From positions 56,191 to 120,190 of the IMG/VR virus record IMGVR_UViG_3300027734_000046: a DNA stretch of 64,000 nucleotides; one strand, written 5' to 3'. This DNA comes from a virus. A model generated the notes under the pieces. The model was not told where the DNA came from and did no database searches. It was given only the letters and a program-made list of their open reading frames with translations. The position numbers and the translations under genes were made by a program. How positions within the stretch are numbered: the stretch's first letter is position 1; each line of letters starts with the position of its first letter. This document shows, in pieces, positions 1 to 64,000 of the stretch.

Positions 1-1897
1 TAATATCATTAATATTATCAGGGAACGAAAAGTTGAAACCATCCGTATCACCAACAAGCGCTTTAAAACCATATTTCTCACTAAAATGCCTAACCATCAA
101 TCTAAGATACTGACGACCACGACAAGTAGTTTCTTCTGCACAGTTTGTATCACCCCAGTTAAAAATATACGGGGCACCATAAGCACCGAACCAAGAGTTA
201 GCTAATATCTTTAACGGCAATTGTTTTTTGTCATAAAGACCAGCCAAAGCTTTGTGTTTTTTGATTTCTTTTGTATGGTTTTCCAAACCATCACCGAGAG
301 TGTTTTCAATAAGTTTTCGAAGCCCTTTAACAATATCTTTTTCTTCTGACGTAAGAAATTTAAACTTATCACGGGTATCAACAATGTATGTTAACAACCC
401 TTCCATAACACCACTAATATCTAAATCTGGAAAAATACCCCATGTTATCTCTGTTTTAGGATAAAGAGCAGCATAATCAAGTTTAACAACATTCCTAGCA
501 TAACCCACTTCAAGCAACCTAGAAAGACCACCAGTAAATTCTCTTTTTGGTTCAGTCTCTGGAATTGCCAATTCATTTTCATATGACCAAGCGGCCATGA
601 TTAATTTCCACTGACTAGCGGTACCCATAGTAGAACTTCTACTATATGTTGTTGGTAACAGTTTAGAAATCAAAAATGCGGCCTGATTAAATATATTATC
701 AATCTGCTCCGTTTCCCAAAGGTCATCTAATAGATATCTCTTAACAATATAATCACCACCAACCTCTTCATACCCTTCTTTTAACGGCATTCTATCTGAT
801 ATCTTGTAATAATCTCCGTTGGTATCGTTTAATGCGTATTTGCTTTCTTTGTCAGACCATGTTGAATGTATTTTATCACCAGCGACGTATACCCGATTTG
901 GTTTTGCAACATCAGAATATTTTGTGATGTACTTTAACCCCCAACTTTTAATATCTGAATTAATAGCCTGTGCTCTACGAACAGAGTGAGCAATATCGAT
1001 GATATTATAACCCCACATGTACGTTTGTTCAAAAGTCTCTTGCTCATTACCTAGCTTAAGCATTGCAGGTTTTCTTTTCAGTGGGGTTTCCCCGTCCAGC
1101 GTTATCGCAATATCATTTGCCGATATATACAATCTTTTGCAGGTATCAATAATAAATTTCCAGTCAAAAGACTCTGAGTTATAACCACTAATGATGTCGG
1201 GTTTAAGATGATTAATAACTTTAAAAAAAGTTTTTAAATTTTTTCTTTCTGAATCTCTTCTTTCTTTATGTGTATCACCAGTTGTTTCTAACACGTATTC
1301 AAAACCCCTATTGTCTTTCATTCCTATTTGGAATATTGCATTTTTAGAACCCAACAACCCCTCTGTCTCCAAGTCAAATTGAAAACGATGTAGGTCATTA
1401 TAATCTTCCATACCCTTAAACAACCTAATACCTGATTGAATCATAAATTGTTCAACAGGTGAGAACATGAAAAATAGTTTTGAATATTTTTTATCAAAAA
1501 CATCAATACCACCCTCCTTAAAAAATTGTATTAAATTATTATAAGACCCCTTACATTGAGCAATGTATTTATATCCGTTTTCTAATCTTTGGGGTACATC
1601 ACCATTATCGTGGTGTGTTCTAAGGGCTTTTATCTTGATATTGTGCTTTTCTCTAGCCGCGATAATTTTACTTCTCTTGCCCTCATACATTATTTCCGTA
1701 ACATCATGTTTAAACCATAAAAACGGTTGGAACTTATGTTTCTCTATTTTTTTACCCTCATCAGGGTCGTTTATAATAAGGTGTACAAATGGCTGATTGT
1801 AACTAGCTTCGATACTTACAACGTATTTTTTAGGGTTACTACCATGTAAAAAATTCTCAATAACTTCAGGGTCTACCTTCTTTTTATTATCACTCAT
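1..1897 (-). CDS. Family B DNA polymerase, N-terminal about 632 residues (3' end off the window)
   Basis: Replicative DNA polymerase with 3'-5' proofreading exonuclease, read by translating the minus strand from the ATG at 1897. Exonuclease motifs are intact: FDLETEG (about residues 174-180), the NxxxFD-type motif in SGYNSESFDW, and YALND for Exo III. Polymerase motif A is LDYAALYP (Asp about residue 474), motif B is KILANSWFGAYG (Lys about 563), and motif C reads VGDTDG, where most relatives have YGDTDS. The reading frame is still open at base 1, so the C-terminal thumb is missing from the window. The start is supported by a Bacteroidota-type promoter 15 bases upstream. T4-like phage polymerases of this family are about 900 residues, so roughly 70 percent is visible. 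Confidence 0.95.
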   Translation of the reverse strand, partial: MSDNKKKVDPEVIENFLHGSNPKKYVVSIEASYNQPFVHLIINDPDEGKKIEKHKFQPFLWFKHDVTEIMYEGKRSKIIAAREKHNIKIKALRTHHDNGDVPQRLENGYKYIAQCKGSYNNLIQFFKEGGIDVFDKKYSKLFFMFSPVEQFMIQSGIRLFKGMEDYNDLHRFQFDLETEGLLGSKNAIFQIGMKDNRGFEYVLETTGDTHKERRDSERKNLKTFFKVINHLKPDIISGYNSESFDWKFIIDTCKRLYISANDIAITLDGETPLKRKPAMLKLGNEQETFEQTYMWGYNIIDIAHSVRRAQAINSDIKSWGLKYITKYSDVAKPNRVYVAGDKIHSTWSDKESKYALNDTNGDYYKISDRMPLKEGYEEVGGDYIVKRYLLDDLWETEQIDNIFNQAAFLISKLLPTTYSRSSTMGTASQWKLIMAAWSYENELAIPETEPKREFTGGLSRLLEVGYARNVVKLDYAALYPKTEITWGIFPDLDISGVMEGLLTYIVDTRDKFKFLTSEEKDIVKGLRKLIENTLGDGLENHTKEIKKHKALAGLYDKKQLPLKILANSWFGAYGAPYIFNWGDTNCAEETTCRGRQYLRLMVRHFSEKYGFKALVGDTDGFNFSFPDNINDI

Positions 1898-1912
1898 TAT
1901 AAAATATTTTTA

Positions 1913-1944
1913 CAAATATACAAAGGATATTACACCAAAACAAA
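1913..1944 (-). promoter_or_regulatory. Bacteroidota-type promoter for the DNA polymerase gene
   Basis: On the minus strand TTTG (1941-1944) is followed after 20 bases by TATATTTG (1913-1920). This fits the Bacteroidota primary sigma consensus TTTG-N19/20-TAnnTTTG. The start codon lies 15 bases downstream. The 15-mer GTATATTTGTAAAAA at 1907-1921 recurs exactly at 33677-33691 upstream of another gene. Confidence 0.6.
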
Positions 1945-1953
1945 TTATTTGGG

Positions 1954-1986
1954 ATAAAAAAATTTGAGCCCTTATGTAGGGCTCAA
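1954..1986 (-). terminator. Rho-independent terminator after the ArdC-like gene
   Basis: A 9 bp stem TTGAGCCCT/AGGGCTCAA (1964-1986) with a 5-base loop is followed on the minus strand by AAATTTTTTT. It sits 20 bases past the stop codon of the metallopeptidase gene and upstream of the polymerase promoter, so it separates the two transcription units. Confidence 0.85.
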
Positions 1987-2005
1987 CAAATATACGAAAT
2001 ATTTT

Positions 2006-3247
2006 TTAAAGATACAAATCAAATCCCTCGTCAACATCATTTTTTTCGGATGAATTTTGTGCGGCAACTTTATCAATTTCATCGATGATAAATTTAGCAA
2101 CATCAGAAATAACTTTTATGTTTGCTAAAATTTTTTCTTTATTAGCTTTCCATAACGCTAGGTATGTTGTTTGATGAGTAACTGGCAATCCATAATGTTT
2201 CATTACAATATATGCAACACTTTCTGCTTGTAATTCTTTAATTGCACTATCATATTTAACCTCATCACCTTGATAGTATATTGATGATTTTTTCCAATGC
2301 ATTAATTCGTGTGCTAATTCATGTATAAGTGTTGACACTTCACCAGCACCCTCAACTTCAGATGACATATTAATATGATTACCAGCGGAATAACCTTTCT
2401 CACCAGCTTTTGCATCACCCTTAGTTAATTTAACCCCCATAACATCAAGAATTTCTGATAAGTATTTATATAATTCTTTTGTTCTTTCGGTTGGTTCACT
2501 ATCTTGAAACCATTTTGGTGTTTCAGGAACATCACCTCTTTCGTCAATTGCCTCTGTATCAGAAATATCAAATACGTATACAGGCATAAACCTAACTGGC
2601 ATACCCTTTTTAACTTCGTTATCTAATTGTGTATCATTAACTTGGGTATCATCTTTTGCTGTTTTTGACATAACAGGTGCAAATATCATAATTCCTTTTG
2701 CACCTTTTTTAACCCTTCTAAATTTCTTTTCCCATTGTCTAAAACCAGCAACTTTTTTTGCGTCTGGTTTTTGAATCCATATAAGTAATGTGTTATAAAA
2801 ACTATGACCTCTAAACCCAGCAAAAAATGTAAGATATCTTTTAATCTCAGCGGTCATTGCTTTTTCATCGGTGGCATTTGCTAAATCTTGAACATACATG
2901 TTGATTTTATCCATAAGATTTCCCTTACCTTTAAAATCTTCTGAATTAGAAACAAATTCTTCTAAGTTTTCAAGTTTATCAATAAATTCACCTGACTTAT
3001 TAATATCAGACAAAACTTTTTTAGCGTTTTCAAAATTATCCATATCTGTCACCCAAACTGGTGCGGGATAATTAGCACTTGGGCCCCATTTAAAACCAGA
3101 AGCTTTAAGTGTTTCTTTATTTCTAAATGTTTCTTGTGATGCTTTTTTTGCGTCAACCTCATTTGATTGAACAACCAGCATATTTTTATCTTTATCAGCC
3201 TTAAGTATCAATGCTTCATCAAGCATTTTTTTTATTAAATCTATCAT
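2006..3247 (-). CDS. ArdC-like protein with zinc metallopeptidase motif
   Basis: The middle part (about residues 115-200) resembles the ArdC N-terminal domain: YNTLLIWIQKPDAKKVAGF, then a run with RRVKKGAKGIMIFAPV. The C-terminal part carries HELAHELMH (about 309-317), a zincin HExxH site, with a downstream ELQAESVAY segment that could supply the third ligand. ArdC proteins are plasmid and phage factors linked to single-stranded DNA binding and antirestriction, so protection of incoming DNA is the likely role. The first 90 residues are extra: FRNKETLKASGFKWG resembles the small DUF5710-type module found beside ArdC or primase domains. A promoter-like element precedes it and a strong terminator follows it. 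The family assignment is good; the cellular role is inferred. Confidence 0.85.
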   Translation of the reverse strand: MIDLIKKMLDEALILKADKDKNMLVVQSNEVDAKKASQETFRNKETLKASGFKWGPSANYPAPVWVTDMDNFENAKKVLSDINKSGEFIDKLENLEEFVSNSEDFKGKGNLMDKINMYVQDLANATDEKAMTAEIKRYLTFFAGFRGHSFYNTLLIWIQKPDAKKVAGFRQWEKKFRRVKKGAKGIMIFAPVMSKTAKDDTQVNDTQLDNEVKKGMPVRFMPVYVFDISDTEAIDERGDVPETPKWFQDSEPTERTKELYKYLSEILDVMGVKLTKGDAKAGEKGYSAGNHINMSSEVEGAGEVSTLIHELAHELMHWKKSSIYYQGDEVKYDSAIKELQAESVAYIVMKHYGLPVTHQTTYLALWKANKEKILANIKVISDVAKFIIDEIDKVAAQNSSEKNDVDEGFDLYL

Positions 3248-3260
3248 TTTTTATTTCTTT

Positions 3261-3273
3261 AATAATAAATATA
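3261..3273 (-). promoter_or_regulatory. Late-promoter-like element upstream of the ArdC-like gene
   Basis: The minus strand reads TATATTTATTATT followed by AAAG, 13 bases before the start codon at 3247. It matches elements found at 29890-29933, 57080, 60641 and 62446. Its function is inferred only from recurrence and placement. Confidence 0.35.
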
Positions 3274-3276
3274 TTA

Positions 3277-5913
3277 TTATGGGCAAACAACAACGCTGCT
3301 ACCCTTAATTGTAACATTAATTGATGAAACCAATCCTTTTGAATCTTTAATAGTACATACATACGTTCCAGCTTTTAACCCTGTATAGCTTGTTGTTGTT
3401 GTAAATGCTGAAGTACCAACTTTATACGTATAAGGCGCTGTTCCACCAGAACCACTTAAAGTTATTGTCCCATCATTTCTAGTTTTACATGTTGTGTTTG
3501 TTGATGATACCAATACAACATTTGGTGTTGCTGAATATTTGTATAATCCAATATCCATCGTACTAGTTAAAGGTGCACCAGCAAAATCTTTATTAATTCC
3601 ACTAATCAATGAACCATTACCAATACCATAACTCCCAGGCACCAAAGTAAAATCCCAATTTTCAGGATTTGGTGACGTTGTATTTTTAAATATTTGTTGT
3701 GAACCAGTATAAAGCACTTCTCCTGAATTTAAACTTGCGCCATCTCCGAGTCTAGAAACATTATTAAAACTTGTTCCTTGTCCTGTAGGGAATGTATGTG
3801 AAAACCCACCATTCACATAATAGATATTGTTTTTTCTTTTTATTCTTGTTCCATTAGAATTTGTGACTCTACTATCAGGATAAATTAATTGTAGTCCAGT
3901 CGTACCCCAAATAATATTATTTCTCATGTCGATAAGTGTATCGTAATCATTACCATAACATGCTGGACCTGAAAAGAACGCAAACAATCTATCATTATCT
4001 GCATTGTTATCAAAACCACCATAGTAACCACTTGACGATGGATTGTTTGGTTGACTCCACCTAATACCCTTGGTAGATAATGGCGGGAAAGCCAAAAATT
4101 CTACATCAACTCCTGTTCTTTGCGGCGCTTTGTCTAGTGTTATTGAATTTACACCTAAAGATGTTACTGTTGCATAATCTCTATCCCCACCAGCAAAATA
4201 TGGTGGGACCGCTTTTTCAGGTCCGTACACTGTTGACCCCACTTGAATACCATCCATTCTTGATAAGGATGTTATTTGGTTTGAACCTGATGTAAAGGTA
4301 CCTGTCGGGTCAATATTTCCAGTTGTTAAAAAATTCGCACCCCAAAACCACCATTTAAAATCTTGGCCATCACCATACACATCACCACCAAATCCATTAC
4401 CTGAAAATCTACTTTTGTCGTTTTCTACAACTATATTATTCCAAATTCTTATATTATATTGCGCTGCGGCAAAAACATCACCACAAGGTAAATGTAAACT
4501 AATAACATCCAACGAATTTATTATTAAGTTAAATGCAATTGTATCGTTATTCATACCTGAAGTAATATCATCATTGTCTATGCTTCCTGCTTCAATAAAA
4601 CTACTACAGTCGATTACTTTATTATATACTATTTTTGAATTTTGTAAATTAAACACGTCTAAAGTTATACCACCCATTCCTTGTGTTGATGAATTTCTAC
4701 CTGATTTGGCCCAAGCACCTTTAAAATAATTATAACTAATTTCCAGATTTTTACCATTTAAAGCTTCTATTGCGCCAGCTAATACATCATTAATCCCAAA
4801 CGTATCAACCGTACTTTTAAAGTTGGTGAATACATTTTTAGTAATCTTACTATTAAAAGCACTTACTGAACCAATACCGAATGACATATTACTAAAATAA
4901 CAGTTTTGAACTGTAAAATTAAATACACTACCTTTTCTATCACCATAATCTCTGTTAGTGCCCCAAATTGTATCGGTACCATTAACTTTAGTGTCTTGGT
5001 ATTCACCCATTAACATTCCACCGTAACTATACGCAGGATTTTGTTTATCGGCAACAGGAAAACGGGTATCATTAAATTGTAACCCATCTATTATTATATT
5101 GCTAACACCACCAAATTGTGCAACCCAGTGAGTGGGACCATCTTTATATGGGGATTCAGCCGTTGGAAAAACAAAATTAGGTAATGGCAAAGACTTGTCA
5201 CCATAACTTGAAAACACAATCGGTTTTTCAGGTGTTCCACTAGGTGCGGTAAAATCGTCATACGGCCTATCAATATATGAAAAACTCACAAAATTAAAAT
5301 AACCAAGGGTACCATCATATCCGTTTGCAAACATGTCACCTCTTTTAAACAGTATTGAATCACCAGGCAAGAAAGTAACATTTGGACTTGATGTCATATT
5401 TTGAAGAGCAATCAACGTTTTTTTAGGTGTACTTGGTGATAAACCATCATTATCATCGTTACCTGAAGTACTAAAATAGTATTTTTTATTTGGGCCAGCA
5501 GCAAGTGTTGTAAATGTAAGTTCATTACCATACGAAGTATCAACAGCATTTATAGCAAACGCTCTGATATAATAAGTTGTTGATGGTAATAATGGCATAA
5601 TTCCACCACCACCATCTGGATAATTCGGTGGTATAACGGCAACAAAATGATTAACATAAGGACCAGTACCTGTAGAAGGATAACCTAGTCTATAGTATTT
5701 AACATAAGGGCTTAATTTTGGATTTGGAGAAGTACTCCAAACAACACCTCTTTTTGTTACTGGAGAACCCCCATCACTTGTTACATTACCACCACTTTCT
5801 GCTCTAAGTGCCTCAATACGACTTATCGCATTAGTTGTAACCGTTGGCGCTGTTTGACTAAAACCAAAAATCGTTAATAAACTTAACGTTAATACTAGTA
5901 ATACTTTTTTCAT
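3277..5913 (-). CDS. Secreted beta-helix protein with FN3-like and SprB-like modules
   Basis: 878 residues. It opens with a clear signal peptide (MKK, a hydrophobic run, then GFSQ at about residues 17-20). Residues about 22-140 form a Bacteroidota-type FN3-like module containing RGVVWSTSPNPKLS. Residues about 143-800 look like a right-handed parallel beta-helix: the N-cap YYFSTSGNDDNDG is typical of pectate-lyase-like and surface beta-helix proteins, followed by many NNxI/NCxF-type coils. Residues about 805-872 match a SprB-type repeat (DGTITLSGSGGTAPYTYKV, then GTYVCTIKDSKG). It is paralogous to the second beta-helix of the 13445-17284 protein, sharing QFNDTRFPV. There is no T9SS domain at its C-terminus. 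A signal peptide is unusual in a tail-fibre cluster. It may bind or process surface glycans; no catalytic residues were recognised. Confidence 0.75.
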   Translation of the reverse strand: MKKVLLVLTLSLLTIFGFSQTAPTVTTNAISRIEALRAESGGNVTSDGGSPVTKRGVVWSTSPNPKLSPYVKYYRLGYPSTGTGPYVNHFVAVIPPNYPDGGGGIMPLLPSTTYYIRAFAINAVDTSYGNELTFTTLAAGPNKKYYFSTSGNDDNDGLSPSTPKKTLIALQNMTSSPNVTFLPGDSILFKRGDMFANGYDGTLGYFNFVSFSYIDRPYDDFTAPSGTPEKPIVFSSYGDKSLPLPNFVFPTAESPYKDGPTHWVAQFGGVSNIIIDGLQFNDTRFPVADKQNPAYSYGGMLMGEYQDTKVNGTDTIWGTNRDYGDRKGSVFNFTVQNCYFSNMSFGIGSVSAFNSKITKNVFTNFKSTVDTFGINDVLAGAIEALNGKNLEISYNYFKGAWAKSGRNSSTQGMGGITLDVFNLQNSKIVYNKVIDCSSFIEAGSIDNDDITSGMNNDTIAFNLIINSLDVISLHLPCGDVFAAAQYNIRIWNNIVVENDKSRFSGNGFGGDVYGDGQDFKWWFWGANFLTTGNIDPTGTFTSGSNQITSLSRMDGIQVGSTVYGPEKAVPPYFAGGDRDYATVTSLGVNSITLDKAPQRTGVDVEFLAFPPLSTKGIRWSQPNNPSSSGYYGGFDNNADNDRLFAFFSGPACYGNDYDTLIDMRNNIIWGTTGLQLIYPDSRVTNSNGTRIKRKNNIYYVNGGFSHTFPTGQGTSFNNVSRLGDGASLNSGEVLYTGSQQIFKNTTSPNPENWDFTLVPGSYGIGNGSLISGINKDFAGAPLTSTMDIGLYKYSATPNVVLVSSTNTTCKTRNDGTITLSGSGGTAPYTYKVGTSAFTTTTSYTGLKAGTYVCTIKDSKGLVSSINVTIKGSSVVVCP

Positions 5914-5938
5914 TTTTTTTATTTTTTTAATTTTTTAT

Positions 5939-6913
5939 TTAACAATTAGTTACATCTATAGTCCATCCACTTGAAACCAGACTTGTATATGCGCTATATC
6001 CTAATGTATTGGCAGATAAACAACCATTACCAGTTTGATTAAATAATGTTATTGTATTTGGATTTTGCCAATACGTAGTTGCACTCAATTTAATTAATGT
6101 GTTAGTTATACCACTATTAGGCAACGAATTATCGTTCAAATATATATACGAAATAAAATTAGGGAATGGATTACCTAACGACCATGGATTAAATGTTGAT
6201 ATTGAATTATAACTTAAATCTAACACCTGCAATCTGCTAGGTAATGGTTGATACGGTGTAAAATTAGTTATTGAATTATAGCTTAAATTTAATGTTTGAA
6301 TACTTGGTATTGGTAATGATGGGTCATAATTTGTGATTAAATTATTATTCAAATAAAGATTTGAAATACCCAAAGGAAAAGGAACTGTTGGGGTGAACCC
6401 TGTCAATAAATTATTATTTAAATATAAATCAGTCAGCCCTTGTGGTAAACTAGTCGGTGTAAATGCTGTTACACTATTATACGATAAATCCAACGTTTGA
6501 ACCGAACTAGGTAATGTTGAAATTCTACTATCAAAGTTATTGATTAAGTTACCACTTAAATTTAAATACGTTAAACCACTTAAATTCTCTAAACCTATTA
6601 TATCCCTTAATCTATTATTACCATACCCTGAAGATATGTCCAAATTGTTAATTAATATTGGGTTGTTAATAGCTGTTGATGCGGTATAGTTACCGTTAAT
6701 TGAATATGTGTGTGATGGTGTATAGTTATCAGAACTTAAATATGTATTTTGAGAGCCATCACCCCAATTTACTGTCATTGTGAAATTAGAGGAGCCCTGA
6801 ACAAAAAAGTTTAACGAATTACCTGTTGAATTAAAAACAAATTTTAATTGTCCTTCCGTAGATGCAGATGTTTTATATGATGAGGCTGTTAAACCAATAT
6901 AAAATAATTTCAT
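5939..6913 (-). CDS. Leucine-rich-repeat protein of the tail-fibre cluster
   Basis: 324 residues. The N-terminal 90 residues include VNWGDGSQNTY and SHTYSINGNY, a PKD-like beta sandwich signature. Residues about 105-270 are leucine-rich repeats of about 22-24 residues, such as LQTLDLSYNSV-type units with LYLNNNLLTGFTP and LDLSYNSISTFNP variants. The C-terminus has a cap with two Cys residues. No signal peptide was seen. LRR domains bind proteins or glycans, and its position among fibre genes, 3 bases after the 123-aa gene, suggests a host-binding role on the virion. No enzyme motif was seen. Confidence 0.75.
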   Translation of the reverse strand: MKLFYIGLTASSYKTSASTEGQLKFVFNSTGNSLNFFVQGSSNFTMTVNWGDGSQNTYLSSDNYTPSHTYSINGNYTASTAINNPILINNLDISSGYGNNRLRDIIGLENLSGLTYLNLSGNLINNFDSRISTLPSSVQTLDLSYNSVTAFTPTSLPQGLTDLYLNNNLLTGFTPTVPFPLGISNLYLNNNLITNYDPSLPIPSIQTLNLSYNSITNFTPYQPLPSRLQVLDLSYNSISTFNPWSLGNPFPNFISYIYLNDNSLPNSGITNTLIKLSATTYWQNPNTITLFNQTGNGCLSANTLGYSAYTSLVSSGWTIDVTNC

Positions 6914-6916
6914 ATT

Positions 6917-7288
6917 TTATTTTTTTATGCTCCCTTCTAAGACATTTATAAATAATTCTTCTCTAATTGGAACAACCAACGTTCCACTACCATCTAAAAA
7001 TTCTATCGTAAAAGTACCAACATATCTTCCAGCCTTTTCAGTATCCCTTTCAGAAAATTGATAAACTAGATAATATTCCTCACCAACACAATCAACAGGT
7101 ATTACAAGTTGGGTACCAGCAATTTTTCTACCGATTCTTTTAACGCCTGTTGTTACATCAGACATACTAAAATATATTGTTGCATTTTGAATTTGTTCAA
7201 AAAATCTTCTGAAATCATTTCTACCATCTTGAATTAGCTCAAGCTTTAGGATAGGTAATGTTGCGCCTTTATTTATAAAAAATTCCAT
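6917..7288 (-). CDS. Small structural protein, possibly baseplate/fibre adaptor
   Basis: 123 residues, mostly predicted beta. The opening (MEFFINKGATLPILKLEL) followed by DGRNDFRRFFEQIQNA and a late ELFINVLEGSI segment resembles short immunoglobulin-like or BppU-N-type phage domains, but the similarity is weak and only judged by eye. It lies between the giant 1582-aa fibre and the LRR protein in one minus-strand run with short spacers, so it is probably a virion connector. Function unproven. Confidence 0.5.
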   Translation of the reverse strand: MEFFINKGATLPILKLELIQDGRNDFRRFFEQIQNATIYFSMSDVTTGVKRIGRKIAGTQLVIPVDCVGEEYYLVYQFSERDTEKAGRYVGTFTIEFLDGSGTLVVPIREELFINVLEGSIKK

Positions 7289-7302
7289 ATATTATTTTAA
7301 TA

Positions 7303-10300
7303 TTAATCATAAACTCTTATTTCTATCACAGTATAATAGGTATCGCCAAATACCCTATCTGAGGTTGCCTTAGCTACTTGTATTTTACTTGAATCTACAA
7401 AATTGGTAAACATAAAACCATAAGTAGCTACTGTTATATCACCCCCACCCTTAGATACACCACATGTAGCAAAAATTGCCGTTTTATCAGTAGTAAATGG
7501 TGTACCAGTAGATGCGCTAATTGTTATTACTTTTACACTCCTATCGTAAACTACACCAATTGTTGTGTTAAGTTCATTTTCTAAAACAATAGGATAACCA
7601 GCAGTCATATTATTTCCAGAATCTATATCAACCGCCGCAACATATCTTTTATAAGGGTTTATTGTTCTCCACATAGTACCATCATACAACTGGAGACCAG
7701 CATATCTCCTTGTAGGAGTACTTCCAGAGGCATCTGAATGAACAATAAGTCCTTTTGCTGGACTACTTGGCAAATCTCCACTACCTACTCTTGGTGGTAA
7801 AAAACCTTTAGATGTTGATGTTAAATCTAATATCGCACTAGAATTTGGTTTATTAATGCCAATACTTACAGCACTACCAGTAATTGCGGTAAATATTGAA
7901 CTTGAAACATCGTTTGAATTACATCCAGTCCCAAATAAAACACCACCTATATTAAACGAATTTACTGTACCCGAACTTAATGTTATATTAGTACCAATAA
8001 TAATATTATTGTTACCAAATCCACCACTAGAAGCAGCTTTACTACCTATTATGATACTTGAGTTAGATGTTGTTCCGCTACCAGCACTAGGGCCAATAAT
8101 TATTGTGGATGCGGCTGTTTTTACATTCAACCCCGCATTAACACCAATTGCTATCATGTTATCACTAGTACCAACACCAGACCCAGCTAAATTTCCAATA
8201 AAAATACCATTAGTTGTACCTGTTACACCTTCACCAGAATTACTACCAATAAAAATACCCCTGTCAGCACCTGTTGAATTCTTACCAGCATCAGCACCAA
8301 TCATAACTGCATTTGGGGCGATATCACCAGCATTACCAGCATTACTTCCAATCATAACTGCGGTACTAGAACCATTTGCTCCGACACCAGCATTAGTACC
8401 AATAAAAACAGAACCACTAGAAGTATGAGCTAATTCACCAGCACTAGTACCAATATACACCCCATTTAGGCTTGTACTACCCGTAATACCCCTAGCTGTT
8501 CCATTACCTATGATTACAGATGATGTTGAATTTACCGAGCTTTGACCTGCTTGGTATCCTATATATACACCCTTATCGTTATTTGAGGATGATTTAAGAG
8601 CCTCATACCCAATAGCAATACTATATTCTGATTTACCCGTTAAATTGGTGGAATTATCACCAGCACTTCGACCAATAAATGTTGAACCACTAGCACTTGT
8701 TGCATTTTTACCAGCGTCCTCACCAATAAATAGTGAGTAGCTAGCGTTAGTTGCACCACTACCAGCATTTTTACCTATAAAAGCCGAACTAGTAACAGAG
8801 CTAGCACTCCAACCAGCACCAGAACCAGCAAAGAATGAATAAGTTGCACCAGTAGCACCTTTACCAGCGCTAACGCCAAAAAATTGAGAATTATTAGCAG
8901 ATGTTGCACCATAACCCGCCTGACTACCAATCATTATTGAGTTATTTGCGCTAGTACCACCTAATCCACTTTGTGTACCAATAAATGTTGAATTACTAGC
9001 GCTACTAGCATTAGAACCAGCACCAACACCAATAAATGTTGAATTATTAGCGTTACTGGATTGATAACCAGCTTGGTCACCGATAAATAAAGAATTATCG
9101 GCAAAAGTTGCACCAAAACCACTTCTATCACCAATAAATGTTGAACCACTAGCGTTAGTGGCTGATGTACCAGCGCTTAAACCAAATACAAACATACTGC
9201 TAGCTAAAGCTTTAGCTCCATTACCAAAAGCTATAGAACCAGTACCTGTAGCTACTGGAATAACAGCAGGTGGTGTATTATTTTCATCGTACCAATAAAG
9301 TGTTGCACCAATATTACCAAGAACATTACCACCAGTTATATCAGTAATGCTCTTAAACGAAACACTTCCGTTAGATTCTCTTGTTAATAACTGAGGAGCT
9401 GTAGTACCACTAGAAATACCAGATAATGTTAATGTATTTGCAGTTAAACCACTAGTAAATACCGTACCACCACTTACTGTTCCACCACTTAATGGAAGAT
9501 AAGCACCTGAAGCAGACGACGAACCTGTATACGCAGATAGGCTTATTGTAAATGCTGAATATCCGTCTGTTCTATTTTGAGTTAAGGTTATTGTATTTGA
9601 TGATAACGTAAACCCTGTTACAAAAGTATCTGCAGTAAGATTACCACCACCTATATCATTAATGTTTTTAAATGAAACATTTCCGTTAGATTCTCTTGTT
9701 AATACCTGAGTAGCAGTAGCAGCACTAGAAATACTAGACAATGTTACATCACCACCAAAATATGTTGTACCTGTTTGAACCTTTAACGCATATGTATCAC
9801 CTGATACATTAGACCCCTTTATTGGTGCACCAGCAATGTATACGTTACTTAAAGCACTATACGTAACACCAGATGTAACACCAGTATAATATGTTGTAGA
9901 ACCTGTTGTTATACCTGTAAAAAACCCAGGGTCGGTTAAACCTGTTTGAGCAACAATTTGCGAATACGAAACGCCCCTATATCCTGTACTAGTTGCGCTT
10001 AATATTTCCCCTAATGACGATGCGGTTCCAGCACTTGATGTGCTCAAACTAGGTAATGCAAACAAACTAGCATTATAAAAATTACTAAGTAAAGAATCGT
10101 TTATTGTTATTGATAGAACAGTACCACCAGTAGTAGCAGCTGAATAATACATCAAATAACTTGATAATGTTGTATAATTTTGGGTGCTTGTAATTAATGT
10201 TGTATTAGCACTAAATGTTGGAATATTAAAACTATTAGCCACTATCTCACTACGTGTTGCTGGTGTAGCAGTACTATTTGCCTCAGTATATACAGCGCTT

Positions 10301-12051
10301 TTAATATTAAGAGCGGAACCAGCTGTACCCCAAAAACTCCTTATTGGGTTTGGCGGTCCAACAGTACTAGTTTCATTTATAACCACCTGCCCACCAAAAG
10401 CGGCAACTGGTGCGGAAAATGTAAGAACACCGTTACTATTTAAAAACTTAGAATTTGGTCTATCAAGATGCGACATTACCAAATCGTTGTTATATGGTTT
10501 ATTTCTAAATACAAACATTTTGGAAGGGTCTGGATATTGATTACTAAGACCACCACCACCTGCATTATATGACGTTTCAAAATATAGTCCTAATGGGGCA
10601 GCTGGAGAGTAAATAACAGCCCTAGAAGTACCAAAATTTATCGCTGGGAATGAAGAAGGTAAAAATAAAGTACCCGTACCCGAAGCACCTTGTGAATATG
10701 TAAAATCAGCGTTAGTTGTAATTTGATTAGAACTAAAAAATGGTATCCTACCAGTTGTAGCAGAAAATGCACGTAATACACCATTTGTATCAACACTCGT
10801 AAGATACGTATCAGCTGATATACCCGCTAATCCTTGAAATCTAACTGGGTTTGTTGTTGCGGTTACATGTAGTGTATTGGTTCCCGATAAAACACCAATA
10901 CCAACAGTTCCACCAGTACTAACCGTTAAAGCATTTGGTATTGTCGAAGAACTAAAGTTTAATGTTTTTTGATTTAAATCAACAACCCTATTACCGTTTA
11001 AAGCACCGTCACTAGTATATAAGGTATTAATGCTTGAAGCGACTGTTGAAGTAAGTGAAGCAACAGAAATTGAATGTACCACACCAACATTGTCAATTGT
11101 TAAAACATTTGAATCAGAAGAACCTCCTATACCCTCAATTCTAATTGGGTCAGTAGCTGCCGAAATATGTAATTTTGTACTAGCCGATAAAACACCAATA
11201 CCAACTGTACCACCAGTACTAATTGTTAAACTGTTTGGCGCTGTTGATGAACTAAAATTTAATGTTTTTTGGTTTAAGTCAACACGCCTATCTGATTTTA
11301 TTGAATCATCTTTACCATACAGTGTTGTTATACCTGTAATACTTAAATTTTTACTTGGGTCAGTAAAATCTAGCGCAATTGAAGCACCTGTTTGATTATA
11401 TGTTGCAGCTGTTGTATATATGTTTGTATAACCTGCAGTAAATCCAGTAACAATAAATACACCACGAGAACTAATTGGCCTCCAATTAGCTGTATCCCCA
11501 CTAGGTGGTGTTGGGTTTGCACTAACATTTGCGATTGAGTAGTAATCTAAATTATTAACAGTATATGTAACAACAGTACTAGCTGTGTATGCAGAAGATG
11601 CGTTCCAGTTACCAGCATAAAATAAACCAGTACGGGTATTTGTTGTGCTTGATGAAAACGTAACAATACCGTTTAAAGAATTATAAGTACCACCTGTAAC
11701 GGTCACGTCTGAAGCCAACGAGCTAAGATTTTTTGTTATCCCACCACCAAATGTGTTTAATGTCAAATCATAACTCCCAAGGTCCCAAGTTAATCCTGTA
11801 ACCATTTGTATTTGACTCCATGTTGTGTTACCACTATTTAATACGTAATAATCATTAAATGCGCCATTTTTAACACCAACAATCATTCCCGCTCTTCTTC
11901 TTTCAGAAGGTATTTCATTCCTAGCAGTAATATCATTAACATTTCTTAAACTATCAACACCATAAACTGGGTCAATAACCGCATAAGTATCTTGGGTATC
12001 TGTTGGTGATATAAATCCAGTTATGCGTACTCCGCCATCTATAGTTGCCAT
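7303..12051 (-). CDS. Giant tail fibre with 17-residue beta-roll repeats (1582 aa)
   Basis: The N-terminal 135 residues are a likely attachment region. Residues about 140-200 hold a module (YAGNWNASSAYTASTVVTY, then a late NWRPIS) that resembles CBM5/12 chitin/cellulose-binding folds. Linkers with repeated LNQKTLNFSSST segments follow. About residues 960-1355 are a long run of 17-residue units with consensus SxFIGxxAGxxATxAxx, reminiscent of trimeric autotransporter head repeats. The tail has STSKGFLPPRVGSG and LQLYDGTMWR, a module common in Bacteroidota and phage adhesins. There is no S74 chaperone, so trimerisation must rely on something else. Role: long adhesin or tail fibre for host recognition (inference from context and architecture). 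Confidence 0.8.
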   Translation of the reverse strand: MATIDGGVRITGFISPTDTQDTYAVIDPVYGVDSLRNVNDITARNEIPSERRRAGMIVGVKNGAFNDYYVLNSGNTTWSQIQMVTGLTWDLGSYDLTLNTFGGGITKNLSSLASDVTVTGGTYNSLNGIVTFSSSTTNTRTGLFYAGNWNASSAYTASTVVTYTVNNLDYYSIANVSANPTPPSGDTANWRPISSRGVFIVTGFTAGYTNIYTTAATYNQTGASIALDFTDPSKNLSITGITTLYGKDDSIKSDRRVDLNQKTLNFSSSTAPNSLTISTGGTVGIGVLSASTKLHISAATDPIRIEGIGGSSDSNVLTIDNVGVVHSISVASLTSTVASSINTLYTSDGALNGNRVVDLNQKTLNFSSSTIPNALTVSTGGTVGIGVLSGTNTLHVTATTNPVRFQGLAGISADTYLTSVDTNGVLRAFSATTGRIPFFSSNQITTNADFTYSQGASGTGTLFLPSSFPAINFGTSRAVIYSPAAPLGLYFETSYNAGGGGLSNQYPDPSKMFVFRNKPYNNDLVMSHLDRPNSKFLNSNGVLTFSAPVAAFGGQVVINETSTVGPPNPIRSFWGTAGSALNIKSAVYTEANSTATPATRSEIVANSFNIPTFSANTTLITSTQNYTTLSSYLMYYSAATTGGTVLSITINDSLLSNFYNASLFALPSLSTSSAGTASSLGEILSATSTGYRGVSYSQIVAQTGLTDPGFFTGITTGSTTYYTGVTSGVTYSALSNVYIAGAPIKGSNVSGDTYALKVQTGTTYFGGDVTLSSISSAATATQVLTRESNGNVSFKNINDIGGGNLTADTFVTGFTLSSNTITLTQNRTDGYSAFTISLSAYTGSSSASGAYLPLSGGTVSGGTVFTSGLTANTLTLSGISSGTTAPQLLTRESNGSVSFKSITDITGGNVLGNIGATLYWYDENNTPPAVIPVATGTGSIAFGNGAKALASSMFVFGLSAGTSATNASGSTFIGDRSGFGATFADNSLFIGDQAGYQSSNANNSTFIGVGAGSNASSASNSTFIGTQSGLGGTSANNSIMIGSQAGYGATSANNSQFFGVSAGKGATGATYSFFAGSGAGWSASSVTSSAFIGKNAGSGATNASYSLFIGEDAGKNATSASGSTFIGRSAGDNSTNLTGKSEYSIAIGYEALKSSSNNDKGVYIGYQAGQSSVNSTSSVIIGNGTARGITGSTSLNGVYIGTSAGELAHTSSGSVFIGTNAGVGANGSSTAVMIGSNAGNAGDIAPNAVMIGADAGKNSTGADRGIFIGSNSGEGVTGTTNGIFIGNLAGSGVGTSDNMIAIGVNAGLNVKTAASTIIIGPSAGSGTTSNSSIIIGSKAASSGGFGNNNIIIGTNITLSSGTVNSFNIGGVLFGTGCNSNDVSSSIFTAITGSAVSIGINKPNSSAILDLTSTSKGFLPPRVGSGDLPSSPAKGLIVHSDASGSTPTRRYAGLQLYDGTMWRTINPYKRYVAAVDIDSGNNMTAGYPIVLENELNTTIGVVYDRSVKVITISASTGTPFTTDKTAIFATCGVSKGGGDITVATYGFMFTNFVDSSKIQVAKATSDRVFGDTYYTVIEIRVYD
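8000..9160 (-). repeat. 51-bp coding repeats (17-residue fibre units)
   Basis: This stretch encodes about 20 diverged copies of a 17-residue unit with SxFIGxxAG at its core. The first nine or so, from about 9150 downward, are in strict 51 bp register, and later ones vary slightly. Copies differ mainly at third codon positions and at the two x residues after FIG. Confidence 0.8.
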
Positions 12052-12077
12052 ATATTTCTTTTTTTATTTTTTATTTT

Positions 12078-13337
12078 TTAAGAGCACAACCACGCATTTA
12101 ATGAACCTGCAAAAGCGTTTGTCGTTCTGTATACATTATATGTTGTTGATATACCATATATATTACCAAATGATAATGTTCCAACTACAGAGTACGGTAT
12201 ATTACCTATACCACTACAACCAGCTGTAGAATCTTTTAAATTAGTTGGTTGTGATAAACTTTGTGGTATAACTAAATAACCATATTCAGGGCTTGCTGTT
12301 GACGGCCAAGTAATATAATTATTTGTAACATTAGCAACCAAAGCAGTATTAGTAAGACCACTTGCTTGTGCTGCAGTTATGCTAGTATTAGGTGACTTGC
12401 CATAATACCACCTATTTCTCCAAAAAGCTGTTATATTTCTTGTAAATGTTGTACCTTGACTATTAGTTGCTGTGATTTTATACAAATCAAGTGCTGTAAC
12501 AGTAGCCGTTGAACTTGAAATATTAATTGATAATGTTACAGGTTGCGTTCCGTCATTTGCCGAACCACTAACCAATGTTGTTGTACTTGGTGATAACTGC
12601 TCTATAGTTATCGTGTTCGCACTTACATTTGTTGAATTTGATGTGGCCCAAGTAAATGTTTGAGAACCAATTGAAATTGGTTGCCCAACTTCATAAACTG
12701 TTGTTAAGTTAGTTCTAGCGAATGATGTAAATGCTGGTACTTGATATGGGTATAATAACGCATCAAACATCTGTTGCATTGTTTGGTTTAAAAATGTAGT
12801 CGATTGCGGTATCCCACCCAACCCTGCTGTTGTGGGTGTAGAATTTGTGTAAGTGGGTGTACTACCAGTAGAAAAACCATTTATTATGATTGATGAACCA
12901 TCACTATTATTTAAAGTTAGTGTACCTAATGTACTATCAGCCGAACCACCCGTTATGAACCCATCAACATTAATAGATGAACCATTGGTATTATCCAACG
13001 TTAAAATACCTGTAACACTAGAATATGTTGCAGCTGTAACAGAACCAGCACCATCAGCTCCAGCAGCACCAGCAGGACCAGCAGCACCAGCAGGACCTGT
13101 AGCACCAGCTTCACCTTCGGGACCCGCAGGACCTCTAAAATCATCTAAGTTAATAGACAATGTATCACCATTAAGTCTATTTAATTGTAGTGTTGTTCCG
13201 TTTAAATTGACGTTATCTATATCTAAACCTTTTAGAAATATAAAATTATTGTCAAGTTCGGCTTGACTTAAGACACTACCCTTTGTTTCGTCACCGTATG
13301 GACTTGTTTGAGTCCTTAATATTAAATTATTTGACAT
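12078..13337 (-). CDS. Tail fibre with collagen-like shaft (419 aa)
   Basis: The N-terminal domain (about 1-68) contains LSQAELDNNFIFLK, a motif common at the base of phage fibres. Residues about 70-100 are Gly-X-Y repeats (GPAGPEGEAGATGPAG onward), a collagen-like triple-helix shaft. A duplicated TLDNTNGSSINVDGF / TLNNSDGSSIIINGF beta unit follows. The C-terminal part begins with MQQMFDALLYPYQVP and matches the C-terminal layout of the 588-aa fibre (LFDDILFPVANP), so the two probably share a tip-type module. Together these indicate a trimeric fibre. Receptor unknown. Confidence 0.75.
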   Translation of the reverse strand: MSNNLILRTQTSPYGDETKGSVLSQAELDNNFIFLKGLDIDNVNLNGTTLQLNRLNGDTLSINLDDFRGPAGPEGEAGATGPAGAAGPAGAAGADGAGSVTAATYSSVTGILTLDNTNGSSINVDGFITGGSADSTLGTLTLNNSDGSSIIINGFSTGSTPTYTNSTPTTAGLGGIPQSTTFLNQTMQQMFDALLYPYQVPAFTSFARTNLTTVYEVGQPISIGSQTFTWATSNSTNVSANTITIEQLSPSTTTLVSGSANDGTQPVTLSINISSSTATVTALDLYKITATNSQGTTFTRNITAFWRNRWYYGKSPNTSITAAQASGLTNTALVANVTNNYITWPSTASPEYGYLVIPQSLSQPTNLKDSTAGCSGIGNIPYSVVGTLSFGNIYGISTTYNVYRTTNAFAGSLNAWLCS

Positions 13338-13361
13338 ATTTGTTGATTAGATACTATATTA

Positions 13362-13425
13362 ATAAAAAATACCCAAATATAAATATTCACCAAAATTGTT
13401 TTGACAAATAAAATATTTGGGTATT
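13362..13425 (-). terminator. Large hairpin terminator after the T9SS-tagged gene
   Basis: Perfect 13 bp arms AATACCCAAATAT (13368-13380) and ATATTTGGGTATT (13413-13425) enclose 32 bases that contain a nested CAAAA-TTG-TTTTG hairpin. On the minus strand the structure ends in TATTTTTT. It lies 20 bases past the stop codon of the 13445-17284 gene and isolates it from the next fibre gene. Confidence 0.65.
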
Positions 13426-13444
13426 CTTATAATAAACTAAAACA

Positions 13445-16400
13445 CTATTGTTTTACAAATAATATTGATTGATTATATGTAATAGCAACATAACTACCTG
13501 AAGTTAAGTTTCTCACACTAACCCAATCACCACCAGACGAATAACTAGAAGTTTTAACTGTAACCCCTAATATATTTTTAATCACCATAGTTCCAGACGT
13601 GTTAGAATTTATATATATTGACCTTCTATCTGAATTATAAAAAAACCTTCTAATATTAACTGAAGAACAAGACCTACTTAAACTATCCGTTGACGGAAGA
13701 CCAATGCAACCTATAGGTTCACTAGTATATGTTCTAGATTGTAAACCATTAATACATGTACTCCATTGACTATAAGTAAATACACATGGTGTTGGAGAAA
13801 CACATGCTCTTTGAACACTATCCGCAGGAGGAACCCCTGTACAACCTACTGGTGTGGATGTATATGTTCTTGTTTGAGTTCCATTAGCACATGTTGTCCA
13901 AATTCCATATGTAAAATTACAAGGTACTATTGGTGATGTACAACTTCTTTGAATACTATCAGTTGGCGGAAATCCCACACATCCAGTTGGAGATGTTACA
14001 TATGGTCTTGTTTGAACCCCATTATTACACGTTGTCCAAGTTCCGTATGTAAAAATACAAGGTGTTGGAGCAACTGAATTATACTGATATATTCCTATTG
14101 AAGGTGTTGCACCAACAATATTTCCTTCAAAATCTCTATTAAGACCTACATTTGTACCATTATTTATGGCATAAGACGTATCACTAGCAATGTGCATATC
14201 CCAATTTTGTGGGTATATGCTAGAACTATCAACAATTAATTTACCATTGATAATTCTTTCGCCTATCGCTAATGTGGTATTAGGCCCTAAAGACGTAGGT
14301 GTAAATGAACCAACCGCTCCCTGATAACCACTAACTAAGTGATAGATATTATTTCTATAAAACGCTTTAGGTCTTTCAGATTGTGTGTATTTAGCATAAA
14401 ACCCATTATTAATCCAAAATACATTATTACGAATATCAAATACAGTATCTGCTGCTTGAACACTATGGTCACCTGACGCTATCGGCCTCCAAGCGTTTTG
14501 GAAGTTTTCTGATGATGGATAACGAGTTGATTTATTAATAGGGTATGGTGGCCAATAAATGAATCCTGTGTTTGCATATGTTTGACCATCACCCATAGCA
14601 TCACCACCAGCATTGTTACCACTAAAACGTGACATAGAACCTTCTACAAAAAAGTTATTCCAAAAATGTAAATTTTTAACCTGTGTTGCATATGTTCCTG
14701 TAGTATTAACATACGCAATGTTGCTACAATTGATAAATTTATTATAGCAAATTGTATCGTCATCTGGGCCTTGTATACCGCCTGGTAAATTTGTGCCAAA
14801 CTCCATACCACCGCTACAATCAATGAATGTATTATAGGCAATGAATGAACTATCAAAATTATTAATAGTTTCAACAGCTCCACCTAATAAACCTGAACTA
14901 GATGAATTAAAAGGATTGGCATAAGCCCACGAACCTGTAATTCTATTATTTGTTATTCTATATTTACTTCCCGATAATAACATTGGGTCAGCACCTATAT
15001 CAGCTTGACTTGCAGTATCTGTTATCCAACCTGTAGATTTAAAATTACTAAATGTATTATTTTCAATCTTAAAATCTCTAACAAAGGCAACAATACCATA
15101 TGCTGTATTACTAAAGTTACAGTTTTTTACCGTGATGTTACTACATTTACAACCATCACTTCCACTACAGTATCCACTATCCCCAAACCAAAGTCCTAGC
15201 GTTGTAAAAGCACCCGAACGTTTGTCATTGACAGGGAATCTTGTATCATTAAACTGTATACCGTCTATCACAATGTAACTTACATTAGCAAACGCCAATA
15301 CACCTTTTTCGTTTGACCTAACTGAACTTGGATAAGGATATAGTAAGTTTGGGCTTTCTAAATTAATATCACCATAATATGTGAATACAATTGGATTAGT
15401 AGCAGTACCTGAAGGGAAGCTTAATCCTTCATATCCACCACCATACCATTTTACAGAAGCTACTGTGCTGAACTCGGTACCATTAGCAAATATTTCACCT
15501 CTTTTAAAAGCAAATGTATCACCAGCAGTTGCAATACTACTTAAAGTATTTAATTTTGCTAGTGTTTTCCAAGGGGTCAATGGATTCTGTGCTTGTGTAA
15601 CACTATACGAATCATTACCAATTGAACTAAAATAAAATTTTCTACCTCTTGTTGTTGGGGATGCACATGTTCTTGTTAAACTGTCTGCTGGAGGAACTCC
15701 CGTACAATTAGTTGGGGAACTCGTAAACGGTCTTGTTTGTATTCCATTACTACATGTTGTCCAAGTTCCGTATGTGAAAGTGCACGGTACTATCGGTGTT
15801 GTACAACTTCTTTGAATACTATCAGTTGGTGGAACCCCAATACAACCTGTCGGTGTAGGTGTATATGGTCTTGTTTGTGTTCCGTTAGAACATGTTGTCC
15901 AACTACCATATGTAAAAGTACATGGTGTTGGAGTAACCGAACCACCGTATTGGTATATACCCATCGAAGGTATAGCACCAACACTATTACCAACAAAATC
16001 GCTTGTAAGACCTACATTAACTCCAGAATTTATGGCTGGTGATGTACTTGTTAATGTATAATCCCAATTTAAAGGGTTAGAGTTTGTTGTATTTGTCCAA
16101 ATAATTCCAGATGTGGAAATCTCAGTACCGTCTAATGTGAAATTAGTAACACTACCATTAGATAATTTATATATGTTGTTAGTGTGACTTAAGTTAGCAC
16201 CATTTAACTGTCCATTTCTTGTTAATGATAAACCATTAGATACCTGAATTATATTATTTTTAAGGATTATAATCCCAGCTGTAGCCTCTGATGTTGACAT
16301 AGAAAACATAATACCGCTACTACCCCCTGGATTTGTATTAGGAACGGTTTGTAACATTACATTATTATAAAATTGTAAGTTTCTTACCGCAGTTTTATAC

Positions 16401-17284
16401 TGTCCACTATTACTAATATAAACTACTGTGTTGTTATTAATAATCTTGTTGTAATATATTTTATTATTTTGAATTAAATTATTAGCAACACCATCATTAT
16501 TGCTACCAAATTCAAAAATACCATTACAGTCATAAAATGTATTGTAAGCAATCACGTTATTTTCAATAACAGAACCCTCTTCAAAAAATTCTACACCACC
16601 ACCATCAAATGTATAATCATAACTAGCGGCATAACAATCGTGAAAGTAGTTGTTAGTAACAATATTATTTGAACTAGATAGTTGAACAGGCACCCCACCA
16701 TAATCGTCATCTGGATTAACAGATGTTGGTGTGTTTCTAATCATCCTTAAATTTCCAATATCACAAGAATCCACGGTGTTATTATTATTGCCTGGTGGAA
16801 AATACACGCCATAACCAGTTCTGTCCATCGTACACTTCCTAATAACTATTCCTGTACATCCTTGATACGTAGCAAATACATTTTGTATCTTAGCTTGAAT
16901 ATATCTATCAGTAGCTGATATTGTTGTATCGCTAATCTTCCAACCATAGAAAGTTAGGTTTGTACAACCATTCAATGTAATTAAAACACTTACTGTAGAG
17001 TTTGTCCCCCAGAATAATGGGTCGGCTCCTGTTCCATACACACCAAAATAAATGTTAGATTTATTTGATAATGTTAATGTTCCCGAGAATTTAGAATCTT
17101 TTGCAAACAATACAGAATCACCATTAGCAACATTGCTTTGTACTTTAGATAATGTTTGCCAAGGCGTTAATGGATTTTGCGCTTGTGTTGTTGTGTAACT
17201 ATCACTACCCGCTGAACTAACGTAAAATTTTCTAGCGCTAGCAAATAATGGAATAAATAAAAGAATTGTTAAAAACTTTTTCAT
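13445..17284 (-). CDS. Secreted double beta-helix protein with TSP1-like repeats and a T9SS sorting domain
   Basis: 1279 residues. Signal peptide at 1-17 (MKKFLTILLFIPLFASA). Beta-helix 1 (about 18-450) begins RKFYVSSAGSDSY and beta-helix 2 (about 545-1070) begins RGRKFYFSSIGNDSY, an internal duplication. Two Cys-rich repeats sit between them (about 453-541) and three more follow (about 1077-1205), all of the form CxFTYxxWxxCxxGxQxR ending in RxC, resembling thrombospondin type 1 modules. The last 70 residues (MVIKNILGVTVKT, then VRNLTSGSYVA and a final LFVKQ) match the type A T9SS C-terminal sorting domain. It should be exported by the Sec and type IX systems of a Bacteroidota cell and displayed or released. 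Flanking hairpins suggest its own transcription unit. Catalytic activity was not identified. Confidence 0.8.
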   Translation of the reverse strand: MKKFLTILLFIPLFASARKFYVSSAGSDSYTTTQAQNPLTPWQTLSKVQSNVANGDSVLFAKDSKFSGTLTLSNKSNIYFGVYGTGADPLFWGTNSTVSVLITLNGCTNLTFYGWKISDTTISATDRYIQAKIQNVFATYQGCTGIVIRKCTMDRTGYGVYFPPGNNNNTVDSCDIGNLRMIRNTPTSVNPDDDYGGVPVQLSSSNNIVTNNYFHDCYAASYDYTFDGGGVEFFEEGSVIENNVIAYNTFYDCNGIFEFGSNNDGVANNLIQNNKIYYNKIINNNTVVYISNSGQYKTAVRNLQFYNNVMLQTVPNTNPGGSSGIMFSMSTSEATAGIIILKNNIIQVSNGLSLTRNGQLNGANLSHTNNIYKLSNGSVTNFTLDGTEISTSGIIWTNTTNSNPLNWDYTLTSTSPAINSGVNVGLTSDFVGNSVGAIPSMGIYQYGGSVTPTPCTFTYGSWTTCSNGTQTRPYTPTPTGCIGVPPTDSIQRSCTTPIVPCTFTYGTWTTCSNGIQTRPFTSSPTNCTGVPPADSLTRTCASPTTRGRKFYFSSIGNDSYSVTQAQNPLTPWKTLAKLNTLSSIATAGDTFAFKRGEIFANGTEFSTVASVKWYGGGYEGLSFPSGTATNPIVFTYYGDINLESPNLLYPYPSSVRSNEKGVLAFANVSYIVIDGIQFNDTRFPVNDKRSGAFTTLGLWFGDSGYCSGSDGCKCSNITVKNCNFSNTAYGIVAFVRDFKIENNTFSNFKSTGWITDTASQADIGADPMLLSGSKYRITNNRITGSWAYANPFNSSSSGLLGGAVETINNFDSSFIAYNTFIDCSGGMEFGTNLPGGIQGPDDDTICYNKFINCSNIAYVNTTGTYATQVKNLHFWNNFFVEGSMSRFSGNNAGGDAMGDGQTYANTGFIYWPPYPINKSTRYPSSENFQNAWRPIASGDHSVQAADTVFDIRNNVFWINNGFYAKYTQSERPKAFYRNNIYHLVSGYQGAVGSFTPTSLGPNTTLAIGERIINGKLIVDSSSIYPQNWDMHIASDTSYAINNGTNVGLNRDFEGNIVGATPSIGIYQYNSVAPTPCIFTYGTWTTCNNGVQTRPYVTSPTGCVGFPPTDSIQRSCTSPIVPCNFTYGIWTTCANGTQTRTYTSTPVGCTGVPPADSVQRACVSPTPCVFTYSQWSTCINGLQSRTYTSEPIGCIGLPSTDSLSRSCSSVNIRRFFYNSDRRSIYINSNTSGTMVIKNILGVTVKTSSYSSGGDWVSVRNLTSGSYVAITYNQSILFVKQ

Positions 17285-17330
17285 TTTAAATTTTTTTTAA
17301 AAAATTGTTATATTATAAGTACAATAATAT

Positions 17331-17363
17331 AATAATTAATATATTAATTATATATTAATTATT
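17331..17363. repeat. AT-only perfect inverted repeat between fibre gene and T9SS-tagged gene
   Basis: Arms AATAATTAATATA (17331-17343) and TATATTAATTATT (17351-17363) with a 7-base loop. It abuts the stop codon of the 1996-aa fibre and lies upstream of the secreted protein gene. It may be a weak terminator, regulator site or promoter part. The rest of 17285-17330 is A+T rich without a recognised site. Confidence 0.5.
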
Positions 17364-20300
17364 TATACCGATATATCACCCGATAAATACCAAACGTCCC
17401 CAGACTTCTTTATTAATGTTGCAAAACTATACTGGCTTCTCAACTTTAATGCACCTCCAGAGCTTAATATAGTTACACCAGTACCACCACTGATAGATGT
17501 TTGACCAGTACCATTTTGAACAATACCAATTTGAACACCAGTGCTAAAATTGGTTGTAGCACTAGGTGGTATGGATACAACATTAGCCGTAGAACTAGTC
17601 ATTTCAATAATGGTATTATTATTAGCCGCTGAAAGCTGTAAAGTATATGCCGTTCCAATAATAGCACCAAATGACACATTACTACTTGCTGATGTAATTC
17701 CTGTGATGGTATTTCCATTTACAGAACCTGTACCTGAAAGAGTGATTGTACCTGTTGCAGAATTATATGTACCACCAGTTACAGCATTTATTGTATATGT
17801 AAGTGCTGTACTACCACCTGAAGTAACACTCAACACATTACCTGACAATGTTGTTGCGCTTATATATGTTGGTAAATTAAAATAGGTTGTTGCTGATATT
17901 GTTGTTGCTGTTAACCCAGATACAATTGTATTACCAGTTACTGTTAATGTATTTGCTGTCAGGCCAGCTAATCTAGCATTACCAGTCACGTTTAACGTAT
18001 TTGCAGTTAATCCACTAGTAAATATTGTTGCACCATTTACCGTTCCACCAGAAAATGTAGATGAACTAGCAGTAAACGGGTCAACTTGAACAATTTTTGT
18101 AACCCCACTCAATCTAATTCTTAAATCATTATTTTGAATCCATATATCACCATCGTTTGGTGATGTCGGCGCTGTTGAACCAGTAATGAGCCTTAATGAA
18201 GCTTGAGTTGCAGTTGCGGCTGGAAGTGTTAATCTAGCAGTAGGTGTTTCTACACCAATACCAATCATACCTGTCGCTGTTGCACCTGTTGATGGATTAC
18301 CAGTTGTTGTTGCATATGTATTTGAACCAAAAATAACACCACCAATATTAATTCGATTTGATGGTGTTCCAGACAAACCTATATTTGTACCTACGATAAT
18401 ATTATTTGAACCTAAGTTACCACGCCAACCCGTTTGATATCCTAACAATATTGATTGGCTACCACCAGTCATAAAATAGCCAGCTCTATAACCAATAGCC
18501 ACTAAATCCGATGGTCCGCCAACAATTGACCTACCTGATTCAGAACCCATGATTATTGATGTTGTAACACCTGTCGAGCTAATACCAGCACTTTGACCAA
18601 CAATTATTGAAGTTGATGACCCCGAAGCGTCCAGCCCAGCATTATTACCAACAAAAACAGAATTTAACGCAGTTGTTGCACCATTACCAGCAGAACTACC
18701 AATAAAAATAACGTTTGAAGTTACAAAACCACTAATTGATGAATCAGCACCAGCAGCATTACCAATATAAATTGAGGATGAAGGTGTATAATTTCTAGCA
18801 CCTGCCGACAATCCAATACCGACAGAGCTACTTAACGTAACACCATTAATACCCGCATTAGAACCAATGTACACTGACGCAGAAGCACCATTTGTATTTA
18901 AACCAGCACTATTACCAATAAAAACAGAATTTGTTGAAGTACCTGACAAATCTTTGCCAGCTTGAAAACCAATAACTACTGTATTTGCAAATGTGCTAGC
19001 TGTATCAGCAGTATATTGTCTAGATTGAAAACCAGCTTGATTACCAATAATAACCGCACTAGTTGCTTGACCCTTATTAGTTTTATACGCTGATGTCCCA
19101 ATAACAACACTACTCGATAACCTACTAGATGCACGAGCGGCTTCAGTACCAATAACGACCGTATTTTGCGAATTACCCGAAACAAATGCCCCCGCTAAAT
19201 TACCTATAAAGGTTGAATTAGCAATTGTACCTGCATTTGTCGAACCAGTTGCTGGAAAATAAGGATTTGTCGCAGCATTTGTTCCAATTGCAATAACATT
19301 AGCCGCATTATTTGCTGTTGCCGCACTCAAAAGACCGTTAAAACCTATAACAACACCATATGTTAAACCAGTAGACCTAGAACCAGCATCAGTACCAACT
19401 AAAACACTACCATATGACAAATAATTATTAAGACCAGCCCTGTAACCAATATAGTCAGAATAATCATTACCCGTAGCACCACTACCAGCTTGATAACCAA
19501 TGAAATTAAAAAATTTAGTATTAGTTGTACCACTACCAGCTTCATAGCCAATTATATTACCATATTGTATATTACTAGATAATTGACCAGCTGAAGCACC
19601 AATAAGTGTTGTACCTGTTATAGCTGACGCTTGATAACCAGCTTGGTTACCAATAAAATTTAAATCACTATTTACGGTTACATCTGAAAAAAGAACACCC
19701 AAACCCGCATTGTAACCAATAAAATTTGAGAAAGTTATACCAGTTGATGATTCACCAGCACTAGTACCAATAAAATTTGAAGCTGATGTGTTTCTAGCAC
19801 CATCACCAGCAGCAGAACCAATAAAAGATGACCCCCCTATATTCCTAGCACCATTACCAGCACCATACCCCATAAAATTTGAATAACTTGACTCACTTGC
19901 ACCACCACCAGCATCACTACCAAATAAATTTGAATTAGTAATATCCGTTGCCTCCTTACCAGCATCCTTACCAATAAAATTTGAATTGGTAATACCAGAA
20001 GCAGAACTCCCAGCATTTGAACCAATAAAATTTGAAGAGGCTAAATCAGAACCGTTCGATGCTGCATTGTAACCAATAGCATTTATTTTTAATATATTAC
20101 CAAACCCATCAGTATTATTAATACCATAACCAGCAGTATCACCAATAAAATTTGAACTAGTAACACCCGTTGTAAGTCTACCAGCATTATAACCAATGAA
20201 ATTTGAACGGCTTGTCGCACTTGCCCCATCACCAACATTACTACCAATAAAATTTGAATATATTGAATCGTTAGCGCTAATTCCAGCAGAATTACCAATA

Positions 20301-23300
20301 AAATTTGAATATGTTACACCAGTTGCATTTTGACCAGCATCTGAACCAATAAAATTAGAGTCATCTGAGTTAATTGCTTGATACCCAGCACCACCACCAA
20401 TAAAGTTTGAATTACTAGAACTAGACGCATAAATACCAGCATTTTGACCGATAAAATTTGAACCAGTAACACCAGTTAGTTCAGAACCAGCATAATTGCC
20501 AATAAAATTTGAGCTTTGAACATTACTTGCCAAATTACCAGCTCCGATTACAGCAAAAAATGAATTAGTTATACCACTCGAAGAAGCACCAGCTTCGGTA
20601 CCAATAAAACTAGATTGATATATATCAAATGTGTTAGTACCAGCGTTATCACCAAAAAAATCTGCCAATTGGGAATCAATATTATTTGCCCCAGCATTTT
20701 TACCAATAAAGTTCGAGCGAGTAGTGCCCGTACTATTACTACCAGCACCTTGCCCAACAACAAACATATCGTTACCCAAAGCCTCAGCACCAGAACCGAT
20801 GGCTATTGAATCGCTAGCTGAAACAACTGGTGGTGTTGTTGGATTTGTTGATGGTTCAGCGTAGTATTTTAAAGAAACCGTTGACGCACTGCCTGTTAAT
20901 CCAGAAACTGGATAAGCATGTAGAACACCATCAGTATCAATACTAACAACAAATGTATCAGCTGTTGTTGCTGTTAATCCTTGAAATCTAACAGGGTTTG
21001 TTGCTGCTGATATGTGTAATGTGTTGGTTGCAGCTGTTGTACCAAAACCAGTGTTTCCTGATGCATCAACATATAATCTAATTGTACCAGCACCGTTAGC
21101 GATAACGATGCTATTGGTTAAACCACTTGTAAGTTGTGGTATGTTATTACCAATAACAAGGTTATTGCTTCCTGTTATAATACCCTTACCAGCATAATTA
21201 CCAATATAAATATTATTATCACCACTTGTTTGTCCAGAGCCAGCTAGTAAACCAATTAAAATAGTATTGTTTAAATTAGCAATACCTGTATAACCACTAT
21301 TTAATACCCCCGTAGCCCACCCAATACTAGTATTACCTGAACCCGTTTGATTATGATACAATGCTCCTTGACCAACACCCGTGTTATTAATACCTGTTGT
21401 ATTATTATATAACGCGGCGTAACCAATACCTGTATTATAGTTACCTGTTGTGTTAAATCTAAGAGCAACGCTACCAGTACTAGTATTTCCAGTACCAATA
21501 GTACTAGTAGCTAATGACGCATAACCAATTGCTGTGTTTGAGTTACCTGTAGTGTTTACAAGTAGAGCACTAGACCCAACAGCTGTATTAAAACTACTAC
21601 CAGTTGTGTCTCTTAATGTACCATTACCAACACCTGTATTACTACCACCAACAGCAAGTTTACTCAACGAACCGTAACCAATCGCAAAATTTAAATTACC
21701 TGTTGTATTTGCAGCTAAAGCACCAGAGCCAATTGCTAAATTTCTAATTCCCGTAGTATTTAATGATAAACTACCCGCACCAATAGCAGTATTTTCATAA
21801 CCAGTAGTATTGTTAGTTAACGCACTAGTACCAATTGCGTTATTAGTATATCCAATTGTATTTTTTGCTAAAGCTTGATAACCGATTGCAGTATTGCTAT
21901 AACCACTTGTAACCCCTGATAATGAACCAGCACCAATACCCACATTACCACCAAAATTAACACCAGAATCAATTGTTGTAAAATTACCAGCACTATTACC
22001 TAAAAATAAGTTATTGGTACCATATGAATGAATAAATCTATTTGAATTCTGATTAATAACACCAGAACTTGATGATGTGGTACTAGGTATACCAACAGTT
22101 GTTGCCGATAAATCACCGTTTACCGTAAACCCACTAACTGTATTAAAGTTTGTTGTAAATGTTCGACCACTAGAATCATTTATTGTAAATGTATTTGCTG
22201 AAGATATATATCCAAAACTAGTAATAACCGTATCAGTATATCCACTTGTAAATCCTGAAACATCAAACACACCACGACCACTCAATGCCAACCAATTAAG
22301 TGTATCACCTGTTGGTGGTGTAGCACTAGGCCCAGCATTAGCAGATATTACAAAATAATCTTTATTATTACCACTATATGTAACAACCGTATCTGCTGTA
22401 TATGCAGACACCGCCCTCCAATTACCAGCATAATACAAACCAGTACGGCTATTGCTAACATTTGAATAAAACGTAACAACACCACTGTTTTTATTATAGG
22501 TACCACCAGTTACAGTCATATCTGTAGCCAATATACTTAGGCTTACTGTTAATGGTGAGTTATTGTTTTGATTAATGGTTAAATCATAATCACCCTGACT
22601 AAATGTAAAACCAGTCACATAAACATCTTGTGGTAACCCATTATATTGTGTTGCCGATATCGTTGTTGCTGAAAAAGTATTTGCTGTTAAACCACTAGTA
22701 AATATTGTCGCACCACCAACAGAACCACCAGTAAAAGTATCTACTGGTAAATTAAGATATGTTGTTGCTGATATTGTATTAGCAGATAATCCACCAGTGA
22801 ATAAAGTAGCCCCATTAACGGTACCACCAGTAAAGTTACCAACTGGCAGATTAAGGTATGTTGTTGCCGATATTGTATTACCACTAAGTCCGTTGGTGAA
22901 TAAAGTAGCCCCGTTAACGGTACCACCAGTAAAATTACCAACTGGTAAGTTAAGATATGTTGTGGCGCTAATTGTATTTGCGGTTAAACCACTAGTAAAT
23001 ATTGTCGCACCACCAACTGAACCACCAGTAAAGTTACCAACTGGTAGGTTAAGATATGTTGTTGCTGATATTGTATTACCACTAAGTCCGTTGGTAAATA
23101 AAGTAGCTCCGCTAACAGTACCACCATCAAAAGGGTCAATGGTTTTTAATACTAAATCATTATCTGCAATACCATTATTATACCAGTATTCAATCACACC
23201 AGAACCAGAAAAAATACCAACGGTCAACCCCTTTGTTCTTTGTAATGATAGTATATTAGTATTAGCGTCTGTAACACCACTCCATGGACCGTAACGGTTG

Positions 23301-23353
23301 TCCAATACTTTTGGTGAGTTACTATTTATATTGTCACTAAGATTTATTCCCAT
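17363..23353 (-). CDS. Giant tail fibre with tandem shaft and 17-residue head repeats (1996 aa)
   Basis: The largest gene here. Residues about 75-220 are five copies of a 33-residue shaft unit (SGLTANTISATTYLNLPVG-type). At about 300-360 is a CBM5/12-like module (YYAGNWRAVSAYTADTVVTY, then a late NWLALS) also present in the 1582-aa fibre. Residues about 450-735 carry 17-residue units of NTAIGYxALxxNTTGxx type, and about 848-1655 carry units of SNFIGxxAGxxATGVTx type. The C-terminal 340 residues return to SGLTANTLTVTGN shaft units and end in a beta-rich domain with no S74 chaperone. Predicted trimeric fibre or adhesin. The repeats make it prone to length variation by recombination. Confidence 0.8.
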   Translation of the reverse strand: MGINLSDNINSNSPKVLDNRYGPWSGVTDANTNILSLQRTKGLTVGIFSGSGVIEYWYNNGIADNDLVLKTIDPFDGGTVSGATLFTNGLSGNTISATTYLNLPVGNFTGGSVGGATIFTSGLTANTISATTYLNLPVGNFTGGTVNGATLFTNGLSGNTISATTYLNLPVGNFTGGTVNGATLFTGGLSANTISATTYLNLPVDTFTGGSVGGATIFTSGLTANTFSATTISATQYNGLPQDVYVTGFTFSQGDYDLTINQNNNSPLTVSLSILATDMTVTGGTYNKNSGVVTFYSNVSNSRTGLYYAGNWRAVSAYTADTVVTYSGNNKDYFVISANAGPSATPPTGDTLNWLALSGRGVFDVSGFTSGYTDTVITSFGYISSANTFTINDSSGRTFTTNFNTVSGFTVNGDLSATTVGIPSTTSSSSGVINQNSNRFIHSYGTNNLFLGNSAGNFTTIDSGVNFGGNVGIGAGSLSGVTSGYSNTAIGYQALAKNTIGYTNNAIGTSALTNNTTGYENTAIGAGSLSLNTTGIRNLAIGSGALAANTTGNLNFAIGYGSLSKLAVGGSNTGVGNGTLRDTTGSSFNTAVGSSALLVNTTGNSNTAIGYASLATSTIGTGNTSTGSVALRFNTTGNYNTGIGYAALYNNTTGINNTGVGQGALYHNQTGSGNTSIGWATGVLNSGYTGIANLNNTILIGLLAGSGQTSGDNNIYIGNYAGKGIITGSNNLVIGNNIPQLTSGLTNSIVIANGAGTIRLYVDASGNTGFGTTAATNTLHISAATNPVRFQGLTATTADTFVVSIDTDGVLHAYPVSGLTGSASTVSLKYYAEPSTNPTTPPVVSASDSIAIGSGAEALGNDMFVVGQGAGSNSTGTTRSNFIGKNAGANNIDSQLADFFGDNAGTNTFDIYQSSFIGTEAGASSSGITNSFFAVIGAGNLASNVQSSNFIGNYAGSELTGVTGSNFIGQNAGIYASSSSNSNFIGGGAGYQAINSDDSNFIGSDAGQNATGVTYSNFIGNSAGISANDSIYSNFIGSNVGDGASATSRSNFIGYNAGRLTTGVTSSNFIGDTAGYGINNTDGFGNILKINAIGYNAASNGSDLASSNFIGSNAGSSASGITNSNFIGKDAGKEATDITNSNLFGSDAGGGASESSYSNFMGYGAGNGARNIGGSSFIGSAAGDGARNTSASNFIGTSAGESSTGITFSNFIGYNAGLGVLFSDVTVNSDLNFIGNQAGYQASAITGTTLIGASAGQLSSNIQYGNIIGYEAGSGTTNTKFFNFIGYQAGSGATGNDYSDYIGYRAGLNNYLSYGSVLVGTDAGSRSTGLTYGVVIGFNGLLSAATANNAANVIAIGTNAATNPYFPATGSTNAGTIANSTFIGNLAGAFVSGNSQNTVVIGTEAARASSRLSSSVVIGTSAYKTNKGQATSAVIIGNQAGFQSRQYTADTASTFANTVVIGFQAGKDLSGTSTNSVFIGNSAGLNTNGASASVYIGSNAGINGVTLSSSVGIGLSAGARNYTPSSSIYIGNAAGADSSISGFVTSNVIFIGSSAGNGATTALNSVFVGNNAGLDASGSSTSIIVGQSAGISSTGVTTSIIMGSESGRSIVGGPSDLVAIGYRAGYFMTGGSQSILLGYQTGWRGNLGSNNIIVGTNIGLSGTPSNRINIGGVIFGSNTYATTTGNPSTGATATGMIGIGVETPTARLTLPAATATQASLRLITGSTAPTSPNDGDIWIQNNDLRIRLSGVTKIVQVDPFTASSSTFSGGTVNGATIFTSGLTANTLNVTGNARLAGLTANTLTVTGNTIVSGLTATTISATTYFNLPTYISATTLSGNVLSVTSGGSTALTYTINAVTGGTYNSATGTITLSGTGSVNGNTITGITSASSNVSFGAIIGTAYTLQLSAANNNTIIEMTSSTANVVSIPPSATTNFSTGVQIGIVQNGTGQTSISGGTGVTILSSGGALKLRSQYSFATLIKKSGDVWYLSGDISV
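18390..20815 (-). repeat. 51-bp coding repeats, SNFIG subtype
   Basis: About 45 diverged 17-residue units with SNFIGxxAG or related cores, encoded on the minus strand of the 1996-aa fibre. Most spacings are 51 bp, with a few longer units. Confidence 0.8.
21150..22000 (-). repeat. 51-bp coding repeats, NTAIG subtype
   Basis: About 15 units with core NTAIGxxALxxNTTG. The period is again 17 residues, so this subtype and the SNFIG subtype share length but differ in sequence. Confidence 0.8.
22690..23130 (-). repeat. 99-bp tandem repeats of the fibre shaft
   Basis: Equivalent bases occur at about 22698, 22797, 22896, 22995 and 23094, exactly 99 bases apart, giving five copies of a 33-residue unit. 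Some neighbouring copies differ at only a few bases, as in AAAGTAGCCCCATTAACGG versus AAAGTAGCCCCGTTAACGG. Confidence 0.9.
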
Positions 23354-23358
23354 ATTAT

Positions 23359-25125
23359 TTAATTATTTCTAAATTCTAATGTTTGTTGCACAGTAGGATA
23401 AACACTCCAATGCATTTTATAGTTAATTCCAGACCAATAAGATTCTGGACTTTTAACGGGTTGTAAAACGGCTGTTGTAATAAAACTATTATCAATATTA
23501 CCAAAATTAAAACCAGTCTCCCACCATAATGTTTTTGTTGTATATCCAGAATAATAAGCAACCCAAATAAATTCACCAGTATTTAGTGTATTATATGGTA
23601 TTGATATCGTACCAGATGCTGATGATAAAACTTTATTTGCTGTACCAGCAGATATAGTATCCGCAATATCCTGAGCCGTTGGCAATGTATTTGATTTACC
23701 CCAGAAATATGGGTATATACCTGTTATAGTAAATGTTGTTGAAGAAAAATTACTACTAGCTGCTTGTGGTGCGTTAACAGAACGCACAGCTGGTGTTCTT
23801 GTATCAACAACTCCTTTGTTATTATTTTTAGAAGACCCAGAGGCATAATTACCGTCACCGTTATAAATTGTTGTTGATGAATTACCCACCACAGGTGCTG
23901 GTATAACATACGATTCGGAATACGACGGTGTCATTGTGTACCTAAAATTAGGGTTATTAGGATTCGGATAGGTAAATTGATTTGGAACAGCTGTTGTTGA
24001 AGATACCGCAAACGTCGTATCGGTAAATAATGAAGAACCATCCCTTAATACCCTTAGCTGTGAAAAAGCACCTGCGTCATTTTTAACACCAAACACACTA
24101 ATAGTTGGTGAATATGTTACACCAATCTCTAATGTTTGTGTTGATGGACCAGTCATTGTTATTGTTGGTATTGTGTATGTTGGATTAGCAACAGGAAATA
24201 AAATATCATCAAACAACTGAACCAATGTTCTACCTGTTAATAATGAAACAGTTGTTCCAGCTGATAACCCACCAATACCCCTATCCATTGCTAACCCTCC
24301 ATCTAAAGCAGTATTATAAAGAGAATATAACGAATTACCGTTCCTACCTAAACCAGTATTTGCTGATACCGTAATCCCAACGTTTGAAAGATTTGAACCA
24401 TCACCATAATATGTTGATGCACTAACAGTCGTAGCTGATATGGTACCCATATTAGCAGTTGTTGCTGAAATCAGTCCAGAACTAATAGATACAGCATTTA
24501 ACGTATTAAATGTTGCAGCACTATTAACGGTTAAATTACCACTAATAGTTAAACCTGTCATACTATTTACCCTCTGCGTAAATGTTGCACCGCTAGAATC
24601 AAAAATACTAAATGTATTATTTTGATATGTAAAACCAGTAACACGTATATCCGTATACCCACTTGCAAATCCAACAACAGGAAATGTACCACCACTATTA
24701 TTAATAAACGTAACAACACCGTTATTTTTGTCATAAGTACCACCAGTTACCCTCATATCTGTAGCTAGTATCGATAAAGATTCCGTTGTTGACCAAGTGT
24801 CGTTTCTACTTATGGTTAAGTTATAGTTAGCAACATCAAAAGTTAAACCAGTCACATAAACATCGTCAGATGGTTTAAAAAATCCAGTCACGTCAAACGT
24901 TCCACCACTAATATTAGTAAAAGTGATAATACCTGTAGTATCATTATAAGTACCGCCAGTTATTACAGCTTCAACATTCAATCCATCGGTTATAAAATTA
25001 GCTAAAGTACTTAATGCAACTTTTTTTGTTTGGTTACCATTAACAATAGGCATTACATCATTATTGGTTAATGATGTGGCAAATGTTAATTGACTAATTT
25101 TTTTATTTTCGTTTTGTGCTGGCAT
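23359..25125 (-). CDS. Modular tail fibre (588 aa)
   Basis: The N-terminus (KKISQLTFATSLTNNDVMPI, then a TKKVALSTL segment) is a motif common at the start of Bacteroidota phage fibres. Repeated beta units of SLSILATDMRVTGGTYDK type are shared with the two giant fibres. The C-terminal 290 residues start at LVQLFDDILFPVANP and correspond to the C-terminal module of the collagen-like fibre. It lies 5 bases from the start of the 1996-aa fibre and is probably cotranscribed with it. Predicted receptor-binding fibre. No enzyme motif seen. Confidence 0.7.
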   Translation of the reverse strand: MPAQNENKKISQLTFATSLTNNDVMPIVNGNQTKKVALSTLANFITDGLNVEAVITGGTYNDTTGIITFTNISGGTFDVTGFFKPSDDVYVTGLTFDVANYNLTISRNDTWSTTESLSILATDMRVTGGTYDKNNGVVTFINNSGGTFPVVGFASGYTDIRVTGFTYQNNTFSIFDSSGATFTQRVNSMTGLTISGNLTVNSAATFNTLNAVSISSGLISATTANMGTISATTVSASTYYGDGSNLSNVGITVSANTGLGRNGNSLYSLYNTALDGGLAMDRGIGGLSAGTTVSLLTGRTLVQLFDDILFPVANPTYTIPTITMTGPSTQTLEIGVTYSPTISVFGVKNDAGAFSQLRVLRDGSSLFTDTTFAVSSTTAVPNQFTYPNPNNPNFRYTMTPSYSESYVIPAPVVGNSSTTIYNGDGNYASGSSKNNNKGVVDTRTPAVRSVNAPQAASSNFSSTTFTITGIYPYFWGKSNTLPTAQDIADTISAGTANKVLSSASGTISIPYNTLNTGEFIWVAYYSGYTTKTLWWETGFNFGNIDNSFITTAVLQPVKSPESYWSGINYKMHWSVYPTVQQTLEFRNN

Positions 25126-25135
25126 CTTTTTTAAT

Positions 25136-26947
25136 TTATTCTTGTTCTATTGCAAAAGAATCTTCCTGTAAAATCCAATAATAATTCTCCAAAAGAATTA
25201 GGTTTGCGTTTGATGGATAATACCTAGATACTTCGCTTATATAAATATTCTGTATATCTGTAAAATATAAATCACAGATATTAAATTTAAATTGAGATAT
25301 ACCCCCAATAAACGTTCCAGCAAAATTTTCTTGTATTGGTAAACCTAAATCATTTTGGTCTCTACCATCAAATGTTTGCGTTTCAATTAATCCCTGCGAA
25401 CCGCCACCTAAACTAATGTTAAACGGAACACCAACTTGCTTTTCCATATGCTCTTCAAGCCTTCTTGCGATAAATTCACTAAAATTATTTACAGTAAATT
25501 TAAGCCTACCATTAATATAAAACATCAACCTACCAGTTCTTGGTTTTTTATATTTAAAATCACAATCATCATAGTATTCATCCATTGTATATCGAATAAC
25601 AACATTTGTCCATGCGTCATTCTGAACCATTCCGCTTGAAGAATAACCCTCTTGTATTGTTATTCCACTAACATAAGTTGTTCCAGAACATTGACCAGTC
25701 ACACTTAAAAGCCTGTATCCAATACTACCATCATCTTTAATTCTAAACCCTAATGCGTTATCTAGGATATCTAATTTGTAATCTAAATTATCAAATTCAA
25801 TTGATTCACTAAAACCAGAAAAACTACAAACAGTTTGATTACCAAATCCACTAGGATTAGAATTACCGCATGAATGACATCTTGTTGAACCACTACCAGC
25901 CCTACCATATATTAAAAACGGATTTTCTGTGTTAGTTATTACTGTTTTTGGTGTTGTAATAACTAATGGCCCACCAGAATAAGTACAAACAGTTTTGCTA
26001 CCTAGACCGCTATGATTTACAGCACCGCACGAATGACATCTACTTGGACGCATTCCAGCTCTACCATAGATTAAAAATGGATTTGTAATATATTCGGTAT
26101 TTACACTATCTGGATATAAAGATATCAACTCACCACTCGCACCAGTAATAAAAATTTCTGGTTCTTTAGGTATTGTACACCAATCACTTAGTGTATCGGT
26201 ACAACCAGCTGGGACGGTACAACCACTGGTACAACCAGTATCAGCACCCTCAAACAAATTCCAAAATTTATTTTCAGCACGCGTACCCATATAAAAGAAA
26301 AATCCTTTATTGTTCGGGTATGTGTCATTTAATATTGTATCTGTATAACCAGAACACTGGTCTTCTTGTTTTTTTAACCAAAATTGTGCGGCCCAAGCCT
26401 TATTTACTCTATTTGGTAAAACATCATATGTTGAACCATCTATCTTATAATATCCCTGATAAAAACCACCACACATTTGAGCATAATCGCCACTATCGTC
26501 ATTTAATATATCTATTGGGTATATATAATCACCTGTTGTACCTGTGACCCTATTAAGATGCAATCTGCTATCACCAGATGGGATAATCAGAGTTGTACCC
26601 GTTAATGCAGATAAAATAGCTTGATTTGTTGGGTCTGATGGATTTTTTTCAAAGGTTACCAATCCATTATCAATACCTGTAATACCTATCGTACTAAAAG
26701 TATATCCAGTATTTGTTGCACCAGTCCAATAATATAGACTTGAAATCGTATTTGCGGATGTTGAACCTGAAGAATATATTGCTGGTTCATTAAAATCAAA
26801 CCAAACAACAGCACATTCACCAGTTATGGGAATATTGGGTATCAACGATTGATTATCATCGTCATTTGCTAGATAAAAATCCCAATAATCGCTATTAGAT
26901 AATCTTAAATCCAGCTTTTTATACTTATAGTTTTTTATGTTTCCCAT
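25136..26947 (-). CDS. LamG/concanavalin-like virion protein with duplicated Cys motif
   Basis: 603 residues. A C-terminal segment (about 410-570), with WTNVVIRYTMDE, GRLMFYINGRLKFTV and FAGTFIGGISQFKF, has the pattern of a LamG/concanavalin-like jelly roll that binds glycans or proteins. Near residues 285-365 a unit of about 40 residues occurs twice: NPFLIYGRAG, then RCHSCG, then TVC; this could bind metal or form disulfides. The N-terminus (MGNIKNYKYKKLDLRLSNSD) suggests a virion anchoring part. It sits in the fibre operon 10 bases from the 588-aa fibre gene. Probably a virion structural or receptor-binding protein. Exact role unknown. Confidence 0.65.
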   Translation of the reverse strand: MGNIKNYKYKKLDLRLSNSDYWDFYLANDDDNQSLIPNIPITGECAVVWFDFNEPAIYSSGSTSANTISSLYYWTGATNTGYTFSTIGITGIDNGLVTFEKNPSDPTNQAILSALTGTTLIIPSGDSRLHLNRVTGTTGDYIYPIDILNDDSGDYAQMCGGFYQGYYKIDGSTYDVLPNRVNKAWAAQFWLKKQEDQCSGYTDTILNDTYPNNKGFFFYMGTRAENKFWNLFEGADTGCTSGCTVPAGCTDTLSDWCTIPKEPEIFITGASGELISLYPDSVNTEYITNPFLIYGRAGMRPSRCHSCGAVNHSGLGSKTVCTYSGGPLVITTPKTVITNTENPFLIYGRAGSGSTRCHSCGNSNPSGFGNQTVCSFSGFSESIEFDNLDYKLDILDNALGFRIKDDGSIGYRLLSVTGQCSGTTYVSGITIQEGYSSSGMVQNDAWTNVVIRYTMDEYYDDCDFKYKKPRTGRLMFYINGRLKFTVNNFSEFIARRLEEHMEKQVGVPFNISLGGGSQGLIETQTFDGRDQNDLGLPIQENFAGTFIGGISQFKFNICDLYFTDIQNIYISEVSRYYPSNANLILLENYYWILQEDSFAIEQE

Positions 26948-26950
26948 TAT

Positions 26951-26966
26951 AATATATAAATATCAA
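26951..26966 (-). promoter_or_regulatory. Late-promoter-like element upstream of the LamG-like gene
   Basis: The minus strand reads GATATTTATATATTATA immediately before the start codon at 26947. It resembles the recurring TATATTTATTATAAAA element. It is only a candidate because the region is almost pure A+T and very close to the ATG. Confidence 0.3.
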
Positions 26967-26970
26967 TTTT

Positions 26971-28674
26971 TTATCTAGCCTTCAATTCTTTTATTTTTAT
27001 TTCCAAGTCATTAATTTTAATTAATGCCTCTTGAAGAGATTTTACCGTTAATGCTAAAATACCATCATAATCTAAACCATAAACACCATCCTTTTTTTCA
27101 CCATCACCCAAAACCAACTCTGGCGTGGTTTCTAAAACGTCTTGTGCTATAAATCCATGTCTTTTAATACCAACATATTTGTTAAATTCAAATTTTGCTG
27201 GTTTTAATTGTAAAATAATTGATGAGCTATCACCTGAAATGTATTCAATATTATTTTTTAATCTTTTGTCTGAGGTTCCACCACCTGGTGTACTTAATAC
27301 GCCAGCATCCGTTAATGAAAAAATAAGACTTTTATACCCATCATCAATGATTTCTATGTCACCAGCAAGATTAAGTCTAAATGTTTTTGATGCCTTTGCC
27401 GCACCAAGTGCCGTGTTTGTAACACTTATAAAATCAACATAATCGGTACCACCAATTGTATTACTACCGCTGATATCAATAAATGCGTTTGCAGGACTAC
27501 CATTAGTTATTACACTACCTTTACCTGATAATATAGTACTAGCAATACCACTAAAACCACCGCTAACAGTATTATTCACATAAGCATCACCTTTTACGAC
27601 CAATTTAGAGCCGTCCCATGTTAAATTAGCACTAGTTGCTGTTTTGCTAGGTGTAATTTGATAAAGTATTCTATTGTCCGTACCACTTTCACTTACTATG
27701 TTAGTTGCTAACGAAGCAGTTCCGTCTAAAGAACCTATCACTGTTGTGGCACTTATTGTATTTGCTGTTAAACCACCAGTAAATATTGTTCGACCACTTA
27801 CAGTACCCCCACTTAATGGTAGATAAGCACCTGATGCAGATGAACTACCTGTATACGCAGACAGGCTTATTGTAAACGCTGAATATCCATCAGCCCTATT
27901 TTGTCTTAACGTTATTGTATTTGAACTTAACGTAAACCCTGTTACAAAAGTATCTGCTGTTACAGGTAAATTAAGATATGTTGTTGCGGATATACTTGCA
28001 GCCGTTAAACCACTAACTATTCTTGTATCACCACTAACATCTAGTGTGAACTGAGGTGAAGTGGTTAATATACCCAACCTACCACCACTAGTATTGGTAA
28101 ACCTAGCTATTGCCGTAGTATGACCCCATATATCCACAAAATTTTGATTGCCACCACCAATCCTTAAAGTACTACTATCAATCGATTTAAGAACAACCAT
28201 TTGTGCATAGTCTGTTGGCCTTAAAAAAGATATGCCACCAGAATCAGAATTAATTGTTAATCCATCAGGTATATTACCGCCACTATATGAACCAACGGTT
28301 GGCGTTGTTCCAATTAATACTCTACCACCAGAACTATTTGCTAATCTAGTTGTTCCAGAAGAAGTTAATTGACCACTAACAGTTAATCCACTCATACTGT
28401 TAATAGTTGCTGAGAATGTAACACCACTCTCAACTATTGAAAATGTATTATTTGTTGTCGTATAACTAAAAGAAGTTATTGAACCACCACCTCCACTAGT
28501 ACTTCCAGAACTAGATACATTACTCCAAAGATTACTACCATTTTTATTGATATATATTGTACCAGTACTTTTATCTGTAAACAAAGTTCCTATTGGCGCT
28601 AAATGCGTCGGTACACCAAGTCCACTTTGTATTGAACCTGAATTTAAACCATCCTCTCTTATTTCTATTGCCAT
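26971..28674 (-). CDS. Tail fibre with C-terminal S74 intramolecular chaperone (567 aa)
   Basis: Shaft modules include TISATTYLNLPV and a QNRADGYSAFTISLSAYTG segment nearly identical to one in the 1582-aa fibre. Residues about 468-567 form a peptidase S74 chaperone: SDKRLKNNI starts it, with HGFIAQDV and a coiled C-terminal helix. In this family the Ser and the Lys five residues later mediate self-cleavage after trimer folding, and both are present here. The mature fibre would be about 467 residues. This is a strong sign of a trimeric beta-helical host-binding fibre. Confidence 0.85.
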   Translation of the reverse strand: MAIEIREDGLNSGSIQSGLGVPTHLAPIGTLFTDKSTGTIYINKNGSNLWSNVSSSGSTSGGGGSITSFSYTTTNNTFSIVESGVTFSATINSMSGLTVSGQLTSSGTTRLANSSGGRVLIGTTPTVGSYSGGNIPDGLTINSDSGGISFLRPTDYAQMVVLKSIDSSTLRIGGGNQNFVDIWGHTTAIARFTNTSGGRLGILTTSPQFTLDVSGDTRIVSGLTAASISATTYLNLPVTADTFVTGFTLSSNTITLRQNRADGYSAFTISLSAYTGSSSASGAYLPLSGGTVSGRTIFTGGLTANTISATTVIGSLDGTASLATNIVSESGTDNRILYQITPSKTATSANLTWDGSKLVVKGDAYVNNTVSGGFSGIASTILSGKGSVITNGSPANAFIDISGSNTIGGTDYVDFISVTNTALGAAKASKTFRLNLAGDIEIIDDGYKSLIFSLTDAGVLSTPGGGTSDKRLKNNIEYISGDSSSIILQLKPAKFEFNKYVGIKRHGFIAQDVLETTPELVLGDGEKKDGVYGLDYDGILALTVKSLQEALIKINDLEIKIKELKAR

Positions 28675-28680
28675 TATATA

Positions 28681-29880
28681 TTAAAATGATTCTAAATTTA
28701 TTCTTTTCCAGCCATTTTCTGTTTTTAAATACAGATAATTCTCATCTCTTGTAAGGTTACCTAAATCACCCGATAAATCTTGTGATGATATTGGTGTAAA
28801 TGCTGGGATGATTAAACCGTTTGGTTTTAAATTTGTATTTGTTGTCCAATCACCGTTTTCATCTGTTTCTAAAAATGCGTTTTGGTTATCAGCAATTGCA
28901 TGTAAAACAATAATACCACCACCAATCGATGTTTGATGATTACCATTATAGTTTAATTCAATATTATTATCTTCAGCAACAACGGTTTGTGTGTTTAAAC
29001 TCTCTCTATTTACATTTATTGTAACATCACCATTTACCAATTCTTTTATTGCTTCAACCAATAATGCTGTAACATCTTTATAATGAACGCTCATATATTT
29101 ACCATCGTTATGCGTTAACTCTGGAACAACCTCATTTACCTCCTGCGCAATAAAACCTATTTTTGTTGCGTTTCCACCGCTATTTCTATCTTTCCAATTA
29201 AATGTTACACCCCTAAGGTTTAACACTTTATTTAATGCATCATCAATATTGTTGATATTTTCTTTTAGACTAACATCTGATGCATTATTCACCAAGAAAC
29301 CATTTGCATCAATACCAACGTCAATTGTGCCTGGGCCCGAACCTAGATTTGTTATTACCATTCTTTCAGTTCTAGTGATGCCAGAGACATCAACCCAAAT
29401 TGTCCTACCAGTATAATCTAGTGTACCAGCACTTAAATAAGTCAAAAGTGACGTTGTTACGGTACCTGTAAAAACACCAGCTGACGGACTAACACAAATT
29501 TGTGGTGTGATATCAAAACTAACACCTGAATAGTTTAAGTAATATCTATTTCCATCGGTAGTCCCACTTGTATTACCCGTATATACTTGACCAGTATTTT
29601 GTGTTAAACCACTATTTGTACTTGTTATTGCTGATATACGCGAGTTAGCAATATTCATTTTTGTATCATACCAAGTAAAAACTGTAACGCCAGTATTACC
29701 TGAAAAAGTGCTAAGAACACCAGATACAGTTGAAGTAGCAGCCGTTGTTATTAAATCTGGGCCTGTAGTTAAAGAGCTAAAAGTAACACCAAATGCGGTT
29801 CCACCAGATAAAACACTAAATGTTTCTGGTTGTTGTTTTACCTGTCTTGTTGAAAAATCTAATTTTGTTCTAAATTCCAT
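28681..29880 (-). CDS. Fibre protein with internal S74 chaperone domain (399 aa)
   Basis: The first gene of the minus-strand adhesion run. Residues about 1-195 are a fibre head or neck. Residues about 198-265 are an S74-type segment: SDVSLKENI (Ser and Lys at the usual spacing), then IGFIAQEVNEVVPEL. Unusually, about 130 residues follow the chaperone, including a Gly/Asn-rich stretch and a C-terminal LKTENGWKRINL module. In typical S74 fibres the chaperone is the C-terminus. The start is preceded by a promoter-like element (29890-29904) in a divergent control region. Self-cleavage is likely by family but not certain. Confidence 0.8.
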   Translation of the reverse strand: MEFRTKLDFSTRQVKQQPETFSVLSGGTAFGVTFSSLTTGPDLITTAATSTVSGVLSTFSGNTGVTVFTWYDTKMNIANSRISAITSTNSGLTQNTGQVYTGNTSGTTDGNRYYLNYSGVSFDITPQICVSPSAGVFTGTVTTSLLTYLSAGTLDYTGRTIWVDVSGITRTERMVITNLGSGPGTIDVGIDANGFLVNNASDVSLKENINNIDDALNKVLNLRGVTFNWKDRNSGGNATKIGFIAQEVNEVVPELTHNDGKYMSVHYKDVTALLVEAIKELVNGDVTINVNRESLNTQTVVAEDNNIELNYNGNHQTSIGGGIIVLHAIADNQNAFLETDENGDWTTNTNLKPNGLIIPAFTPISSQDLSGDLGNLTRDENYLYLKTENGWKRINLESF

Positions 29881-29889
29881 TTTTATTGG

Positions 29890-29933
29890 TTTTATAATAA
29901 ATATTCTACGTTTCTAATATATTTATTATAAAA
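29890..29933. promoter_or_regulatory. Divergent control region with a perfect 15 bp inverted repeat
   Basis: TTTTATAATAAATAT (29890-29904) and ATATTTATTATAAAA (29919-29933) are exact inverted repeats 14 bases apart, between the outward-facing starts at 29880 (minus) and 29943 (plus). Each arm, read in its own direction of transcription, gives ATATTTATTATAAAA 9 bases before an ATG. It probably holds two mirror-image promoters or a dimeric operator. Confidence 0.6.
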
Positions 29934-29942
29934 GAATTATTT

Positions 29943-30413
29943 ATGCCTATTATTAAAAAACATGAATTAGAAGAACTTGTTGGCGGCGATGGCGAGGTTA
30001 TTGGTGGTGATAGAAATGTTACTAGCAATTCAGAAATTGAGACAGGTCCAGTACAAAAACCATGGAACGACAATTCCGATTACGAAAAAGGGATGTCAAC
30101 GACTACCGATAGAGCTACAAGATATAGACAAAATATCCCATGGTTTGCCGTTTATAGCTATCGCAGCTCAAGTGGTCGTGGATTACCAATAAACGAAACA
30201 AATAAAAAAGTCAAAAAAAAGAGTCAAATAGAAGAAGAAATCATGGAAGATTTAGTTAAAAAGTCAAAAAAAGACCATGATATGATAGAAAAAAACTTTG
30301 ACGCTAAAGTTGAAAAAATGGTTGATACAATAGAAGATATTGATTTAAGCAAGGAACAGTTAAATAAAATAAAAACTGCAATCATTAATAAAATAAAAAA
30401 TAAAGATGCCTAA
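29943..30413 (+). CDS. Unassigned protein with charged C-terminal helix (156 aa)
   Basis: No family recognised. The N-terminal half is Gly/Asn-rich and includes WFAVYSYRSSSGRGLP. The C-terminal half (about 85-156) is Lys/Glu-rich and predicted helical, possibly coiled-coil. It is the first gene after the divergent control region and overlaps the next start by 8 bases, so it leads a five-gene operon ending at 32334. Position suggests a virion-assembly role, which is only an inference. Confidence 0.6.
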   Translation: MPIIKKHELEELVGGDGEVIGGDRNVTSNSEIETGPVQKPWNDNSDYEKGMSTTTDRATRYRQNIPWFAVYSYRSSSGRGLPINETNKKVKKKSQIEEEIMEDLVKKSKKDHDMIEKNFDAKVEKMVDTIEDIDLSKEQLNKIKTAIINKIKNKDA

Positions 30414-30861
30414 TTCCGATTTAAAAGATAAAATATATAATGTACCTGCCCAACATCAAAATTTTTTGGGACAGACAATATCATATCATAATCTTAAAAT
30501 GACAAAAACTAGGCTAAACCAAGCAAAGAAAGATAAAAACCAACAAGAATTTAATAGAAAGGGTGGTGAAAACGTATTACAGTGGGTAAACAATACATTA
30601 AAAACTGACCGAGACGCTATTTATAATAAGAAAAAAACTGGTATGGATGCTGGAAGAGAAAACGAGTTTATAAAAGACCACGAAAAAGATAAAAGCGCTA
30701 ACGCAACAAAAGTTGGTGGTGTACCAAAAATAACAAAAGGTAGCGTGTTTAGAAAAATAATGACTAACAAAGAAGTATATAATGAATCCGTTAATAAAGA
30801 AATCAAGGATATTTTATATTTAATGGAGTACATGAATAACAATAAAAAAGAAAATTTATAA
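30406..30861 (+). CDS. Unassigned basic protein (151 aa)
   Basis: No recognised domain. It is Lys-rich and largely helical by composition (RLNQAKKDKNQQEFNRKGG; ending with LYLMEYMNNNKK). It starts inside the end of the previous gene (8 base overlap) and is followed after 3 bases by the next. No membrane segment or signal peptide. Coding is supported by its tight fit in the operon rather than by homology. Confidence 0.6.
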   Translation: MPNSDLKDKIYNVPAQHQNFLGQTISYHNLKMTKTRLNQAKKDKNQQEFNRKGGENVLQWVNNTLKTDRDAIYNKKKTGMDAGRENEFIKDHEKDKSANATKVGGVPKITKGSVFRKIMTNKEVYNESVNKEIKDILYLMEYMNNNKKENL

Positions 30862-30864
30862 ATT

Positions 30865-31278
30865 ATGCCAAGTAATTACATTCCAAGACCCGTTCCTGGA
30901 CAAAATGTCGGAGGTCAATCTGATATGGAATACGCAGCTATTCTTCAAAGAAATACCTTGATTCCTATTAATACTTATAATAGTTATGCTTCCGCAAACC
31001 AATACGGTCTTACACACACTAGAGCTATAACTGATAACCAAACACCAAACGCTGGTAGAGGTACTGGCGTTTTTTTAGATATCAATAATTATGGTGCTGG
31101 TTTAGATTGGGACAAATTAGGTAACCCACAACCAGGAAGTATCGTAGGTGCTGGTGCTGGCAGATTGCCGTCATTAACATACAATAACGCAACTTGGGGT
31201 ATGGGACCAGTCGCAATAGGGATGACAAACTATGCACCACCAAATACGGCACTAAACATTGGTCAAGTAATAATATAA
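30865..31278 (+). CDS. Unassigned Gly/Asn/Pro-rich protein, probably structural (137 aa)
   Basis: Low in charge and rich in Gly, Asn, Pro and aromatic residues (YNSYASANQYGLTHTRA; GAGLDWDKLGNPQPG), a composition common in small virion proteins. No catalytic motif, signal peptide or membrane segment. It lies in a compact five-gene operon between two other unassigned genes. Assignment to the virion is a compositional inference. Confidence 0.6.
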   Translation: MPSNYIPRPVPGQNVGGQSDMEYAAILQRNTLIPINTYNSYASANQYGLTHTRAITDNQTPNAGRGTGVFLDINNYGAGLDWDKLGNPQPGSIVGAGAGRLPSLTYNNATWGMGPVAIGMTNYAPPNTALNIGQVII

Positions 31279-31279
31279 T

Positions 31280-31708
31280 ATGAAACTTTACAATTTATTT
31301 GAAGAGATTATATTAGAAGAGAAAAGGTTATTAGCTGAAAATGTTAGTGACCAAGAAATAAATGATGCAATTAAAGGAAAATACAACATAAATATACTTT
31401 ATGATGATTATCCAGATGTTGTACCATCAGTCGCACCTAGCAAAAGATATATACAAGTATATAATCTTGCTGAAACAAAAGCTGGTAACAAAGCAATAAG
31501 AGCATTTCAAATTTTTGGTGGTTCAAAAACAACACCAAAACAGGGTGCGTGGAAAATATTTAGATTAGACAGAATACGCGGTTGGTTTCCGACAAAAATG
31601 AAATTTTATAACCCAGTTTCTGATTTAGACGCAAATATTCCTACGTACAATAAAAATGGTGACAGAGCAATGTCACGCGTTATAAATAAAGTAGAATTTA
31701 ATAGATAA
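31280..31708 (+). CDS. WYL-like domain protein (142 aa)
   Basis: Residues about 30-95 follow a WYL-type pattern: INILYDDYP, then a RYIQVYNLAET strand, AIRAFQIFGG and finally WKIFRLDRIRGW, the last resembling the common WYL ending FRLDRI. WYL domains sense nucleic acids or nucleotides and often regulate defence or phage genes; here there is no helix-turn-helix. The N-terminus (MKLYNLFEEIILEEKRLL) is helical. Similar short phage WYL-like proteins may be sensors or virion proteins. The match is by eye and moderate. Confidence 0.5.
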   Translation: MKLYNLFEEIILEEKRLLAENVSDQEINDAIKGKYNINILYDDYPDVVPSVAPSKRYIQVYNLAETKAGNKAIRAFQIFGGSKTTPKQGAWKIFRLDRIRGWFPTKMKFYNPVSDLDANIPTYNKNGDRAMSRVINKVEFNR

Positions 31709-31713
31709 TTTTT

Positions 31714-32286
31714 ATGGATGCACCACAACCAGTAGATTTAAATAAATTAAAAAACATTCTTGGAAATGCCAAGGCTGTAATGAATAAGGTTGAAAACAAT
31801 AGTTTTAAAACGGGGAATATTAATGGGCGAGCGTTAACAGAAGAAGGCGTAGCTGAATTACAGTCAGAAGGGGTTAGGCCAGTATCTACATCGCCCATGA
31901 CATATAATGAGGAAATGATTAAGAATTCTAAATTACCAGCAGCAATTAAAAAGGCGATGCTAGAAAACCCAATTCCACAATTATCTGGACCAAGCCATAC
32001 ATTTAATATAAACGACGTATCTGACTTGATTGACGAAAAACCAATGCCATATCCTAAAGCACCTAAAACAAAAGTTGTCAACGAAACATATAGCAATAAT
32101 AAGTCAGATACAATTACTATAAGCAAATCTGATTTAAAAGAGATGGTTAATGATTTGGTTAATGAAAAATTATTAGAGTTTTTTGTTAAAAACCACAATA
32201 AATCAGTTACTGAAGACGCTGTTAAAAGAACAATTACAACCCTGATAAAAGAAGGTAAAATACAACAAAAGAAAAGAACACTATAA
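31714..32286 (+). CDS. Unassigned protein with C-terminal helical domain (190 aa)
   Basis: No known family recognised. The N-terminal half is loosely structured with Pro-rich parts (PIPQLSGPSHTF and MPYPKAPKTK). Residues about 130-190 (SKSDLKEMVNDLVNEKLLEFF, then TEDAVKRTITTLIKEGKI) look like an amphipathic or coiled-coil oligomerisation region. Last gene of the operon; a strong terminator begins 20 bases after its stop. A scaffold or virion role would fit, but this is inference. Confidence 0.55.
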   Translation: MDAPQPVDLNKLKNILGNAKAVMNKVENNSFKTGNINGRALTEEGVAELQSEGVRPVSTSPMTYNEEMIKNSKLPAAIKKAMLENPIPQLSGPSHTFNINDVSDLIDEKPMPYPKAPKTKVVNETYSNNKSDTITISKSDLKEMVNDLVNEKLLEFFVKNHNKSVTEDAVKRTITTLIKEGKIQQKKRTL

Positions 32287-32306
32287 CAATAAAAAAATAT
32301 TTTATT

Positions 32307-32334
32307 AAAAGGGGATTAATTTCCCCTTTTTTTA
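32307..32334 (+). terminator. Rho-independent terminator ending the 29943-32286 operon
   Basis: AAAAGGGGA (32307-32315) pairs with TCCCCTTTT (32322-32330), with loop TTAATT, followed by a T-rich tail. It lies between the small-protein operon and the sugar locus. A weak Bacteroidota-like -7 (TACATTTA, 32374-32381) lies downstream before the next start. Confidence 0.9.
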
Positions 32335-32391
32335 TTGACTAATATTACATATTCATTATTATTAACTCATAATTACATTTAAAAAATTAAT

Positions 32392-33657
32392 ATGAGTAAA
32401 ATTAAAGTTTTAGTAGTACCCTCTGACCGTACTGGTGTCGGATACTTTAGAAGCACAAAACCACACATTGCATTAGAAGAAAAATACCCCGACGAATTTC
32501 ATGTCGATATCGAGTATGAACCAGAGTTAAACAATGACGAATGGTTAAAACAATACGATGTTATACATTATCATAGAACCCTAGGTGCTTACGAACAACA
32601 AGAAGCCCTATTAAATAAATTGGATAATTTAGGTATTGCAACAATAATGGATTTAGATGATTATTGGTCACCTGGCCAACATCATCCAGCTTTTTTATTG
32701 ATTAAAAATAGCGGTTTAGATAAAATGATTTTGAATAATATTAGAATTGCTAAAAATGTAACAACAACAACTAGTATATTTGCTGAAGAAATTGCAAAAT
32801 ATAACAAAAATGTTTATGTTTTACCAAATGCAATTGACCCGAATGAAAAACAATATACCCCAACGCCAGAAAAAAGCGATAGATTAAGAATTGGATGGCT
32901 TGGTGGTAGTAGCCATTTAAAAGATTTAGAAATATTAAAAGGAGTTGTTGGTAGATTGCACAATGACGGATTGTTAGATAAAGTTCAATTTGTTTTGTGT
33001 GGTTATGATTTAAGAGGAACAATGACCATTATTGATGAGCAAACTGGTCAACAAACACAAAGACCAATTAAACCAACAGAAAGTGTTTGGTATCATTACG
33101 AAAGAATTTTTACAGAAGACTACACAACGGTCAGCCCAGAATATAAAGAATTTTTATTAAAATTCAAAAATGAGGAATATCCTAATGTTGCAAATGAACC
33201 ATACAGAAGAGTTTGGACAAAACCGATTAGTAGCTACGCCTCAAATTATAATTTATTCGATATATCATTAGCACCAATTGAAGAAAATATTTTTAATAAA
33301 GTTAAAAGCCAACTTAAAGTTATCGAAGCTGGGTTTCATAAGAAAGCTTTAATCGCACAAGATTTTGGTCCGTATCAGATAGACGTTAAAAGCGCACATC
33401 AATTTGGTGGTGGTTGGGACAAAAATGGCAACGGTATACTGATTGAAACAAATAAAAATCATAAAGATTGGTACAAGTTTATTAAAAAATTAATACTAGA
33501 ACCAGAATTAGTTCAACAACTAAGTGAAAACCTGCACAATACAATTAAAGATTTATATTCTGTTGGAGCGGTTAGCGATAGCAGACGTGATTTATATAAA
33601 AAACTGAAATCACAAATGGATGAAAAACAATCAGCTAAAAAAATGGTTTTAAATTAG
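32392..33657 (+). CDS. GT-B glycosyltransferase (GT4-like)
   Basis: 421 residues. The N-terminal Rossmann half includes YDVIHYHRTLG and ATIMDLDDYW; the C-terminal half has the donor-binding region with RIGWLGGSSHLKD and a GT4-like KVIEAGFHKKALIAQDFGPY segment near residue 310. Members transfer a sugar from a nucleotide sugar to a glycan or lipid carrier. It opens the sugar locus after a terminator and is separated by 36 bases from the HD-fold gene. Acceptor and donor unknown. Confidence 0.8.
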   Translation: MSKIKVLVVPSDRTGVGYFRSTKPHIALEEKYPDEFHVDIEYEPELNNDEWLKQYDVIHYHRTLGAYEQQEALLNKLDNLGIATIMDLDDYWSPGQHHPAFLLIKNSGLDKMILNNIRIAKNVTTTTSIFAEEIAKYNKNVYVLPNAIDPNEKQYTPTPEKSDRLRIGWLGGSSHLKDLEILKGVVGRLHNDGLLDKVQFVLCGYDLRGTMTIIDEQTGQQTQRPIKPTESVWYHYERIFTEDYTTVSPEYKEFLLKFKNEEYPNVANEPYRRVWTKPISSYASNYNLFDISLAPIEENIFNKVKSQLKVIEAGFHKKALIAQDFGPYQIDVKSAHQFGGGWDKNGNGILIETNKNHKDWYKFIKKLILEPELVQQLSENLHNTIKDLYSVGAVSDSRRDLYKKLKSQMDEKQSAKKMVLN

Positions 33658-33676
33658 ACTTTTTAATTTGTTTTTG

Positions 33677-33691
33677 GTATATTTGTAAAAA
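33677..33691 (+). promoter_or_regulatory. Promoter-like 15-mer shared with the DNA polymerase promoter
   Basis: GTATATTTGTAAAAA is identical to the minus-strand sequence at 1907-1921. It contains TATATTTG (33678-33685), a Bacteroidota -7 element. The -33 position has TTAG instead of TTTG, so the site may be weaker. The start codon follows within 3 bases of the 15-mer's end. Confidence 0.5.
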
Positions 33692-33693
33692 AT

Positions 33694-34269
33694 ATGAATA
33701 TGATTAAACAAGAACAAATTGTAAAAAACACTAAAAAGTATTTTCAAACAGCTCAAGAACAAGGATTTATGACTGAAGAGTTAATGTCTTTTTTAGGTGA
33801 AAATTTTATAAAAGCTCCAGCATCAACAATGTTGGATTTACATAATGCGTTTGAAGGTGGTCTAATTGACCATCTTTTGCGTGTTACAAAATATGCTGTT
33901 TCAATCAATGAAACAATTCTACCCGAAAATCTAAAACTACAGAAGAAAGACATCATTAAAGTTTGCTTTTTACATCAAATAGGTAAAGCACATCTTTATA
34001 CCCCATGCACTTCTGATTGGCATGTTAAAAATCAAGGAAAAATGTACGACTTTAATGATAACCTAACTTCAATGCGTGTTGGTGAGCGTTCAGCACATTA
34101 CGCATTAAATAATGGGGTTACACTCACCGAAGAAGAATATCAAGCAATTATAAATTTTGATAAGGATGATAGCGATAAGCAAGCAAAATATCATAATTCT
34201 TTATTAGGTGACTTATTAAAGATGGCTAATCAATTGGCGATAACAGAAGAAAAAAATCAAAAAAATTAA
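33694..34269 (+). CDS. HD-domain-fold protein lacking the HD aspartates
   Basis: 191 residues. It follows the HD phosphohydrolase layout: FEGGLIDHLLRVTK (first His), CFLHQIGKAH at the HD position, and MANQLA at the usual terminal AD site. The doublet is HQ instead of HD and the last Asp is Asn, so two metal-ligand residues are changed and hydrolase activity is doubtful. Relatives in large phages act on nucleotides. It sits just upstream of dUTPase and a GMP-reductase-like gene, consistent with a nucleotide-related or regulatory binding role. It carries a promoter-like 15-mer. Confidence 0.7.
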   Translation: MNMIKQEQIVKNTKKYFQTAQEQGFMTEELMSFLGENFIKAPASTMLDLHNAFEGGLIDHLLRVTKYAVSINETILPENLKLQKKDIIKVCFLHQIGKAHLYTPCTSDWHVKNQGKMYDFNDNLTSMRVGERSAHYALNNGVTLTEEEYQAIINFDKDDSDKQAKYHNSLLGDLLKMANQLAITEEKNQKN

Positions 34270-34270
34270 T

Positions 34271-34843
34271 ATGGACATAGCAGAAAAAATGAGAAAAAAA
34301 ATTTTTGATATAATTGACCCAAATGTAAATTATACACAAGAAGATTTTGAAAAAGAATTTAGTCGTATTGACTATACTAACACTACTGATTACAAATTAA
34401 GTATTCGTTTTGTAAACGAATCAACAAACCCAAACCCAGAATATGCAACCGAAGGTTCATCTGGTTTTGATTTAAGAGCAAACTTACAAAACCCTATTGA
34501 AATACCTAGTGGCGGCATTCAAATTATACCAACAGGATTATATTTTGAAATTCCACAGGGTTTAGAAATTCAAGTTAGACCTAGAAGTGGATTAGCTGCA
34601 AAAAATGGTGTTACGGTGTTAAACACACCTGGTACGGTTGATTCGGATTATCGTGGTGAGGTTAAGGTTATACTTATTAACCATGGAAAAGAAATTTTTA
34701 CCATTAACCACGGTGATAGAATAGCGCAGGCTGTCATTGCATCTGTAATGGCTAACAATCTCATCGAGCTAAACAAAGTTTCAAAAATTTCAAATGACAC
34801 TATTAGGTCATCTAATGGTTTTGGTAGTACAGGTTTACAATAA
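34271..34843 (+). CDS. dut: dUTPase (deoxyuridine 5'-triphosphate nucleotidohydrolase)
   Basis: Hydrolyses dUTP to dUMP and diphosphate, keeping uracil out of phage DNA and supplying dUMP. All five motifs of trimeric dUTPases are visible: GSSGFDLRA (I), RPRSGLA (II), NTPGTVDSDYRGE (III), HGDRIAQAVI (IV) and RSSNGFGSTG (V), the last near the C-terminus. About 45 extra residues precede the core. 190 residues compares with about 150 for minimal enzymes. It is one base after the HD-fold gene and 10 bases before the next gene. Confidence 0.95.
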   Translation: MDIAEKMRKKIFDIIDPNVNYTQEDFEKEFSRIDYTNTTDYKLSIRFVNESTNPNPEYATEGSSGFDLRANLQNPIEIPSGGIQIIPTGLYFEIPQGLEIQVRPRSGLAAKNGVTVLNTPGTVDSDYRGEVKVILINHGKEIFTINHGDRIAQAVIASVMANNLIELNKVSKISNDTIRSSNGFGSTGLQ

Positions 34844-34853
34844 AAAAAATAAA

Positions 34854-35846
34854 ATGAAATTAGATTTTAACGATTTGTTAATCGTACCAAAAGAAATAAC
34901 AAATATAAATAGTCGAACTGAAATTAATCCGTACATTTTTGCGATGCTACCATTAATTACCGCACCTATGGACACTGTTGTATCCAAAGAAAATGCGGGG
35001 TTATATATTATTAATAATATAAATGTATGCCTACCTAGAAACGTAGACTGTGATTTAGGATTTAAAGCATATTCAATATCTCAGATGAATGATTTATTAA
35101 ATTCTAATAGAGGTATTTTAGAAAATGGGTATTATTTAATTGATGTTGCTAATGGGCATATGGACTCGGTAATAAACATCACAAAAAAAATAAAACAAAA
35201 AAATAAGAAAGTTAAATTAATGGTTGGCAATATCGCTAACCCAGAAACATATCGATTACTGTCTGACGCAGGTGCCGACTATATTAGAGTTGGCATTGGA
35301 AATGGTGGTGGATGCCTAACAACGCAAAATACAGGTGTTGGATATCCAATGGCGTCATTGATTAAAGAATGTTATGATATATCTGCTACGTTAGACAACC
35401 CCGCATATATAGTTGCCGACGGTGGAATGCAAACATACAGTGACATAATTAAAGCTCTTGCATTAGGTGCTGATTATGTTATGCTTGGTAGCGTTTTAAA
35501 TAAATCACTTGAATCTGCTGGTGATAATTACCTTTGGAAAAAAATAAAAGTATCACAAACAATGGCTAAGAAAGCGTATAAACTAGGTATACCCGTTTAT
35601 AAAATGTTTAGAGGTATGAGCACCAAAGAAGTTCAAAAAAAATGGGGTGCCAAAGTCATTAAAACTTCTGAGGGTGTTGTAAGATATCGAAGAGTAGAAT
35701 ACACACTATCTCAATGGTCTGAGAACTTTGAACATTACTTACGTTCAGCAATGAGCTATACAGGCTCACATAAACTAAGCGAATTTATCGGTAAAGCAAA
35801 TTTAATACAAATAACAAATAACGCATATAAAAGATTTAACAAATGA
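34854..35846 (+). CDS. IMP dehydrogenase / GMP reductase family enzyme, GMP reductase-like
   Basis: 330 residues from the ATG at 34854, chosen because the upstream in-frame start would overlap dut by 50 bases and the A-rich leader precedes this one. The TIM barrel is complete without CBS domains. The catalytic loop reads GIGNGGGCLTTQNTGVGYP, with Cys in the position of the family nucleophile; the TGVGYP ending is more like GMP reductase than IMP dehydrogenase. FRGMSTKEVQKKW and the C-terminal SYTGSHKL segment agree. GMP reductase turns GMP to IMP with NADPH. It probably adjusts purine pools with the neighbouring dUTPase. Its stop overlaps the next start by 4 bases. Confidence 0.8.
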   Translation: MKLDFNDLLIVPKEITNINSRTEINPYIFAMLPLITAPMDTVVSKENAGLYIINNINVCLPRNVDCDLGFKAYSISQMNDLLNSNRGILENGYYLIDVANGHMDSVINITKKIKQKNKKVKLMVGNIANPETYRLLSDAGADYIRVGIGNGGGCLTTQNTGVGYPMASLIKECYDISATLDNPAYIVADGGMQTYSDIIKALALGADYVMLGSVLNKSLESAGDNYLWKKIKVSQTMAKKAYKLGIPVYKMFRGMSTKEVQKKWGAKVIKTSEGVVRYRRVEYTLSQWSENFEHYLRSAMSYTGSHKLSEFIGKANLIQITNNAYKRFNK

Positions 35847-37306
35847 TAACAGTAGTATATTGTACTAGAGAATCAAATCCTAAACACACAGAACACATTA
35901 TTAAAATGTCTGGTTTAGGTAAACACATTGAAGTGATTGAAATTATAAATAATGGAGAATCATTAACAAAATGTTATAACCGTGGATTAAAAGCTGCGAA
36001 AAACGATATTGTTGTGTTTATGCACGACGATGTAATAATTGAAACTTCTGCTTGGGGTAGCAAAGTTATCAAACATTTTGAAAGCAACCCAGAATTTGGA
36101 ATACTTGGTGTTGCTGGAACAACAGATATGCCATTAAGTGGCAGATGGTGGGACGACAGAACAAAAATGGTCGGTATTGTTAACCACGAAAATGAAGGTA
36201 AAAAATGGGAGTCAAAATACTCTAAGAATTGGGCTAATGATATTGTAGAAGTACTTTCTGTTGATGGATTGTTTTTTGCGGTTAATAAAAATAGGGTTAA
36301 AAATAATTTTGATGAGAATGTAGAAGGGTTCCACTTTTATGAAATTGATTTTGTATTTTCTAATTATTTAGCAGGTGTTAAAGTTGGTGTTCTTTTTAAT
36401 GTACGATTAACTCACAAATCAATTGGTATGACAAATGAACAGTGGGAAGAAAATAGACTTAACTTTGTTAAAAAGTTTAATGATGACTTACCAGAAAAAT
36501 TAGTACCTGAAATGTATCAACCAAAAGAATCTGGTAATAAAAACACCAAGGTTAATATTAAAGTTGTGATACAATCACATGGAGATGTTGCCGTTTTCGA
36601 AACAATATACAATAAGATTAAATCATTTAATTATCCTAACTTAACAATTTCATTAATAACAAATGAAAATTCATACGATAAATTTAAAGATTTAAATTAT
36701 GAAGGTGTTAAAATCTATGAAGGGTTTTACGATACGCTACCAAAAAATTTATCAATATTAAAATTTGAAGATGATTTTGTTACCAATAATGACGATTTAA
36801 TCTTTTTTATGAATGACAAGATTGAAATCGTGAATAATATATTTTTAAGTTTTTCTAAAATATATACAATAAATAAAAATACTTTTGGTTGTGGATTCCC
36901 ATTATCGTACAATGATAATAAAACAGTATTTAGCTCTAGTTTAGAAATCTTTGCAAATAAAGAAGGCAAGGTCGCAATCAATATGAGAGATAGTAATACG
37001 TATTATAATGTTTATTACGGTACCATTTTAAATAGTTTTGGAAATCTTGCTGATTGTTTTGTAACAACATATACAAACTTAAAATCTTTAGATTGGTTTA
37101 AATTAAATTATGAAACACCACTGTACTTTAATGAATTTTCGCTTAGATTATCATTGAAAAATAAATTAACATACAATGATACTAATTCATTAACTGTGCA
37201 GAAATCTTTTATGGGCGAATCAAATATCCAACAAGATTTTCAAAACCTTATTAATTTTATTAGTACTGATGAAAAATTAAAAACACTAGTTAAAAATATC
37301 GAATGA
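35843..37306 (+). CDS. Glycosyltransferase, GT-A fold, two-domain (487 aa)
   Basis: The N-terminal 230 residues match PF13712-type glycosyltransferases: ITVVYCTRESNPKH, an IVVFMHDDVIIE metal-binding segment (DD) near residue 60, and LSVDGLFFAV near 150. The C-terminal half (about 235-487) begins IKVVIQSHGDVAVF and contains LIFFMNDKIEIV, which looks like a second, degenerate GT-A unit. It overlaps the preceding and following genes by 4 bases each, implying translational coupling. Donor and acceptor unknown. Confidence 0.75.
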   Translation: MITVVYCTRESNPKHTEHIIKMSGLGKHIEVIEIINNGESLTKCYNRGLKAAKNDIVVFMHDDVIIETSAWGSKVIKHFESNPEFGILGVAGTTDMPLSGRWWDDRTKMVGIVNHENEGKKWESKYSKNWANDIVEVLSVDGLFFAVNKNRVKNNFDENVEGFHFYEIDFVFSNYLAGVKVGVLFNVRLTHKSIGMTNEQWEENRLNFVKKFNDDLPEKLVPEMYQPKESGNKNTKVNIKVVIQSHGDVAVFETIYNKIKSFNYPNLTISLITNENSYDKFKDLNYEGVKIYEGFYDTLPKNLSILKFEDDFVTNNDDLIFFMNDKIEIVNNIFLSFSKIYTINKNTFGCGFPLSYNDNKTVFSSSLEIFANKEGKVAINMRDSNTYYNVYYGTILNSFGNLADCFVTTYTNLKSLDWFKLNYETPLYFNEFSLRLSLKNKLTYNDTNSLTVQKSFMGESNIQQDFQNLINFISTDEKLKTLVKNIE

Positions 37307-38085
37307 TAAAGATAGCTTCTGGTTATACAAATAAAGGCGGGTCAACGATTGCATTTATTAACTTAACAAATGCATTAAATGATGCTGGTTATGATTGTAC
37401 ATTTTATGGTCCACATGAGTGGCACCTAGATAAATGTAAATCTGGGTTATTAAATCAACTATCTTTTGATAAAGAGGATAGTGTTATATCACATTATTTA
37501 AATTTAGAACAAAGGCCAGACGTAAAAAAAATTGTTTTATCGTGCCATGAAAAATGGTGGTTTAGTTTTAGTAAAACTAATAAATACTTTGATACTGCAG
37601 TATTTTTACATGAAGCGCACAGAAATTTTCACTCAGATTATTACGGCGATTATACCATAATACCAAATCTAAAAGAAAATTTAATACCAAAAGAAAAATC
37701 AGAATTAGATTTAGTTGCTGGTATAATTGGCTCTATTGAAGATAGAAAACAAACTCATGTTTCTATACAAAGAGCTATGAAAGATAAATGTAAAAAAATA
37801 TATTTATTTGGTTCAATAAATGAAGAAGAATATTTCAACAACTACGTTAAACCACTTTTAAACCCAAAAATAGAAACGCTTGGGCATTCAACAAATAAAC
37901 AAGAAATGTATGATATGATTGGAAGAGTGTATCATTCATCAAAAGGTGAGGTGGCTTGTTTAGTTAAAGACGAATGCTATCTAACAAATACAAAATTTTT
38001 TGGTAATGAAGAAACAGAGAATGAAGTTTCAACGTTAACAAATGAAGAGATAATATTATTATGGAAAAAAACACTTAATTTATGA
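37303..38085 (+). CDS. Glycosyltransferase-like protein, GT-B fold (260 aa)
   Basis: Begins MIKIASGYTNKGGSTIAF, with a glycine-rich opening as in GT4 enzymes, followed by SCHEKWWFSF, FLHEAHRNFHSD and an AGIIGSIEDRKQTH segment typical of the linker into the second Rossmann half. The usual GT4 ExxxxxxxE region is weak, and at 260 residues it is shorter than standard GT-B enzymes. It overlaps neighbours by 4 bases at both ends. A glycosyltransferase is likely; the exact family is uncertain. Confidence 0.6.
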   Translation: MIKIASGYTNKGGSTIAFINLTNALNDAGYDCTFYGPHEWHLDKCKSGLLNQLSFDKEDSVISHYLNLEQRPDVKKIVLSCHEKWWFSFSKTNKYFDTAVFLHEAHRNFHSDYYGDYTIIPNLKENLIPKEKSELDLVAGIIGSIEDRKQTHVSIQRAMKDKCKKIYLFGSINEEEYFNNYVKPLLNPKIETLGHSTNKQEMYDMIGRVYHSSKGEVACLVKDECYLTNTKFFGNEETENEVSTLTNEEIILLWKKTLNL

Positions 38086-38801
38086 TTATACACGCACACA
38101 TATTAGCTTGGAATGAAGAAAAAATTCTGCCATTTACGTTAGATTATTATTCACAATTTTGTGAAAAAATTTTTATTCATGACAACATGTCTACTGACGG
38201 TTCTGATGAAATATATTCTAGATACCCAAACGTAACTGTTTTAAAATGGAGCAGTAATAATGAAATCAATGAAATTAATTACGTTAAAATAAAGTCAGAA
38301 GCCTATAGAAAATATAGCCGAGAATCCGATTGGGTTATCGTATGCGATTGTGATGAAATTTTATATCATCCTAGATTACTTGAAAAATTAGAATATTATA
38401 AAGCTAACGGCATTACCGTACCGAAAGTTAATGGTCATGATATGGTAAGTGATAAATTTCCAGAGTATGATGGTGAACTAATAACAAAAAAAGTAAAAAC
38501 TGGTTCACCAGAGGTCAGCATACCGTTTTCAAAAAATATAATTTTTAACCCAAAAATAGATGTTACTTTTGGTATCGGCGCACATTCGTTTAGTTCAAAT
38601 AAAACAATTTATTCAAATTCACCAGAATTGAAATTATTACATTATAAATTTTTGGGTGTTGAATATGTTGAAAATCTCTACAAAAGCAGAGTTGAGAGAC
38701 TTAGTGATTTTAATAAAACAAACAAGCTTGGTGAACATTATTTCAATGTGCCATACGACCACATTAATAGAATACTAAATGAAAAAATTGAAATAATATG
38801 A
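38082..38801 (+). CDS. Family 2-type glycosyltransferase (PF13704-like)
   Basis: 239 residues. Starts MIIHAHILAWNEEKILPFTL, then FIHDNMSTDGSDEI and SDWVIVCDCDEILYH, where DCDE supplies the DxD-type metal site. This order is typical of the Glyco_tranf_2_4 group acting in surface polysaccharide synthesis. It overlaps the previous gene by 4 bases and the next by 4, part of a tightly coupled GT series. Confidence 0.8.
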   Translation: MIIHAHILAWNEEKILPFTLDYYSQFCEKIFIHDNMSTDGSDEIYSRYPNVTVLKWSSNNEINEINYVKIKSEAYRKYSRESDWVIVCDCDEILYHPRLLEKLEYYKANGITVPKVNGHDMVSDKFPEYDGELITKKVKTGSPEVSIPFSKNIIFNPKIDVTFGIGAHSFSSNKTIYSNSPELKLLHYKFLGVEYVENLYKSRVERLSDFNKTNKLGEHYFNVPYDHINRILNEKIEII

Positions 38802-39508
38802 AAAAAATTGGAATCATAATTGTAACATACAACGTATCTGATTTACTAGATAGTCAAATTTTAAGCATACGTAAAAATTGTACCGATAAAGATTATAAAA
38901 TTATAATTATTGACAATAGTACTAATCCAGTACATATAGATAATATAGAAAAATATTGTGCTAAAAATAATATTATTAGAGCTAAAGTTGATTATAATGT
39001 ATTTGACCCAAGCACAAATCATGCAATGGCATTAAATTTTGCGTACTACGCTTTCTCCAAAAAGTTTGATTATTTATTTTTTCTAGACCATGACTTATTT
39101 CCAATTAAAAAATTTAATGTTAGCGATATAATGGACGGCAAACTAATGGCTGGTAGAGAAGTTAAATTATCAAACACATATCTTTGGCCTGGATGCTTAA
39201 TGATGGCGAAATTAGAGGAAAAGGTTGACTTTATACCTATAAATGATTTAGACACTGGTGGCCGACTTCATACGGTTGTTTCTAAAGACCCAAATAGTAT
39301 CGTTGTTTTTGATTTAAAAAATCAGTCATTTGGCGATGATGTAAAATTCAATAATTATTTCATGCATGAATATTATGAATTAATTTTTAATGAAACTTTC
39401 ATGCATTTTATTAAGGCTAGTAACTGGTGCAATGTAACACCTGAAATTTTTAAAGCTAGACAAGATTTACTCATTAAAACATTAAACGATTATAATAGTG
39501 AAAAATAA
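38798..39508 (+). CDS. Family 2 glycosyltransferase
   Basis: 236 residues. The first strand IGIIIVTYNVSDLLDSQI and KIIIIDNSTNP are the classic GT2 nucleotide-sugar-binding start. LFFLDHDLFPI (DHD) near residue 95 is the metal-binding loop. The C-terminal half has FGDDVKFNNYFMHEYYELI, possibly acceptor-binding. It overlaps the following gene by 11 bases; that gene uses a GTG start. Confidence 0.8.
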   Translation: MKKIGIIIVTYNVSDLLDSQILSIRKNCTDKDYKIIIIDNSTNPVHIDNIEKYCAKNNIIRAKVDYNVFDPSTNHAMALNFAYYAFSKKFDYLFFLDHDLFPIKKFNVSDIMDGKLMAGREVKLSNTYLWPGCLMMAKLEEKVDFIPINDLDTGGRLHTVVSKDPNSIVVFDLKNQSFGDDVKFNNYFMHEYYELIFNETFMHFIKASNWCNVTPEIFKARQDLLIKTLNDYNSEK

Positions 39509-40331
39509 TAAAAAAATATTGATATCCGATTTTACAACTAAAGAAGCGCCACATGGTGGTTCAGAGTGGGTTAATGAAGTCCTAATTAAAAAATTTAATT
39601 TAGATTTTGAATATTCCTCACAGCTACAATCGTGGGACCCTGAAAATTTTTATATTATATCAAATATTTCATTGATGAATCCAACATTGGTTAGAGAAAT
39701 ACCAAAATTAAATTATATTATCATTGAAAACGATTACAAGATATGCGAAAGTAGACACCCTTGGCGTTATCCAAATTCAATCGTCCCAAAAAACCAAAGA
39801 ATAAACTACGATATTTACAAAAATGCTAAAGCTGTATTTGTTCAAACAACAGACCATTTTAATGTCTATAAATCAAATCAGGTTGATGGTAATTTTATAA
39901 ACCTAAATTGTTCTATATGGTCTGATGAAGATTTAGAAATGTTAAACAATTTTTTAATTAACAAACCAATAAAAAATGGCAAAACAGCCGTATATTACAC
40001 CAACAATTGGATAAAAAATAGTGAAGGTGCTATTAATTATTGTAATGATAACGGGTTAACACCTGAACTTATTGAAAACAACCCAAACAGAAAAGATTTT
40101 TTAGATAAATTATCTAATTGTTCACAATTAGTTTTTTTACCAATTGCTAGAGAAACCTTTTGTCGTTTAGTTGTTGAGGCTAGATGTATGGGGTTAGAAG
40201 TAATAACAACTAAAAATTATGGTGCTTCTTTAGAGAATTGGTTTGATATGAAAGGTGCTGACATGTTAAAGTTTTTAAAGTTTAAAACCGATAAGAATTT
40301 AAAAATAATAGAAAACTATATAAATAACTAA
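39498..40331 (+). CDS. GT-B glycosyltransferase with GTG start (277 aa)
   Basis: The start is GTG at 39498, overlapping the previous stop by 11 bases; no ATG is nearby. APHGGSEWVNEVLIKKF at about residues 17-33 is a GT4-like glycine loop. RETFCRLVVEARCMGLEVI (about 215-235) matches the GT4 ExxxxxxxE nucleotide-sugar binding motif. Slightly short for the family. Acceptor unknown. Confidence 0.75.
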   Translation: MKNNKKILISDFTTKEAPHGGSEWVNEVLIKKFNLDFEYSSQLQSWDPENFYIISNISLMNPTLVREIPKLNYIIIENDYKICESRHPWRYPNSIVPKNQRINYDIYKNAKAVFVQTTDHFNVYKSNQVDGNFINLNCSIWSDEDLEMLNNFLINKPIKNGKTAVYYTNNWIKNSEGAINYCNDNGLTPELIENNPNRKDFLDKLSNCSQLVFLPIARETFCRLVVEARCMGLEVITTKNYGASLENWFDMKGADMLKFLKFKTDKNLKIIENYINN

Positions 40332-40332
40332 A

Positions 40333-41226
40333 ATGTTTTTAAAAAAATGGATTAAGAAAAATATAGCTGCGCTATCAATTGCGTTTTCAAATGTTGAAAA
40401 AAATGTTTTTGGTCAAAAAGGTGATGACATGACATTAGATACGGAAAAACAACAAAGACATACGCAAGGCATGTTAGCTGATTCTTTATTAAATGGTAAA
40501 ATTACCGAAGAAGTTAAAAGATTAAGGTGGAGAACATATAAGGTGTTAAAAGCTGCTTATGGCAATACAGTAATTCTTGAAGGTTATGACGAAAATGATA
40601 ATCCAATATATAAGTTAACTAATAAAAATGATAAAACGCTTTTAAAAAAAATAAATATTGATACTTCTGATGATTTTGATTTAGAAATGGTTTTTGAAAA
40701 TAAAGCTATTGAGAATGGTATTAATGATACTATTAGTGTATTAGACGACGAAAATAGTATTAATTTAATCGAATATTTAATTAAAAATAAAGTCGAAAAA
40801 CCCTTACTTATAGACAGGAAAGACTACCCAAGGTTTTACATTGAAAATTATACAAAAAAAATAAATATTCGTCGAATAACGGATGATGAAAAAATGCTAG
40901 AGTTTTATATTAGCGAGTACCCCGATGAGTACAATAAAAATAGTGTGATTTTTTTAAACCAAATTAAAAAATTAATTAATTCGGAATTAAAAAATACTAA
41001 ATTTTTAGATTTTGATGAAGTTTCATTTATAACAAACAACACACTCGGAGCTCAAGATTTTTTACTTTTTAGTTACGGTGAAATTAAATTTGACAAAATA
41101 ATTGAATTTGATGGTAACTATGTAATTAAATTTAAATCCAAGATAATAAAAAACGGGGAAGATATATTAATCAACTATATCGATTCAGAATTAGAAAAAA
41201 AATATAATAATAAAGAAAAAAAATAA
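40333..41226 (+). CDS. Unassigned protein, possibly virion-related, within the sugar locus (297 aa)
   Basis: Not a recognised enzyme. It has a basic, helical N-terminus (FLKKWIKKNIAALSIAFSNV) and then a segment TLDTEKQQRHTQGMLADSLL, NGKITEEVKRLRWRTYKVL that looks like a conserved phage helix pair. The remainder is acidic/Lys-rich. It does not resemble GTs or methyltransferases and interrupts the GT series, so it may be a structural or regulatory gene carried between sugar genes. One base separates it from the previous stop. Confidence 0.6.
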   Translation: MFLKKWIKKNIAALSIAFSNVEKNVFGQKGDDMTLDTEKQQRHTQGMLADSLLNGKITEEVKRLRWRTYKVLKAAYGNTVILEGYDENDNPIYKLTNKNDKTLLKKINIDTSDDFDLEMVFENKAIENGINDTISVLDDENSINLIEYLIKNKVEKPLLIDRKDYPRFYIENYTKKINIRRITDDEKMLEFYISEYPDEYNKNSVIFLNQIKKLINSELKNTKFLDFDEVSFITNNTLGAQDFLLFSYGEIKFDKIIEFDGNYVIKFKSKIIKNGEDILINYIDSELEKKYNNKEKK

Positions 41227-41232
41227 TTTTTT

Positions 41233-41952
41233 ATGATTACAGCGATATTAAACGGATATAAAAGACCACAATTTTTAAAAGAACAAATCGATGCAATTAA
41301 AAATCAAACAATACCACCTGAAGAAATAATGTTGTGGCAAAACCACACTGAAGGGTTTGATGCTGAGCTAACTAGCCAACTAACAACTGCATCTTGTAAT
41401 AAAAATATGGGTGTGTGGGCTAGATTTGCATTTGCATTAAACGCTAAAACAGAGTATATTTGCATATTTGATGACGATACAATACCAGGCTCAATGTGGT
41501 TTGAAAATTGTATTAGTACTATGAAAACACATGAAGGCCTACTTGGAACTGTAGGACTAATTTATGAAACTCCAAATTCGTATCGCCCAAATACTAGATA
41601 CGGTTGGACAGAAATAAATAATCCCAAGACGATTAGGGTTGATATCGTAGGGCATGCGTGGTTTTTTAAACGTGAATGGCTATCAGCATTCTGGAGAGAA
41701 TTACCACCACCAGATTTAACAACTGTTGGGGAAGATATGCACTTCTCATATATGTTGCAAAAATATTTAGGTTTAAATACATATGTCCCACCACACCCAG
41801 AACATTTTAAAGAAATGTGGGGAAGCACTAAAGGTTGGGAAATGGGGACCGAGAAAAATGCGCTATCCTTCAATGAAGGTAATATCCTTAAAATGGATAA
41901 GTATCATAAAGACCTTATAAATAGAGGATTTAAATTAGTAAAACATGGATAA
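41233..41952 (+). CDS. Family 2-like glycosyltransferase
   Basis: 239 residues. Begins ITAILNGYKRPQFLKEQIDA with QTIPPEEIMLWQN; YICIFDDDTIPG near residue 75 gives the DDD metal site; GHAWFFKREWL and TTVGEDMHFSYML are later GT2-type elements (ED near the catalytic base position). Overlaps the next gene by 8 bases. Activity predicted; donor unknown. Confidence 0.8.
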   Translation: MITAILNGYKRPQFLKEQIDAIKNQTIPPEEIMLWQNHTEGFDAELTSQLTTASCNKNMGVWARFAFALNAKTEYICIFDDDTIPGSMWFENCISTMKTHEGLLGTVGLIYETPNSYRPNTRYGWTEINNPKTIRVDIVGHAWFFKREWLSAFWRELPPPDLTTVGEDMHFSYMLQKYLGLNTYVPPHPEHFKEMWGSTKGWEMGTEKNALSFNEGNILKMDKYHKDLINRGFKLVKHG

Positions 41953-42664
41953 ATTTACATTAGATTTTGACAATTTTTGGTCAATGATTGAAAATAATAT
42001 AAATTTTACGTTTGCAAGATATGCCGACGGAGAGGTTATGTTGATGGGTGGCGAAGCTGTTGGCAAAATAACACAAGCATTTAAAGTAGATAAATGGGAG
42101 GCACCAAATACTTTAACAAGAGCGGGTAAAGAATTACTAGAAACAATAAATCATACTGAAGATAATTACCATTATGCTATCTCAGGTGTTAATGACAATA
42201 TTAATGATTATAGGTTTTTAAAAAATAAAATAAAACATAAAGAAAGTAATATAACATTTGTTAATCTTTGGATTAATGCAAATTACAGGAAATCGTTTAA
42301 AAAATATGCATCTTTAAAAAGAGATGTTATTTTAATATGTAACCAAGACGCAAAAAAAGAAAACTTCCCATTTAATGTGGTTGATATCCACCCATTTCCA
42401 AATGACTGCATAACTTTTTGGGAAGAAAATTCGGATAAATTTATTAATGAATTACTAGAAAAATATGGTAGTTTAAATGACCAGTTATTTTTTATTTCAT
42501 GTGGTCCAATATCTGAAATAATAATACATAAACTATATCAAAATAATCCTAATAACACATATATGGATGTTGGTTCATCAATCGATGAATTTGTACATGG
42601 CGAAATAACAAGGCCATACATGGACCCATCATCAATATATTCAAAATTTAAATCTAATTTTTAA
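41945..42664 (+). CDS. GT-D fold glycosyltransferase-like protein (DUF1792-type)
   Basis: 239 residues. NFTFARYADGEVMLMGG (residues about 19-35) matches the signature FxRxGDGE of the GT-D fold, where the DGE acidic pair coordinates metal. The C-terminal FFISCGPISEIIIHKL and YMDVGSSIDEF correspond to the family's GPxA and DIGHxD region. GT-D enzymes add glucose to serine-rich adhesins or act in surface glycan assembly. The match is partial but ordered. Confidence 0.65.
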   Translation: MDKFTLDFDNFWSMIENNINFTFARYADGEVMLMGGEAVGKITQAFKVDKWEAPNTLTRAGKELLETINHTEDNYHYAISGVNDNINDYRFLKNKIKHKESNITFVNLWINANYRKSFKKYASLKRDVILICNQDAKKENFPFNVVDIHPFPNDCITFWEENSDKFINELLEKYGSLNDQLFFISCGPISEIIIHKLYQNNPNNTYMDVGSSIDEFVHGEITRPYMDPSSIYSKFKSNF

Positions 42665-43362
42665 TGGTACAAGTAGCTTATTCAAACTCTAACTGCATTG
42701 ACTTATGGGAAGCGTTTCAAAAACAAATGTTTAAACACTCAAAATTAAAACTTTATTTAATATCAGATAAAGAACCTGTCGATTTTGGTCTTGCTGGTGT
42801 TAGTATATATGATAATAGTGAACCATACTATAAAGTTTGGGTGGATGGATTAAATAAATTCAATGAAGACTATTTCATATATTTACAAGAAGACTTTTTC
42901 CTATACGACGACATAAACGAAAGCAAGTTAAACGAATATCTTGATTTTTTAAAAAATAACCCAAAGTATTCTTTTGTCAGATTGTTTAAATGCGGACATG
43001 TAAACAATAATAAAATTACTGAAACACTTTACGAAATTGAATCAAAAAATCATGATATTTTTTCAATGCAAACCACAATATGGCGAACATCTGATTACAT
43101 CAAATTAATGGAGTATGTTAAAGATGATAAATGGTTAGAAAACGATAAATATAGAAAAGCCGCTATCGAATTAAATTTAAATGGTGTTTATCATTATGAT
43201 AACGAACAGAAAAGAGGGTGGACACATTATGATTCAAGCATATATCCTTGCATTTCAACAGCGTTAAATAAAGGTCAATGGAATCTTAGTGAATACCCAA
43301 AAGAATTAAAACCAATTTTAGACGAATATTGTATCGATATATTAAAAAGAGGTGCCGTTTAA
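42664..43362 (+). CDS. GT-A-like putative glycosyltransferase
   Basis: 232 residues. It begins MVQVAYSNSNCIDLWEAF and has YFIYLQEDFFLYDDI near residue 77, where QED takes the position of a DxD metal site; this pattern is found in LPS/capsule GT-A enzymes. The later RLFKCGHVNNN and WRTSDYIKLMEYV are typical of such proteins. Overlaps the previous stop by one base; 27 bases separate it from the next gene. Classification moderate. Confidence 0.6.
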   Translation: MVQVAYSNSNCIDLWEAFQKQMFKHSKLKLYLISDKEPVDFGLAGVSIYDNSEPYYKVWVDGLNKFNEDYFIYLQEDFFLYDDINESKLNEYLDFLKNNPKYSFVRLFKCGHVNNNKITETLYEIESKNHDIFSMQTTIWRTSDYIKLMEYVKDDKWLENDKYRKAAIELNLNGVYHYDNEQKRGWTHYDSSIYPCISTALNKGQWNLSEYPKELKPILDEYCIDILKRGAV

Positions 43363-43389
43363 TTAAATAATAAATATCAAATTGAAATT

Positions 43390-44064
43390 ATGAAAGTTTT
43401 TTTATGTTTTTATACAAACGAAAAATTTAGGTCGCGTGAAGATTGGTTAATTAATGAATATTCAAAATCTGGATTTTCAAACATAATATCGTATCGTTCC
43501 GAAAATGTTAAAACTGGTGTTTTTTACGAAGAAAATAAGGAAATTTTAGATTGTAAAACTGGTGACGGATACTGGTTATGGAAACCAAAAATAATATTAG
43601 ACACATTTGAAAAAATGGAATACGGTGACGTATTGGTATATGTAGATGCTGGAGATTTTGTTAATGTAAATGAGAACGAAATATTTGATTTTGCTAAAAT
43701 TAATGATTACTATTTTACAAATTGGAATGGTGTTAGGTGGCCTCAAAAAATATGTACTAAAAGGGATTGTTTTATATTAATGGATTGTGATACAGAAATT
43801 TATCATGAGACATCACAAATGGAAGCTGGATTTTTAATCTTTAAAAAAACGGACCAAGTCATTCTATTACTTAACGATTATTTATATTATTGTAAAAACA
43901 AAAACATTGTCGATAACGAACCTAATATACATGGAGATAATTTTCCTAATTGGCAATTCCATAGAAATGACCAAAGTATTTTAACAAATTTAATTGTAAA
44001 ACATGGTTTAACATTTAATAGTACTCTTGACAATAAAATAAAATGTAATATTTTTATACCATGA
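43390..44064 (+). CDS. Glycosyltransferase, capsular polysaccharide type
   Basis: 224 residues. The segment TGDGYWLWKPKIILDTFEKM followed by GDVLVYVDAGDFV is a recognisable arrangement in a group of capsule/LPS glycosyltransferases, with DAGD likely metal-binding. MEAGFLIFKKTDQV and WQFHRNDQSIL provide later elements. It overlaps the next start by 4 bases. An AT-rich 27-base gap precedes it. Confidence 0.7.
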   Translation: MKVFLCFYTNEKFRSREDWLINEYSKSGFSNIISYRSENVKTGVFYEENKEILDCKTGDGYWLWKPKIILDTFEKMEYGDVLVYVDAGDFVNVNENEIFDFAKINDYYFTNWNGVRWPQKICTKRDCFILMDCDTEIYHETSQMEAGFLIFKKTDQVILLLNDYLYYCKNKNIVDNEPNIHGDNFPNWQFHRNDQSILTNLIVKHGLTFNSTLDNKIKCNIFIP

Positions 44065-44822
44065 AATTTATAGCACTTAATTATAACTACGATTTGGATA
44101 AAATGTCAGATATTGGTAGAAAATGGGCTTACGATGTCTATAAAAATAATGACTTTATTTCCGAATATTCATCTGCTTCATACGCAACATTTATTGATAA
44201 AAATCCATCACATAAACTACATCTTTATACTGATAATGTAGATTATATGAAGACAAAAATGGATAAATACAATATCGACCAAAGTCGAATTATATATATC
44301 GATTATTCAGAAAACTTAAAACAATATGATAAAAATTTAAAATATAGTTTTACAATTTTAAATGATTTTATTAACTTTGCAAAATCTGATACAGAATATA
44401 CAATTAAAATAGACAACGATTTAATATTCACAAAAGAATTAAAACTTCCAGATTTAAATAGTATATTAGTTTGGAAGTATGAAAGAATTGTTAAACACGG
44501 CGATACTAGGTGGGGTGAAATAAAAATATGTAACGAAGTATTAAACAATACCGATTTTAAAGTATACAATTTAGGTATTTTTGGTCTACCACCAGAATAT
44601 CAAACGGTAGAAGCAAAAGAAATAATGGACAGAATGATTTCAGTTGACATTTCTGATGTAACTGACGTAGATTCAAAAATTTACCATTGTTGTGAGCAGA
44701 CAGCAAACAATTGGATATTTAACAAATATAATTATAATATCATAGAAGCACATACACAAGTTGACCATCTATTTGACAATAAAGGAATGTGTATAGAAAG
44801 AGCTAAATACTTATTAAAATGA
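44061..44822 (+). CDS. Putative GT-A glycosyltransferase
   Basis: 253 residues. It begins MKFIALNYNYDLDK; EYTIKIDNDLIFTKEL near residue 115 has a DND metal site, and ILVWKYERIVKHGDTRWGE follows. Family not certain (GT8- or GT2-like). No signal peptide or membrane segment. It overlaps both neighbours by 4 bases, continuing the coupled GT string. Confidence 0.6.
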   Translation: MKFIALNYNYDLDKMSDIGRKWAYDVYKNNDFISEYSSASYATFIDKNPSHKLHLYTDNVDYMKTKMDKYNIDQSRIIYIDYSENLKQYDKNLKYSFTILNDFINFAKSDTEYTIKIDNDLIFTKELKLPDLNSILVWKYERIVKHGDTRWGEIKICNEVLNNTDFKVYNLGIFGLPPEYQTVEAKEIMDRMISVDISDVTDVDSKIYHCCEQTANNWIFNKYNYNIIEAHTQVDHLFDNKGMCIERAKYLLK

Positions 44823-45586
44823 AAACTACCTGTTTATTAACAATCCATAATAAAGAATTTTTAGCTGAAAGGGTTTGTCAATCGTTAGTTAATAATCTAT
44901 CAGAGAATAACGACCAAATTATTGTTGTTTTTGATGGTTGTACAGACAATAGTGAAGCATTGGCTAGAAATGTTTTAGATAGCGTAACCAATAAAAAAAT
45001 TGATTATGTATATACCAACGATGTTTATGAGACAAAAGCTAATAATGCTGGTTTAAAATTAGTTCAAAACGATTACGTTGTACTTATTCAAGACGACATG
45101 GTTGTAAATGAAAATAATTTTGATACGCGAATGCTAGAACCTTTTTTAAAATTTAATGATGTGTTTGCTGTCACGTCATTTGTTGCTCATAATAACATAT
45201 ACAATGAAATAACAAAACAAATAAACTATATTGATGTAGCAGCAAAAGATTCTTCGGAGAGAGATATTTTTTATGCTAGAGAATATGCTAATAGAGGACC
45301 TTTAATGTATAATTTTAATGATGTTGTTAAACTTAATTTTTTGGATGAATATTTTGCACCACAAAATTATGATGATATGGACATCTCAATGAGAGCGTTT
45401 AAAGAACTTGGTAAAGTATCTGGATTATATTGGGTTGACTATACATCTGACCCTAGTTGGGGAACGACTAGACAAAAGAAAACATCATTATATAATGATT
45501 TAGTTTATATTAACGCCGCAAAAATACTTGAAAAACATAAAGATTTGTTATACAGTAACAAATTTGTAGAAAATAGAAAAATGTAA
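44819..45586 (+). CDS. Family 2 glycosyltransferase
   Basis: 255 residues with a textbook GT2 N-terminus: TTCLLTIHNKEFLAERVCQS, IIVVFDGCTDNSEAL, then VVLIQDDMVVNE (DD) near residue 90. A later DDMDISMRAFKELG region resembles the catalytic-base loop. It starts inside the preceding stop (4 base overlap) and is 2 bases before the methyltransferase gene. Confidence 0.85.
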   Translation: MKTTCLLTIHNKEFLAERVCQSLVNNLSENNDQIIVVFDGCTDNSEALARNVLDSVTNKKIDYVYTNDVYETKANNAGLKLVQNDYVVLIQDDMVVNENNFDTRMLEPFLKFNDVFAVTSFVAHNNIYNEITKQINYIDVAAKDSSERDIFYAREYANRGPLMYNFNDVVKLNFLDEYFAPQNYDDMDISMRAFKELGKVSGLYWVDYTSDPSWGTTRQKKTSLYNDLVYINAAKILEKHKDLLYSNKFVENRKM

Positions 45587-45588
45587 TT

Positions 45589-46179
45589 ATGAAAATTAAA
45601 CCATCAGACGATACACAATGGAGAGCCGAAAATGGTGATAATACTTATCGAATAAACTATAATTTAAATAATGAATCTGTTATTGTTGATTTAGGGGCTA
45701 GACATGGAGACTGGTCAGACCTAATTAAACAAAAATACAACCCAAAAATTTATTGTTTTGAAGTGGTTCCAGAGTTTTGTAATCAATTAAAACACAAAGG
45801 GTATAATACTTTTTGTTCTGCCGTTTCAAATAAAAAAGAAAAAATAAAATTAGGTGTTTTTGAATCTGAAGCTTCTATATTCTATACTGAATCAGACTTT
45901 GAATGTGATGCTATTTCGGCTAGTGAAATTTTTAATCTTATCAAAAAAAATCATATAGATTTAATGAAAATAAATGTTGAGGGTGCTGAATATAAAATAC
46001 TTAATGAATTAATTGATAACAAAAATATAGATAAAGTCGATAACATACAAGTACAATTCCATTTATTTGACAATTCTGAAAATGATGAATATGAAAAATT
46101 ATCTGAAAAACTATCAAAAACACATGAGATATCTTGGAGATTTCCATTTGTCTGGGAAAATTGGACATTAAAAAAATAA
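45589..46179 (+). CDS. FkbM-family methyltransferase
   Basis: 196 residues. VIVDLGARHGDWSDLIK (about 31-47) is the SAM-binding motif I; YCFEVVPEFCNQL supplies motif II; LMKINVEGAEYKIL near residue 126 is the FkbM signature with the DxEG-like core as NVEG. FkbM enzymes O-methylate sugars or lipids. One of three in this locus. It follows the GT by 2 bases. Confidence 0.85.
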   Translation: MKIKPSDDTQWRAENGDNTYRINYNLNNESVIVDLGARHGDWSDLIKQKYNPKIYCFEVVPEFCNQLKHKGYNTFCSAVSNKKEKIKLGVFESEASIFYTESDFECDAISASEIFNLIKKNHIDLMKINVEGAEYKILNELIDNKNIDKVDNIQVQFHLFDNSENDEYEKLSEKLSKTHEISWRFPFVWENWTLKK

Positions 46180-46185
46180 AAAAAT

Positions 46186-46770
46186 ATGATAAAAACACCA
46201 ATTAAAAAAGAAAAATGGGTTGAAGCCCAAATAGAAGAAAAAATACATCACATGCACGAAAATGTTGATGCCTCAGTAAATAGATGGGGTGAAATATATA
46301 ATTTTTATTTTAGATATTTAGACATTGATACTAATCTTGAAAATAAGACTATTTTAGAAATAGGTCCAGCTAAAATTGCTGCATTAATTTATTGTAATAA
46401 TTATGGTCCTTCATTTATTGTTGAACCAACTAAATATGAAGATACTGAACATTTGTATGTTGATAAACCAATTACTTTTATTAGAGATACATATGAAGAT
46501 TGCGAATCACCTGTTGTTGATGAAATTTGGCTTTTTAATGTTTTACAACACATTGTAGACCCTGATTTGTTTATTGAAAAATGTAAAAAAAGTGCTAAAA
46601 TAATTAAATTTTTTGAACCGATAAACACACCAATAGAAGTACATCACCCACATTCATTTACTTTTGATGAATATGTTAAATATTTTGGTGATTCTGTTAA
46701 ATTATATAACGGGTCCACAGAAATTTACCATACAGCAGATTGCGTATATGGTATTTATAAATGCCAATAA
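46186..46770 (+). CDS. SAM-dependent methyltransferase (class I)
   Basis: 194 residues. TILEIGPAKIAALIYC is motif I, FNVLQHIVDPDLFIEKC is the post-II region found in class I methyltransferases, and FTFDEYVKYFG lies near the end. Not of FkbM type. The substrate is unknown; a sugar is likely given its neighbours. Six bases separate it from the previous gene. Confidence 0.75.
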   Translation: MIKTPIKKEKWVEAQIEEKIHHMHENVDASVNRWGEIYNFYFRYLDIDTNLENKTILEIGPAKIAALIYCNNYGPSFIVEPTKYEDTEHLYVDKPITFIRDTYEDCESPVVDEIWLFNVLQHIVDPDLFIEKCKKSAKIIKFFEPINTPIEVHHPHSFTFDEYVKYFGDSVKLYNGSTEIYHTADCVYGIYKCQ

Positions 46771-46783
46771 AAAATAAAATAAA

Positions 46784-47422
46784 ATGAAAACATATTCACA
46801 GTGTGGGCAAGATTTATTTGTCCTAAATCTTTTAAAAATTAAAAATGGTACTTTTTTAGATTTAGGTTGCTACTTGCCTAAAAATATCAATAACACATTT
46901 TTACTAGAACAAAATGGTTGGGTTGGTATCTCATTAGATATTAACGATTATTCGAATGAATGGTCGGTTAGAAAAAATAAATTTATTCAATGTGATTGTT
47001 TAAATCAAGATTATAATGAATTGTTAAGTAAGAATTATGATAGTAACGTAATCGATTATTTAACATTAGATATGGAGGCCTTAGGTGACAGATATGCATT
47101 ATTAGATATTATTTTAAAAACTAATTATGAATTTAAAATAATCACAATTGAACACGATTCACATTTAGGTCAACAATATGTTAATAATGAAAAAATACCG
47201 CAAAGAGAATTACTAACAAAAATGGGTTACGACCTTGTTTGTGCCGATGTTTCACATAAGGATTACCCTAATGATTTTTACGAAGATTGGTGGGTCAATA
47301 AAAAATATTTTACAGAAAATGAATATAAGTCTTGGATTTCAAACAAAGAAAGTTTTGATAAAATCCTAAATAAAAATAATATAAATCATGAAAGTACTAC
47401 CGAATCAATGTCGTGGTATTAA
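46784..47422 (+). CDS. FkbM-family methyltransferase
   Basis: 212 residues. It starts with MKTYSQCGQDLFVLNLL, the SQxGQD opening common in this family, then GTFLDLGCYLPKNINN (motif I) and DYLTLDMEALGDRYAL in the FkbM core position. IITIEHDSHLGQQY follows. Likely O-methyltransferase for a glycan. Preceded by an A-rich leader. Confidence 0.8.
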   Translation: MKTYSQCGQDLFVLNLLKIKNGTFLDLGCYLPKNINNTFLLEQNGWVGISLDINDYSNEWSVRKNKFIQCDCLNQDYNELLSKNYDSNVIDYLTLDMEALGDRYALLDIILKTNYEFKIITIEHDSHLGQQYVNNEKIPQRELLTKMGYDLVCADVSHKDYPNDFYEDWWVNKKYFTENEYKSWISNKESFDKILNKNNINHESTTESMSWY

Positions 47423-47443
47423 TTAAAATTAACAATAAATAAA

Positions 47444-48469
47444 ATGAAAAGAATATTAGTACTAGGTGGTGGAGGATTTATTGGTGGACACTTAGCAAAA
47501 AAATTAAAAGATGCGGGTCATTGGGTTAGAGTTGTTGACATTAAAAAACATGAATACTTTAAAACTGAAGAGTTCTGTAGTGAATTTATAATAGGTGATT
47601 TAAAAGATAGGATGCTAGTGTCTAGAGTTATGCTAAGCCCAACACAAACATCGTTAAACGATGCTGAAAATGCTTTTGATGAAGTATACCAGCTTGCTGC
47701 TGATATGGGTGGTGCTGGTTATATATTCACTGGTGAAAACGACTTTAACGTTATGCATAATTCATGTATGATTAATTTAAATGTTGTTGAGCATGCGGTT
47801 AAATTTAATGTTAAAAAATTATTTTATTCTTCATCAGCATGTATGTATCCAGAACATAATCAACTAGACCCAAATAACCCAAATTGCGAAGAAAGTTCAG
47901 CATATCCAGCAAATCCAGATTCTGAATATGGTTGGGAAAAATTATTTAGTGAAAGAATATATTTAACAGCTAATCGTAATTATAATTTAAATGTTAGAAT
48001 TGCAAGATTTCATAATATATTCGGTCCTCAGGGTACTTGGAAAGGTGGTAAAGAAAAGGCACCTGCAGCTATGTGTAGAAAAGCTTGCGAAACACCTGAT
48101 GGTGGTACTTTAGAAGTTTGGGGTGATGGAAGTCAAACACGCTCATTTTTATATATTGATGAATGTGTTGAGGCAGTATTACGATTAATGGACAGCGATT
48201 TTATCGGACCTGTAAATATTGGTTCTGAAGAAAAAGTTACAATTAATGAACTAGCTGAAATGGCGATTAAACTATCTGGTAAAAATATCCATATTAAAAA
48301 CATATATGGTGAAGAGTTTATTCAAAAATACGGACACAAATGTCCACTTGGTGTAAAAGGAAGAAATTCTGACAATAAATTATACAAAGAAAAAATTGGA
48401 TGGTCAGTAAACGAACCGTTAATTAATGGGTTAACTAAAACATACCAATGGATAAAGACAATGAATTAA
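47444..48469 (+). CDS. GDP-mannose 3,5-epimerase-like extended SDR enzyme
   Basis: 341 residues, very close in pattern to plant GDP-D-mannose 3,5-epimerase, which converts GDP-mannose to GDP-L-galactose and GDP-L-gulose. NAD(P)-binding GGGGFIGG is at residues 8-15. Catalytic residues align: SSACMYPE contains Cys133, YGWEK gives Tyr162 and Lys166, and TWKGGKEKAP contains Lys205. The Cys-Lys spacing of 72 equals that of the Arabidopsis enzyme (Cys145/Lys217). GRNSDN near residue 305 is also conserved. It may supply unusual L-sugars to the glycosyltransferases around it. It overlaps the next gene by 22 bases. Confidence 0.85.
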   Translation: MKRILVLGGGGFIGGHLAKKLKDAGHWVRVVDIKKHEYFKTEEFCSEFIIGDLKDRMLVSRVMLSPTQTSLNDAENAFDEVYQLAADMGGAGYIFTGENDFNVMHNSCMINLNVVEHAVKFNVKKLFYSSSACMYPEHNQLDPNNPNCEESSAYPANPDSEYGWEKLFSERIYLTANRNYNLNVRIARFHNIFGPQGTWKGGKEKAPAAMCRKACETPDGGTLEVWGDGSQTRSFLYIDECVEAVLRLMDSDFIGPVNIGSEEKVTINELAEMAIKLSGKNIHIKNIYGEEFIQKYGHKCPLGVKGRNSDNKLYKEKIGWSVNEPLINGLTKTYQWIKTMN

Positions 48470-49074
48470 AACAAAAATTTGCAATTGTAGTACAAGGGCC
48501 ATCGAATCATGTTGAAGAAATAAAAAAAGCTTGGGATGGATTTACAATTATTTGGTCAACTTGGATTGGTGAAGAAAGTAAGTATAATTTTAATGATATT
48601 GTAATTTTTAACGAATACCCACAAGACCGAGGTGTTAATAATTTAGGATTGCAAAAAATATCAACAATTGAAGGTATTAAAAAAGCAAAAGAATTAGGCT
48701 TTAAACATGTTTTAAAATGGAGAAGTGATTTAATACCAAATAATTCTAATGAATTAATAAAATCTTTTAAAGACAACCATTTGAATTTTTTATCTTGGCA
48801 TATTGAAGGTGAATATTTTATTGATTACTTTTTAGGTGGTGGTATTGATGATGTCTATGAAGCATGGAATTTAAATACGACATCTGGTCCATTTCCTGAA
48901 AGAGTTATAACAGATAATATTCTTGATAAGAAATTTAAAAATTTTAATTTTATTGCTAACGAATTATCTAAAGATAATGAAGTTTTTTGGCCAAAATATA
49001 ATGTGTATCTTTCTAGTTATAATGGCCTACCAGGTAGCAATGTAGATGTTGTTAAATATAAAATTTTAGAATGA
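48448..49074 (+). CDS. WavE-like glycosyltransferase
   Basis: 208 residues. KFAIVVQGPSNHVEEIKKAW and FTIIWSTWIGEE are the WavE-type start; KHVLKWRSDLIPNN near residue 90 carries the RSD motif typical of these LPS-associated enzymes. It starts within the end of the epimerase gene and ends in a 4 base overlap with the HAD/NTase fusion, linking all three in one coupled unit. Substrate unknown. Confidence 0.7.
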   Translation: MDKDNELKQKFAIVVQGPSNHVEEIKKAWDGFTIIWSTWIGEESKYNFNDIVIFNEYPQDRGVNNLGLQKISTIEGIKKAKELGFKHVLKWRSDLIPNNSNELIKSFKDNHLNFLSWHIEGEYFIDYFLGGGIDDVYEAWNLNTTSGPFPERVITDNILDKKFKNFNFIANELSKDNEVFWPKYNVYLSSYNGLPGSNVDVVKYKILE

Positions 49075-50429
49075 TGATTAAATTAATTATTTTTGATTTA
49101 GATGGTGTTTTATTTGATGGTAAAGATATACATTTTGATACACTAAACGAAGCATTAGGTCCAGAATATTATATTGATTGGGGTGAACATTTAAGTAAAT
49201 ATGACGGACTTAAAACAATCCAAAAGCTTGAAATGTTAACAAAAGAAAAGGGGTTACCAATAAATAAATACGATGAAATTTGGAAAAATAAACAACGGCT
49301 CACCATTGAAAAAATAAAAAATATTAAGTCATCAACACAACTAAAAGTCTGCATCGATACTTTATCAAAAAAAGGTTATAAATTAGTTTGTTGTAGTAAT
49401 AGTATTAGAAAAACAATATTAACTGTACTATCAAAATTAGAAATTATTGAATATTTTGATTTGATTCTTTCAAACGAAGATGTTAAAAATAGCAAACCAC
49501 ATCCAGAAATTTATTGGAAAGCAATATCAATAATGGGTGTTATACCAGAAGAAACATTAATTATTGAAGATTCACCATATGGTTTATTGGCGGCAAGTAG
49601 AAGCAATTCTCATGTTATGAGAGTATCATCACCAAAAGATGTAACATATGATAATATATTTAAAAACTTAAATAAAGAAAAAATGAATATAATACCAAAA
49701 TGGAAAGACGAAAAATTAAATATATTAATACCTATGGCTGGAGCTGGGAGTAGATTTGAAAATGCTGGTTACACATTTCCAAAACCACTTATTGATGTCA
49801 ATGGAAAACCAATGATTCAATTAGTTGTTGAAAACCTAAATTTAGACGCGAACTATATTTACATTGTTCAAAAATCACATCGTCAAAAATACAATTTGGA
49901 TACTTTATTAAATTTAATAACGCCAAATTGTAAAATAATTGATGTTGATGGGTTAACAGAAGGCGCAGCTTGCACCGCATTATTAGCTAAAGATTATATA
50001 AATAATCAAAACCCTTTATTTTTTGCTAATTCAGACCAATTTGTTGAATGGGATTCAAATGAATTTATGTATAAAATGCAAGAGACAAATACCGATGGTG
50101 GTATTGTTACATTTAAATCAACGCATCCAAAATGGTCATTTGTTAAATTAAATACAAATACTAATTTAGTTGAAGAAGTTGCAGAAAAAAATCCAATATC
50201 TGATAATGCGACTGTTGGTTATTATTATTGGAAACATGGTAGTGATTTTGTAAATTATGCCGAAAAAATGATTCAAAAAAACATACGTGTTAATAATGAA
50301 TTTTATGTTTGCCCTGTATTTAATCAAGCAATCGAAGATAATAAAAAAATAAGAATTTTTAATGCCACAAAAATGTGGGGACTAGGTACACCAGAAGATT
50401 TAAAATATTTTTTAGAAAATAATAAATAA
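49071..50429 (+). CDS. HAD phosphatase-nucleotidyltransferase fusion
   Basis: 452 residues. Residues 1-205 form a HAD of beta-phosphoglucomutase type: IIFDLDGVLFD (motif I), CCSNS (motif II), KPHPEIYW (motif III) and IIEDSPYGLLAASR (motif IV). Residues about 214-452 form a sugar-1-phosphate nucleotidyltransferase: LIPMAGAGSRFENAGYTFPK with KPLIDV, then FFANSDQFVEWDSNEF. The single chain could dephosphorylate or isomerise a sugar phosphate and then activate it as an NDP-sugar. Both halves look intact. The gene joins its neighbours by a 4 base overlap upstream. Confidence 0.85.
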   Translation: MMIKLIIFDLDGVLFDGKDIHFDTLNEALGPEYYIDWGEHLSKYDGLKTIQKLEMLTKEKGLPINKYDEIWKNKQRLTIEKIKNIKSSTQLKVCIDTLSKKGYKLVCCSNSIRKTILTVLSKLEIIEYFDLILSNEDVKNSKPHPEIYWKAISIMGVIPEETLIIEDSPYGLLAASRSNSHVMRVSSPKDVTYDNIFKNLNKEKMNIIPKWKDEKLNILIPMAGAGSRFENAGYTFPKPLIDVNGKPMIQLVVENLNLDANYIYIVQKSHRQKYNLDTLLNLITPNCKIIDVDGLTEGAACTALLAKDYINNQNPLFFANSDQFVEWDSNEFMYKMQETNTDGGIVTFKSTHPKWSFVKLNTNTNLVEEVAEKNPISDNATVGYYYWKHGSDFVNYAEKMIQKNIRVNNEFYVCPVFNQAIEDNKKIRIFNATKMWGLGTPEDLKYFLENNK

Positions 50430-50450
50430 AACAAAACAAAACAAAAAAAA

Positions 50451-51059
50451 ATGGAAAAAAAGATTTATGTAGAAGTTGGTTCAAATACTGGAACCGATAC
50501 ACAACGATTTGTTAACGATGATTCAATAGTTTATTGCTTTGAGCCATCAATGGAATTATCGTTTAATTTATGGGAGCGATATAAACATCACGATAATGTA
50601 ATTGTATTACCTTTTGCTATTGATATTGAAAACAGTATTAAAAAATTTAACGTTGCTGGTACATCAAATTGGGGTTGCAGTAGTTTAAATAATTTTGATA
50701 GTAATATTGCACATAAATGGCCAGGTAGACCTGATTTTATGTTTACCCATTCATATGTGGTACCAACAATAACACTTTACGATTTTATTAATTTATATAA
50801 TATTGAACACATTGATTATCTGTGGATAGATGCCCAAGGTCATGATTTTAATGTTATTAAAAGCCTTAAAGATAAAATTAATATAGTAAAAGAAGGCAGA
50901 TGCGAAGCCGCTCATAATGTTACGTTGTACGAAGGTGTTAATAACAATTATCAAGATATTATCGATTATTTAAGTAACTTTGGATTTGAATCAGAAATTG
51001 AATTAGACCGTTCTGGATTTGGTGCTGAATGTGATGTTTCATTTAAAAAAAGAATATGA
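50451..51059 (+). CDS. FkbM-family methyltransferase
   Basis: 202 residues. IYVEVGSNTGTDTQRFV is motif I; YCFEPSMELSFNL is motif II; HIDYLWIDAQGHDFNVIKSL near residue 125 is the FkbM DxQGxD-type core. A long A-rich leader precedes its ATG. The stop overlaps the next start by 4 bases. Third FkbM enzyme in this locus. Confidence 0.85.
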   Translation: MEKKIYVEVGSNTGTDTQRFVNDDSIVYCFEPSMELSFNLWERYKHHDNVIVLPFAIDIENSIKKFNVAGTSNWGCSSLNNFDSNIAHKWPGRPDFMFTHSYVVPTITLYDFINLYNIEHIDYLWIDAQGHDFNVIKSLKDKINIVKEGRCEAAHNVTLYEGVNNNYQDIIDYLSNFGFESEIELDRSGFGAECDVSFKKRI

Positions 51060-51505
51060 TATTAATATCACATAGAGGAAATACCATTGGGCCAATACCT
51101 AATTTGGAAAATGAACCAAAATATATAGATAATGCAATTTCTGATGGTTTTGATGTTGAAGTTGATGTTTGGTGTATAAAAAATAAAGAAGATAATTGGC
51201 AATTATTTTTAGGTCATGATGAACCACAATATGGTATAAATTATGATTGGCTTTCTGATAGAATTGCAAATCTTTGGGTACATTGTAAAAATATCGAAGC
51301 TATTGAATTTTTTAAAAATACAAAAATTAATTATTTTTGGCATCAATATGATACATTAACACTAACATCAAACAAATATATTTGGGCGTATCCTGGAAAA
51401 CAACCAATAAGTGGTAGCATTGCTGTTATGCCTGAAATTAATTCTGATAACATAACTAAATGTATTGGTGTTTGCTCTGATTATATAAAAAATTATAAAA
51501 AATGA
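51056..51505 (+). CDS. GDPD-like protein (short glycerophosphodiesterase fold)
   Basis: 149 residues. The order of ISHRGN (about 4-9), FDVEVDVW (about 34-41) and LFLGHDEPQY (about 52-61) follows the catalytic HRGN, ExD and H motifs of glycerophosphodiester phosphodiesterases. At half the usual length it lacks the C-terminal barrel portion. Similar short forms occur beside capsule genes. It may cleave or add glycerophosphoryl groups. Overlaps neighbours by 4 bases on both sides. Confidence 0.65.
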   Translation: MILISHRGNTIGPIPNLENEPKYIDNAISDGFDVEVDVWCIKNKEDNWQLFLGHDEPQYGINYDWLSDRIANLWVHCKNIEAIEFFKNTKINYFWHQYDTLTLTSNKYIWAYPGKQPISGSIAVMPEINSDNITKCIGVCSDYIKNYKK

Positions 51506-52506
51506 TATTATTAACTTACGGGACTAGACCAGAATATATAAAAATTAAACCATTAATTAACGAAATGGTGAAACAAAATATATCATTTAAAACATTATTT
51601 ACAGGTCAACATAAAGACATAGTAAATAATGATGCTGATTTTGTTTTAGATATGAAAAATTATGGTGAAAATAGATTGGATAATATTATACAAAATTGTA
51701 TGAATATGCCGTCAAGCTGGTTTGATGGGATTGACTATATTTTAGTTCAAGGCGATACAACATCGGTTACTGGATTAGCGCTAGCGGCACTACATAGAAA
51801 AATAAAATTAATACATCTAGAAGCTGGCCTTAGAACATATGACACCGAAAATCCTTACCCCGAAGAAAATAATAGACGAATCGTTTCAACAATTGCTGAC
51901 ATACATCTATGTCCAACAGAGCAAAATAAAATTAATTTATTAAACGAAAACATTCCTGAGAATAAAATATATGTTGTTGGTAATACTGGTTTAGATAATT
52001 TATTAAATTTAAACTATGAAATAAAATACGATAATAAAATTTTAATAACTCTTCATAGACGTGAAAATCATGAAAAAATGGATGAGTGGTTTATTGCTTT
52101 AAACAATATTGCAAAAAGATACAAAGATTACGAATTTATATTACCAATACATCCAAACCCAAATGTTCAAAAACATAAACATTTGTTAACAGACATTAAA
52201 GTTATCAACCCATTAAATCATGAAGAACTTATAAAATATTTATTTACTATAAAATTAGTTATTACCGATAGCGGTGGTATACAAGAAGAATGTAGTTTTT
52301 TAAACAAAAAATGTTTGGTTTGTCGAAAAATAACAGAAAGACCAGAATCGGTAGGTTTAACCAGTTTTTTAGTTGATGAACCAGAAAATTTATATGGGCT
52401 GTTTGAAGAACATATTAAATCAGCAACATCAATGGATGACCAAAAATGTCCATTCGGTGACGGAAAATCATCCGAAAGAATTTGTAATATTTTTAGATAT
52501 TTATAG
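51502..52506 (+). CDS. wecB: UDP-N-acetylglucosamine 2-epimerase (non-hydrolysing type)
   Basis: 334 residues. LTYGTRPEYIKIKPLI, QGDTTS, HLEAGLRTYD, PYPEENNRR, LHRREN and a final SGGIQEECSFLNKK/TERPESV are the ordered motifs of the family. The acidic pairs and His expected for catalysis are all present. It interconverts UDP-GlcNAc and UDP-ManNAc. About 40 residues shorter than the E. coli enzyme. The stop codon lies inside a promoter-like element for phoH. Confidence 0.9.
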   Translation: MILLTYGTRPEYIKIKPLINEMVKQNISFKTLFTGQHKDIVNNDADFVLDMKNYGENRLDNIIQNCMNMPSSWFDGIDYILVQGDTTSVTGLALAALHRKIKLIHLEAGLRTYDTENPYPEENNRRIVSTIADIHLCPTEQNKINLLNENIPENKIYVVGNTGLDNLLNLNYEIKYDNKILITLHRRENHEKMDEWFIALNNIAKRYKDYEFILPIHPNPNVQKHKHLLTDIKVINPLNHEELIKYLFTIKLVITDSGGIQEECSFLNKKCLVCRKITERPESVGLTSFLVDEPENLYGLFEEHIKSATSMDDQKCPFGDGKSSERICNIFRYL

Positions 52507-52511
52507 TAAAA
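52496..52511 (+). promoter_or_regulatory. Late-promoter-like element upstream of phoH
   Basis: GATATTTATAGTAAAA spans the end of wecB and lies just upstream of the phoH start at 52516. It resembles the TATATTTATTATAAAA-type elements in other gaps. Low confidence because it overlaps coding sequence. Confidence 0.25.
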
Positions 52512-52515
52512 ATAC

Positions 52516-53364
52516 ATGAACAAAAAAAGCACAGATAGAAAACCAAAAACAAGAAGAAATGCTGATATTGAACTATCAGCATTTTCTGAATCTAACGGTG
52601 AAACAACCCCAAAAAAAGAAGTCTTATCAACAATTAGACTTGAAATAAAACATAAAAACGAGACACAAAAAAAGTTAACACAAGCAATAAAAAAGAACGA
52701 TGTTACAATATGCGCTGGACCCGCTGGTACAGGCAAAACCCTGCTTAGTGTATTTGAAGCTTTGCTATTGTTGAAAACCTATCCAGAAAAATATAAAGAA
52801 ATCAAGTTGGTTAAATCAATAACACAACTTAAAAATGAAGACCTTGGTATACTGCCTGGTGATGAGAAAGAAAAAATGAAATTTCTCATGATGTCTTATT
52901 TAGATGCTTTTTATAAAATTATTGGCGAAGGTCTTACAAATAAACTAATTGATTCTGGGTTAATTAAAATGGAGGTTTTTGGTGCTATACGTGGAAGGTC
53001 TTTTACAAACTGCATTATATTAGTTGACGAATTTCAAAACATTACCCACGATAATGCAAAAACATTCCTAACTAGATTTTCAGACGATACAAAGGTTATT
53101 GTTTTAGGTGATACGGGTCAAATTGATTTAAAAAATAAAAAAGATAGTTCATTAGAAAGATTAATTGAAAGGGTAAATTTAACACCAATCGAAGGCGTTG
53201 GAGTTGTTGAATTTAATGAATCAGAAACTGTTAGACACAGACTTACTAGCTACTTTATTAACGTATTTAAAGAACCAGAACAACCCAAACAAGAACAGCA
53301 ACAAAACAAAAAAAATACAAAAAAATCTATTTTTAAAAGTTTTATCGATTTATTTAAAAAATAA
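52516..53364 (+). CDS. phoH: PhoH-like ATPase
   Basis: 282 residues. Walker A CAGPAGTGKT (residues about 66-75), the PhoH-typical KLVKSITQLKNEDLGILPG, then FGAIRGRSFTNCIILVDEFQN (Walker B DE, about 162-175) and VLGDTGQIDL. PhoH proteins are RNA-linked ATPases frequent in large phages and induced under phosphate stress in bacteria. The tail is Gln/Lys-rich. Separated from the next gene by a 35-base gap with a weak promoter-like TTG-N19-TATCATTC. Confidence 0.9.
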   Translation: MNKKSTDRKPKTRRNADIELSAFSESNGETTPKKEVLSTIRLEIKHKNETQKKLTQAIKKNDVTICAGPAGTGKTLLSVFEALLLLKTYPEKYKEIKLVKSITQLKNEDLGILPGDEKEKMKFLMMSYLDAFYKIIGEGLTNKLIDSGLIKMEVFGAIRGRSFTNCIILVDEFQNITHDNAKTFLTRFSDDTKVIVLGDTGQIDLKNKKDSSLERLIERVNLTPIEGVGVVEFNESETVRHRLTSYFINVFKEPEQPKQEQQQNKKNTKKSIFKSFIDLFKK

Positions 53365-53399
53365 CTTGACTTTATTCTTATAATTACTATCATTCTACC

Positions 53400-54002
53400 A
53401 TGAATATAGGTATATCAATAAATGAAGTTTTAAGAGATTTTTTAGGTCAGTTATTATACACATACGACAAGTATATTGAAAAAACTGATATTAAAGAAAC
53501 AGAAATTACCAGTCTAAACTTAACAGAATTTTTAAAATTCGAGAGCGTAGACGAATGTAATAAGTTTTTATATTTAGAAGCACCCCTAGAAATCTTTGGC
53601 CATGCAGATTTAAAATTTGATGGCGTAATGGCTCACTTTAATAATCTTTTAATGGACATTAAAGATGAGGAAGAACACCAAATTATTTTGGTTGGTAAAG
53701 AAATAAACAAAAGCATCCCATCAACATTTTTCTTTTTATCCAAAACTGGATGTAGAGCAGAAAAAATAAATTTTGTTCAAAACGCAATAAACGAATGGGA
53801 TAATGTTGATTTATTAATTACCGCAAACCCAGATGCGCTTCAAAATAAACCGAACGGTAAAATTAGCGTAAAGGTTAAAGCACCATACAACGAAAATGTA
53901 TCCGCCGATTACGAAATCGATTCTATTTTAGATTTTATTAAAGACCAAGACTTAAGAGATAAAATCATAAATTCAAAAATAACAACTTACGAAGAAATTT
54001 AA
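53400..54002 (+). CDS. HAD-like (5'-nucleotidase-type) protein lacking the catalytic Asp pair
   Basis: 200 residues. The order of elements (GISINEVLRDFLGQLL at the N-terminus, EIFGHADLKFDGVM, ITANPDALQNKPNGK and APYNENVSADYEIDSIL) follows phage 5'(3')-nucleotidase-like HAD proteins, where motif I is usually DxDGVLRDF. Here both motif I aspartates are replaced (Ser6 and Asn8), so catalysis is unlikely. Together with the HD-fold gene at 33694 this is a second enzyme-fold protein in the window missing key acids. May be regulatory or structural. Confidence 0.6.
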   Translation: MNIGISINEVLRDFLGQLLYTYDKYIEKTDIKETEITSLNLTEFLKFESVDECNKFLYLEAPLEIFGHADLKFDGVMAHFNNLLMDIKDEEEHQIILVGKEINKSIPSTFFFLSKTGCRAEKINFVQNAINEWDNVDLLITANPDALQNKPNGKISVKVKAPYNENVSADYEIDSILDFIKDQDLRDKIINSKITTYEEI

Positions 54003-54005
54003 ACT

Positions 54006-54365
54006 ATGTTAGAATTTGGTGACTCAGTCTTTTATATAGACTTAAAAGCTTTTGACAAAGCCATTACTATTATTGATGGTAAAAACCCAGAAGATTTAAA
54101 TGTAGAAACAGAAACAAAAACAACACTAAATGAAAAAGGTGAAATTTTAATGAGTGAAGTGTTTCAAAGAACAAGCCAAAGAGGTAAAGAAATTGATGCA
54201 ACAAAATATGATTTACTTAAAACATTTATTGAGTACATTATAGATTATGAAGACGAAAGCGACGACACACTAGGTGCCGACAGAGCGCTATCTCAAACAC
54301 CTCTAGGATATAAAATAGTATTTAATACCTTATTAAAGGAGAATATATTAAAAGAAAAACCATAA
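54006..54365 (+). CDS. Unassigned acidic protein (119 aa)
   Basis: No recognised family. VFYIDLKAFDKAITII is a plausible beta-alpha unit; the C-terminal helical part contains IDATKYDLLKTFIEYIIDY. It lies 3 bases after the HAD-like gene and 27 before the next GT, likely cotranscribed. No signal or membrane segment. Function unknown. Confidence 0.6.
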   Translation: MLEFGDSVFYIDLKAFDKAITIIDGKNPEDLNVETETKTTLNEKGEILMSEVFQRTSQRGKEIDATKYDLLKTFIEYIIDYEDESDDTLGADRALSQTPLGYKIVFNTLLKENILKEKP

Positions 54366-54392
54366 TAAAAAATAAAAATAAAAAAAAAAGAA

Positions 54393-55514
54393 ATGGTAGA
54401 CGAAAAAGTAAAACAAGTTAATGAGATTATTGAAAAATTAGACAAAAAAGATTTTAGTCTATATTTTTTCACACTTGACACAAAGGGAAACCCAACAGCA
54501 GGAATTGCAAACATTTATGAGCACGTAAAAGTATTAAATGAATTGGGTTACAATGCAAAAATTTTGCATGAGAAAAATGATTACAAATTAAGAGGTGATG
54601 AAAGTGGTATGGGTATTGCAGATTGGTTAGGTGAAGAATATGCTGCACTACCACACGCATCAATCGAAAATCAAAATTTAAATGTTTCACCAGCTGACTT
54701 TATTGTCATCCCAGAAATATTTCCAACACTAATGGACCAAATTAAAGGATTTCCATGTAGAAAAATTGTATTATCTCAGTGTTATGATTATTTATTGGAC
54801 CTTTTACCAATCGGAAAAAGATGGGAAGCCGATTATGGTTTTGGACATGTGATTACAACTAGCGATAAACAAGCTAATTATCTAAGAAATCTTTTTCCGT
54901 CTATTAAAACACATACAATACCTGTATCAATACCAAGTTATTTCAAACCAAATGAAAAACCAAAAGTTCCAGTTATTGCAATCTTAACAAGAAATCAAGG
55001 TGATGCGGCTAAAATGGCAAAATCATTTTATTTACAATATCCAATTTACAAATGGGTTAGTTTTAAAGAATTAAGAGGTCTATCTAGACAACAATTTGCT
55101 GAGGAATTATCTAAATGTTGTTTAGCTGTATGGATTGACGATAATTCTGGATTTGGAACATTCCCAATTGAAGCTATGGAGTGCGGAACGCCTGTTATTG
55201 GTAAAATACCAAACATGGTTCCTGAGTGGATGGAAACAATTGACGAGACTGGTAATCAAGCTATCAATAATAACGGAGTTTGGACAAACACAACACTTAA
55301 TATCCCAGAATTAATTGCAACATACATGAAGGTTTGGTTTGAAGATTCAGTACCATCTGATTTAATCGAATCAATTAAAAAATCTACTGGTTTATATTCA
55401 CCTGAAAAACAAAAAGAAACAATTGAACGCGTATACGGTCAACTAATTGAAGAAAGAATACAAGAATTTAATAACATTTTAAAAGCTCAAACAGCTGTAG
55501 AAGAAAGTAAATAA
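54393..55514 (+). CDS. GT-B glycosyltransferase (GT4-like)
   Basis: 373 residues. YFFTLDTKGNPTAGIANIY supplies the N-terminal glycine loop; GFGTFPIEAMECGTPVIG (about residues 255-272) is the donor-binding motif with the two Glu residues expected in GT4. RWEADYGFGHVITTS lies near the domain junction. Intact, normal length. It follows an A-rich leader and precedes a GT2 gene by 9 bases, so the two probably act in sequence. Confidence 0.85.
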   Translation: MVDEKVKQVNEIIEKLDKKDFSLYFFTLDTKGNPTAGIANIYEHVKVLNELGYNAKILHEKNDYKLRGDESGMGIADWLGEEYAALPHASIENQNLNVSPADFIVIPEIFPTLMDQIKGFPCRKIVLSQCYDYLLDLLPIGKRWEADYGFGHVITTSDKQANYLRNLFPSIKTHTIPVSIPSYFKPNEKPKVPVIAILTRNQGDAAKMAKSFYLQYPIYKWVSFKELRGLSRQQFAEELSKCCLAVWIDDNSGFGTFPIEAMECGTPVIGKIPNMVPEWMETIDETGNQAINNNGVWTNTTLNIPELIATYMKVWFEDSVPSDLIESIKKSTGLYSPEKQKETIERVYGQLIEERIQEFNNILKAQTAVEESK

Positions 55515-55523
55515 TTTAAAAAT

Positions 55524-56327
55524 ATGAAAAAAAGTAACTCAAATATCTCGGTAATCTTACCTGTACACGAATTAACCGAAGAAACAAAACCAATGTTTTT
55601 AAACGCCATTAAAAGCGTTGAACAACAAACTGTAAAACCTGATGAATTAGTTATTGTAATTCCAAAAGGTAGCGGTATTGCTAAATATATCAAAACCGTA
55701 GATTTCGGCGAAATAAAAGAAATCGTGTCGGTTGTTGAAAATGACGGTGAAACTGATTTTGCTAGCCAAATAAATTACGGTGTATCTAAAGCAAAATCTG
55801 AATGGGTTTCATTCTTAGAATTAGATGACGAATATGCTAACATCTGGTTTAAAAATGTTTTAGAATACACAAAGGCTCATACCAATGTTGAATTGTTTAT
55901 GCCACTTGTTGTTGATGTAGATGCAAATGGCTCATTTGTTGGGTTTACTAACGAAGCTGTTTGGGCAACTGGATTCTCAGACGAATTAGGTGTGTTAGAT
56001 TTAAACGCATTATTAATGTATCAGAATTTTAATATTGATGGTATTGTTGTTAAAAAATCTATATTTGAATCATATGGTGGATTTAAACCTAGTATTAAAT
56101 TAACATTTATATATGAATTCTTATTAAGAATGACATTTAAAGATGTTAAGGTAATGACAATTCCTAGATTTGGATACAAACACGTAAATCAAAGACCTGG
56201 TTCTTTATTTGATAATTACAAAAATACAATTGACCCAGCTGAAGCTAGATGGTGGTTAAGTCAAGCAAAAAAAGAATATTATTTCGATAAAGATAGAAAA
56301 ATAACGTATGAAACACAAAAAGTGTAA
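55524..56327 (+). CDS. Family 2 glycosyltransferase
   Basis: 267 residues. ISVILPVHELTEETKPMFLN and a PDELVIVIPKG strand start the GT2 fold; SEWVSFLELDDEYANIWF (DD, about residue 100) is the metal site. YGGFKPSIKLTFIYEFLLRM includes the acidic catalytic region. The C-terminal region (RPGSLFDNYKNTIDPAEARW) is not typical of the core domain. Directly followed by the sigma factor gene without a gap. Confidence 0.8.
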   Translation: MKKSNSNISVILPVHELTEETKPMFLNAIKSVEQQTVKPDELVIVIPKGSGIAKYIKTVDFGEIKEIVSVVENDGETDFASQINYGVSKAKSEWVSFLELDDEYANIWFKNVLEYTKAHTNVELFMPLVVDVDANGSFVGFTNEAVWATGFSDELGVLDLNALLMYQNFNIDGIVVKKSIFESYGGFKPSIKLTFIYEFLLRMTFKDVKVMTIPRFGYKHVNQRPGSLFDNYKNTIDPAEARWWLSQAKKEYYFDKDRKITYETQKV

Positions 56328-57056
56328 ATGGTTAGCAAAAGAGGACGCAAAAGAAAGAATGAAATGTATTTTGGTCCAGACGAAGAAAATGCCGTTAACG
56401 AATACTTAGCATCAACTGATGATACCGAAAGAAACTTGATTTACAACAAATGGTTAAAAGAGCCATTGGATAAAATGATAGAATCTATTATTAGAAAATA
56501 TAAATTATATAGAAAGGGTGAAACGTTTGAAGATTTACACAGCGACACCCTTTCATTTCTAATGACAAAAGCACATAAGTTTGAACATGGTAGAGGTAAA
56601 AAAGCATATTCTTACTATGGCACGATATGTAAACATTATATTTTAGGATTATTAATCAAGGATGAAAAGTATATTAAACAAACAGCATCCTATGAAGATA
56701 TATCTTCCGACTTAGAAGAACGTAAAGAGTTAAGCTATGTTATTGATGAAGATGATTTTCAAATGGATGAGTTTTTTAAAAAACTTACAAATGGTATCAA
56801 GGATGAATTAGACGATGAGAACTTACCACCAAAAAAACGATTAACCGAAAATGAAAAAAAAGTAGGTCAATCCCTGATTGAAATATTACAAAATTGGGAA
56901 ACATCGTTTGATGCTATGAGTGGTGGTTCTAAATATAATAAAAACTCCGTACTAGAAACCATGCGAAACTACACCAATCTATCAACCAAAGATATAAGAT
57001 TGGCTATGAGAAGATTTAAAGAGTTATACGAATTTTTAAAATTCAAAACCCTGTAA
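56328..57056 (+). CDS. Phage RNA polymerase sigma factor (late-type)
   Basis: 242 residues. TFEDLHSDTLSFLMTKAHKF followed by GKKAYSYYGTICKHYILG (about residues 65-105) matches the sigma region 2 pattern seen in T4 gp55-like late factors: a DL helix, a KF unit and a SYxxxIxKxxI helix that contacts the -10 element. Residues about 160-242 are helical and could hold a region 4-type or anchor part. It would direct host RNA polymerase to late genes. No gap separates it from the upstream GT gene, and a late-promoter-like element follows it. Confidence 0.75.
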   Translation: MVSKRGRKRKNEMYFGPDEENAVNEYLASTDDTERNLIYNKWLKEPLDKMIESIIRKYKLYRKGETFEDLHSDTLSFLMTKAHKFEHGRGKKAYSYYGTICKHYILGLLIKDEKYIKQTASYEDISSDLEERKELSYVIDEDDFQMDEFFKKLTNGIKDELDDENLPPKKRLTENEKKVGQSLIEILQNWETSFDAMSGGSKYNKNSVLETMRNYTNLSTKDIRLAMRRFKELYEFLKFKTL

Positions 57057-57079
57057 ACGTATTTAAAAATCTTTTACTT

Positions 57080-57095
57080 AATATTTATATAAAAA
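57080..57095 (+). promoter_or_regulatory. Late-promoter-like element upstream of the baseplate block
   Basis: AATATTTATATAAAAA lies 9 bases before the ATG at 57105, directly after the sigma factor gene. It fits the window-wide ATATTTATtATAAAA family. Confidence 0.4.
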
Positions 57096-57104
57096 TATAT
57101 TATC

Positions 57105-57488
57105 ATGCCAAGGAAAAAAAAACAAGATGTAAAAGTAAATGACGTTGAAAGCTTAGAGGGTTTAATGCAAGAAACTTACAATGATGCGTGTCTACAAATA
57201 AATGATGCTCAACGAAGCATAAATGAATTAGCATCAAGCGCCACACCACAAGATGTAGACGATTTAACAAAAATAGCTAAAGAAAAAGGTGGTCTTTTAA
57301 AGGTAAAAGATTCTGCGATTAGAATTAAACTAGAATTAGCAAAACTACAAAGCGATATACTTAAAAATAGAGGCGATGCCGAAACAGCAATTCAAGAAAG
57401 AACTGATGGCAAAGCGTCTTTAAATGATTTTAAATCAATTAGGGAAATGCTTAAAAACGATAAGGATATTGAGAACCAACAAGATTAA
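57105..57488 (+). CDS. Unassigned helical protein (127 aa)
   Basis: Starts MPRKKKQDVKV (basic) and is then almost entirely helical: INDAQRSINELASSATPQD, AIRIKLELAKLQSDILKN and DFKSIREMLKNDKDI. It is probably coiled-coil. The size and composition are compatible with a small terminase subunit or a chaperone of virion assembly, but no specific motif confirms this. First gene of the baseplate block, 2 bases from the next. Confidence 0.55.
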   Translation: MPRKKKQDVKVNDVESLEGLMQETYNDACLQINDAQRSINELASSATPQDVDDLTKIAKEKGGLLKVKDSAIRIKLELAKLQSDILKNRGDAETAIQERTDGKASLNDFKSIREMLKNDKDIENQQD

Positions 57489-57490
57489 TA

Positions 57491-59005
57491 ATGTCTAATT
57501 TAGTCAAAAAAAAGCAAATATTTGGTAACATTGCGGCAGACAGGACGATTACTGAGGGTATGCCAAAATTAAAGACTACCTCATCAATGCCATCAATTAA
57601 TAACACTGGCAATGTGGTTGCTTTTTTAACAGATTTAATCAAGGCGCTTGATGGTTATGAAGAACTAGTAGATACTGTAATTGATACAATCACAAAATAT
57701 CTTGGTACAATTGAAACCGAGATAAAAAATGCGCTTCAACTAGAATTAAAAGCTATCGTAAGCTGTGGTGTCAACCCTAGCCTACCCGATTATATTAAAT
57801 CAACAGGTAACGGGATAAAATTTACTGTTGATAAGATAGATTTTACAAACATATTAAAAATTGACCCAAGTTCAACTGCTGGTGGACTTATTTATACCGA
57901 TTTAACACCAAATCTAATTGATAGCAAAGATTTTAATACTTTTTTATACCAAGTAATACAAAATGATGGGTCTGTTAATGGATGGGGTCATCAAACAACG
58001 GGTGCTGACATATTAACGTTTCAGTTTAAATCTGTTGACATTGCGGGTATAGACCCAAACAATACTCTAACTATTAAAGCGGCTCAATCATATGATAATA
58101 AATCATTAAGCGACATAAACAATAATTTTATAAATAGTGTGACACTATTTGATTCAGCAAAACTATTAACAAAACTAGTTGATAATATATTTGGTACTGT
58201 ATCTAACCTAGCAAAAACATCAAAAAACTTTTTAGAGAGTAAATCAAAAACAAATTTTATTATTAATAAAATTACAAATACCGAGGGTAATGATATACTT
58301 TCAGACAATTTTTTTGATTTTTCAAATAAAGATAAAAAATTTTTTGAAGACGAAGCTAATTTATGGAAACAAGGAAAAGCCATATATAAAACATCTGGCG
58401 AATTCACTTCACAAATATCAGATGTATCATTAAAAAATATGACCAAATCTGTTTCTGGTGCAACAACCGAAGCAGCAAAAAAAGATGCGATAAAAAAATC
58501 TTTAAACGACTTAACAAATCAAATTACAAAAGCGTCAAATGATGCAACCAAATTGATTAACAATAGAAACAATCAATTAAAAAAATTAAGTAATAAACTT
58601 GATTCTTTTAGTAAAATTAAAATTGACCATAAAGCATTAAGCTTAAATTTTATTCAACAAATTATAAATGATTTTGTTAAAGTTATTGTTAATGTTTTAT
58701 TATCGCCAAAGATTGTTACAATATTTCTTTTAAATTTTAAAATTATATACGGCCCAAACGAAACATTTTCAGACCCAATTGATTTTATCAAAAAAAATAG
58801 AAATTTAGTTAAAAATGTTGTAAAAAGAGTAAGTGGTATTATAATAAAAATATTATTAAAAAAAGTAATAAAAAGAATAACAAAGTTAATTGCAGAATCT
58901 AGACTTAAAAAAGAAATTGATAAAAACAAAGCAAAAGTAACACAATTGTTAAGTTTAGTTGGCGTTCCGCAAGATGTACTTAGACAAATAAACGGACTTA
59001 TATGA
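57491..59005 (+). CDS. Unassigned large virion/baseplate-associated protein (504 aa)
   Basis: No family recognised. The N-terminal 90 residues are helical, the middle is mixed, and residues about 390-420 contain a strongly hydrophobic stretch (VIVNVLLSPKIVTIFLLNF) followed by a basic helical region with KKVIKRITKLIAESRLKKEI. It overlaps the next gene by 4 bases and shares the operon with the gp5-type baseplate gene, which suggests a baseplate, tape-measure-like or tail-completion role. Confidence 0.6.
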   Translation: MSNLVKKKQIFGNIAADRTITEGMPKLKTTSSMPSINNTGNVVAFLTDLIKALDGYEELVDTVIDTITKYLGTIETEIKNALQLELKAIVSCGVNPSLPDYIKSTGNGIKFTVDKIDFTNILKIDPSSTAGGLIYTDLTPNLIDSKDFNTFLYQVIQNDGSVNGWGHQTTGADILTFQFKSVDIAGIDPNNTLTIKAAQSYDNKSLSDINNNFINSVTLFDSAKLLTKLVDNIFGTVSNLAKTSKNFLESKSKTNFIINKITNTEGNDILSDNFFDFSNKDKKFFEDEANLWKQGKAIYKTSGEFTSQISDVSLKNMTKSVSGATTEAAKKDAIKKSLNDLTNQITKASNDATKLINNRNNQLKKLSNKLDSFSKIKIDHKALSLNFIQQIINDFVKVIVNVLLSPKIVTIFLLNFKIIYGPNETFSDPIDFIKKNRNLVKNVVKRVSGIIIKILLKKVIKRITKLIAESRLKKEIDKNKAKVTQLLSLVGVPQDVLRQINGLI

Positions 59006-59451
59006 GTGATGCTAACACAGAAAAAAAATCAGAATTTTCAACTGATGATTTAAATTTTAACTCTATTGGTAGTGTACTAGATTTAATATTATCAGCCTTT
59101 AAATTACAAAAACCTCCAATCGAGGCATTACCACCACCATTATTATTAGCTGGCGGTCAATTACGCCCAGGCGTAACCGCAACCGAAGTAGCCGCTAGAA
59201 TAATATCTAGACAATCCGAATCGGGTGCGCTTGTTGGTGATGTTTTTGCTGATGGAGATAATATTGCTCAAGCAATGGAGTTAATTAGAATTCAAGAAAT
59301 AATGGACTCCCTATTAACCGAAGGCAAAATAGAAGTTATAATACCACCTGGGATACCTGTACAAACACTTGGAATTGGTAATCTCGGTGCACCAGTCGCT
59401 TCATTTGGCGCAACTACAACATTTGCATCTGGATGGGGTGTTTTACGTTAA
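59002..59451 (+). CDS. Unassigned baseplate-block protein (149 aa)
   Basis: Contains a Pro-rich segment (KPPIEALPPPLLLAGGQL) at about 33-53, then a helical part with TEVAARIISRQSESGALV and MELIRIQEIMDSLL, and a low-complexity Gly/Thr-rich C-terminus (FGATTTFASGWGVL). No catalytic motifs. It overlaps the preceding gene by 4 bases. Likely structural given its position. Confidence 0.55.
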   Translation: MSDANTEKKSEFSTDDLNFNSIGSVLDLILSAFKLQKPPIEALPPPLLLAGGQLRPGVTATEVAARIISRQSESGALVGDVFADGDNIAQAMELIRIQEIMDSLLTEGKIEVIIPPGIPVQTLGIGNLGAPVASFGATTTFASGWGVLR

Positions 59452-59461
59452 AAAAATTTTT

Positions 59462-59665
59462 ATGGAAAAAAATGAAAAAAAATCTTTGTTTGAAGAATTA
59501 GAAGAAAAATCTAATAATGAAATTTTATTTGAAATCAAACAAATGGAGGCTGACCACGAAGCCTTAAAATTAAAAATGATAAAAGATTACGATAAATTAA
59601 TCGAAATCGAAAAAAAATTTGAAAGAGCAAATTTAATATTACTTAAAAGATTAAAAGGGGAATAA
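59462..59665 (+). CDS. Small coiled-coil protein (67 aa)
   Basis: Start chosen at 59462 (MEKNEKKSLFEELEEKSN) because a start at 59369 would overlap the previous gene by 83 bases. Heptad-like Leu/Ile spacing (LFEIKQMEADHEALKLKMI) indicates a coiled coil. It is one base before the baseplate gene and may be a small chaperone or structural protein. Function unknown. Confidence 0.55.
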   Translation: MEKNEKKSLFEELEEKSNNEILFEIKQMEADHEALKLKMIKDYDKLIEIEKKFERANLILLKRLKGE

Positions 59666-59666
59666 T

Positions 59667-60632
59667 ATGGGTGCCGAAAATAAATATATTACCAACCTAC
59701 CAACCGTACTATCCGAAGTAAGCAAAGTCAGAACGGTTCAACTAGGTATTGTTGCAAGTGTTGAAGACCCAAATGGGTTAGGTAGAATAAAAATTAGAAT
59801 TCCAGGCCAACCAAACGTTGGCGGTGACGCTGATTCAACAATTGACGAATTACCGTGGGCAACCCCAATGGAATCAAAATTTTTTACCAGCCAACCAAAA
59901 GTTGGTGAAGGTGTTTTTGTATTAACATTTAGTAATCAAAAAGCCCATTCTGATAGATTATATTTTGGGCCGATAATATCACAGCTAGACAAATTAAATT
60001 TTGATTCATTAAATGTAACTGGTTTAAATTCTTTTACATTTGGTACAACAACCCCAAATGTTTCAATGAATAGAATTCCAGCAATAAAGGGTGTTTTCCC
60101 AAAACAAGATGATATCTCGGTACAGGGTAGATACAACACTGATATTATACTAAGAAAAAATGAAATATTAATACGCGCTGGTAAATTTGTTGAATCAAAA
60201 GCCGATATAAATAATCCATACCCATTTCAATTTAATAATACAACACAAGGATTTATTCAAATTAAAAATAATGTTAATTTAGTTAGGGATGGTCAAGATT
60301 TGGGTAGCGTAACAAATATTGTTGGTAGTAAAATCAATTTAATCACACATAAAGATGGTACCCCTAGATTTAATGTTATGAATCAAGATTCACAAGTTAG
60401 TGATGAAGAAATTCTAAACATTCTTGAAAATGCACACCCACTACCATTTGGCGATTTACTTGTTGAATATTTAAGACTCCTAAAAAATGCGTTTTTAAAC
60501 CACGTACACAATTACCATGGCATACCACCAACCGATTTAACCGTCGGAGTAACACTTCCAGTTAAAGAATTTAATGATAAAGCTGAAGACCTAGAAAGTA
60601 GAATGTTATCGAAGAATATCCGCATAAATTAA
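59667..60632 (+). CDS. Baseplate OB-fold protein, T4 gp5/VgrG N-terminal type
   Basis: 321 residues. VQLGIVASVEDPNGLGRIKI and RIPGQPNV (about residues 24-51) open an OB-fold typical of gp5/VgrG proteins; LPWATPMESKFFTSQPKVGE and LYFGPIISQLDKL finish it. The C-terminal region (about 240-321) has HVHNYHGIPPTDL, a metal-like motif. There is no lysozyme domain, so this is the hub/OB portion only. It would form part of the central baseplate spike. Confidence 0.8.
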   Translation: MGAENKYITNLPTVLSEVSKVRTVQLGIVASVEDPNGLGRIKIRIPGQPNVGGDADSTIDELPWATPMESKFFTSQPKVGEGVFVLTFSNQKAHSDRLYFGPIISQLDKLNFDSLNVTGLNSFTFGTTTPNVSMNRIPAIKGVFPKQDDISVQGRYNTDIILRKNEILIRAGKFVESKADINNPYPFQFNNTTQGFIQIKNNVNLVRDGQDLGSVTNIVGSKINLITHKDGTPRFNVMNQDSQVSDEEILNILENAHPLPFGDLLVEYLRLLKNAFLNHVHNYHGIPPTDLTVGVTLPVKEFNDKAEDLESRMLSKNIRIN

Positions 60633-60640
60633 TATTACCA

Positions 60641-60659
60641 GATATTTATTAATAAAAAG
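60641..60659 (+). promoter_or_regulatory. Late-promoter-like element upstream of the DNRLRE-like gene
   Basis: GATATTTATTAATAAAAAG ends 2 bases before the ATG at 60662. It closely matches other TATATTTATTATAAAA-type elements. Candidate only. Confidence 0.4.
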
Positions 60660-60661
60660 AA

Positions 60662-62068
60662 ATGGTAATTAGAACATTTTTCGACAAGAATAATACCATA
60701 GTTAGAAATGAAGTTGTTAATACAGCTAGAAACCCAGTAACCGAATTATTTTACGGTGGGCCTACTGGTGAAAACAAATATAGCCGTTACTTATTTCATT
60801 TTGATGAAACTAGATTAGTCAACATGTATGATAATGGTACATTTACTGATTTAACTAAACTAAAACACACATTAAAACTAACTAATACAGCGTCATTTGA
60901 CGAAGGGTTATTAAATGGTTCGTATCAATCAAAAGAAAGAGCGTGCTCATTCGACCTAATTGTTTTTAAAGTGGGTCAAGAGTGGGACGAAGGTGTTGGT
61001 TATGACTATTTATCCTGTAACCTGCTAACTGGCGATTGTGCTATATCAACAAAACCATCAACATGGGTTAATCCACAAACTGGTATAGTTTGGACTGGCG
61101 GTTCTGGTGTCTACTCAGGTTCACCAAGTGGGTTAACAATTGCAACACAACATTTTGATTTAGGTAATGAAAACCTAGAAGTTGATATTACAGATTACGT
61201 TAATGGTGTTATGACAGGAAACACAAATAATGGACTAGGTATAGCATACGCTCTCCCGTTTGAAATAACAAGTACACAAAATATGCAATACGTTGGTTTT
61301 TTTACCAAATATACACAAACATTTTACGAGCCATACATTGAAACCATATATAGCAATTACATAACAGACGATAGAAATAATTTCTTTTTGGATAAACCAA
61401 ATAAACTTTATCTATACGTTAACGTAGCTGGAAACCCAACAAATTTAGATAACCTACCAACAGTATCAATACTTGACGAAAACGGTGTAGCGTATACCTT
61501 TATTGAATCATCTGGTGTAACGCACGTAACAAAAGGTGTTTATTCAGTTGATTTAACAATTCCATCTGGGGATGGTGAAATAGGAACATTATTTAATGAT
61601 GTTTGGCAGGATTTAGTAATCAACGGGGTTTCTAGACCAGATGTTAATCTCTATTTTGAATTAAAAGATAGTTTTGGTTATTATAACCTAGGCGACAGTG
61701 ATTCGTTACCGAAAAAAGTAGCTGTATCGATATCTGGGGTTAGAAACCAAGAAAAAATAAAAAGGGGTGACACTAGAAAAGTAATTGTATCAACTAGAAT
61801 ACCATATACCATAGAACAAACACAAAACATATCAAATATAAAATATAGAATATATGTAACCGAAGGTAAAAATGAACTAACCGTAGTTGATTTTCAACCT
61901 GTTGAACTAGCATCTAATTATAATTATTTCTTATTAGACACCCTAAGCCTAATTCCAAATGTATATTATTTAGATATGTTAGTTGAATCTAATTTAGAGG
62001 TAACAACGTTAAAAAATGTTTTAAATTTTACTATTGTTAGCGAATCAAACTTAAGACAATCACAATGA
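60662..62068 (+). CDS. DNRLRE-like structural protein (468 aa)
   Basis: The N-terminal 200 residues have a DNRLRE-type layout, a beta domain used in surface and tail proteins: RYLFHFDETRLVNMYDNGTF, then FDLIVFKVGQEWDEGVGYDY and LEVDITDYVNGVMTGNTNNG. Further beta-rich modules follow (LYLYVNVAGNP, VAVSISGVRNQ). No signal peptide. It lies 30 bases after the baseplate OB protein, suggesting a tail or baseplate component. Overlaps the next gene by 4 bases. Confidence 0.65.
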   Translation: MVIRTFFDKNNTIVRNEVVNTARNPVTELFYGGPTGENKYSRYLFHFDETRLVNMYDNGTFTDLTKLKHTLKLTNTASFDEGLLNGSYQSKERACSFDLIVFKVGQEWDEGVGYDYLSCNLLTGDCAISTKPSTWVNPQTGIVWTGGSGVYSGSPSGLTIATQHFDLGNENLEVDITDYVNGVMTGNTNNGLGIAYALPFEITSTQNMQYVGFFTKYTQTFYEPYIETIYSNYITDDRNNFFLDKPNKLYLYVNVAGNPTNLDNLPTVSILDENGVAYTFIESSGVTHVTKGVYSVDLTIPSGDGEIGTLFNDVWQDLVINGVSRPDVNLYFELKDSFGYYNLGDSDSLPKKVAVSISGVRNQEKIKRGDTRKVIVSTRIPYTIEQTQNISNIKYRIYVTEGKNELTVVDFQPVELASNYNYFLLDTLSLIPNVYYLDMLVESNLEVTTLKNVLNFTIVSESNLRQSQ

Positions 62069-62418
62069 TGAAAGAATTTATAAGAGAAAACTTAAGACTT
62101 AATACCCTTATTACAGAGAAAATAATTGACGGCCAAAAAATGAATCCGCAATTACAAACATTATGTAACACAATGAGTGTGAGAAGTTACCATGAAGTTT
62201 TGGGTAGACTCATTGCTGCTATTGGACACCCAGAAGAAAACCATGAATTATGGGCTAAGATAAAAAAACCCCTAGATATGCTTGAAAAAGCTAGCAAAGA
62301 TTTAAATAAAGAAAAAAAAGAAAATGGTATGACAGGTGATTCAGAAGTAGACGAAGCAAATACTTGGTGGTCCGCAATACAATCAACTCTTTGTGAACAA
62401 GGTCCAGAATTTCAATAA
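62065..62418 (+). CDS. Unassigned small protein (117 aa)
   Basis: Mostly helical (MMKEFIRENLRLNTLITEK, then SVRSYHEVLGRLIAAIGHPE and KPLDMLEKASKDLNKEKK) with a final EANTWWSAIQSTLC. No known family. It ends the baseplate operon and is followed by a 139-base gap holding the zinc-ribbon gene's leader. Probably virion-related by location. Confidence 0.55.
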   Translation: MMKEFIRENLRLNTLITEKIIDGQKMNPQLQTLCNTMSVRSYHEVLGRLIAAIGHPEENHELWAKIKKPLDMLEKASKDLNKEKKENGMTGDSEVDEANTWWSAIQSTLCEQGPEFQ

Positions 62419-62445
62419 TTAACTTTACATTTTTTTATTTTTTAT

Positions 62446-62460
62446 TATATTTATTTTATA
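62446..62460 (+). promoter_or_regulatory. Late-promoter-like element upstream of the zinc-ribbon gene
   Basis: TATATTTATTTTATA, about 98 bases before the ATG at 62558, one of the better matches to the recurring element. The remaining leader holds the hairpins described below. Confidence 0.45.
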
Positions 62461-62518
62461 CGTTAACTCACGTATTGGTATCGAGCTATAAGCTTTAGAG
62501 TTGTCTAGGCAACAAAGA
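62458..62518 (+). ncRNA. Structured 5' leader of the zinc-ribbon gene
   Basis: ATACGT-TAACTC-ACGTAT (62458-62475) forms a 6 bp hairpin, and GTTGT-CTAG-GCAAC (about 62501-62514) forms a 5 bp hairpin with a G-T pair. The whole leader up to the start at 62558 is about 100 bases, unusually long for this genome. It may stabilise the message or regulate translation. Named only as a structured leader; no known riboswitch was recognised. Confidence 0.4.
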
Positions 62519-62557
62519 TATTAGTACATAATAACAAAAATTAAAAGTTAAAAAAAA

Positions 62558-63400
62558 ATGAAAAGAAGAATCTCTATCGGGGAACCGATATCTAATCCTA
62601 CAGCACAAATCTGTATCAACAAATCCAGACTTAAAGTCTACAACAAAGAAACCTCACCAACTTATTATTTAGAAAAAGGACAAGAGTTTCAAATCGAATT
62701 ATTCAATCCAACAAAAAACACACTTTTAGCAAAAATCCAATTAAATGGAAAAGCTATATCACAAGGTGGTTTGGTGTTAAAGCCTGGCCAACGCGTGTTT
62801 TTAGAACGCTATTTAGATGTTGCTAAAAAATTCATGTTTGACACATACGAAGTATCAAATACAGAAGAAGTTAAAAAAGCCATCGAAGACAACGGCGATT
62901 TTAAAGTTGAATTTTATAAAGAATCTAATCCAACCCTTGTATATGGTACGGTAACAACATATAATACAAACAATCGATTTACACTAACTGATAATTTTAA
63001 TACTACAGCTCCTAATAATTACCTTAATCTTACTGGTAATATTACAAATACAACTTCGACGTATAGCTCTGGTATTGTAAATTGTAGTAATAGCTTTACT
63101 AATAATGTAACCAATGATAGCTTTGAACCTATACAACAAAAACCAAGACTTAGAAAAAGCTTAACCAAAAGCATAGAAACTGGTCGTGTTGAAGCTGGAA
63201 GTAGTTCAGACCAAAAATTTGAATATGTAAACAAAAGTTTTGATTACTACGCATTTCACACCGTAGAATGTAAACTACTACCAATATCACAAAAAATAAA
63301 TACGGCAGAAGATATCAACGTAAAAAGATATTGCACAAACTGTGGGACAAAACAAAAACCAGAATTTAAATTTTGTCCTAGCTGCGGAGAAAAATGCTAA
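62558..63400 (+). CDS. Zinc-ribbon protein in its own transcription unit (280 aa)
   Basis: The N-terminal half (about 1-130) is beta-rich (YYLEKGQEFQIELFNPTKN, then GQRVFLERYLDVAKKFMFD), resembling small virion-domain folds. The middle is Asn/Thr-rich. The C-terminus (about 257-280) has CTNCGTKQKPEFKFCPSCG, a C-x2-C and C-x2-C zinc ribbon. No signal peptide. It has a long structured leader and a strong terminator, so high or separately timed expression is likely. Similar architecture occurs in jumbo phages, but the function is not established. Confidence 0.65.
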   Translation: MKRRISIGEPISNPTAQICINKSRLKVYNKETSPTYYLEKGQEFQIELFNPTKNTLLAKIQLNGKAISQGGLVLKPGQRVFLERYLDVAKKFMFDTYEVSNTEEVKKAIEDNGDFKVEFYKESNPTLVYGTVTTYNTNNRFTLTDNFNTTAPNNYLNLTGNITNTTSTYSSGIVNCSNSFTNNVTNDSFEPIQQKPRLRKSLTKSIETGRVEAGSSSDQKFEYVNKSFDYYAFHTVECKLLPISQKINTAEDINVKRYCTNCGTKQKPEFKFCPSCGEKC

Positions 63401-63427
63401 AATAATAACTAGAGTTAACGTATTAAA

Positions 63428-63450
63428 AAAGCCCAGATTGTCTGGGCTTT
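63428..63450. terminator. Bidirectional terminator between the zinc-ribbon and GNAT genes
   Basis: AAAGCCCAGA-TTG-TCTGGGCTTT (63428-63450): a 10 bp stem with a 3-base loop, with T-rich sequence on the plus side and A-rich (T-rich on the minus strand) on the other. It serves both convergent genes; its end overlaps the stop codon of the GNAT gene. Confidence 0.85.
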
Positions 63451-63835
63451 ATTTATTTGGATATCTAATCATTGTATTTCTAAATCTAAAATCTTTATAC
63501 TTACCAGTATTTGAACCAAAACCAAATCGTTTATAGAAGCGTAATAAGCCTGTTTTAGAGCTTTCTGTGTCTTCTGGGGTCAATACACATAATAAACTAT
63601 ATTTATCACACAGCGCCGTTATTTCCGTCATCAATGCTGTTCCTAACCCCTGTCTTCTTTGCGCCTTGTCTTTTACCTTGATTGAGGCTACTTCAATTGC
63701 ATCATTGCCTTTCAAATATATCCAACAAGCCATACCCAATGCGTCATATTTTTGTATGATACTATCTAATTCTGTTTGAATTTTAAATCTTACATCATCT
63801 TCAACAACCTCTTGTAATATTTGTAATATTTTCAT
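63449..63835 (-). CDS. GNAT-family N-acetyltransferase (128 aa)
   Basis: IKVKDKAQRRQGLGTALMTEI (about residues 50-71) is the GNAT motif A with the Q/RxxGxG/A acetyl-CoA loop, and GLLRFYKRFGFG is motif B. GNATs transfer acetyl from acetyl-CoA to small molecules or proteins. Short but complete. Target unknown. The stop lies in the shared terminator. It is 3 bases downstream of another minus-strand gene, probably the operon leader. Confidence 0.85.
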   Translation of the reverse strand: MKILQILQEVVEDDVRFKIQTELDSIIQKYDALGMACWIYLKGNDAIEVASIKVKDKAQRRQGLGTALMTEITALCDKYSLLCVLTPEDTESSKTGLLRFYKRFGFGSNTGKYKDFRFRNTMIRYPNK

Positions 63836-63838
63836 ATA

Positions 63839-64000
63839 TTAATTTCTCATATTTTTACCTAACAAACCTTCTCGATGCATTCTAAGTTTTAATTCTTTAC
63901 GCCATTTGGCCCTTGTTTCACCTGTAAACTTATTATTAACACTATGCAATGATGGCGATAACTCTAACATATCTTGGAATGTCATCTCATCCCACATATC
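63839..64000 (-). CDS. C-terminal end of an unassigned gene (5' part off the window)
   Basis: The minus strand reads open from the right edge to a TAA at 63839-63841: the visible part is basic and helical, with KFTGETRAKWRKELKLRMHR. An ATG lies at about 63998, so the gene could start there or further right. No family recognised. Confidence 0.5.
   Translation of the reverse strand, partial: DMWDEMTFQDMLELSPSLHSVNNKFTGETRAKWRKELKLRMHREGLLGKNMRN

Follow-up and report, generated by a model that had tools for sequence, protein, structure and literature searches.

Does a phage gene that lies among tail-fibre genes encode a protein meant for export by the bacterial host? This question is raised by an uninterrupted open reading frame at positions 13445–17284, on the minus strand, of a 64-kb stretch of DNA (hereafter the window) from a large, freshwater-type phage. 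A sequence-only reading had described its product as a beta-helix/TSP1-like protein with an N-terminal signal peptide and a C-terminal type A T9SS sorting domain, encoded by a moron-like unit between flanking hairpins and pointing to Bacteroidota.

Architecture and genomic setting

The predicted protein (1279 amino acids plus stop) combines two beta-helix domains, A and B, with five TSP1-like Cys/Trp repeats and a C-terminal domain (CTD), and the window holds a second, related gene:

3277..5913, minus strand: second secreted paralogue with a signal-peptide-like start, a domain-B-like beta-helix (kinship read from sequence) and a C-terminal SprB repeat
13361..13430, minus strand: terminator-like hairpin after the gene (AATACCCAAATAT...ATATTTGGGTATT, then a T run), from folding versus shuffles
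13445..17284, minus strand: whole gene, 1279 aa plus stop, from the ORF, DNA identity to L001/L003/L005 and dN/dS
13448..13666, minus strand: probable T9SS sorting domain of type A (CTD), diverged, residues 1207–1279
13667..14059, minus strand: three TSP1-like repeats, residues 1076–1206
14084..15643, minus strand: beta-helix domain B, residues 548–1067, paralogue of A
15647..15922, minus strand: two TSP1-like Cys/Trp repeats, residues 455–546
15950..17233, minus strand: beta-helix domain A, residues 18–445, GH136-like, of a family common to phage and Chitinophagaceae T9SS cargo
17234..17284, minus strand: predicted Sec signal peptide, residues 1–17 (MKKFLTILLFIPLFASA), by heuristic

Most of the earlier description held at this level. 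A simple heuristic reads the N-terminus, MKKFLTILLFIPLFASA followed by RKFY, as consistent with a Sec signal peptide; the TSP1-like repeats were recovered, and a beta-helix is predicted for domain A. Domains A and B are paralogous (31–33% identical) and under purifying selection, with dN/dS of ~0.07–0.28 for each against three phage relatives. The DNA of the gene region is 100% identical in L001 and L003 (19,837 bp) and in L005 (14,585 bp). PHROG tail or virion matches lie on both sides of the gene (12078–13337, 17363–23353, 26971–28674 and 28681–29880), as expected from the proposed tail-fibre array, here a tail-fibre/baseplate array; a PHROG search of 23359–25125 and 25136–26947 gave no match. 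As for the hairpins, the downstream one shows a strong stem with T's behind it (z −4.16, 0/200 shuffles); the terminator scan does not allow for a loop region of this length and did not list it. The upstream hairpin consists of A and T only and is weak (z −2.09, 7/200 shuffles).

A probable, worn T9SS sorting domain

The assignment of the CTD to type A was upheld in part. The whole protein gave no match to T9SS CTD models; when its last 79 amino acids were searched alone, TIGR04183 was the sole NCBIfam match at E ≤ 10 (E 0.0097, 15.9 bits, cut-off 23) and PF18962 the sole Pfam match (E 0.047, 14.4 bits, cut-off 27). The window CTD is thus below both curated cut-offs, and it also lacks the PNP motif. 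A model built from 15 host CTDs gave it 12.0 bits, a score that 1999 of 2000 shuffles of its sequence did not reach, yet 2 of 10,000 shuffles drawn from five phage CTDs outscored it. The signal is therefore stronger than chance but weak alone, and the case rests on the orthologues. TIGR04183 was the top NCBIfam match for all five CTD-type C-termini scanned alone and exceeded its cut-off in two, those of L002 (E 5.2e-5, 23.2 bits) and L006 (E 1e-5, 25.4 bits), with L023 (E 3.8e-4, 20.4 bits) and L007 (E 0.032, 14.2 bits) below it; a sixth CTD-type C-terminus, in L149, reached 17.6 bits, also below. None of L002, L006, L007 and L023 passed the PF18962 cut-off.

Profile and structure comparisons were consistent with this signal. 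In hhalign, five phage CTDs aligned to 15 Chitinophagaceae type A CTDs with a probability of 90.8 (E 1.2e-6) over 38 columns, in which the conserved G and the L..G.Y of the C-terminal half are present. The PNP motif, both prolines of which are invariant across the 15 host CTDs, is absent from all five phage CTDs, including that of the window; no requirement of this motif for export was found in the accessible parts of the literature searched. The CTD model is a predicted seven-strand Ig-like sandwich (per-block pLDDT 81–92) that matches T9SS CTD chains (5m11, Z 8.0; 8glj, Z 7.6; 8glk, Z 7.5), and fits generic Ig/Fn3 folds equally well or better (DUF3244, Z 9.4). The four weak matches of the C-terminal profile to PDB sequences (best E 0.07) include no T9SS protein. 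The CTD is also fast-evolving (dN/dS 0.18–0.61, with some dS saturated).

Kinship to Chitinophagaceae cargo and spread among phages

The Bacteroidota link was borne out and can now be narrowed to Chitinophagaceae. A bacterial scan with the whole window protein as query gave no match; with the domain alignment as query, domain A was found to be 59–61% identical to proteins in five Chitinophagaceae MAGs, all of which encode SprA and hold 31–58 TIGR04183 matches each at E ≤ 0.001. These five homologues have signal-peptide-like starts and, by eye, SprB-like repeats, and the genes beside the closest kin are what we take, from their sequences, to be folP-like and DoxX-like. Ten bacterial ORFs scored >400 bits with domain A; the five with a complete C-terminus all end in a type A CTD, and the other five run off their DNA stretch. 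Among six complete ORFs with weak matches (<100 bits), two had no CTD match. More broadly, the gene has domain A and a signal-peptide-like start in common with Chitinophagaceae beta-helix T9SS cargo/SprB-repeat-like proteins (L027–L031, L063–L073, L124–L128), many of which carry SprB-like repeat arrays and whose CTD has the canonical PNP, but the A+B duplication with TSP1-like linkers was seen in none of the Chitinophagaceae proteins read. Taken together, these similarities make a T9SS cargo gene common to phage and Chitinophagaceae most likely. The domain-A tree is midpoint-rooted and does not itself give the direction of transfer; capture from host to phage seems the likelier one. Gene kinship only makes Chitinophagaceae the candidate host lineage of the phage.

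Among phages, 16 family members were counted, with the identical copies in L001, L003 and L005 not counted apart and L085/L008 counted once as one record (98% identical, cut by a contig end); distant beta-helix matches (L016, L155–L157) were left out, two of which, L155 and L156, have no signal peptide. These 16 members are not independent, since L151–L153 are 90–93% alike. All 16 have signal-peptide-like N-termini by the same heuristic, while their C-termini vary: six have a CTD, three end in SprB-like repeats and seven end after the beta-helix. Even a single locus varies, as the relatives in L006, L007, L023 and L146 all precede a 263–266-aa gene, and the first three have a CTD while L146 does not. 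Because 10 of 16 members lack a CTD, and that of the window is sub-cut-off and without PNP, the conserved core seems to be the signal peptide and beta-helix, with the T9SS tag as an optional extra. The T9SS-type cargo architecture is supported, if less strongly than had been claimed.

The family occurs in several genomic contexts, and domain A is missing from 26 of 29 loci around the neighbour gene 23359–25125 (≤10 kb on each side, some short or cut), in line with a moron-like accessory unit. At E ≤ 0.001, TIGR04183 matched nothing in L016 or in 23 of the 29 loci that share this neighbour (24 virus records in all), although one of these records, G008, contains a truncated copy of the gene. A genome-wide TIGR04183 search of the phage missed the window gene; at E ≤ 10 such searches match 13 of 14 control genomes, and weak genome-wide matches are thus not evidence. 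No relative of the gene was found by tblastn in deposited phage records at E ≤ 0.001, plasmids gave only three matches (23–27% identical), and other proteins with the same CTD in viral contigs were confined to contigs already holding the gene or its relatives.

Phage-encoded T9SS cargo has already been published. Cryophage, a 76-kb Bacteroidetes phage described in 2020, has three genes with T9SS type A sorting domains; these genes vary among phage variants, and their cargo domains (endoglucanase, GH39 and PA14) are not those found here. Its authors proposed hijacking of host export and superinfection exclusion, and the available text reports, as far as we could find, neither a family of bacterial origin for the cargo nor an exchange of modules at the level of a locus (PMC7468147). 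In crAss-like BACON cluster 2 phages, reported in 2019, ORFs with T9SS sorting domains lie upstream of the head section, one of them BACON-fused; this cargo is again different, and we found no host-export role developed in the available text (PMC6949934). What is new here is the cargo family with its bacterial kin, the exchange of modules within a single phage locus, and the second secreted paralogue in the window.

Glycan-directed activity and the proposed role

The beta-helix family resembles GH136 in sequence profile and modelled fold. A 23-sequence domain-A profile matches lacto-N-biosidases (E 8.3e-16, 6.6e-13 and 9.5e-12), and the best four Foldseek matches of the domain A model are all GH136, at low TM-scores (0.25–0.49) and high rmsd (10–16 Å), with tailspikes also among the structural matches. 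The window sequence alone retrieved no GH136 chain from the PDB at E ≤ 10 and no GH136 match in NCBIfam, whose LnbX model matches 5 of the 23 family members at E ≤ 0.01, the window not among them. Domain A is predicted to share the right-handed beta-helix of the GH136 lacto-N-biosidases (LnbX, ErLnb136, TnX, BsaX), with an N-cap similar in sequence to three of these enzymes and a C-cap similar to TnX and BsaX. Six acidic residues are invariant in the 23 sequences (D176, D177, D206, D210, E215 and E241, domain numbering), and domain B lacks two of the acidic residues invariant in A. In ErLnb136 the catalytic pair is D568/D575, for which reason Asp 411/418 of that chain was rejected as a candidate pair, and a helical partner domain is needed (PMC7335108, accessible part). 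The Asp pair could not be mapped in the phage gene, as the GH136 region does not align to domain A with confidence, and no helical GH136I partner is evident in the gene, whose domain layout shows no room for one. Glycan remodelling by the phage protein gains support from the GH136 similarity, and roles in exclusion of other phages or in adhesion may be considered by inference.

Computation yielded the architecture, the kinship to bacterial T9SS cargo, the GH136-like fold and the accessory spread. The best overall explanation, to which we assign a probability of roughly 0.6, is that the phage carries an accessory gene whose family it shares with Chitinophagaceae, where the relatives are T9SS cargo. 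During infection, the protein would be made with its Sec signal peptide and reach the periplasm. There the host PorV/SprA T9SS would accept its Ig-like C-terminal domain as a sorting domain of type A, worn as it is, and move it across the outer membrane. Outside, the two beta-helix domains of GH136 type, set apart by the TSP1-like repeats, would bind a glycan on the cell surface or in the exopolysaccharide matrix and would probably cleave it. The phage may benefit by easier progeny escape, or through a receptor change that leads to poorer adsorption of other phages. Given the export signal and the worn but recognisable T9SS tag, display or release of the protein by the infected cell is probable.

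Three other readings were weighed. The protein might be exported by Sec independently of T9SS and work on glycans as a beta-helix enzyme in the periplasm or after release by lysis, with the CTD-like domain a leftover or second binding module. The signal-peptide-like N-termini of all 16 members beside only six CTDs, the contrast of L146 with L023 at one locus, and the sub-cut-off window CTD without PNP agree with this; we still consider it less likely, as the domain is retained at the very end of six different phage proteins, all five complete strong bacterial homologues scored are tagged, and L002 and L006 pass the TIGR04183 cut-off. TSP1-like repeats are adhesive modules in other proteins, and along with the SprB-like arrays of the MAG homologues and the acidic residues missing from domain B, they would suit a secreted adhesin or decoy that binds matrix or host surface in an SprB-like role without enzyme activity. 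This is likewise a minority possibility, since the invariant acidic residues and GH136 similarity of domain A fit catalysis.

A tail-fibre or tailspike virion protein, with beta-helices as receptor-binding or depolymerase domains and an N-terminus merely signal-peptide-like, appears improbable. The tail-fibre array, the tailspike structural matches and a tail-fibre-like neighbour in L025 that likewise has a signal-peptide-like start would all accommodate it, but a signal peptide would presumably export the chain before assembly, relatives occur in other contexts (e.g., preceding the 263–266-aa gene), and the nearest relatives in bacteria look secreted and are encoded beside presumed folP-like and DoxX-like genes.

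Returning to the T9SS-exported cargo gene, a wider and rather unlikely extension is that GH136-like proteins of host origin, exported by Sec, form an exchangeable cassette in large myoviruses of Chitinophagaceae. Swapping of their C-terminal module at fixed loci, between a T9SS CTD, an SprB repeat and no module, would choose the enzyme's site in or on the infected cell, and together with the glycosyltransferase/nucleotide-sugar cluster of the phage itself these proteins would rewrite that cell's glycan coat. Because one locus varies (L006, L007 and L023 with the tag, L146 without), the benefit of the T9SS tag to the phage is directly testable. Overall, this gene provides a concrete case of a phage apparently using the T9SS of its host, and links it to a cargo family in bacteria and a candidate host lineage.

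The gene, its phage and its neighbours

The window covers bases 56191–120190 of a virus record totalling 120,190 bases, in which a tail-sheath match was present and the terminase model used gave no match. A second record, of 168,871 bases, shows no difference from the window over the 19.8 kb fetched from it and has both tail-sheath and terminase matches, so the source phage is large and myovirus-like. The gene under study and its protein are laid out as follows:

13445–17284, minus strand: open reading frame of 1279 residues
Residues 1–17: signal-peptide-like start
Residues 18–445: beta-helix A (domain A)
Between beta-helices A and B: two TSP1-like repeats
Residues 548–1067: beta-helix B (domain B)
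Between beta-helix B and the C-terminal domain: three TSP1-like repeats
Last 73 residues: C-terminal domain

Other genes of interest in the window are:

2006–3247, minus strand: ArdC-like anti-restriction protein
3277–5913, minus strand: second secreted paralogue, with a signal-peptide-like start, a beta-helix resembling domain B and an SprB repeat at the C-terminus
5939–6913, minus strand: leucine-rich-repeat/PKD protein
32392–52506, plus strand: phage glycan cluster (glycosyltransferases, NAD-dependent epimerase, HAD/nucleotidyltransferase fusion, UDP-GlcNAc 2-epimerase)

The SprB repeat of the second paralogue scored 37.4 bits from the last 107 residues (cut-off 28), and relatives of this gene were limited to three identical records. 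Ten genes of the glycan cluster were scanned with Pfam, with matches for five. By sequence reading, a 53% identical relative of the leucine-rich-repeat/PKD protein in phage locus L022 is fused to an apparent beta-helix end.

A divergent sorting domain

The sequence-only reading had assigned the protein a type A C-terminal sorting domain (CTD) of the T9SS. No such domain was matched by the whole protein; its last 79 residues did match TIGR04183 (15.9 bits, cut-off 23) and PF18962 (14.4 bits, cut-off 27), but both fell below cut-off. Judged from this one protein's sequence, the case for a CTD is weak, and it is the orthologues that decide. Over their last 74 residues, L006 (25.4 bits) and L002 (23.2) exceeded the TIGR04183 cut-off of 23, with L023 at 20.4 and L007 at 14.2; PF18962 was matched under cut-off by L002, L006 and L023, and not at E ≤ 1 by L007.

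We also scored these domains against a host profile built from 15 Chitinophagaceae CTDs (non-redundant set of 30). The window CTD outscored 1999 of its 2000 shuffles, as did L002 and L006 all of theirs, L023 1997 and L007 1995 (2000 each), while the top of all 10,000 shuffles (14.7 bits) exceeded the window CTD itself (12.0 bits). Profile–profile comparison of phage and host CTDs gave an E-value of 1.2e-6 across 38 columns; the PNP motif that opens host CTDs is absent from the phage copies. An AlphaFold2 model from five sequences (mean pLDDT 82.7, pTM 0.36) displayed seven strands in the CTD, and seven is the number given for type A CTDs in two reports (PMC4804311, PMC12618676). Structural matches to the model included T9SS CTDs, along with generic Ig folds at comparable or higher Z-scores. 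Overall, we class the C-terminal domain as a divergent type A sorting domain that is likely, though not certain, to be functional.

A modular tag and its bacterial kin

In 29 viral loci that share the neighbour gene at 23359–25125, domain A was found in the fetched stretch only in the two identical copies and in L085. In four phage loci, the cargo gene precedes the same 263–266-aa gene, and the cargo consists of domain A and CTD (L006, L023), domain B and CTD (L007) or domain A alone (L146); between L023 and L146 the 263–266-aa gene is 99% identical and the cargo 75%. Across 16 distinct phage members, including the second paralogue, a CTD was detected in six (window, L002, L006, L007, L023, L149), a SprB-like end in three (L004, weakly assigned at 15.6 of 28 bits; L022; window 3277–5913), and neither in seven (L025, L144, L146, L151–L154). 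TSP1-like repeats were found in all six CTD members, L004 and L022, and were absent from all seven members with no C-terminal module and from the second paralogue. Because the signal-peptide-like start is present in 16/16 members versus 6/16 for the CTD, the T9SS tag appears to be a module rather than part of the family core; this modularity is the strongest argument against a simple T9SS-cargo reading.

The CTD-less beta-helix proteins of L025 and L154 have in common a short Lys/Phe...NSLP-like C-terminal tail. In L025, a phage contig, two genes that look tail-fibre-like by eye (1820–2902 and 2906–5677), with signal-peptide-like N-termini, adjoin the domain-A gene, and L154 carries a related array.

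Searching with the domain alignment recovered five Chitinophagaceae metagenome-assembled genome (MAG) contigs encoding a signal-peptide-like start, domain A (59–61% identical) and SprB-like repeat arrays. All five genes are truncated at a contig end, and the SprB match of the only one scanned (L028) reached 17.7 bits, under the cut-off of 28. SprA was present in all five MAGs, with 31–58 TIGR04183 matches each (E ≤ 0.001). In a set of 294 genomes from the same family as one of these MAGs, 31 matched domain A (E ≤ 1e-5), many of them over the N-terminal cap alone. Ten fetched bacterial ORFs scored >400 bits for domain A: a type A CTD ends all five that are closed (L124, L125, L127, two in L128), and the other five run past the stretch end. 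Where the domain-A score was weak, four of six closed ORFs had a CTD match and two had none. In a midpoint-rooted domain-A tree of 23 sequences, the seven phage rows clustered together (support 92/89, short of the level that the tool stars) and adjoined the five MAGs (joint support 100/100), a topology that fits exchange with Chitinophagaceae, without proving direction.

Probable glycan activity and relation to known phage cargo

Modelled from 12 sequences (mean pLDDT 74.6), domain A is predicted to form a parallel beta-helix. The four PDB chains that Foldseek ranked best for it were lacto-N-biosidases of GH136, at low TM-scores and large rmsd, and VIA-align ranked other carbohydrate-active beta-helices above GH136. 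A 23-sequence domain-A profile matched three GH136 chains (8.3e-16 to 9.5e-12), each of which aligned at the N-terminal cap, and two of which, TnX and BsaX, also aligned at the C-terminal cap; no GH136 chain was found with the window sequence alone as query. The NCBIfam LnbX model matched 5/23 family members, the window not among them, and L022 matched it at 4.2e-12, far under the full-length cut-off. Six acidic residues mid-domain (D176, D177, D206, D210, E215, E241) are invariant in 23/23 sequences; domain B has no equivalents of D206 and D210, and no alignment of the GH136 catalytic pair to the domain-A family was obtained. Some bacterial relatives adjoin ORFs that we take to encode polysaccharide functions, namely UDP-sugar dehydrogenase-like (L068, L078), flippase-like (L064, L075) and tyrosine-kinase-like (L076) proteins, with L075, L076 and L078 matching domain A over the N-cap alone. 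Given the GH136 similarity, the invariant acidic residues and these polysaccharide neighbours, a glycan-active role for the predicted beta-helix protein is likely.

Phage T9SS cargo is already known as a kind, since Cryophage is described with three T9SS-tagged genes, for which hijacking of the host system is proposed (PMC7468147), and crAss-like phages with ORFs bearing T9SS sorting domains (PMC6949934). No paper on this beta-helix cargo family was found in the literature searched, whose coverage was partial. What is new here is a cargo family with defined bacterial kin, and one locus at which related phages differ in whether the tag is present.
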